From positions 1 to 24,123 of IMG/VR virus record IMGVR_UViG_3300048014_000073: DNA of 24,123 bases; one strand, 5' to 3'. Source of the stretch: a virus. Made by a program: the position numbers and the translations under genes. Numbering within the stretch: position 1 is the stretch's first letter; each line of letters opens with the position of its first letter. This document shows positions 1 to 24,123 of this stretch, piece after piece. Under the pieces are notes generated by a model that was given only the letters and a program-made list of their open reading frames with translations, was not told the DNA's origin and ran no database searches.

Positions 1-159
1 GACTACACGCGGCCCATCTTTGAGTATCTCCGCGATTACTTGGGCCATGAGTACGTCCTCACCGAGATCTACCGCATGCGGAAAGCGGGCGTGGATCTCC
101 CGTATCGCAACCGTCGTCCGGGCGATGACCAACCGGCGAAAGATCATCATGCCGACTGA
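1..159 (+). CDS. C-terminal end of an unidentified protein (5' truncated)
   Basis: An open frame runs from the first base of the window to a TGA at 157-159, giving the last 52 residues of a protein whose start lies outside. The residues are mixed charged and aromatic (it begins DYTRPIFEYLRDYLGHEYV and ends with a polar His/Asp-rich tail), which looks like ordinary helical coding sequence. The tail is too short to assign a family. A perfect inverted repeat follows the stop codon directly, which fits this being the end of a transcription unit. I do not recognise the product. Confidence 0.55.
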   Translation, partial: DYTRPIFEYLRDYLGHEYVLTEIYRMRKAGVDLPYRNRRPGDDQPAKDHHAD

Positions 160-173
160 GCGCCTCAGGCGCT
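159..173 (+). terminator. Small inverted repeat after the first gene
   Basis: AGCGCCT (159-165) and AGGCGCT (167-173) are perfectly complementary around a single C, starting at the last base of the stop codon. In RNA the hairpin would have about 5 bp with a small loop. No T-run follows, so it is at best a weak terminator or a 3' stabilising hairpin. Confidence 0.25.
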
Positions 174-314
174 GATGATCCGCGCCCGAAAGTACGCTCA
201 ACCATCAAACACAACAGAGGGAGGGTGTTCCACGAGTCGTGCCCGTAGCCCACGCCGCAACGGTGGGCAGAGAAGTCAACGTATCGCCAACGCGGGCTCG
301 ATACGGACAACGCG

Positions 315-752
315 ATGCGAGTACTCAAACGGGCGGCGGTCGTGGCGCTCGCGCTCACCGCACTTGCGGTCCCGGCAGCTGGGCAAGCTGCACCACGACA
401 CAAGCATCACTGCAAACGGGCATGCGCCTATCGACGCTGGGCGCGCCGTGTCACCGCAGCCGCCGAACACAACCCAATGGTGCTGTGCATCGAGTGGCGT
501 GAGTCAACCAGCACACCGACCGACCTTCACTCCCCCGACACGAACCCTGGGCAAACCGGGCTCGCTCAATGGGATCAGAACGCCTGGATGGAGGATGATG
601 TTTTCCACTATGCGAGCACGCCGATGGGCGCTTCCGGCTTGGAACAAGAGGCCGTGTTGGTATGGGCCATCAATCATGGGCGCTCAGGACAATGGACACC
701 ATTCGACGGGTGCTCTGGAGTTGAAATCAACCAGAAGGAGAAGCAGCAGTGA
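315..752 (+). CDS. Secreted transglycosylase/lysozyme-like protein
   Basis: 145 residues. The N-terminus is a clear signal peptide: MRVLKRA followed by a hydrophobic AVVALALTALAVPAAG core and a likely cut near AQAAP. The mature part carries the hallmarks of the small lysozyme-fold transglycosylase-like family related to resuscitation-promoting factors: VLCIEWRES with the presumed catalytic Glu, then QTGLAQW, then a late EQEAVLVWAINHG helix and two cysteines that could form a disulfide (CIEW and FDGC). Such proteins cut peptidoglycan outside the membrane. In a phage this could aid lysis or entry. The spacing between the Glu and the GLAQW block is longer than usual. The start ATG has only a weak ribosome site; the stop overlaps the next gene's GTG by four bases. 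Fold assignment is by motif only. Confidence 0.7.
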   Translation: MRVLKRAAVVALALTALAVPAAGQAAPRHKHHCKRACAYRRWARRVTAAAEHNPMVLCIEWRESTSTPTDLHSPDTNPGQTGLAQWDQNAWMEDDVFHYASTPMGASGLEQEAVLVWAINHGRSGQWTPFDGCSGVEINQKEKQQ

Positions 753-1090
753 ATCTCTTGAACGACAACTCGGCGCAGGATGCACGTCGGCTGGCCGCTG
801 CGGCCGAGGTCGCAGACTTCTTCCCGGCTGACTACAACGAGCGAGAGATCCTCGCCATCGCTGAGCGGGCGTTGGCCGGTGCTGATGGGGCGGTTGCGGT
901 GGTTCCTCGCTCAGAGTTGGACGAGCTCCGGGCCGAGATCGAGCGACTGCGTGCCGCGGCCCTAGCCATCGCCACGCGCGAGGTGCCCGGGTTCATCAAG
1001 AACGGCCGTCACTGGCAGACCGTCGATGGGTATCTCTTCTGGGATCTCCGAGAGGCGCTGGGCATCGATTCCGAAGGCGCGAGCGAATGA
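749..1090 (+). CDS. Unknown small protein with a central coiled coil
   Basis: 113 residues from a GTG that overlaps the preceding stop (GTGA, 749-752), with a good ribosome site (AGAAGGAG) about nine bases upstream. Residues about 50-75 (SELDELRAEIERLRAAALAI) form a heptad-like helix. The C-terminal part contains HWQTVDGYLFWDLREALG, which looks globular. No catalytic motif is visible and I do not recognise a family. The overlap with the lysozyme-like gene suggests translational coupling. Confidence 0.65.
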   Translation: MNLLNDNSAQDARRLAAAAEVADFFPADYNEREILAIAERALAGADGAVAVVPRSELDELRAEIERLRAAALAIATREVPGFIKNGRHWQTVDGYLFWDLREALGIDSEGASE

Positions 1091-1207
1091 GAACCGTCTG
1101 CGTTCTGACCCATCTGAGGGGACCAAGAATCGCGGATAGCCAGTGTCCGCGCCGCCGATACACTATTCCGTGTCCCAACCTGCCGCCAACAGTGAGGATT
1201 CGCCAAC

Positions 1208-1600
1208 TTGCCTACGCCGACCGACGAACCCATCATCAAGCACGTCAGACTTTGCAAACACGGCCACGATCTTTCACTGGTCGGCACTGTCCGGGATGGT
1301 CGGTGTAAGCAGTGCGTGCGGGAGCAAGCGGCGCGACGCCACGAGCGTCTGCCGTTGTACGGCTCTTGGAAGTCAATGCACGAACGCTGTAGCAATCCGA
1401 ACCACGTTGCATACGACTCTTACGGAGGGCGCGGAATCAAGGTTTGCGCTCGGTGGAAGTCCTTTGAGGTGTTCGTCGAGGATGTTGGTGAACGGCCGCC
1501 GAATCCTGATGGCTGGACGTCCAAGCAGCGTGTGTACTACGCAGCCAACAAAGAACGCATTCAAGCGGCCGCTCGGGCACGTCGCGCGGGGTTGGCATGA
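1208..1600 (+). CDS. HNH/AP2-related small protein, probable former homing endonuclease
   Basis: 130 residues from TTG at 1208, chosen because GTGAGGA lies nine bases upstream. The N-terminus has a CKHGHDL...CKQC zinc-ribbon-like pattern. Residues about 49-90 (LYGSWKSMHERCSNPNH, YGGRGIKVCARW, SFEVFVEDVGERP) match the conserved front half of phage HNH/AP2-type proteins. In intact relatives this is followed by a LDRIDNDGNYEPGNVRWA-like segment carrying the metal-binding residues. Here that segment is missing and the chain runs into a basic helix (YYAANKERIQAAARARR) that is also seen in such phage proteins. It is probably a DNA-binding remnant without nuclease activity. It overlaps the next gene by ATGA. 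Confidence 0.6.
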   Translation: MPTPTDEPIIKHVRLCKHGHDLSLVGTVRDGRCKQCVREQAARRHERLPLYGSWKSMHERCSNPNHVAYDSYGGRGIKVCARWKSFEVFVEDVGERPPNPDGWTSKQRVYYAANKERIQAAARARRAGLA

Positions 1601-2223
1601 GCGACGAAGAGGACATCAAGGTAACCCATCTCAGACTTTGTGAGTGTGGCAAGATCGCCGGCCATAACAGCCTCTGCTACACCGAACGGATCGGTGTTGA
1701 CCAACGCGTCGATCGTGCGTTTGAGAACGCGATGGCCGATGAGCGTCGTGACCGGTCAGACAAACGCAAAGCCCGGATTAGTAGCGAGCGACGATCAGCA
1801 CGAGCGAGGCAGGATGATTGGCAGCTCGTCATGGAGGCTCGCGAAGCTGAGATGCTGCTGTCGACGGTGAAGGCAGCGAACCCGGAATCGGGTGCTCGTG
1901 GAAGCGAGTCAACGATGGTGGGGCCGACAACGCAACGGCTCGATGATGATCCTCGTTGGCGGTTGGCGAAACGGCAGCTACGACGCGCCGCAGAGCAGTT
2001 GCTTGATCTCGCGGATGAGATTCGTGGTCATGGTGTTGCTGTGACCGCGACAGTTCAGTTGGGTGAACATAAGGATGCGGAGATCCTCGCGTGTGTTGGT
2101 TTGAAGCCGCGTGAGGTTGTTCAGCATTTGGGTCGTGAGGTTGCTGGTGGGGCACGGACGGTTGAGCGTGTGCGTGAGGCTGTGGGTGATTGTCGGTGGT
2201 GCGGAAGGGACTGGCCGAAATGA
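1597..2223 (+). CDS. Unknown charged protein with terminal cysteine motifs
   Basis: 208 residues, starting in an ATGA overlap with the gene before and ending in one with the gene after. It opens with LRLCECGKIAGHNSLCY and ends with CRWCGRDWPK, so it may bind zinc at both ends. The middle is highly charged and probably helical, with basic stretches (RRDRSDKRKARISSERRSARARQ) and a later RLAKRQLRRAAEQLLDLADEIRG helix. Codon third positions shift from mixed in the first half to strongly G/T in the second half. No family recognised. Confidence 0.6.
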   Translation: MSDEEDIKVTHLRLCECGKIAGHNSLCYTERIGVDQRVDRAFENAMADERRDRSDKRKARISSERRSARARQDDWQLVMEAREAEMLLSTVKAANPESGARGSESTMVGPTTQRLDDDPRWRLAKRQLRRAAEQLLDLADEIRGHGVAVTATVQLGEHKDAEILACVGLKPREVVQHLGREVAGGARTVERVREAVGDCRWCGRDWPK

Positions 2224-2324
2224 GCGAGTCAGCCACTGTGGTTCTCGATCAGGCAAGCACCGAAGCCGATCAACTCTGCCCCGATTTTGACGACCGCCGC
2301 CAAACGCTATACGAGGAGCGCTAG
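2220..2324 (+). CDS. Very small ORF, 34 residues
   Basis: ATG at 2220 overlaps the TGA of the preceding gene (ATGA). The frame stays open for 34 residues (MSESATVVLDQASTEADQLC, then an acidic/basic tail ending YEER) and stops at TAG 2322-2324, immediately before the TTG of the next gene. The seamless fit between two genes is the main support. Function unknown; it may serve mainly to couple translation to the next gene. Confidence 0.45.
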   Translation: MSESATVVLDQASTEADQLCPDFDDRRQTLYEER

Positions 2325-3008
2325 TTGAGCTACGGAAAGCGATGGGCTGCAACGACATTCGCCTCCGGTGGCCCAAACGATCACTCAATCAGGCCCGGAA
2401 GCGCCCTAGAAAGGGTGCTGCTACCAGACGATCTACGCAAACTGTTCGAGGTTGGGCGCATGATCCAGTGCGTCTATTTCATCCAAGGTCGCTCAAGCGG
2501 ACTCGTGAAAATCGGCTTTACGACCAACCTGAGGCAACGGATTGCTGGTCTAGCGATGCACTGCGCCGAAGACCTCGAAGTGATCGGCTTCCTACTGGGA
2601 TGCGGAGTCGAGACGGAGCAATCACTGCACTGGCGTTTGGCAGAAGATCGGGTACGCGGTGAATGGTTCAAGCCGAGCGACACCGTGCTAGGACTCGCAT
2701 CCGGTGAACTCATCTTGACGGTCGCTGGAATCAGGCCATCTAAAGCGACAGCGTCTAACGGTCCACATTCTGTGCTACGATTTTCCGGACGATCTGCGCC
2801 CGCAGCCGGAGAAGCCCCGCAAGGCGAGCTGGCCTACATAGGTCGGCCTTGGCAGTTGGATAGTTTCATCTGGCTCGCAGCGGCTTACGAAAAGCTCGGT
2901 GATCGAGCCATAGCAGCAGAGCTCGGATGTGCACGTCTGACCGTGACTCGTGCTCGTAAGCGACTCGGGATTCCATCACACCGACACGGACGCCGACGTG
3001 GATCATGA
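2325..3008 (+). CDS. T5orf172/MUG113 (GIY-YIG-like) protein with C-terminal HTH
   Basis: 227 residues from a TTG directly after the previous stop, with GAGGAG seven bases upstream. Residues about 48-125 show the T5orf172/MUG113 pattern related to GIY-YIG nucleases: CVYFIQG, then GLVKIGFTTNLRQRI, an ETEQSLHWRL segment and RGEWFKPSD. The C-terminal 50 residues (AIAAELGCARLTVTRARKRL, then a basic GIPSHRHGRRRG tail) look like a helix-turn-helix. Such proteins bind or cut DNA, and many are phage-borne nuclease or homing relatives. Whether it still cuts is not visible. It overlaps the next gene by ATGA. Confidence 0.7.
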   Translation: MSYGKRWAATTFASGGPNDHSIRPGSALERVLLPDDLRKLFEVGRMIQCVYFIQGRSSGLVKIGFTTNLRQRIAGLAMHCAEDLEVIGFLLGCGVETEQSLHWRLAEDRVRGEWFKPSDTVLGLASGELILTVAGIRPSKATASNGPHSVLRFSGRSAPAAGEAPQGELAYIGRPWQLDSFIWLAAAYEKLGDRAIAAELGCARLTVTRARKRLGIPSHRHGRRRGS

Positions 3009-3250
3009 GCCCGTTCGTATCACCGCCAATCTGGTGCACCGACGAATGGCACGAACGACCACAGTCACCGCCTGAACCGAAGCTGTTGCGCACGTATCGC
3101 GTGACCGGAACGTGGGGAACAGGCGATCAGCACGTCATCATCGGCCAGCTGATCGAACGATGTGGCGAGAAGAAGCTGACGATGTGCGTAAACGATCATC
3201 CAACCGATCGGTCCGCGATCACCGGGACGTACTTCCTTGAGGCCGTCTGA
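3005..3250 (+). CDS. Unknown small protein
   Basis: 81 residues, beginning in an ATGA overlap and ending in a TGATG junction with the next gene, so it sits firmly within the operon. Middle and end (YRVTGTWGTGDQHVIIGQLI, then TGTYFLEAV) look beta-rich. There are no motifs that identify a family. Confidence 0.55.
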   Translation: MSPFVSPPIWCTDEWHERPQSPPEPKLLRTYRVTGTWGTGDQHVIIGQLIERCGEKKLTMCVNDHPTDRSAITGTYFLEAV

Positions 3251-3459
3251 TGTCGCTGACGTTCCCAACGACACCAACACGACACGCCGAACCAGGCACA
3301 CCACAACGAGCCGAACCATGCGCCTGCGATGAGCGGCAACTACTCGACCCGCACAGCGACGAATGCGTGCGCTGCGGCCGATACGACGCCACCACGATCA
3401 ACAAAACATGGGCTGATCGTGCACAGCGAATCGCTCGCAGACGAAAGGTTGCACGATGA
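3250..3459 (+). CDS. Small putative zinc-ribbon protein
   Basis: 69 residues; the ATG shares one base with the previous stop (TGATG). It contains CACDERQLLDPHSDECVRCG, that is CxC and CxxC pairs that could hold one zinc, followed by a basic tail (RAQRIARRRKVAR). This composition fits a small nucleic-acid-binding phage protein. Codon third positions are mostly A or C from here to 4153, unlike the genes that follow. Confidence 0.5.
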   Translation: MSLTFPTTPTRHAEPGTPQRAEPCACDERQLLDPHSDECVRCGRYDATTINKTWADRAQRIARRRKVAR

Positions 3460-3683
3460 CGAGCAAGCCAGTGCATCCATCGCTGATCAAGCAACTACCG
3501 ATGAACCACACAGCAAAGATCATGACCCACTCCGGATGGTGGTTCAAATACACCGTCCACCGGCTACACGGCATCTTCTGCCCCGAAAACAGCGTCTCGC
3601 ACCATCGCACACTCAACGGCGCACGACGTGCCGTACGACGATGGGAAGCACAAGACAGCAAGCGACCCGAGGTAGTCGAATGA
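3456..3683 (+). CDS. Unknown small protein
   Basis: 75 residues, starting in an ATGA overlap with the gene before and ending in one with the gene after. It contains MTHSGWWFKYTVHRLHGIFC and a basic helix GARRAVRRWEAQ. No family recognised. The coupling on both sides supports it as a gene. Confidence 0.5.
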   Translation: MTSKPVHPSLIKQLPMNHTAKIMTHSGWWFKYTVHRLHGIFCPENSVSHHRTLNGARRAVRRWEAQDSKRPEVVE

Positions 3684-3868
3684 TGAGACGCTGGATCGGC
3701 AACCACCTCATCCTCCTCGCCTACCACATCGAACCACAACTCAAAACCGAACTAGACCAATGGCTCCTGAACGTGCTCACACAACAAGCACAAACAGCAG
3801 CCACCCAAGCAACACACGCACTGCTCCAACACCAACAAGCAGTCGCACACATCGCAGCACAACAATAG
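3680..3868 (+). CDS. Small Gln/Ala-rich protein
   Basis: 62 residues. Of two consecutive ATG codons the first (3680) is preferred because it overlaps the previous stop as ATGA. The frame is open much further upstream, but that part overlaps two other genes. The product is helical: RRWIGNHLILLAYHIEPQLK, then a Gln/Ala/His-rich helix (QQAQTAATQATHALLQHQQ). Third codon positions are almost all A or C. The stop is immediately followed by the ATG of the HNH gene. Unknown function. Confidence 0.45.
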   Translation: MMRRWIGNHLILLAYHIEPQLKTELDQWLLNVLTQQAQTAATQATHALLQHQQAVAHIAAQQ

Positions 3869-4153
3869 ATGGCACTCCCACACGCATGCGGACACTGCGG
3901 CGCAACCCACCCCAAAGGCCAACGCTGCCGCAACACAACCCAACGCGGCTACGGCGCAACCTGGCAAACCATCAGCAAACAAGTCATCACCGAAGAAGGC
4001 TGCTGCACCGACTGCGGCCACACAGGCTCAACAGACAACCCACTCACCTGCGACCACATCATCCCCAAAGCACACGGCGGCACAGACGACAGACACAACC
4101 TCACCTGTCGATGCCGCAAACACAACAGCGCCAAAGGGGCGGGGCGCGGGTAA
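3869..4153 (+). CDS. HNH endonuclease next to the terminase genes
   Basis: 94 residues. Two zinc pairs are visible (CGHCG near the start; CTDCG and a C-terminal CRCRKHN), together with the HNH core LTCDHIIPKAHGGTDDRHNLT, which carries the catalytic DH, the middle Asn and the final His (KHNSAKG). Small HNH proteins encoded next to terminase genes are common in HK97-type phages and, in studied cases, work with the terminase in DNA packaging. The ATG follows the previous stop without a gap. Codon third positions are nearly exclusively C or A, in sharp contrast to the terminase genes that start about 80 bases later. Confidence 0.85.
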   Translation: MALPHACGHCGATHPKGQRCRNTTQRGYGATWQTISKQVITEEGCCTDCGHTGSTDNPLTCDHIIPKAHGGTDDRHNLTCRCRKHNSAKGAGRG

Positions 4154-4167
4154 AGTCCATAGACTTT
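4152..4167 (+). terminator. Inverted repeat between HNH and small terminase genes
   Basis: AAAGTC (4152-4157) and GACTTT (4162-4167) pair perfectly around CATA and are followed by TTGTT. It could be a weak intrinsic terminator. It also marks the point where codon composition changes sharply. The gap 4154-4235 otherwise shows only the ribosome site of the small terminase. Confidence 0.35.
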
Positions 4168-4235
4168 GTTGCACCTGACCCGTGCCACGACAATTTTCTG
4201 GCTGCGAAAGTTGTGGATGCCTGAGGGGGTTGGGA

Positions 4236-4793
4236 ATGGCGCGTACTGGGCGACCTCCGAAGCCGATTGAGCAGAAGCGCCGTACTGGTAATCCTGGGCA
4301 GCGTAAGTTGCCGTCGAACACGGTGGCGTTGCGTCCGGCGGATGGTGTTCCTCCGGTGCCGATTGATTTGAAGCCGGCGGGCCGGACGATGTGGTCGATG
4401 GTTTGGGGTGGTCCGGCTGCGGTGTGGTTGTCGCCGGAGGTTGATGCGATTAGGGTGCATACGGTCGCGCGTTTGTTGGACGAGATTGAGGAGTATCACA
4501 AGCTTGTGACTGGTTTGGGCCCGGTGCTTGAGGAGCCGATCGTGACGCCTTCGGGGAAGGTGGTTGCGGATTCGGCTCGGTTTGTGCCTAATCCGGCGGT
4601 TCGGATGTTGCGTGATGCGCAGAAGCAGTTGGATAGGGAGTTGAGTGCGCTTGGCTTTGACCCAACCGCCCGTTCGAGGCTCGGGCTCGCGGAAGTCAAG
4701 CGCGAGTCGATCCTCCAGCGTCTCCTCGGCACCGACCAGGGGCAAGACGATGGAACCATCGAGGCCGACGTTGTCGAAATCCTCGCTGACTAG
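4236..4793 (+). CDS. terS: Terminase small subunit (P27 family)
   Basis: 185 residues. The start ATG at 4236 is preferred over an in-frame upstream ATG because TGAGGGGG lies just upstream and the protein then begins with the family hallmark MARTGRPPKPIEQKRRTGNP. The rest fits the P27-like small terminase: a proline-rich linker, WSMVWGG, a helical RVHTVARLLDEIEEYHKLV segment, NPAVRMLRDAQKQLDRELSA, and LGFDPTARSRLGLAEV. It recognises phage DNA and presents it to the large subunit. Its last 44 bases overlap the proposed start of the large subunit. Confidence 0.85.
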   Translation: MARTGRPPKPIEQKRRTGNPGQRKLPSNTVALRPADGVPPVPIDLKPAGRTMWSMVWGGPAAVWLSPEVDAIRVHTVARLLDEIEEYHKLVTGLGPVLEEPIVTPSGKVVADSARFVPNPAVRMLRDAQKQLDRELSALGFDPTARSRLGLAEVKRESILQRLLGTDQGQDDGTIEADVVEILAD

Positions 4794-7392
4794 CGTTGCT
4801 GGTTGGCCGCCGCTGCATTTGACGCCGGTTCCGGTTGAGGACATGCGCCGGGGTGATGGCGCGAAGGTGATTCAGCGTGTCGAGGCGTTGTGCACGGTCA
4901 GTAAGGATGGGATCGCGGCGAGGGCTGGTGAGCCGTTGCTGTTGCGCGCGTGGCAGCGGCAGTTGATCTTGCGTTTGTTCGCTCGTCGCCCGGACGGTAA
5001 GCGTCGGCATCGGGTGGCTTTGATCGGGATGCCGCGCAAGAACGGTAAGGACTTGGACTGTGCGACGCCGATCCTTACCACAGATGGCTGGAAGACGATG
5101 GGTTCCGTCGAGACGGGTGATTCTGTCTACGGTTCAGACGGAAAGCCAACTCGGGTTATTGCGGTATCAGAGGTCTTTGTTGGCAACCGGTGCTACGAGG
5201 TCGGGTTTACGGACGGCGCCGCCATTGTCGCCGGCGAAGACCATCAATGGCACGTTTGGGACAAGGATGGCCACGACCCGGCTGAATATGTGGCTGCGAA
5301 ACAGCGTGGCGACAAGAAGCCGCATGGCGCTTGGCGGACACTCACCACATCTCAAATTGCGGCCGTTAGATGGCGTCATGATCGGGCTAACGGTAGCGCT
5401 GAGTTTCGTTTTCGGGTTTCGTGTGACGCACAAGTCGATACGCCCGACCAAGCACTCTTGGTTGATCCCTACATCTTGGGTTATTGGCTCGGCGACGGGT
5501 TATCAACCTCTGCGCGTATCAAGGTAGGGGCCGAGGATCTAGCACACGTCATCACCCAGGTTGAGGACGCCGGTTATCGCGTGGTCTCTGCCAACAGGGA
5601 TGCTGGCAAGACAGCTTCAACGGTGTGCTTCAACACGCGAGACGGTCGACGTGGTGGCCGGACCGGTGTGACCCCCGACCTCCGAGCTCTGGGTGTTCTG
5701 CGCAACAAGCACATACCAGAGAAATATCTCAACGCGTCTATCGCGCAACGCAAAGCGTTGCTGGCAGGGCTGCTCGACTCTGACGGTACGATCACGACGA
5801 CCCAGAACAAATCGCCACGAGTGGAGTTCTGCGTTGTTTCTAAGCGACTCGCTCGCGATGTGTTGGTCCTTGTCCGCAGTTTGGGAATACGAGCGACTCT
5901 GAGAGAGGCTGACGCAGTTCTTGATGGCAGGGTCGTCGTCGGCACTAGATATCGAGTGTGCTGGACGCCGACGTTTAACCCGTTTCGGCTGGCTCGCAAG
6001 TCGCGGCGTTTCTCATCGCCTACGAGCCAACGTCACGAGCTTATGAGCATTACGGGGCTGCGCGAAGTGCCATCGGTCCCGACTCGTTGCATTGAGATTG
6101 AGAACTCCGACGGGGTGTATCTCGTTGGAGATCTCTTCACCCCGACGCACAATTCGGCGCTTGGGTCGGCGTTCGCGCTTGACGGCCTGGTGTTCGATGG
6201 GCGTGGGGCTGAGGTGTATTCGGCGGCGGCTGAGGAGAAGCAGGCCCGGATCGTTTTTGATGAGACGAAGCGGACGGTCATGGCGAACGCTGAGCTTCGT
6301 GAGTTGTGCGAGCCGATGCGGTCGGTGATTGAGGTTCCGTCGACGAACTCGATTTACCGGGTGTTGACGGCGAAGGCGATCACGAAGGAGGGTTTGAACG
6401 TCAGCCGCGGGATCGTTGATGAGTTGCATGCTCATGCGACGGACGAGCTCTGGAATGTGTTGAACTTGGCGACGGGCGCGCGGGATGAGCCGATGGTGAT
6501 CGCGATCACAACGGCGGGTGTGCGAACGGATCGTTTGGGTGAGGACTCGATCTGTTACCGGCTGTTCAAATATGGTGTTGATGTTGCCGCGGGCCGGATT
6601 GACGACCCTACGTTTTTCTTTGCGTGGTGGGGCGCTCCGGATGATGCGGACCACACCGATCCTGAGGTTTGGCGGATCGCGAACCCGGGCTACGACGACA
6701 TTTTGAACCCGGAGGATTTGGCGTCAGCGGTTCGGCGTACCCCGGAGAATGAGTTTCGGGCGAAACGGCTGAATCAGTGGGTTGCGGCTGCGGTCGCATG
6801 GTTTCAGGCCGGTCAGTGGGAGGCGTGTAGTCAACCTGATATTGGCGCGCCGGCTGATGGCTCTTCGGTGGTTCTTGGGTTTGACGGGTCGTATTCGGGT
6901 GACTCGACTGCGCTGGTTGTTTGCACGACGGGGTTGCGTCCGCATTTGGACACGGTTCGGTTGTGGGAGAACCCTGATCCGAACGATGCTGGTTGGCGTG
7001 TGCCGCGCGGGGATGTGAAGGACGCGATTCGTGCTGCGTGTAAGCGCTGGCATGTGGAGGAGATCGCTGCCGACCCTCACATTTGGGTGCATGATCTTGA
7101 GGAGCTGTTGGGTGAGGGTTTGCCGGTGGTGGCGTATCCGCAGGTCGGTTCGCAGATGCTGGCTGCGACGCAACGGTTTTATGAGCTGGTCGCTAACCGG
7201 GCGATCACTCATGCGGGTGACGAGGATTTGGCTCGGCATATCGCGAACGCGGTGTTGAAAACGGATTCGCGTGGCTCACGGCTGGTGAAGGATCGTGCGC
7301 GCTCAACCCGGCGGATTGATTTGGCGGTCGCTTCGGTGATGGCTGTTGATCGTGCCGCGCAGGCGAAGAAACCGAGCTTCAAGATCTATTGA
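4750..7392 (+). CDS. terL: Terminase large subunit, interrupted by an intein
   Basis: 880 residues as translated, about 512 after removal of the 368-residue intein. The ATPase part has Walker A as GMPRKNGK joined to SALG after splicing, Walker B as GIVDELHAH, and a coupling motif near VIAITTAG. The nuclease part has VVLGFDGSYSGDSTA, then EEIAADPHIWVHD and RRIDLAVASVMAVD, which supply the acidic metal ligands of the RNase H-like fold. The protein drives DNA into the prohead and cuts it. ATG at 4750 (AGGGGC eight bases upstream) is the likely start, overlapping the small subunit; the frame is open from 4645, and a TTG at 4771 is another option. Function depends on splicing, because the ATP-binding loop is split. 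Confidence 0.92.
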   Translation: MEPSRPTLSKSSLTSVAGWPPLHLTPVPVEDMRRGDGAKVIQRVEALCTVSKDGIAARAGEPLLLRAWQRQLILRLFARRPDGKRRHRVALIGMPRKNGKDLDCATPILTTDGWKTMGSVETGDSVYGSDGKPTRVIAVSEVFVGNRCYEVGFTDGAAIVAGEDHQWHVWDKDGHDPAEYVAAKQRGDKKPHGAWRTLTTSQIAAVRWRHDRANGSAEFRFRVSCDAQVDTPDQALLVDPYILGYWLGDGLSTSARIKVGAEDLAHVITQVEDAGYRVVSANRDAGKTASTVCFNTRDGRRGGRTGVTPDLRALGVLRNKHIPEKYLNASIAQRKALLAGLLDSDGTITTTQNKSPRVEFCVVSKRLARDVLVLVRSLGIRATLREADAVLDGRVVVGTRYRVCWTPTFNPFRLARKSRRFSSPTSQRHELMSITGLREVPSVPTRCIEIENSDGVYLVGDLFTPTHNSALGSAFALDGLVFDGRGAEVYSAAAEEKQARIVFDETKRTVMANAELRELCEPMRSVIEVPSTNSIYRVLTAKAITKEGLNVSRGIVDELHAHATDELWNVLNLATGARDEPMVIAITTAGVRTDRLGEDSICYRLFKYGVDVAAGRIDDPTFFFAWWGAPDDADHTDPEVWRIANPGYDDILNPEDLASAVRRTPENEFRAKRLNQWVAAAVAWFQAGQWEACSQPDIGAPADGSSVVLGFDGSYSGDSTALVVCTTGLRPHLDTVRLWENPDPNDAGWRVPRGDVKDAIRAACKRWHVEEIAADPHIWVHDLEELLGEGLPVVAYPQVGSQMLAATQRFYELVANRAITHAGDEDLARHIANAVLKTDSRGSRLVKDRARSTRRIDLAVASVMAVDRAAQAKKPSFKIY
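5050..6153 (+). mobile_element. Intein with LAGLIDADG homing endonuclease (class 3-like)
   Basis: 368 residues inserted between Lys and Ser of the Walker A GK/S. The N-terminal splicing block reads DLDCATPILTTDGW, so residue 1 is Asp, not Cys or Ser. Block B reads GEDHQWHV with Trp at position 67; block F reads TRCIEIENSDGVYLVG with Cys at 347; block G ends FTPTHN with Thr at 366, followed by Ser as first C-extein residue. Trp-Cys-Thr with a non-nucleophilic first residue is the signature of class 3 inteins. Between the blocks are two LAGLIDADG motifs (ILGYWLGDG and LLAGLLDSDG) with intact acidic residues, so the homing endonuclease looks active. Reading the Cys at position 4 as the first residue would leave three extra residues inside the ATP loop. 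Confidence 0.9.
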
Positions 7393-7402
7393 GGGGACCA
7401 TC

Positions 7403-7621
7403 ATGCGGCGTAGCTGGTTGAAGTCGAAGCTCACTGAGACGGTGATCCTTCATCAAACGAACGATTTGTCTTATCGTGGTGTGCTGGCCGGGGTGTGGGC
7501 GGATGGTGTGACTTTGAGGCATGCGGAGTTGTTGAATCCGAAGCCTGCGGCGCCAACGTCGATGGCTGGTGAGGTTTGGGTGCCGCGTGAGATGGTTGCC
7601 ATTGTGCAGCACGGGGAGTAA
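7403..7621 (+). CDS. Small conserved-looking protein between terminase and portal
   Basis: 72 residues from ATG 7403, with GAGGGGA six bases upstream; the frame is open further upstream inside the terminase gene, but that start lacks support. It begins with a basic stretch (MRRSWLKSKLTE) and then a compact beta-rich domain (TVILHQTNDLSYRGVLAGVW, VTLRHAELL, GEVWVPREMVAIVQ). Small proteins with this layout often sit between terminase and portal genes of actinophages; their role is not known to me. Confidence 0.7.
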   Translation: MRRSWLKSKLTETVILHQTNDLSYRGVLAGVWADGVTLRHAELLNPKPAAPTSMAGEVWVPREMVAIVQHGE

Positions 7622-7624
7622 GGG

Positions 7625-8866
7625 GTGGAGATTCGTACCGCCGAGGGCGGGTTCGAGACTCGTTCCGCCGGCCCGTACGCGTATTGGGGTTCGTCGGCAC
7701 CTCCAACTAACGGCCAGTCGCTCGGCTTGGCTGCGGCTGGCGTGTCGATCAGTGAGCAGTCGGCGTTGCAGCTCGCGGCGTGTTGGGGTGCGGTTGATCT
7801 GATCTCAACGTCGATTGCGACGTTGCCGATTCAGCAGTGGCGCAAAACGTCAACGCAACCGGTTCAGATGGAGCCGGCGGCGGTGATCAGGCAGCCGTGG
7901 CCGGAGATCACGCAACGGGATTTCATTGTGCAGGGCTCAATGTCGCAGTTGTTGCGCGGGAATTTGTTTGGTCGGGTGACGGCTCGTGACGCGAAGACGT
8001 TGTATCCGTCGCAGGTGCAGTTGGTGCATCCTGATCATGCGCGGGTGGTGCGTAATCGGGATTCGGGGCAGCTTGAGGTTTATTACTGGAATGAGCTTGT
8101 CCCGCCGGATGATGTGACGAGGGCGATGGCGTTGCAGGTGCCGGGCGCGTTTGTGGGTTTGAATCCGATTGAGTACATGCGGAATGTGATGGGTTTGGCC
8201 CGGGCGCAGGATCTGATGGGCGGCGCGTTTTTTGCGAATAACGCGAAGCCGTCGGTTGCGATCACGGTGCCGGGTGACCTTGATCCGAATGATGCTGAGG
8301 CTGTCAAGAACTCGTATAACGAGAAGTTTCAGGGCATCAACCGGGCTTATTCCGCGATTGTGTTGACTGGTGGGATGACGGTCGAGCCGATCTCAATGAA
8401 CATGGCTGACGCGCAGTTCATTGAGCAGATGCAGTTCTCGGAGTCGGTCATCTCCGGCCGGATTTACCGTGTGCCGCCGCACATGTTGGGGATGGTGGAT
8501 AAGGACACGTCGTGGGGTGCTGGTATTGAGCAGCAGGAGCTCGGGTTTGTTCGTAACACGCTGTTGATTTGGTTGTGCCGTTGGGAGGATTTGCTGTCGT
8601 CGTGGTTGCCTCCGAACCAGTTCGTGACGTTTGACCTGTCGCAGAGACTTCGTGGCGATACGCTGCAGCGGTTCTCGGCGTGGCAGATTGCGCGGGTGTC
8701 GGGTTGGATGTCGAATCTTGATGTGTTGAAGGCTGAGGGGATGCCGATCCCGACTGACCCGGATGTGTTGGCGCAGTTGTCTGACTATGCCGCACCGTTG
8801 AATAGCGCTCCTGTGAAGGCTTTGTCTGGTGGTGCTGCTGGACCTGGCGGCGATGAGGCCGATTGA
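7625..8866 (+). CDS. Portal protein (HK97 family)
   Basis: 413 residues from a GTG with GGGGAG upstream. It shows the HK97-type portal pattern: LQLAACWGAVDLISTSIATL near the N-terminus, DFIVQGSMSQLLRGNLFGRV, the LYPSQVQLVHPDHARVV block, NPIEYMRNVMGLA, NNAKPSVAITVPGDL, a YRVPPHMLGMVDKDTSWGAG motif and EQQELGFVRNTLLIWLCRWE. It forms the dodecameric ring through which DNA enters the head. In related phages the protease gene follows directly; here a minus-strand cassette of about 2 kb intervenes. The last 82 bases are overlapped by a small minus-strand ORF. Confidence 0.93.
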   Translation: MEIRTAEGGFETRSAGPYAYWGSSAPPTNGQSLGLAAAGVSISEQSALQLAACWGAVDLISTSIATLPIQQWRKTSTQPVQMEPAAVIRQPWPEITQRDFIVQGSMSQLLRGNLFGRVTARDAKTLYPSQVQLVHPDHARVVRNRDSGQLEVYYWNELVPPDDVTRAMALQVPGAFVGLNPIEYMRNVMGLARAQDLMGGAFFANNAKPSVAITVPGDLDPNDAEAVKNSYNEKFQGINRAYSAIVLTGGMTVEPISMNMADAQFIEQMQFSESVISGRIYRVPPHMLGMVDKDTSWGAGIEQQELGFVRNTLLIWLCRWEDLLSSWLPPNQFVTFDLSQRLRGDTLQRFSAWQIARVSGWMSNLDVLKAEGMPIPTDPDVLAQLSDYAAPLNSAPVKALSGGAAGPGGDEAD

Positions 8867-8934
8867 CCGATTTGTGGGGTTCCTTCGTCTTCTTTGCCGC
8901 AGTGGTCGCAGCGGCATCCGGTTAGCTTGGTCAT
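8785..8934 (-). CDS. Small Cys-motif protein at the end of the minus-strand cassette
   Basis: 49 residues. Its ATG overlaps the stop of the Nop-like gene (ATGA, minus strand), as in a translationally coupled operon. The N-terminal half (MTKLTGCRCDHCGKEDEG) has a CxCxxC cluster; the C-terminal half is Pro/Ala-rich and runs antisense through the end of the portal gene. It may be a tiny zinc-binding protein or a chance ORF. The coupling and the cysteine cluster favour a real gene, while the antisense overlap argues for caution. Confidence 0.35.
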   Translation of the reverse strand: MTKLTGCRCDHCGKEDEGTPQIGQSASSPPGPAAPPDKAFTGALFNGAA

Positions 8935-9584
8935 GCGCCAACCTTTCGTGCTTCGAGGAATAGGTCTTTGAGGACAGCCTTGGCGACGCATCGCAGGGCG
9001 TGCTGATGCTTGTGGGCCTCGGTCGTGTCGCGGGCAGCCCAGTTCTCACGAGCGTCAAGGTACTTCGCTCCATACGGCGTGATGGATTGACGGTTGATCC
9101 AGTCATAGCCGTCGCTGTCGTCGCAGCCATCAAGCTTGCGGACACCCGCCCTCAAGCACGATTCGGCAACAAGGAACGCCCGCATCTTGGCATCAGCGTT
9201 CCAGTTTGATCGCACGCCTTTCTGTCGTCGCTGGCCGGGCACGAATCCACAATAGGCCCACAATTCAGCGGGACCACGGCGCGGTCGTCCCGCGGCCTTG
9301 TTGTAGCTCACGTTCTCGATGGCGGCAACTAGTCGCGCGCCCTGCTTCGGTCCGACGCCTTTCTGGTTCTTTATCCACGGCCCGAGTGGATGTTTGCGAA
9401 CGGCTCGCTGGAGTGAGAGCACGGCTGCGTGTTCGAGGGCTGTTAGCTGGTGTAGCTGTGCACCGTATTGATCTGGCGAGAAGCCTTCGCGAACGAACGC
9501 ACCCAGGCGGGCTTCTGTGGCCATGCGGAGCGATTCCACATCGTTTAGCCATTCGGCGCAAAATTTCAGCTCGACAGTAGCCAA
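8931..9584 (-). CDS. tasA-like: Tas-like protein: Nop / IS110 C-terminal-like RNA-binding domain, no nuclease
   Basis: About 217 residues from TTG 9584; GTG 9539 and ATG 9524 are other possible starts, and the frame is open back to 10145 through the array. First comes a helical region (WLNDVESLRMATEARLGAFV, then HQLTALEHAAVLSLQRAVRK). Next is a block resembling the Nop and IS110/IS116 C-terminal (Transposase_20) domain: GVGPKQGARLVAAIENV, PAELWAYCGFVPGQRRQKG, ANWN-like SNWNADAKMRAFLVAESCLR. A basic C-terminal helix (ALRCVAKAVLKDLFLEARKV) follows a His-rich turn. Transposases of the IS110 family also need an N-terminal RuvC-like DEDD domain, which is absent, and there is no HNH. A Nop domain beside a dual-spacer array is the definition of a TIGR-associated (Tas) protein; the nuclease-less form is TasA. 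It would bind array-derived RNAs and use them to find DNA. Confidence 0.75.
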   Translation of the reverse strand: MATVELKFCAEWLNDVESLRMATEARLGAFVREGFSPDQYGAQLHQLTALEHAAVLSLQRAVRKHPLGPWIKNQKGVGPKQGARLVAAIENVSYNKAAGRPRRGPAELWAYCGFVPGQRRQKGVRSNWNADAKMRAFLVAESCLRAGVRKLDGCDDSDGYDWINRQSITPYGAKYLDARENWAARDTTEAHKHQHALRCVAKAVLKDLFLEARKVGA

Positions 9585-9599
9585 GCTACTGTTGAGCTG
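9567..9599 (-). terminator. Terminator-like hairpin between array and Tas-like gene
   Basis: On the minus strand CAGCTC-A-ACAGTAGC pairs with GCTACTGT-C-GAGCTG around a TTG loop: 14 perfect base pairs plus one A/C mismatch. AAATTTTG follows on the minus strand, giving the U-rich tail expected of an intrinsic terminator. It lies 3' of the last array unit and 5' of most of the Tas-like coding sequence, so it may end or attenuate the guide-RNA transcript. The TTG in its loop is also the first possible start codon of the protein after the array. Confidence 0.55.
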
Positions 9600-9601
9600 A
9601 A

Positions 9602-10117
9602 TCGGAGACGTAACGAGCTCGGGAATCGAACGGCCATTGGTCTCCGAAGGGGTTGCAGCGACGCGTACGACATGGGCGTCGGCCGACTGTTGGTCGCTGC
9701 AAGATGATGCGCCGACGGCCGATCTGCGGAGTTCGCGAGCGAGTTGGTCGGCGCAAGGGGATGCCGGAGACGAATGCCGTATGGGCATCGTACGACGCAT
9801 GGTCTCCGGCAAGTGGTTGGTGACAGCGACAGACAACGGCTCGTCGCTGGGCATCGCGCTCAACATGGTCTCCGAAGGGGTTGCAGCGACGTGGAGGGTC
9901 TGGGCGTCGCGTGAGTCCTGGTCGCTGCAAGATGATGCGCCGACGGGGGACGTTCGGAGTTCGTTCGCGGTCTGGTCGGCGCAAGGGGATGCCGGAGACG
10001 ACCCGACGTTGGGCATCGCGCTGATCATGGTCTCCGGCAAGTGGTTGGTGACAGCGACAGACAACGTCGGATTTCTGGGCATCGCGGCGGCTGTGGTCGT
10101 CATGCCGTTGTCACCAA
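9602..10117 (-). repeat. TIGR-like array: nine units, each with two 9-nt spacers
   Basis: Each unit is a 27-base core: 9-nt spacer, 9-nt loop repeat, 9-nt spacer. Core positions in minus-strand order are 10093-10067, 10027-10001, 9972-9946, 9918-9892, 9865-9839, 9799-9773, 9744-9718, 9690-9664 and 9637-9611. Minus-strand loop repeats are CGATGCCCA (four units), CGAACTCCG (two), CGACGCCCA (two) and CGATTCCCG (one). Cores are separated by edges of 26, 27, 28 or 39 bases. Each core is bracketed by GAC-CA on the left and C-GTC on the right, extended by longer complementary arms. Spacer pairs (minus strand): cagccgccg/gaaatccga, tgatcagcg/acgtcgggt, gaccgcgaa/aacgtcccc, ggactcacg/gaccctcca, tgttgagcg/gcgacgagc, tgcgtcgta/tacggcatt, actcgctcg/cagatcggc, acagtcggc/tgtcgtacg, atggccgtt/agctcgtta. 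All 18 differ. The minus orientation is inferred from the adjacent gene. Confidence 0.88.
9639..10094 (-). repeat. 228-bp block duplication inside the array
   Basis: Positions 9639-9866 and 9867-10094 are two contiguous copies of a four-unit block in the same order of edge and loop types. Edge and loop segments are nearly identical between copies, while the eight spacer pairs differ throughout. The ninth unit (9611-9637) lies outside the block. The period is exactly 228 bases, a multiple of three, which keeps the minus frame open. Confidence 0.88.
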
Positions 10118-10444
10118 GAGTCCGGGACGCCCGAGCTGATCCCACTCAGCCACGGTAGCCGCGCCACAACCCTCAAGGGCGGTCGCGTACTTTTCGGCCG
10201 CAATTGCCTTCGCCTCTATCTCGCTGGCGCGCTGACGCTGCTCCTCGGCGTAAGCGAGTAAATCCTCGACGCCGCAATCCTCAACCCACTTGTGCTCGCC
10301 GCCAACGGAGATCGCAATCCCAAGGTCATCGAGTATCACCCGAGCGCGAGCCATCCACGACGCACCCTCCACACGCTGAGCAACATGTGGACGACGAAGT
10401 TGGTGCAGCTCGTTCTCCGCGATCTTCTCCAACGCCCAACGCAC
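10100..10444 (-). CDS. C-terminal part of a frameshifted unknown protein
   Basis: The frame is open on the minus strand from just after a TAA at 10477-10475 to the TGA at 10102-10100; GTG 10444 is the first start. It encodes a helical protein (WALEKIAENELHQLRRPHV, then SWMARARVILDDLGIAISV, EDLLAYAEEQRQRASEIEAK). The segment before GTG 10444 also reads as good protein (LVASGAADFLVRWALEKIAE) and continues naturally from the other frame of the overlapping 10336-10650 ORF. The two are therefore probably one protein of about 174 residues broken by a one-base shift. The stop overlaps an ATG (ATGA) of the frame that runs through the array. Function unknown. Confidence 0.55.
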   Translation of the reverse strand: MRWALEKIAENELHQLRRPHVAQRVEGASWMARARVILDDLGIAISVGGEHKWVEDCGVEDLLAYAEEQRQRASEIEAKAIAAEKYATALEGCGAATVAEWDQLGRPGLLVTTA

Positions 10445-10650
10445 AAGAAAATCAGCGGCACCCGAGGCAACGAGTTAAGCACGCAATCAGCGATCAGGCG
10501 CGGATCGGGATCGCTGACCACGCCAAAAGCCTCGCGCGTTAACAGGCGGACTGCGGCGCCCCAATCATCTTTATTTTTCGACCGCCCGGACGGTGGAACT
10601 TCGGGCTTCGCCGTCAGCTCGGTCCGGGCGGAAGTTTTAGTGGTGCTCAT
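10336..10650 (-). CDS. N-terminal part of a frameshifted unknown protein
   Basis: The ATG at 10650 overlaps the stop of the wHTH gene upstream (ATGA, minus strand). The first 60 residues look like real protein: a basic, polar leader with PEVPPSGRSKNKDD, then a helix WGAAVRLLTREAFGVVSD and DPRLIADCVLN. After about 10474 the frame becomes unlikely (RWRRSRRTSC, then Cys/Trp-rich sequence), while the neighbouring frame becomes good. Joining them by a -1 shift at AAC/CTC (around 10474) gives VLN-LVASGAADFLV. It is either a mutation, a sequencing error or a programmed shift; I see no classic slippery heptamer. Function unknown. Confidence 0.5.
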   Translation of the reverse strand: MSTTKTSARTELTAKPEVPPSGRSKNKDDWGAAVRLLTREAFGVVSDPDPRLIADCVLNSLPRVPLIFLCVGRWRRSRRTSCTNFVVHMLLSVWRVRRGWLALG

Positions 10651-10862
10651 CGCGTCATCTCCCAGAGCCCTCCATGCGGGCCGTTGTGAATCTCAACAAT
10701 CCCGGCAGCCTTAGCGGCGCGGGTAAGCGTGCGGCGGCTAACGCCACGCTCCAAACCCTCAGCGACGATCTCGGCTATCGGGATGCGGTCACGGTGGGCG
10801 AACATTTCAGCGAGCTGCGCATCAGCAATCTCGCGCTTCGTAAGAGGCTCCATATCCGCCAA
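10647..10862 (-). CDS. Small winged-helix DNA-binding protein
   Basis: 71 residues from TTG 10862; ATG 10853 gives 68 residues and is equally plausible. Residues about 28-71 (IAEIVAEGLERGVSRRTLTR, then AAKAAGIVEIH and GGLWEMTR) resemble the small winged-helix module found at the end of phage replicative AAA/primase proteins, in which a recognition helix precedes a GxxxxxW wing. It is first in the minus-strand cassette, only about 48 bases from the divergent protease gene, so it could regulate the cassette. That role is inference. Confidence 0.6.
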   Translation of the reverse strand: MADMEPLTKREIADAQLAEMFAHRDRIPIAEIVAEGLERGVSRRTLTRAAKAAGIVEIHNGPHGGLWEMTR

Positions 10863-10910
10863 GCCTAGCCGCGCCAGCTAGTCATGTCAAGCAAAGTTAG
10901 AGGAGGGCGC

Positions 10911-12266
10911 ATGCCCGCAGAGCACAACACTGAGGAGCGCAAGCTGCTCTCCACAGAGGAGATGAACAACCTCCCCGACGAGGACTTTGCGTACATCGAG
11001 CCGGGTGGCGAGAAAGACGCGAGCGGCAAGACCACCCCACGCTCACTGCGCCACTACCCGGTGCAAGACAAGACGCACGCCCTGAACGCGCTTCAACGCG
11101 CCGAGGCGCAAACCAAAAACGACGGTCCCGGCAAGGACATTGCTGAGAAGGCGATGCCCGCCATTCTCGCCGCATGCCACAAGTTCGGGATCGATGTGGG
11201 CGGTAACAGCGAAGCGAAATCGTTCCGTGCCGATGCCGCGGACTGCTCAACATGTGACGGCACCGGCAAAATCAAGGCTGGCACCACCACCTGCCCAACA
11301 TGCAACGGGACCGGCAAACAAACCGATGAGGCTGAGTCCAAGCCAAGGATCGGGAGTGTCCGGGAGCCGGTACCCGCCGCGTTCCGTGGCGACATGATTC
11401 AGGTCCGTGAGGAGCGGGTACCGGTCCGCCGCGAGTTTGAGCTGCGAGAAGTCCCGAACGGGGCTGGCGGCACAAACCTGCGGTTCACCGGGTTCGCGTG
11501 CGTCACCGACGCCCGCTATGAGATGGAGGACTGGCTCGGCACGTTCGGCGAGACCGTTTCAAAAGGCTCGTTCACGAAAACCCTCGACGAGGGTGCTGAT
11601 GTGGCGTTCCTGCTGAACCATCAAGGGATGGCTCTCGCGCGCACGAAGAGCGGCACGATGAAACTGTCTGAGGTCACGGAGCCGGGACTGAGCCCTGTCA
11701 TCGGGGTGACCGGGCTGCACACCGAGGCTTTGCTTGACGCCGCGAACCCGCAGATCGCTGCGATCCGGTCCGCGGTTGAGCGCGGCGACCTGGATGAGAT
11801 GAGTTTCGCGTTCCGTGTGATGCGCCAGGAATGGAACGATGATTACAGCGAGCGGTACATCAACGAGGTGTCGCTTGACAAGGGAGACACCTCGCTTGTG
11901 AACTATGGCGCGAACCCGCATACGGGTGGCACGGTCGCGTTGCGGCAGCGTGCGATGACCCGTGACCGTTTTGATGTGCAGGCCGTGCTCGCGGCGGCTG
12001 TTGCGGAGATGCGTGCCGGCAAGACGATCAGTGCGCAAACGGCCGCGAAGTTGCAGGAGGCTTACCCGCACCTGGATTCGATGGGTGCGGCGGCCGACGG
12101 CATCAAGAGCATGGTTGATGATTTGATCGCGATGAACGCACCGGACCCGGAGGCTGAGTCGGCAGCGCCACCGGACGTGTCGGCTGCGCTTGGCTGGTTC
12201 CGGTCGATGGATTTGAATGCGGATCGGGCTCGTCTTGCACTTCTGCGCAACCGGAGGGCTGCCTAA
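10911..12266 (+). CDS. Prohead protease (S78/U35) fused to DUF6582-like and zinc-knuckle segments
   Basis: 451 residues from ATG 10911, chosen for the AGAGGAGG upstream (an in-frame ATG at 10884 has no such site). Residues about 15-95 (NLPDEDFAYIEPGGEKDASG, PRSLRHYPV, KAMPAILAACHKFGID) match the DUF6582-type domain often fused to phage proteases. Then come two CxxCxGxG knuckles (CSTCDGTG and CPTCNGTG) like half a DnaJ zinc finger. The protease domain starts near VRREFELREV and has LLNHQG with the likely catalytic His and LDEMSFAFRV with the Ser, then VSLDKGDTSLVNYGANPHT. It trims capsid proteins during head maturation. The C-terminal 100 residues may act as scaffold. The stop overlaps the next ATG (TAATG). 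Confidence 0.9.
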   Translation: MPAEHNTEERKLLSTEEMNNLPDEDFAYIEPGGEKDASGKTTPRSLRHYPVQDKTHALNALQRAEAQTKNDGPGKDIAEKAMPAILAACHKFGIDVGGNSEAKSFRADAADCSTCDGTGKIKAGTTTCPTCNGTGKQTDEAESKPRIGSVREPVPAAFRGDMIQVREERVPVRREFELREVPNGAGGTNLRFTGFACVTDARYEMEDWLGTFGETVSKGSFTKTLDEGADVAFLLNHQGMALARTKSGTMKLSEVTEPGLSPVIGVTGLHTEALLDAANPQIAAIRSAVERGDLDEMSFAFRVMRQEWNDDYSERYINEVSLDKGDTSLVNYGANPHTGGTVALRQRAMTRDRFDVQAVLAAAVAEMRAGKTISAQTAAKLQEAYPHLDSMGAAADGIKSMVDDLIAMNAPDPEAESAAPPDVSAALGWFRSMDLNADRARLALLRNRRAA

Positions 12267-13552
12267 TGGCTGACATTGAGCCGATCACCGTTGAGGTCAA
12301 CGCGGACACATCCAAGCCCGAACGCTCCCTTGAGCAGTTGGAGCGATTGACAAGCCCGAGTGTGCGGATCACGCATGAGCCGTTAACCTACCGTCGTGAC
12401 ACTCCCGCCTCCTACTTTCAGGACTTCCTGTTCCGGGACAAGCCCGGTGCGCAGGAGCGACTCAGGCAGCACGCCAACGAAATGGACGTGCTCCGCGTCG
12501 ACCGTGCCAAGGCGCAGCACGCACGGCTCCATGCAGCAGGCATTGAGTACCGCATCGAACCGAACCGCACCGACGGGTACGGCGGCTACTTCTCCCCGCC
12601 CGCATGGTTGAACCAGCAGTTCGCGACCGGCCGACACGCACCACGGGTACTAGCCGACCTGATCGCGACCGCGGGCGCCGCGTTCCCGCTCCCGGCCGGT
12701 GTGTCACAGGTCAACATCCCGATCATCATGGCGAACGGCACATCCACCCAGATTCAGGGTGATGACAATGCCGTCCCAGGGAAAGGCATCACCGACCAGG
12801 CTGGGACGGGTGCGGTCGTGACGATCTCAAGCACCGAGGCGATCTCACTGCAGCTACTGGAGCAGTCCCCTGCGGGCGCGCACATGGACTACGTGATTTT
12901 CAAGGACATGAAAGAGTCCTATGACGCGCAGCTCGAGGCGCAGTTGATCGCGGGCACCGGAAGCGTCACGCCTAACGGCGGGTCGAACCAGATCCTTGGT
13001 GTGATCAACGTGCCGGGCATCACTGTCGTGCAGTACAACTCCGGTTCGCCAACGGGCCCGGCAATGTGGCCGTCGTTCGGTCAGGCTGTCGGTACGCTCG
13101 CGGACACGCGGCTGCTGCCCCCGGAGGTGTGGTTGTGGCGTACGGGCCGGTTCGCATGGTTGATGGGGCAGGAGGATTCGCAGAACCGTCCGCTTGGTTT
13201 GCCATCCCCGTTCTTTTTCGGTAACACCGATGACAGCCCCGACCCGATCACCGGCATTTACGGTTACCCAGTGTTTGGTGATGAGGCGATCCCGAACACG
13301 TTGACGTTCAACGCTGCCACAAGCACCTTCTCGAACGGTGCGACCATAAACCAGGATGTGCTGATCGCGTTGCGACCATCGGACCTGATGCTGTTCGAGG
13401 GTGACTTCCAGGTGTCCGAGAACCCTGACCCGCTTTCTGGTGCTCTTGGAACCCGGCTGGTGATGCACAACTATGTTGCTGCGATCACCCGGTATGCGAC
13501 GAGCATCGCGGTCGTCACTGGGACCGGGTGCTCATACCCGACGGCCTACTGA
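12266..13552 (+). CDS. Major-capsid-like protein 1 (HK97 fold)
   Basis: 428 residues, start coupled to the protease stop. The N-terminal region is shorter than in the next gene and lacks a long coiled coil. The core follows HK97-type capsid proteins: DGYGGYFSPPAWLNQQF, LPAGVSQVNIPIIMANG, SLQLLEQSPAGAHMDYVIFKDM, a QLEAQLIAGTG segment, a RFAWLMGQEDSQNRPLG loop, and a C-terminal LRPSDLMLFEGDFQVSENPD then TRLVMHNYVAAITRYATSIA. It shares clear segments with the following capsid-like protein (QHANEMDV against QHAKELRV; LQLLEQSP in both), so the two are paralogues. It may be the main capsid subunit, a minor one, or a penton or decoration variant. Confidence 0.85.
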   Translation: MADIEPITVEVNADTSKPERSLEQLERLTSPSVRITHEPLTYRRDTPASYFQDFLFRDKPGAQERLRQHANEMDVLRVDRAKAQHARLHAAGIEYRIEPNRTDGYGGYFSPPAWLNQQFATGRHAPRVLADLIATAGAAFPLPAGVSQVNIPIIMANGTSTQIQGDDNAVPGKGITDQAGTGAVVTISSTEAISLQLLEQSPAGAHMDYVIFKDMKESYDAQLEAQLIAGTGSVTPNGGSNQILGVINVPGITVVQYNSGSPTGPAMWPSFGQAVGTLADTRLLPPEVWLWRTGRFAWLMGQEDSQNRPLGLPSPFFFGNTDDSPDPITGIYGYPVFGDEAIPNTLTFNAATSTFSNGATINQDVLIALRPSDLMLFEGDFQVSENPDPLSGALGTRLVMHNYVAAITRYATSIAVVTGTGCSYPTAY

Positions 13553-13677
13553 TCTTCTAACCCCTTGTAGGACCCTTTGCGCCGGACCCCGGCCCGGGCG
13601 TACGCCGACCATTCCCCTTGGGGGTGGCTCACCTACGCTCAGGACTGGGGCACCACCCGAAGGGAGCAAGCAAACCA

Positions 13678-13695
13678 CACGCCAGACCTGGCGTG
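13678..13695 (+). terminator. Hairpin between the two capsid-like genes
   Basis: CACGCCAG and CTGGCGTG are perfectly complementary around AC, followed by TTCTCC, in the 168-base gap 13553-13720. The same gap has a CCCCTTGGGG palindrome near 13613. It could attenuate transcription between the two capsid-like genes or protect an mRNA end. The ribosome site of the second gene (AAAGGATGGTGGG) follows. Confidence 0.4.
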
Positions 13696-13720
13696 TTCTC
13701 CCCGAAAGGATGGTGGGCTA

Positions 13721-15385
13721 ATGCCTGCCGAAATCAAGGACCGGACGCTCTCTGAGCGCCTGGAGGCGAAGCGTGCCGAGATGGTTGAGGCCATCGAGAA
13801 GCGCATCAATGAACGCGAGGCTCTTGAGCACGCGTTTGAGGAGCGGATGGGTGGTGACAAGAAGCCGTCTGATGCTGAGGTCACCGCTCACACGGAGCAG
13901 CGTGCCGCGTACCGTGCCGAGATGGATCAGGCATGGGCTGAGGTCGCTGAGCTTGACGCGCGTGTGAAGGATCAGGCGGACGTTGAGCGGCGTCGTGACG
14001 AGGCTGCTGACGCTGCGAAGCGTTCCGCGATCGGTCCGGTCGAGATCGTGGTTGAGCCGATGACGTATGAGCGGTACAAGGCTCAGGGTGAGGACGGTGT
14101 TTCGTACTACCGTGATCTCGCCGCCGCGCTTGTCCCGGGCATCGTGTTTCAGGGCACCGACCAGTCGCAGGCGCTTGAGCGTCTGAACCAGCACGCAAAG
14201 GAACTCCGTGTGGAGATGCCGAAGCGTGAGAAGGAGAAGACGGCACGCGCAAGGAAGCAGCTTGACGAGGCTGAGGGCCGTGCTCTCAGTTCCATCGGCG
14301 ATCCGTTCTCGCAGAACAGCCAGAAGTTCCGGGATATCTACAACCCGTTTGAGCAGCGTGTTGAGCCGAACGCTCAGCCCGGTGCCGGCGGCTACTTCAT
14401 CCCCCCGCTTTGGCTTGTTGACCAGTTCATCCCAGGGCTCCGTGCCCACCTGATCGCAGCCGGACTATGCCGTCAGCTTGACCTGCCGGCCGGTACCGAC
14501 TCGATCAACATCCCGAAGCTCGCGAACCTGACCACGGTCGGGTATCAGCAGATGAACAACGCCGGTCTGCCGTCCGCGGACTGGTCGGACACGTCTGTCA
14601 CGGCGAACATTAAAACGATCGGGGGTTACTCCGATGTGGCTTTGCAGCTGCTGGAGCAGTCGCCGCACATGATCGTTGATGAGGTCGTGACAACGGACCT
14701 GATGGCCGCCCACAACAAGTTCCTTGACCAGCAGGTCATTGCCGGTGACGGCATCGACACCGGGTCTTTGAACGGCGGGCATCTCCAGGGCATCTACAAC
14801 GGTGCTGGCGGGTCCGCGTGGTCAAACGCGAACGTTGTGACGTACACGTCCGGGTCACCGGCACCGTGGCACTTCCCGTCGATCGTGGGTGCGATGGCAT
14901 CCCAGATCGCGGAGACACGTTTCGACGCGAGCAATTTCAAGCTCGTGACGCACGGCCGCCGGTGGTTCTGGGCGTCGACTGGTGTGGACTCGAACGATCG
15001 TCCGTTGGGCGAGTCAATGTCGGGTGGCCGGTTCAACATTGCTGCGGCGGTGCAGTCCGGTTTGCAGGCCGAGGGTCTGGTCGGCACGATGCCGGCGGTT
15101 GCTGATGTGCCGGTTTACATTGACGACAACATCACCACGACGGACACGACCGGCTCGGGCAGCGGTCAGGATGTCGCGATCGCGGCACTGTGGGATGACT
15201 GCTGGCTGTTCCGTGGTGATGTGCGCACGAACGTGTACCGGGAGATCCTGTCCGGGTCGCTTGGCGTTCGTTTTCAGGCGTACTCGTATGACGGGTTCCT
15301 GGTGCGTTACGGCCAGTCGCTTGCGATTGCGTGCGGCACTGGCTTCGCGGCTCCGCAGGGTGCCGTGGCCTCGATCCTGTACTAG
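13721..15385 (+). CDS. Major-capsid-like protein 2 with coiled-coil delta domain (HK97 fold)
   Basis: 554 residues from ATG 13721. The frame is open upstream, but that part lies in the intergenic region. Residues 1-100 are a charged coiled coil (LSERLEAKRAEMVEAIEKRI, then AEVAELDARVKDQADVERRR), typical of the scaffolding delta domain removed by the protease. A capsid core follows: PGAGGYFIPPLWLVDQFIPG, LPAGTDSINIPKLANLTTVG, DVALQLLEQSPHMIVDEVV, FLDQQVIAGDG, VTHGRRWFWASTGVDSNDRP and FQAYSYDGFLVRYGQSLAIACG. Because it has the full delta domain it is the better candidate for the main capsid subunit. It is homologous to the preceding protein. Confidence 0.9.
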   Translation: MPAEIKDRTLSERLEAKRAEMVEAIEKRINEREALEHAFEERMGGDKKPSDAEVTAHTEQRAAYRAEMDQAWAEVAELDARVKDQADVERRRDEAADAAKRSAIGPVEIVVEPMTYERYKAQGEDGVSYYRDLAAALVPGIVFQGTDQSQALERLNQHAKELRVEMPKREKEKTARARKQLDEAEGRALSSIGDPFSQNSQKFRDIYNPFEQRVEPNAQPGAGGYFIPPLWLVDQFIPGLRAHLIAAGLCRQLDLPAGTDSINIPKLANLTTVGYQQMNNAGLPSADWSDTSVTANIKTIGGYSDVALQLLEQSPHMIVDEVVTTDLMAAHNKFLDQQVIAGDGIDTGSLNGGHLQGIYNGAGGSAWSNANVVTYTSGSPAPWHFPSIVGAMASQIAETRFDASNFKLVTHGRRWFWASTGVDSNDRPLGESMSGGRFNIAAAVQSGLQAEGLVGTMPAVADVPVYIDDNITTTDTTGSGSGQDVAIAALWDDCWLFRGDVRTNVYREILSGSLGVRFQAYSYDGFLVRYGQSLAIACGTGFAAPQGAVASILY

Positions 15386-15400
15386 CAGGTAGACGCAAAC

Positions 15401-15426
15401 GCCCCGGGCCAATCCCGGCCTGGGGC
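15401..15426 (+). terminator. GC-rich hairpin after the second capsid gene
   Basis: GCCCCGGGCC (15401-15410) pairs with GGCCTGGGGC (15417-15426), ten pairs including one G-T, around AATCCC. There is no T-run. Its position 16 bases after the capsid stop suggests partial termination or stabilisation of the capsid mRNA. Confidence 0.5.
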
Positions 15427-15456
15427 GCCCTCTCGAATCTCTCGAAAGGAGATCAA

Positions 15457-16101
15457 ATGCCTGGCGATCTCGTGGGCGGCGCCTACCCGCTGTCCTACTC
15501 GCTGCGTAAGGCCTTCGGGCTGCAAGCAAACGCCACTCAGGGAAACCTGGGTGTCCGGTCGAACGTTGAGTGGTTCGGCTATGCCGATATCACTGACGCG
15601 ACGGCGTCTCTCGTTTCGGCTTCCATGACCGTTGTGGCGGTCCCGGTTGAGAACGGTGACGTGTTCACGACATGTGCCATTGCGGTCGGTAACACGGCGG
15701 CGGGCACCCCGACGCACCAGTGGGTGCAGTTGTACACGGGTGCGTTGACGACCGCGCTTCCTTTAGGCACGCAGTCGGTGGACGGCACTTCGACGGCGAT
15801 CCCGTCGAAGAAGTTGTACACGTTCACGTTGCCTTCGGGGATTGTGATCAACACGAACTCGACGGCGAACGGTGGGAACGCCCCGTACGGCTACGTCTAT
15901 GTTGGGATCGGGATGACGGCCACGACGGTCCCGTCGTTGTGTGGCGGGAATGTCGCGGTGAACTGCCAGTATGCGCGGTTCCCGAACTCGCCCCCGTTCC
16001 TGGCGGGGACGATCTCAGCATCGGGTGCTACCGCTCCGACGAGCGTCACTCTGGCGTCCGTCACAGCGATCGCCACCGTGCCCGAGGTGTACCTGTACTA
16101 G
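15457..16101 (+). CDS. Probable structural protein (capsid decoration or similar)
   Basis: 214 residues from ATG 15457, with AAAGGAG six bases upstream; the in-frame extension upstream covers the hairpin and is unlikely. The sequence is rich in Thr, Ser, Val, Ala and Gly, with many short beta stretches (ATASLVSASMTVVAVPVENG, THQWVQLYTGALTTALPLG, YGYVYVGIGMTATTVPSLCG) and no enzyme motif. Its place after the capsid gene, its own strong ribosome site and hairpins on both sides suggest an abundant virion protein, perhaps a head decoration protein. Family not recognised. Confidence 0.7.
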   Translation: MPGDLVGGAYPLSYSLRKAFGLQANATQGNLGVRSNVEWFGYADITDATASLVSASMTVVAVPVENGDVFTTCAIAVGNTAAGTPTHQWVQLYTGALTTALPLGTQSVDGTSTAIPSKKLYTFTLPSGIVINTNSTANGGNAPYGYVYVGIGMTATTVPSLCGGNVAVNCQYARFPNSPPFLAGTISASGATAPTSVTLASVTAIATVPEVYLY

Positions 16102-16110
16102 AAGTGAGCG

Positions 16111-16138
16111 CGCGCCCCGGCCCTGTGGTCGGGGCGCG
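16111..16138 (+). terminator. Strong GC-rich hairpin after the structural gene
   Basis: CGCGCCCCGGCC (16111-16122) pairs with GGTCGGGGCGCG (16127-16138), twelve pairs including one G-T, with a CTGT tetraloop. It starts nine bases after the stop. There is no long T-run (GTAGTTCGTT follows), but the stem is strong enough to end or reduce transcription into the glycosyltransferase island. Confidence 0.6.
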
Positions 16139-16202
16139 TAGTTCGTTGACGTCCGGGGGGCTTCGCATAATCCTGCTCGCCGTTCCCAAGCCAAGGGGAT
16201 TG

Positions 16203-16859
16203 ATGGTCGCTTTAGTCGTGATTACGGATGGTCGCCGGGACTGCTTGAAGCGGTCGGCGGCGAGCATGCGTGAGCAGCTCAGGCCGTGGCCCGAGTATCG
16301 GTTCATCATTGATGACTCAGGCGATGAGGGCTACGGCCTGATGCTTGACGAGACGTTCCCAGACTTCGACGTTGCGCATCACAGCGAGCGGCGCGGGTTC
16401 TGCGGCACTGTCCGATCCGCATGGGAAGTCGGGCTCGCCTCGGGCGCGCCTTTCATTTTTCACGCGGAGGACGACTTCACCTACAGCGAGCCGGTCGATT
16501 TGAACGGGCTCGCCGTGGTTCTTGACGTGAACCCGCATCTGGCGCAGATCGCGTTGAAACGCCAGCCCGTGAACAATGAGGAACGCGCAGCCGGTGACTT
16601 CATGGGGGCGTGGCCTGCTGAGACATGGGTTCAGCGTGACGGGTTCATTGAGCATGAGCTGACGTTCACCACGAACCCGAGCCTGATCCCGCGCAGGGTG
16701 ATCGAATTGATCCTCTCCACCGGTGTGGATTGCGCGGAGACGATCATCACTGGCCAGCTTCTCGCGAACGGTTACAAGCTCGGGTATGTCGGTGAGGTCG
16801 CTGATCCGCCGAGGGTTGAGCACATCGGGGATCACCGGACCGCGGAGTGGACGCCGTAA
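16203..16859 (+). CDS. Glycosyltransferase, GT-A fold (GT2-like)
   Basis: 218 residues from ATG 16203, with AAGGGG six bases upstream. It begins MVALVVITDGRRDCLKRSAA, the usual first beta strand and helix of GT2 enzymes. RFIIDDSGDEGYG follows as the second strand, and PFIFHAEDDFTY supplies the DxD-like metal and nucleotide-sugar motif. Later come ALKRQPVNNEER, TFTTNPSLIPRRVIE, and a C-terminal PPRVEHIGDHRT with a His often seen near the active site. It would transfer a sugar from a nucleotide donor to an unknown acceptor, plausibly a virion protein given the surroundings. The stop overlaps the next ATG. Confidence 0.8.
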   Translation: MVALVVITDGRRDCLKRSAASMREQLRPWPEYRFIIDDSGDEGYGLMLDETFPDFDVAHHSERRGFCGTVRSAWEVGLASGAPFIFHAEDDFTYSEPVDLNGLAVVLDVNPHLAQIALKRQPVNNEERAAGDFMGAWPAETWVQRDGFIEHELTFTTNPSLIPRRVIELILSTGVDCAETIITGQLLANGYKLGYVGEVADPPRVEHIGDHRTAEWTP

Positions 16860-17020
16860 TGGCCTCGAACTGGAAACTAGAGCTAGCCGAGAAGCGCATC
16901 GTGGAGCTTGAGGCCGAGAACGCAAAGCTAGCCGCCGCACTTCAAGCGCTCGAGACGCGCGTTATTGACGCGGCCGACGCGCTTGGTTTGATCCTCTGGG
17001 ATCCGGAAGTGGACCGATGA
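16859..17020 (+). CDS. Short coiled-coil protein
   Basis: 53 residues; the ATG shares a base with the previous stop (TAATG) and the end overlaps the next start (ATGA). Residues about 6-35 (LELAEKRIVELEAENAKLAA, then ALQALETRV) form a clear heptad coiled coil, followed by ALGLILWDPEVDR. It may oligomerise or tether a neighbouring enzyme; the function is unknown. Confidence 0.6.
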   Translation: MASNWKLELAEKRIVELEAENAKLAAALQALETRVIDAADALGLILWDPEVDR

Positions 17021-17637
17021 CTGGCTACGACGATCAGTTCTGGATCGACTCGACCCGTGAGGCGACGGATGCAGCTCCGATCATGCTGCCGGTGGTCCTT
17101 GAGGCGACGAAGGCCAAGACGGTGATTGACGTGGGCTGTGGGCATGGCGTCTGGGCTGCGACGGCGGTTGAGCTTGGTTGTGAGGCGTGGGGCGTCGATG
17201 GGTATGTTCCTCCCGAGCGCTTGCGTCTGGCACCGGATCGCTTTCTGCAGGTTGACCTCAAGCGCGGCTTCGATTGTTCGGGCCTTGATCTGTCGATCTG
17301 CCTTGAGGTTGCGGAGCATTTGCATGAGGCCGCCGCGCCGCTACTGGTCGAAGGATTGTGCAAAGCCAAGTTCGTGTTCTGGTCCGCAGCCATTCCCGGC
17401 CAGGGTGGGATCAACCACTTCAACGAGCAGTGGCCGTCATGGTGGGCGCGTCTGTTCGCCCGTCACGGCTACGTCGGGTCGAGTGACATCGGGACCCGCT
17501 TCTGGGATGACCGCCGAATCGTGAGTTTCTACCGTCAGAACGCGATCGTTTGGGCTACACCTGAGAATCTTGCGGAAGCGGGGTTTGAGGAAGGTGTGCT
17601 TGATCGGACGCACCCGGATAAGGCGCTCGGGCTGTGA
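17017..17637 (+). CDS. SAM-dependent methyltransferase (class I)
   Basis: 206 residues. KTVIDVGCGHGVWAATAVEL is motif I of the Rossmann-type methyltransferases and binds S-adenosylmethionine. GVDGYVPPERL has the acidic residue at the end of the second strand, and DLSICLEVAEHLHEAAAPLL is the post-motif helix common in sugar and small-molecule methyltransferases of the methyltransferase 11/23 group. Downstream GGINHFNEQWPSWWARLFAR and FWDDRRIVSFYRQN are typical of enzymes encoded in glycan clusters. The likely substrate is a sugar added by the neighbouring glycosyltransferases. It starts in an ATGA overlap and ends overlapping the next GTG. Confidence 0.82.
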   Translation: MTGYDDQFWIDSTREATDAAPIMLPVVLEATKAKTVIDVGCGHGVWAATAVELGCEAWGVDGYVPPERLRLAPDRFLQVDLKRGFDCSGLDLSICLEVAEHLHEAAAPLLVEGLCKAKFVFWSAAIPGQGGINHFNEQWPSWWARLFARHGYVGSSDIGTRFWDDRRIVSFYRQNAIVWATPENLAEAGFEEGVLDRTHPDKALGL

Positions 17638-18362
17638 CTGTCGCCGGGATCAGCATGGTCCGCAACGAGGCTGACATCCTCGATGCGTCGATCCGTCACA
17701 TGCTCAACCAGGGCGTGGACTTCCTGCTGATCGCGGATCACGGCTCGACGGATGGGACGCGGGAGATCCTTGAGTCCTTCGATGAAGTGACGTGGATGAC
17801 GAACGACGATCCGGATTACCGGCAGGTTGCGTGGATGAACGAATTGGCGTGGCTTGCGCACTCGCGCGGCGCTGACTGGCTGATCCCCTTCGATGCCGAT
17901 GAGATATGGCTCTCAGCCCTCCCGGACCGGGTGGATCGGCTTACTCTCAAGGAGCATCTTGAGGGCTGGCCCGACGGCCGCACTGGGTCCTACTGGGCGA
18001 CGCTCTACCACCACCGCGACTGGGACCATAAGTTCATTCCTGCTGAGCCGCTTCCAAAGGTGGCCTATCGCTGGTCATCGACCGCGAAGCTCGCGGCGGG
18101 CAATCATTCCGTCGAAGGGCTTGATCCGCGATGGATGGTCGGGAGCGGCCTTGAGATACGCCATCTTCAGTACCGCTCGGCTGAGCATTTCATCGCGAAG
18201 GTCCGAGATCACAACTCGACGTTGACACCGGAGATGCGTGAGCGTGGGGAGGGTGCCCACAAGTCGCAGTACGAGGGCCTCTCACCGGCCGCGCTTCGGA
18301 AGGTGTACGAGCAGATGTGCGCTGAGCCTGTCATCTACGACCCGATCCCATGTTCACGGTAG
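17634..18362 (+). CDS. Glycosyltransferase family 2-like
   Basis: 242 residues from GTG 17634, overlapping the methyltransferase stop. It opens GISMVRNEADILDASIRHML and continues FLLIADHGSTDGTREILESF, the classic GT2 beginning with an NGSTDGT-type motif. WLIPFDADEIW supplies the DxD equivalent. HHRDWDHKF, KVAYRW, AAGNHSVEG and EIRHLQYRSAEHFIAKV match GT2 proteins of the DUF4422/GT92-like kind, with the final His near the active site. Acceptor unknown. It overlaps the next gene by 13 bases. Confidence 0.82.
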   Translation: MTVAGISMVRNEADILDASIRHMLNQGVDFLLIADHGSTDGTREILESFDEVTWMTNDDPDYRQVAWMNELAWLAHSRGADWLIPFDADEIWLSALPDRVDRLTLKEHLEGWPDGRTGSYWATLYHHRDWDHKFIPAEPLPKVAYRWSSTAKLAAGNHSVEGLDPRWMVGSGLEIRHLQYRSAEHFIAKVRDHNSTLTPEMRERGEGAHKSQYEGLSPAALRKVYEQMCAEPVIYDPIPCSR

Positions 18363-18907
18363 TCACGGTCAGCATCCCCGAGCGCCATGATCTACTCGCG
18401 CGCGCCTGCGAGTCAGTCAGAGCGCAAACCTACGGGCCTGTGCCGCACCTGATCCGCATCGACGAACCTGGGGCGACACTCAGCACCCGGCATGTGGCGA
18501 TGCAACGAAACGCGCTTTTGCCGGCGATTCAGACACCGTGGATGGCCGTCCTCGATGATGACGACACGTTCGAGCCGACCTACCTTGAGCGGTGCGCGCA
18601 GGCGATTGCTGAGCATCCGGACGCGAGCGTCGTTTACACGTACTGCCACGGTCATGCGCACGCGGAGGGACCGTTCGACGCTGAGCGCCTCCAGCGTGAG
18701 AACTACATCGACGGTGAGGCCTGCATCAGGGTCGTGGATCTTGGCTATCCGGGCGATGGCTCTTACGATGGCGGCTATCCCGAAGTGTCTAACCAGGTTG
18801 AGGACTGGGAAGTCTGGAAAGACTTCGCGGACCGCGGTCTCAAGTTTGTTTGCATCCCTGAGCGGTTGCGGATGCATGGTCGCGCTCAGCGAAACGTGAC
18901 CGGATGA
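18350..18907 (+). CDS. Glycosyltransferase family 2-like
   Basis: 185 residues. FTVVTVSIPERHDLLARACE, HLIRIDEPGATLSTRHVAMQ and WMAVLDDDDTFEPTYLERCA give the first strand, second strand and DxD-type motif of a GT-A fold. VEDWEVWKDFADRGLKFVCI is the acceptor-side segment with the ED base residues, and the chain ends RLRMHGRAQRN with the usual late His. It is compact for a GT2 enzyme but has all expected motifs. It overlaps its neighbours on both sides (13 and 4 bases). Confidence 0.82.
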   Translation: MFTVVTVSIPERHDLLARACESVRAQTYGPVPHLIRIDEPGATLSTRHVAMQRNALLPAIQTPWMAVLDDDDTFEPTYLERCAQAIAEHPDASVVYTYCHGHAHAEGPFDAERLQRENYIDGEACIRVVDLGYPGDGSYDGGYPEVSNQVEDWEVWKDFADRGLKFVCIPERLRMHGRAQRNVTG

Positions 18908-19557
18908 GAGTCGCGATCTTGATTCCAGTGCTCAATCGGCCGCATCGGATTGAGCCGCTGCTGAAGAACATCTTCGCCACAACGCCGGAGCCCTTCCGCG
19001 TCGCCTTCGCCGCGAGTGACCAGCCGACCATCGATGAGATCATGCGTCTCGACTTGTGGGGAACCGAATTCATCACCGACGAGGGCGACACCTACCCGAA
19101 CCGCATCAACGCTCTGTTCGACGCCACGGACGAGCCCTACGTCTTCCTGGCCGCCGACGATTACAACTTTCGTCCCGGCTGGCTGCCACCCTTGCTTGAG
19201 GCTCAGCGGCAGATGGGGCCAGGGGTCGCGGTTCCGAACGATCTGCATAACCCGTACGGGACTTGCGCGCTGGTCAGCCGGGAGTATGTGTTGGAGGTCG
19301 GCGCGGTGTTGGACGAGCCGGGGCATGTGCTCTGCTCGCAATATCTTCACAACTGGTGCGATTCGGAAATGCAATTGACCGCTAAGCGGCATGGACGTTT
19401 TCGTTACGTCGAGGAAAGCGTTGTGGAGCATCTGCACCCGTGCACCGGCAAGCTGCACGCGCTGCCTGAGGACCCCACTTACGCCAAGGGGAACCGCACC
19501 TTTCTCGAAGATCAGCACACCTTCATGACCCGGGAGCACCTGTGGCGCGGGTGGTAG
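18904..19557 (+). CDS. Glycosyltransferase family 2-like
   Basis: 217 residues. MRVAILIPVLNRPHRIEPLL is a standard GT2 opening, VAFAASDQPTIDEIM the second strand, NRINALFDATDEPYVFLAAD the donor-binding stretch with ADDYNF as the DxD equivalent, and NPYGTCALVSREYVLEVGAV the acceptor segment. VEEHLHP-type VVEHLHPCTGKLH supplies the C-terminal His. It overlaps the previous gene by ATGA and the next by 16 bases. The sugar and acceptor are unknown. Confidence 0.8.
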   Translation: MRVAILIPVLNRPHRIEPLLKNIFATTPEPFRVAFAASDQPTIDEIMRLDLWGTEFITDEGDTYPNRINALFDATDEPYVFLAADDYNFRPGWLPPLLEAQRQMGPGVAVPNDLHNPYGTCALVSREYVLEVGAVLDEPGHVLCSQYLHNWCDSEMQLTAKRHGRFRYVEESVVEHLHPCTGKLHALPEDPTYAKGNRTFLEDQHTFMTREHLWRGW

Positions 19558-20198
19558 ATGTTCCGGTGTTCATCACCTGCCGCGACAGGGTGACCGACCT
19601 GCGTCACATGGTCCAGTGGTTCGAGCGCGCGGCCTGCCAGCACATCTTCCTGATCGACAATCAGAGCACTTACCCCCCCCTGATCGAGTACCTGGAGCAG
19701 TCCCCGCACGAAGTGATCTGGCTGGGGCAGAACCACGGGCCGCGAGCACTGTGGAACGTGAACCTTACGCCAACGTCAAGATACGTTCTGACGGACCCTG
19801 ATCTTGATCTTCGCGGCCTGCCGCTTGATGCCATCGACCATCTGGCCGACATCATGGACAAGTACCAACGCCCGAAGGTCGGGCTCGGTTTACGCCTCGA
19901 TGATGTGCCCGAAACGATGCCCAGCTTGGAATGGGAGCGCCGCCTGCTCGTCCCGGACAAGTCGAAGAACGACTGGTGGGCTGGCGAGATCGCGCACGGC
20001 GTCTACGACAGCCTGATCGACACAACGTTCGCGTTGTACGAGGCCGGCAGCGGATTTCAGTATGAGGCGATCCGCACCGGCTTTCCGTACCTGGCTCGTC
20101 ACACGCCTTGGTACATGACGGAGGCTGACGATGAGTGGAGCTACTACACAGCCCGCGCCGAGCACGGACCGAACGGAACCACAACCCAAATCGGTTAG
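19542..20198 (+). CDS. Glycosyltransferase-like protein
   Basis: 218 residues from GTG 19542; GTG 19551 would shorten it by three residues. VPVFITCRDRVTDLRHMVQW and QHIFLIDNQSTYPPLIEYLE match the start of GT-A enzymes with a DNxST motif. RYVLTDPDLDLRGLPLDAID gives the DPDLD metal site. Later KVGLGLRLDDVPE and a Tyr/Trp-rich end (ARHTPWYMTEADDEWSYY) are typical of the lipopolysaccharide-type or phage GT-like proteins. The 3' end is overlapped by 68 bases by the next gene. Confidence 0.75.
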   Translation: MARVVDVPVFITCRDRVTDLRHMVQWFERAACQHIFLIDNQSTYPPLIEYLEQSPHEVIWLGQNHGPRALWNVNLTPTSRYVLTDPDLDLRGLPLDAIDHLADIMDKYQRPKVGLGLRLDDVPETMPSLEWERRLLVPDKSKNDWWAGEIAHGVYDSLIDTTFALYEAGSGFQYEAIRTGFPYLARHTPWYMTEADDEWSYYTARAEHGPNGTTTQIG

Positions 20199-20748
20199 GG
20201 TCCTTCACGAACCATCCGGCAACCTCGTGATCGCCATGCGCGCCATTGATCCGCCGGCACCGATAGGAACCGCACTAACCCCCGTCTATGTGCCGTACAC
20301 GAAGGTTCTGCCGCAAGTAGTAGTGGCCGCTCCTGAGCCCGCGGTCTGGGTGGACGTGTCTAGTGACCCGTTGGCGTACTGGGGTCTGATGGTTGATCTT
20401 TGGGAACGGCAACAGGATTTCGTGATCCTTGAGCATGATGTGCTCTACCGTCGCGGCATTTTGGGCGGCTTCGGGGTTTGTCCCGAGCCTTGGTGTCTGC
20501 ATGCTTACCATCCTGGCTGCCCGTGCGGAAATCCGGCGTGTCGCGAAACACAACGGAACAATCTTGGTTGCACCCGCTTTCGGCGTGAGTTGATGCAGGC
20601 CGTCCCAGATGCGGTTAGTTCGATCGGGATCGAACTTCGGCATTTCTCCCGGTTGTGTGACGGGCTCGGGGCTAACCTGCGCGCGGCCGGGTTCGCCCAT
20701 CACTTCCATGAGCTGGGCGTTGCCCACGTCAAAGGAGAGCAGCTATGA
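20131..20748 (+). CDS. EHDV-motif protein, possibly GT-A-like
   Basis: 205 residues from ATG 20131 inside the previous gene, supported by GGAGG seven bases upstream. After a Pro-rich leader comes a region with VYVPYTKVLPQVVV, LAYWGLMVDLWERQQDFVIL and EHDVLYRRGILGGFG, placed as the DxD segment is in GT-A enzymes. Then a Cys-rich loop (CPEPWCLHAYHPGCPCGNPAC) may bind zinc, and LGCTRFRRELMQAVPDA plus HFHELGVAHVKGEQL end with the pattern of a late His. A related motif (VLLEHDVE) occurs in the protein at 23443. The glycosyltransferase assignment is tentative. Confidence 0.5.
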   Translation: MSGATTQPAPSTDRTEPQPKSVRVLHEPSGNLVIAMRAIDPPAPIGTALTPVYVPYTKVLPQVVVAAPEPAVWVDVSSDPLAYWGLMVDLWERQQDFVILEHDVLYRRGILGGFGVCPEPWCLHAYHPGCPCGNPACRETQRNNLGCTRFRRELMQAVPDAVSSIGIELRHFSRLCDGLGANLRAAGFAHHFHELGVAHVKGEQL

Positions 20749-20906
20749 AATGCACCGACACCCCAACTAAGGCGGCCGTCGAGCGCGCCCAAGCACTTCA
20801 AGCCACACGCGATTCTGCGATGGTCGATACCAAGGCTGCGCGCGCCCGGGCGGCAGGCAGCCCGAACGAGCGTGCCATTCCAGCCAATGACAAGGAAACG
20901 AGGTAG
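20745..20906 (+). CDS. Small unknown protein
   Basis: 53 residues from an ATG that overlaps the previous stop (ATGA), with AAAGGAGA upstream. The sequence is Ala/Arg/Thr-rich and helical (VERAQALQATRDSAMVDTKA, then AARARAAGSPNER). No family recognised. Confidence 0.5.
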   Translation: MKCTDTPTKAAVERAQALQATRDSAMVDTKAARARAAGSPNERAIPANDKETR

Positions 20907-20911
20907 CCGTA

Positions 20912-21265
20912 ATGCCGACCGATGACCCCACCCTTGAGGAACGAGTCGAGAAGCTTGAGCACGCGTTCGAGATCCTCGCCAACGTTGACCCTCACCGCAA
21001 CCGTTCGCTCAAGGAGGGTTTCGAGGCGCTCATCGCGCATTTACATCCGGAGCGCGGGTTTTCGGTCTCGGCGGCGGCGGTTCCGGCCGTAGCCGAGCTT
21101 GAGCCGACCGAGTTGGTGAAGCCACCGACGCACGGGAAGGGTTCGGGCACTGAGGATTGGCGTGCGTACGCTGAGTCGCTCGGGATTGAGGTCGGTCCGG
21201 ATACAACGAAGGCTGCGATCATTGAGGGTGTCGAGGCGTTCGAGGCGCAGGAAGCAGGGCAGTAG
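20912..21265 (+). CDS. Small phage protein with N-terminal coiled coil and C-terminal SAP/Rho-N-like helix pair
   Basis: 117 residues from ATG 20912. The first 30 residues (TLEERVEKLEHAFEILANVD) are a short coiled coil. After a Pro/Ala linker, GTEDWRAYAESLGIEVGPDT and TKAAIIEGVEAFEAQEAG resemble the small LEM/SAP/Rho-N-like unit common at the end of actinophage head-tail proteins. Its position before connector genes suggests a head or tail assembly role; that is inference. Confidence 0.6.
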   Translation: MPTDDPTLEERVEKLEHAFEILANVDPHRNRSLKEGFEALIAHLHPERGFSVSAAAVPAVAELEPTELVKPPTHGKGSGTEDWRAYAESLGIEVGPDTTKAAIIEGVEAFEAQEAGQ

Positions 21266-21267
21266 CT

Positions 21268-21507
21268 TTGACTCGCAAAGAGCGCATCGAGCAGCTAGAA
21301 GCCGAGGTTGCGAATCTCAAGATTCAGCTAGCCCAGCTCGCGGCTGCCCCACGGCTGGTGGAGCATTACCATCACCACGCATCCCCCACTGTGCCCACGA
21401 TCCAGCCGTGGCAGCAGCGGGTCCCGTGGCACACGATCATCTGCCAGACAAGCCAGGCAGCCCAGGCACAGGGCGTCGTCGGCCAACCCTCCTTCATCCG
21501 CCCCTGA
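21268..21507 (+). CDS. Small coiled-coil protein
   Basis: 79 residues from TTG 21268 just after the previous stop. RKERIEQLEAEVANLKIQLA is a clear coiled coil; the rest is His/Pro/Gln-rich (VEHYHHHASPTVPTIQPWQQ). The stop is one base before the next ATG. This fits a short oligomerising virion or assembly protein. Family not recognised. Confidence 0.5.
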   Translation: MTRKERIEQLEAEVANLKIQLAQLAAAPRLVEHYHHHASPTVPTIQPWQQRVPWHTIICQTSQAAQAQGVVGQPSFIRP

Positions 21508-21508
21508 G

Positions 21509-21880
21509 ATGGGCACCTTTACCTTGATGGGCTCAACGTCCGGGCTTGCCTCCGGGCAGTCCGTAACCGGCCCTATCACGATGACGGGCGTGAACACGGT
21601 CGGGTCGATCATCGACGCGAACCTGTCGAGCGGCGATAACACGTTCGCGGTTCCGTCATTCCCACCCGCTGGCCAGGTGACGGCTGTCGCGATCTTCTTG
21701 GGTTCGGGTCCGGCGGTGACGGTGAAGGTCCGCACGAACCTGAACGTCGGGGATGGTGGCCTTGAGATCGCGCCCTACTCCGGCGTCGGCTTCGCGGTGT
21801 TCCCGTTGCCGGCCGGTTCGACTGAGTTGATCTTGAACTCGTCGGGTAGCTTGGCGGGCATTGAACTGAAGTTCATCTAG
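21509..21880 (+). CDS. Small beta-rich structural protein
   Basis: 123 residues. Gly/Ser/Thr-rich strands (MTGVNTVGSIIDANLSSGDN, GQVTAVAIFLGSGPAVTVKV, GVGFAVFPLPAGSTELILNS) and a final LAGIELKFI give a small beta-sandwich look, as in head or tail decoration proteins. No catalytic motif. Its placement among head-tail genes supports a virion role. Confidence 0.6.
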   Translation: MGTFTLMGSTSGLASGQSVTGPITMTGVNTVGSIIDANLSSGDNTFAVPSFPPAGQVTAVAIFLGSGPAVTVKVRTNLNVGDGGLEIAPYSGVGFAVFPLPAGSTELILNSSGSLAGIELKFI

Positions 21881-21899
21881 CACTGATCGGAGGGCCGCA

Positions 21900-22871
21900 A
21901 TGACCGTTGACCTTTCGATCACGCAGGGCACAACCAGCCCAACGCTGTACCTCACGATCACCGACCAGAACGGCAACCCGATCAACCTCGCATCAGCGAA
22001 GTTCCTGATGCGCGACATCGCCTACCAAACGCCGCACGTCGACGCGGCCATGACGATCGTGAGCGCCCCCGCCGGGACGGTCAGCTACGCATGGTCCACC
22101 ACCGACACCGCGTATGTCGGCCTGTTCATGGGCCAGGTGCTCTGGACCGACACCAGCGGCAACACCGGCGCGTACCCAAACTCCGGCTACCTCACCATCG
22201 AGGTTCAAGAGAACCTGCTGACGGACACTGAGCAGCAGATCATCACGCTCGGAGTCGCGAAAGACCTCCTGAACATCGGGTCACAGGACCACTCCCACGA
22301 CACGAAAATAATGCGGTTCATTCGTGCCTGGACGCCCGTGATTGAGTTTCACGCCGGGCCGATCATCCAAGCGACCTATGAGGAATGGCATCCGGGCGGG
22401 TCAACGTCGATCACGTTGAAACGTCGGCCAAGCACCAGCTATGGCACAACCCCGGTTCTGTTTCTCAATGCGTGCTCTGAGTACAACGGGCCGATCGAGT
22501 GGGAGTTGGCGATCATCTCCAGCCCCGATCAGGGGCAGACGTATTCGTGTCAGTTGGACGCGAACTACGGTCAGGTTGTGAGGCGTACCGCGGGTGGTGG
22601 GGTCGCGCCGTTCGCCACGTCCGCGAACATGCCTCAGAGCGTGCATGTGTGGTACACGGCCGGTCAGCAAACGGTGCCGGGGAATGTGCAGGAGGCGATG
22701 GGTGTGCTGCTCCAGTTGCATTATCAGAAGACGCAGCAGGGAGCCCCCGCGGGGTGGGGTGGTCGGGATGCGAGCACTGGTGAGCCGACTGGTTCACCGA
22801 TCGGGTTTGCGTTGCCTGGCAAGGTTCGCGAGCTGCTTCTGCCGAACCGGCGCGCGCCGTCCTTCGCCTAG
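21900..22871 (+). CDS. Head-tail connector with N-terminal Ig-like domain
   Basis: 323 residues with GGAGGG five bases before the ATG. Residues 1-100 (DLSITQGTTSPTLYLTITDQ, NGNPINLASAKFLMRD, then a GTVSYAWSTTDTAYVG strand pair) look like the Ig-like domain at the N-terminus of phage baseplate-upper-protein (BppU) type proteins. From about 115, TEQQIITLGVAKDLLNIGSQ, DHDTKIMRF-like helices, HAGPIIQATYEEWHPGGSTS and the LKRRPSTSYGTTPVL strand fit the gp6-like head-tail connector family. VQEAMGVLLQLHYQKTQQGA is the late helix. The connector part would sit under the portal. The join of the two parts is unusual. Third-base usage goes from C/A at the 5' end to G/T at the 3' end. Confidence 0.7.
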   Translation: MTVDLSITQGTTSPTLYLTITDQNGNPINLASAKFLMRDIAYQTPHVDAAMTIVSAPAGTVSYAWSTTDTAYVGLFMGQVLWTDTSGNTGAYPNSGYLTIEVQENLLTDTEQQIITLGVAKDLLNIGSQDHSHDTKIMRFIRAWTPVIEFHAGPIIQATYEEWHPGGSTSITLKRRPSTSYGTTPVLFLNACSEYNGPIEWELAIISSPDQGQTYSCQLDANYGQVVRRTAGGGVAPFATSANMPQSVHVWYTAGQQTVPGNVQEAMGVLLQLHYQKTQQGAPAGWGGRDASTGEPTGSPIGFALPGKVRELLLPNRRAPSFA

Positions 22872-22873
22872 AG

Positions 22874-23446
22874 ATGCCCGGCAACTTCTCCACTCAAGGT
22901 GTCGTCACCGACGCCATCCTTCAACTCCTCGCAAACCAGAACCTGACGTACGCGGCACCCTTCGCGCAAAACCCGACACCCGTCCCGATCTTCGACGGTC
23001 CCCCCGGCGGTGCGGGTGTCCCCCCCGTGTTCATCGCGATCGGCGGGCAAGATCCGGAGCTCACGATCGGCACTGAGGACTGGTCATGGCTCGGGACAGC
23101 CTCCCGCTACGAGAATTACAACCTGATCGGCCACACGTACGCGTATGTCGGCGGTGATGACAACCTCGGGCAGTTCCAATCGAATGATGCGCAGAAAACA
23201 GCACGCGACCAGGCGATCACTCTTGTCCAAGCGGTTGAGGCGGCATTGTGCGGCGATCCGACCTTGCATACCGTGAACACGACGACAGTGAACTATCCGC
23301 TTGTGACGTGGGCATATGTGGTGAAGGTGAATTTGGTTCAGCCGACCGCTGATGATCCGAATCTCGCGTCGGGTCGCTGGGCTGGCTGCGATTTCACCAT
23401 AAACGTGAAGAACACGCTCACGGGCCCGAGCGTCGTCTGGTCTTGA
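22874..23446 (+). CDS. Tail-terminator / head-tail completion-like protein
   Basis: 190 residues from ATG 22874, two bases after the previous stop. FSTQGVVTDAILQLLANQNL, then VFIAIGGQDPELTIGTEDWS, a NDAQKTARDQAITLVQAVEA helix and late strands VTWAYVVKVNLVQPTADDPN and GCDFTINVKNTLTG follow the usual order of gpU/tail-terminator and head-closure proteins. The gene lies directly after the connector. It would cap the tail tube before head joining. Confidence 0.6.
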   Translation: MPGNFSTQGVVTDAILQLLANQNLTYAAPFAQNPTPVPIFDGPPGGAGVPPVFIAIGGQDPELTIGTEDWSWLGTASRYENYNLIGHTYAYVGGDDNLGQFQSNDAQKTARDQAITLVQAVEAALCGDPTLHTVNTTTVNYPLVTWAYVVKVNLVQPTADDPNLASGRWAGCDFTINVKNTLTGPSVVWS

Positions 23447-23928
23447 TCGTCTTAGCGTCGCACCTTCTTGGTCATGGCCATGCGGCGTTCAACATTACCC
23501 GGCATCGGGTCGTGCCCATCGAGTGTCGTGATGACTTCGACTATTGGGAGGGCGTGAACGAATGGTGGTGGAGCGATGAAACGATCGTCCTGCTCGAACA
23601 TGATGTTGAGTGCGATGACTCGCATCTGGACGAGCTACACGCCTGCGAGCACACCGCCTGTTTCTGGCTCTATCGCGGTCACTGGCAGACGACTCACGTA
23701 CCAGACGGCATCTTGGCCGCTACACGGAACGGACTGCCTGTCGGTGACGGGGACGAGTGGGCTGACTGGACGGCGATCGGGCTACTCAAGCTGACGCCCG
23801 AAGCGCGCACGGGTCGTCTACGTCGTGAGCCGTGGAACGCCCTTGAGTTTGCGGTGAATGACGCGAGCACCGGACCTATTCATCTTCACGGACAAAACGG
23901 CCACGAGGTCACCCACCATCACTTCTGA
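23443..23928 (+). CDS. EHDV-motif protein, possibly GT-A-like (short)
   Basis: 161 residues from TTG 23443, overlapping the previous stop. LASHLLGHGHAAFNITRHRV, DDFDYWEGVNEWWWSDETIV and LLEHDVECDDSHLDELHACE give a beta-strand plus acidic site like the EHDV segment of the protein at 20131, though the Cys-rich loop is different. WADWTAIGLLKLTPEARTG and HLHGQNGHEVTHHHF resemble the end of GT-A-type enzymes, with a late His. It could modify a tail or head protein. Tentative. Confidence 0.5.
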   Translation: MIVLASHLLGHGHAAFNITRHRVVPIECRDDFDYWEGVNEWWWSDETIVLLEHDVECDDSHLDELHACEHTACFWLYRGHWQTTHVPDGILAATRNGLPVGDGDEWADWTAIGLLKLTPEARTGRLRREPWNALEFAVNDASTGPIHLHGQNGHEVTHHHF

Positions 23929-23938
23929 GGAGGCTCCC

Positions 23939-24123
23939 ATGCCGAAGCTTTACAACGCAGACCCGTTCCCCGCGATCGTTCACGCCGACGAACCCGCCAC
24001 TATGCCCGGTGACCCGCGTGATTTCACCCCCCTAGAACTTGAGAACGGCATCGCCGGGAACTGGGTCAAAACCGACCCGCGTTCCGGGCTTGCCGCCGAG
24101 CGCGTCTTCAAAGCGAAGCGTGA
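23939..24123 (+). CDS. Start of an unidentified protein (3' truncated)
   Basis: ATG at 23939 with GAGGAGG eight bases upstream, a strong ribosome site. The frame stays open to the end of the window (61 complete codons); the final TGA-like letters are not in frame. MPKLYNADPFPAIVHADEPA and GIAGNWVKTDPRSGLAAERV look like a small globular phage protein, but I do not recognise the family. Confidence 0.65.
   Translation, partial: MPKLYNADPFPAIVHADEPATMPGDPRDFTPLELENGIAGNWVKTDPRSGLAAERVFKAKR

What the first reader, a model, noticed from the sequence alone, without database searches (positions are those of the whole stretch)
9602..10117. Dual-spacer (9-9-9) guide-RNA-like array: a probable TIGR array
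Seen: nine units, each with two variable 9-mers on both sides of a conserved 9-mer loop repeat, in fixed geometry, with conserved edges between units. All 18 variable 9-mers differ while loops and edges are conserved. Known: TIGR-Tas systems use tandem arrays of paired short spacers processed into about 36-nt RNAs bound by Nop-domain proteins. Inference: this is a phage-borne TIGR array next to a nuclease-less Tas protein. The three main loop types and the long, self-pairing edges of 26-39 bases would be worth comparing with described arrays.
Basis: partly seen in the sequence, partly recalled or inferred. Interest (0 to 1): 0.97.

Follow-up and report, generated by a model that had tools for sequence, protein, structure and literature searches.

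The report
Phage guide-RNA array inside effector gene
A virus of actinobacteria carries nine small two-part RNA guides of the recently described TIGR-Tas type; they appear to be written into the front of the very gene whose protein uses them, and every guide was exchanged after the array doubled while the sequence around the guides stayed unchanged.

Summary
Confirmed: nine minus-strand units (10117-9602), each 9-nt spacer, 9-nt loop, 9-nt spacer with fixed boxes. It is a TIGR array of the stem-loop class; eight of nine units fold as hairpins (z -3.1 to -4.6). The protein is TasA: NCBIfam TIGR_Tas E 5e-40; its model matches TasR at Z 19.8, without a nuclease domain. The same arrangement occurs in 60+ actinophage loci, including laboratory mycobacteriophages whose tas is annotated 'transposase'. 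(2) Array and tas form one open frame from an ATG overlapping the upstream gene's stop. Across relatives lacking a nearby ribosome-binding site the frame is preserved (30/38, p=1e-8), in-frame stops are depleted, and some units lie inside the Tas domain itself; guides thus appear to be translated as part of tas, which the TIGR paper's main text does not mention. (3) A companion gene (phrog_4604, unknown function) lies upstream in 67/69 loci. RNA processing and DNA targeting are inferred; no natural targets were found.

The parts
9602..10117 (-). TIGR stem-loop array, nine units
10045..10117 (-). Unit 1: spacer A CAGCCGCCG (10085-10093), loop CGATGCCCA, spacer B GAAATCCGA (10067-10075); long bulged stem GGTGACA..TGTCACC that contains the tas start codon
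   Evidence: (z -3.6)
9990..10039 (-). Unit 2: A TGATCAGCG, loop CGATGCCCA, B ACGTCGGGT; stem TGCCGGAGAC/GTCTCCGGCA
9936..9983 (-). Unit 3: A GACCGCGAA, loop CGAACTCCG, B AACGTCCCC; stem TGCGCCGAC/GTCGGCGCA
9881..9930 (-). Unit 4: A GGACTCACG, loop CGACGCCCA, B GACCCTCCA; stem TTGCAGCGAC/GTCGCTGCAA
9828..9880 (-). Unit 5: A TGTTGAGCG, loop CGATGCCCA, B GCGACGAGC; hybrid (5' arm of the unit-9 type, 3' arm of the unit-1 type), stem lost: the scar of the tandem duplication
   Evidence: z 0.0
9762..9811 (-). Unit 6: A TGCGTCGTA, loop CGATGCCCA, B TACGGCATT; edges identical to unit 2
9708..9755 (-). Unit 7: A ACTCGCTCG, loop CGAACTCCG, B CAGATCGGC; edges identical to unit 3
9653..9702 (-). Unit 8: A ACAGTCGGC, loop CGACGCCCA, B TGTCGTACG; edges identical to unit 4
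9602..9648 (-). Unit 9: A ATGGCCGTT, loop CGATTCCCG, B AGCTCGTTA; stem CGGAGAC/GTCTCCG
9629..10084 (-). Two tandem copies of a 228-nt block (10084-9857 and 9856-9629): non-spacer positions 156/156 identical, spacer positions 21/72
9565..9601 (-). Strong hairpin between the array and the Nop-coding part (two 8-bp stems, one mismatch, 3-nt loop), z -6.7; role unknown
8931..10103 (-). tas open reading frame read as one 390-aa protein: ATG (10103) overlaps the companion's stop as ATGA, then the array-coded extension, then the Nop domain
8931..9581 (-). TasA core: coiled coil plus Nop domain, no nuclease
   Evidence: NCBIfam NF052498 E 4.8e-40; phrog_4285; model pLDDT 90.8; VIA Z 19.8 to TasR
10100..10444 (-). 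Companion gene, phrog_4604 family, C-terminal part in the frame ending at the ATGA
   Evidence: E 7e-19
10336..10650 (-). Open frame that looks like the N-terminal part of the companion gene, in another frame (apparent frameshift near 10470)
10647..10862 (-). 71-aa open frame, possible small DNA-binding protein, overlapping the next frame as ATGA; first gene of the minus-strand cassette
   Evidence: (weak HrcA-like match, E 0.23)

Best explanation
[quoted passage not shown] The array and the tas gene form one coding unit: translation of tas most likely begins at the ATGA overlap with the companion gene and runs through the array into the Nop domain, so the guide RNAs and the N-terminus of their effector are the same stretch of RNA (inferred from comparison, not shown). 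The transcript folds into one hairpin per unit. A TasA dimer binds a unit through the two box C (CCA) and box D (CG) pairs that flank each spacer, the units are freed by cuts in the linkers, and the bound guide pairs spacer A with one strand and spacer B with the other strand of a DNA target (inferred from the solved TasR and TasH complexes and the published stem-loop array). Having no nuclease, TasA would bind and bend the target rather than cut it, so the likely outcome is silencing or blocking replication of a competing element (inference). Freeing guides from the tas message would also destroy that message, which would limit TasA to the amount of guide (inference). The array grew from five to nine units by one unequal crossover, after which the spacers, and only the spacers, were exchanged (shown by the sequence).
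For: Unit anatomy and fold. Tas identity: (9mty TasR E 2.5e-6). Stem-loop class as described: PMC12045711. Relatives. Spacer-only replacement: 156/156 against 21/72; Fisher p 3e-34; 21/72 equals chance, p 0.59; same unit, same stem, different spacers in sibling phages. Unit 5 is the predicted hybrid and is the only unit that does not fold. Nested coding: the distance from companion stop to the Nop core keeps the ATGA frame in 30/38 loci without a nearby SD (p 1e-8) but 5/17 loci with one; in-frame stops in unit cores 11/1174 against 78/2451 in the other frames (p 1.6e-5), no bias in SD loci (p 0.70), and unit phase 14/68/63 (p 1e-8); 23 loci with 3 or more units, the window among them, have an ATGA/GTGA start and an unbroken frame through the array; up to three units lie inside the Nop-domain coding sequence at one loop, all 30 without an in-frame stop.
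Against: No RNA or protein data. The window alone does not prove translation of the array: with spacers shuffled, the tas frame stays open in 33% of trials, and the loci are related, so the p-values overstate independence. The companion gene seems frameshifted in this record, which would disturb coupled translation if real. No natural target was found in the phage's own 24 kb or in 2.2 Mb that includes many relatives, so DNA targeting is untested for this clade. No rho-independent terminator follows the array.
Confidence: 0.85

Rival explanations
1. A TIGR-TasA stem-loop array as above, but non-coding: the open frame through the array is accidental and TasA starts just before the Nop domain.
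For: In the window the frame would stay open by chance in 33% of spacer shuffles. Cluster A mycobacteriophages have exactly this layout, with their own GGAGG before tas and no frame conservation. The companion is apparently frameshifted here.
Against: No SD within 75 nt upstream of the window's Nop core. An in-frame ATG overlaps the companion's stop exactly, as in 22 other array-bearing loci with an unbroken frame. Frame and stop statistics differ sharply between SD and no-SD loci. Units inside the Nop domain of relatives are unavoidably translated.
Confidence: 0.17
2. A protein repeat: the array is an ordinary repetitive N-terminal domain of a transposase-like protein, with no RNA role.
For: The whole array is in frame with the downstream gene, and the repeat is 228 nt = 76 codons.
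Against: Units lie in two different reading phases within one array, so the same RNA motif encodes different peptides (unit spacings 66, 55, 54, 53). Spacers are replaced while every other base is kept. The arms covary over 213 distinct 5' arm sequences. In the cluster A phages the same units are outside any conserved frame.
Confidence: 0.02
3. An IS110-family transposase with a bridge-RNA-like array, as several phage annotations ('transposase') suggest.
For: Shared Nop/RNA-binding fold, Z about 14 to IS621; phrog_4285 and many records call it transposase.
Against: The model aligns to IS621 only from residue 127 on, so the DEDD RuvC catalytic domain is missing; TasR and TasH are clearly closer (Z 19.8, 17.9). 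The NCBIfam TIGR_Tas model passes its cut-off while no Pfam transposase model matches.
Confidence: 0.01

Closest known systems
TIGR-TasA stem-loop arrays (Faure et al. 2025, PMC12045711; Peromyscus gut contig)
   Same: Solo Nop-domain TasA; tandem hairpin units; [quoted passage not shown] variable palindromes in place of edge repeats; loop of conserved length
   Different: Here the array is in frame with tas from an ATGA overlap and in relatives also inside the Nop domain; a conserved companion gene precedes it; loops are near-constant 9-mers (the intermediate form the paper mentions). The paper places arrays upstream and/or downstream of tas and its main text does not mention coding overlap
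TIGR-TasR / TasH dual-repeat systems (PDB 9mty; 9w04, 21kl)
   Same: Nop domain and coiled coil (Z 19.8 and 17.9), 9-nt spacers, CCA box C, box C/D G-C pair
   Different: No RuvC or HNH domain; box D is CG here, UG in TasR; edges of 26-39 nt forming hairpins instead of 8-12-nt repeats
IS110-family recombinases (IS621) with bridge RNA
   Same: RNA-binding Nop-like domain (Z about 14)
   Different: No DEDD catalytic domain; an array of guides instead of one bridge RNA
Archaeal box C/D snoRNP (Nop5)
   Same: Distant Nop fold (Z 8.4 to 1nt2), box C/D logic
   Different: No fibrillarin-recruiting N-terminal domain; hairpin arrays; supposed DNA target
IS200/605 TnpB and its omega RNA (from general knowledge, not tested)
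   Same: Guide RNA overlapping the effector's own coding sequence
   Different: One guide at the 3' end there; an array of many guides at the 5' end here

Membership tests
TIGR-Tas (any class) | Nop-domain Tas protein encoded at the array | tested here: met
   NCBIfam NF052498 137.8 bits against cut-off 100; AlphaFold model pLDDT 90.8, VIA Z 19.8, rmsd 1.9 over 184 residues to TasR 9mty
TIGR-Tas (any class) | Tandem units with two variable spacers of 8-12 nt | tested here: met
   Nine units, 18 different 9-nt spacers
TIGR-Tas (any class) | Box C (CCA-like) and box D flanking both spacers, same motifs on loop and edge side, with a closing C-G pair | tested here: met
   CCA-N9-CG....CCA-N9-CG in relatives and in most window units (two loop types of the window end CCG)
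TIGR stem-loop class | Palindromic sequences that vary between units in place of edge repeats | tested here: met
   Units 1-4 and 6-9 fold with z -3.1 to -4.6; arms complementary far above shuffled partners
TIGR dual-repeat class | Constant 8-12-nt edge repeats | tested here: not met
   Edges are 26-39 nt and of different sequences
TIGR-TasA | No nuclease domain on the Nop protein | tested here: met
   Alignment starts at TasR residue 110 and TasH residue 67, beyond their N-terminal nuclease domains; no Pfam match to the full 404-aa frame
TIGR-Tas (any class) | Array processed into Tas-bound small RNAs | not testable with these tools
   Needs small-RNA sequencing
TIGR-Tas (any class) | Tandem-spacer recognition of opposite DNA strands | tested here: inconclusive
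   No excess of matched spacer-pair targets in 2.2 Mb of phage DNA; hosts and competitors not covered
TIGR dual-repeat class | Rho-independent terminator after the array (described as typical) | tested here: not met
   No terminator found on the minus strand; the hairpin at 9565-9601 lacks a long U-run. Described as typical, not as defining; the array here is followed by tas itself
IS110 transposase | DEDD RuvC catalytic domain | tested here: not met
   Model aligns to IS621 only from residue 127; no Pfam transposase match
CRISPR-Cas | Single direct repeat with long spacers and Cas proteins | tested here: not met
   Dual 9-nt spacers within hairpins; no Cas gene found beside the array

The most novel reading that the evidence does not exclude
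A self-coding guide array: TasA is translated from its own guide precursor, so each RNA molecule can serve either as message or as guides, and freeing guides shuts off TasA. The spacers are exchanged by a dedicated, spacer-precise process that must respect the reading frame, perhaps with the conserved companion protein taking part in processing or exchange. Neither the coding overlap nor the companion is mentioned in the main text of the TIGR paper.
Probability: 0.4. Interest if true: 0.92.

Novelty: new variant of a known kind. Interest (0 to 1): 0.82.

Why it matters
TIGR-Tas was described in 2025 with the origin of its spacers, its maturation and its natural role all open. This locus and its relatives show (a) a guide array fused in frame to its effector gene, with guides even inside the effector domain, which ties guide supply to protein supply; (b) a clean natural experiment in which a duplicated array kept every non-spacer base and changed every spacer, so some spacer-specific exchange or diversification must act; (c) a constant companion gene that may supply a missing factor; and (d) that well-studied laboratory phages of Mycobacterium smegmatis and Gordonia terrae carry the system under the label 'transposase', so the open questions can be tested in ordinary laboratory strains.

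Tried and rejected
Tas core protein as a single query in IMG/VR gave no confirmed relatives; an alignment gave 54. Targets: all guides, both orders, gaps 0-2, against permuted spacer pairs in the fetched loci and in 2.2 Mb including near-complete relatives: no clear excess once one guide, whose hits come from contigs fetched with its own pattern, is set aside. A lead that two sibling cluster A guides differ only at codon third positions, as if tracking a conserved coding target, was followed with two whole-collection scans; the 63 hit contigs share no common gene or frame, so it is dropped as chance. Folding with 3' arms cut short gave no signal (wrong ends); repeated with full arms. Dual-repeat class rejected (edges not constant). 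Companion protein: confident model but no PDB match at E <= 0.001 and no PDB sequence match, relatives only in phages, no plasmid match. Literature: no other paper in the library treats TIGR arrays of actinophages; supplements of the TIGR paper could not be read, so its table S1 may already list some of these loci (it cites a mycobacteriophage review).

Full report
What is there. The window is a virus record of 24,123 bases, with terminase, portal, protease and capsid genes on the plus strand. Between portal (ends 8866) and protease (starts 10884) lies a minus-strand cassette of a small 71-aa frame, a companion gene, the array and tas (8931-10862), the frames overlapping as ATGA. Capsid relatives are mycobacteriophages of about 110 kb at 32% identity, so the record is probably a fragment of a larger actinophage.

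The array. Nine units CCA-N9-loop9-N9-CG stand at 10096, 10030, 9975, 9921, 9868, 9802, 9747, 9693 and 9640 on the minus strand. Each unit is closed by complementary arms, with the first C of CCA pairing the G of CG, as in the box C/D pair described for TasR. With full arms, eight of nine fold with z from -3.1 to -4.6; unit 5 has z 0.0.

How it grew. The array consists of two 228-nt blocks. Over the 228 aligned positions, all 156 outside spacers are identical and 21 of 72 spacer positions are (Fisher p 3e-34; 21/72 equals the 26% expected from composition, p 0.59). Unit 5 has the 5' arm of unit 9 and the 3' arm of unit 1, and so has lost its stem: it is the scar of an unequal crossover that turned five units into nine. 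Since then each spacer was replaced without a single change beside it. 228 is a multiple of three, so the frame was kept. Sibling mycobacteriophages show the same: fixed stems, different spacers in the same unit, sometimes spacer A kept and B exchanged.

The protein. No Pfam family matches, but phrog_4285 'transposase' and NCBIfam TIGR_Tas do, and by sequence the solved TasR 9mty (E 2.5e-6). The model (pLDDT 90.8) matches TasR at Z 19.8, TasH at 17.9, IS621 at about 14 and Nop5 at 8.4, starting after the nuclease domains: it is a TasA.

Relatives. tblastn finds 83 phage records, 76 of them mycobacteriophages, also Gordonia, Rhodococcus and Arthrobacter phages; an alignment search adds 54 IMG/VR contigs and 3 bacterial genomes. 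A hairpin-unit scan finds 343 units, against 1 in shuffled sequence, nearly all on the tas strand. A test that ignores stems when choosing units gives 9.2 of 10 paired arm positions against 5.7 for shuffled partners, over 213 different arms.

Array inside the gene. In the window the tas frame is open through all nine units up to an ATG (10103) that overlaps the companion's stop. For the window alone this is weak (33% by chance). Across relatives it is strong. Where a Shine-Dalgarno sequence stands just before the Nop core (mostly cluster A mycobacteriophages), the distance from companion stop to core has no preferred phase (7/5/5). Where there is none, 30 of 38 loci keep the ATGA frame (p 1e-8). 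In-frame stops within unit cores are rarer than in the other frames only in the second group (p 1.6e-5 against 0.70), and units avoid the phase in which spacers would consist of whole codons (14/68/63, p 1e-8). 23 loci with three or more units have the overlapping start and an unbroken frame. In about 18 loci one to three units sit inside the Nop domain itself, in the loop after WAYCG, in frame, while the protein around them is conserved. Those units are necessarily translated. The TIGR paper places arrays upstream and/or downstream of tas, and its main text has no mention of coding overlap. The loci are related by descent, so the p-values are optimistic.

Companion. A gene of the phrog_4604 family stands directly upstream in 67 of 69 loci (family search 27 of 29 records). 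In the phage collection 80 records hold it and 83 hold tas, with the same host make-up. Its confident helical model has no match in PDB at E <= 0.001. In the window its N-terminal part is in another frame.

Mechanism. Shown by sequence: unit anatomy, pairing arms, TasA identity, duplication followed by spacer-only exchange, frame conservation. Inferred from the published TasR, TasH and stem-loop TasA work: dimer binding through boxes C and D, cutting in the linkers, spacer A and B pairing with opposite strands, DNA bending without cleavage. Inferred here without direct evidence: competition between translation and guide release on one RNA, and silencing of competing elements as the role. No targets were found, so the role is the weakest step.

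Verdict. The class is stem-loop, and the novelty lies in the array being part of the tas coding sequence, in the spacer-only exchange after duplication and in the companion gene.

Noticed in passing
window 10100-10650 (-); upstream of tas in 66 related loci (all of L002-L069 except L013 and L063): Companion gene of unknown function (phrog_4604) directly upstream of array/tas in 67 of 69 loci; confident helical model without a PDB match; tracks tas across phage records.
   Followed up: yes
window about 10440-10500 (-): The companion gene appears frameshifted: its N-terminal part is in the frame 10336-10650, its C-terminal part in 10100-10444. Sequencing error or a real lesion.
   Followed up: partly
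window 9565-9601 (-): Very strong hairpin (z -6.7) between the last unit and the Nop-coding part, without a long U-run; role unknown. A limited scan of relatives found only one weaker case (L006).
   Followed up: partly
L006, L038-L040, L042-L044, L046, L048-L050, L052, L054, L056, L058, L059, L061, L062, L065-L067, L069 within tas: One to three guide units inserted in frame in a loop of the Nop domain after the WAYCG motif.
   Followed up: yes
cluster A mycobacteriophages, e.g. NC_042327.1 gp74, NC_023726.1 gp70: Genes annotated 'transposase', 'DNA binding' or 'hypothetical' are TasA with about five-unit arrays upstream; some records also annotate a small gene over the array (e.g. Chanagan 65).
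   Followed up: partly
window 4645-7392 (+): Terminase large subunit interrupted by an intein-like LAGLIDADG homing endonuclease (Pfam PF14528, PF05204).
   Followed up: no
window 12266-13552 and 13577-15385 (+): Two adjacent capsid-like genes, 33% identical to each other (E 5e-43), the second with a longer N-terminal part.
   Followed up: partly
window 2325-3008 and 3869-4153 (+): GIY-YIG-like (MUG113/T5orf172) and HNH endonuclease genes near the terminase.
   Followed up: no
window 16100-20200 (+): Run of frames that look by eye like glycosyltransferases and a methyltransferase (DVGCGHG motif) downstream of the capsid genes; not tested.
   Followed up: no
L008 (Rhodococcus phage Peregrin) 2530-2970: AT-rich array with very long perfect stems (up to 25 bp) and the same core boxes.
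   Followed up: no
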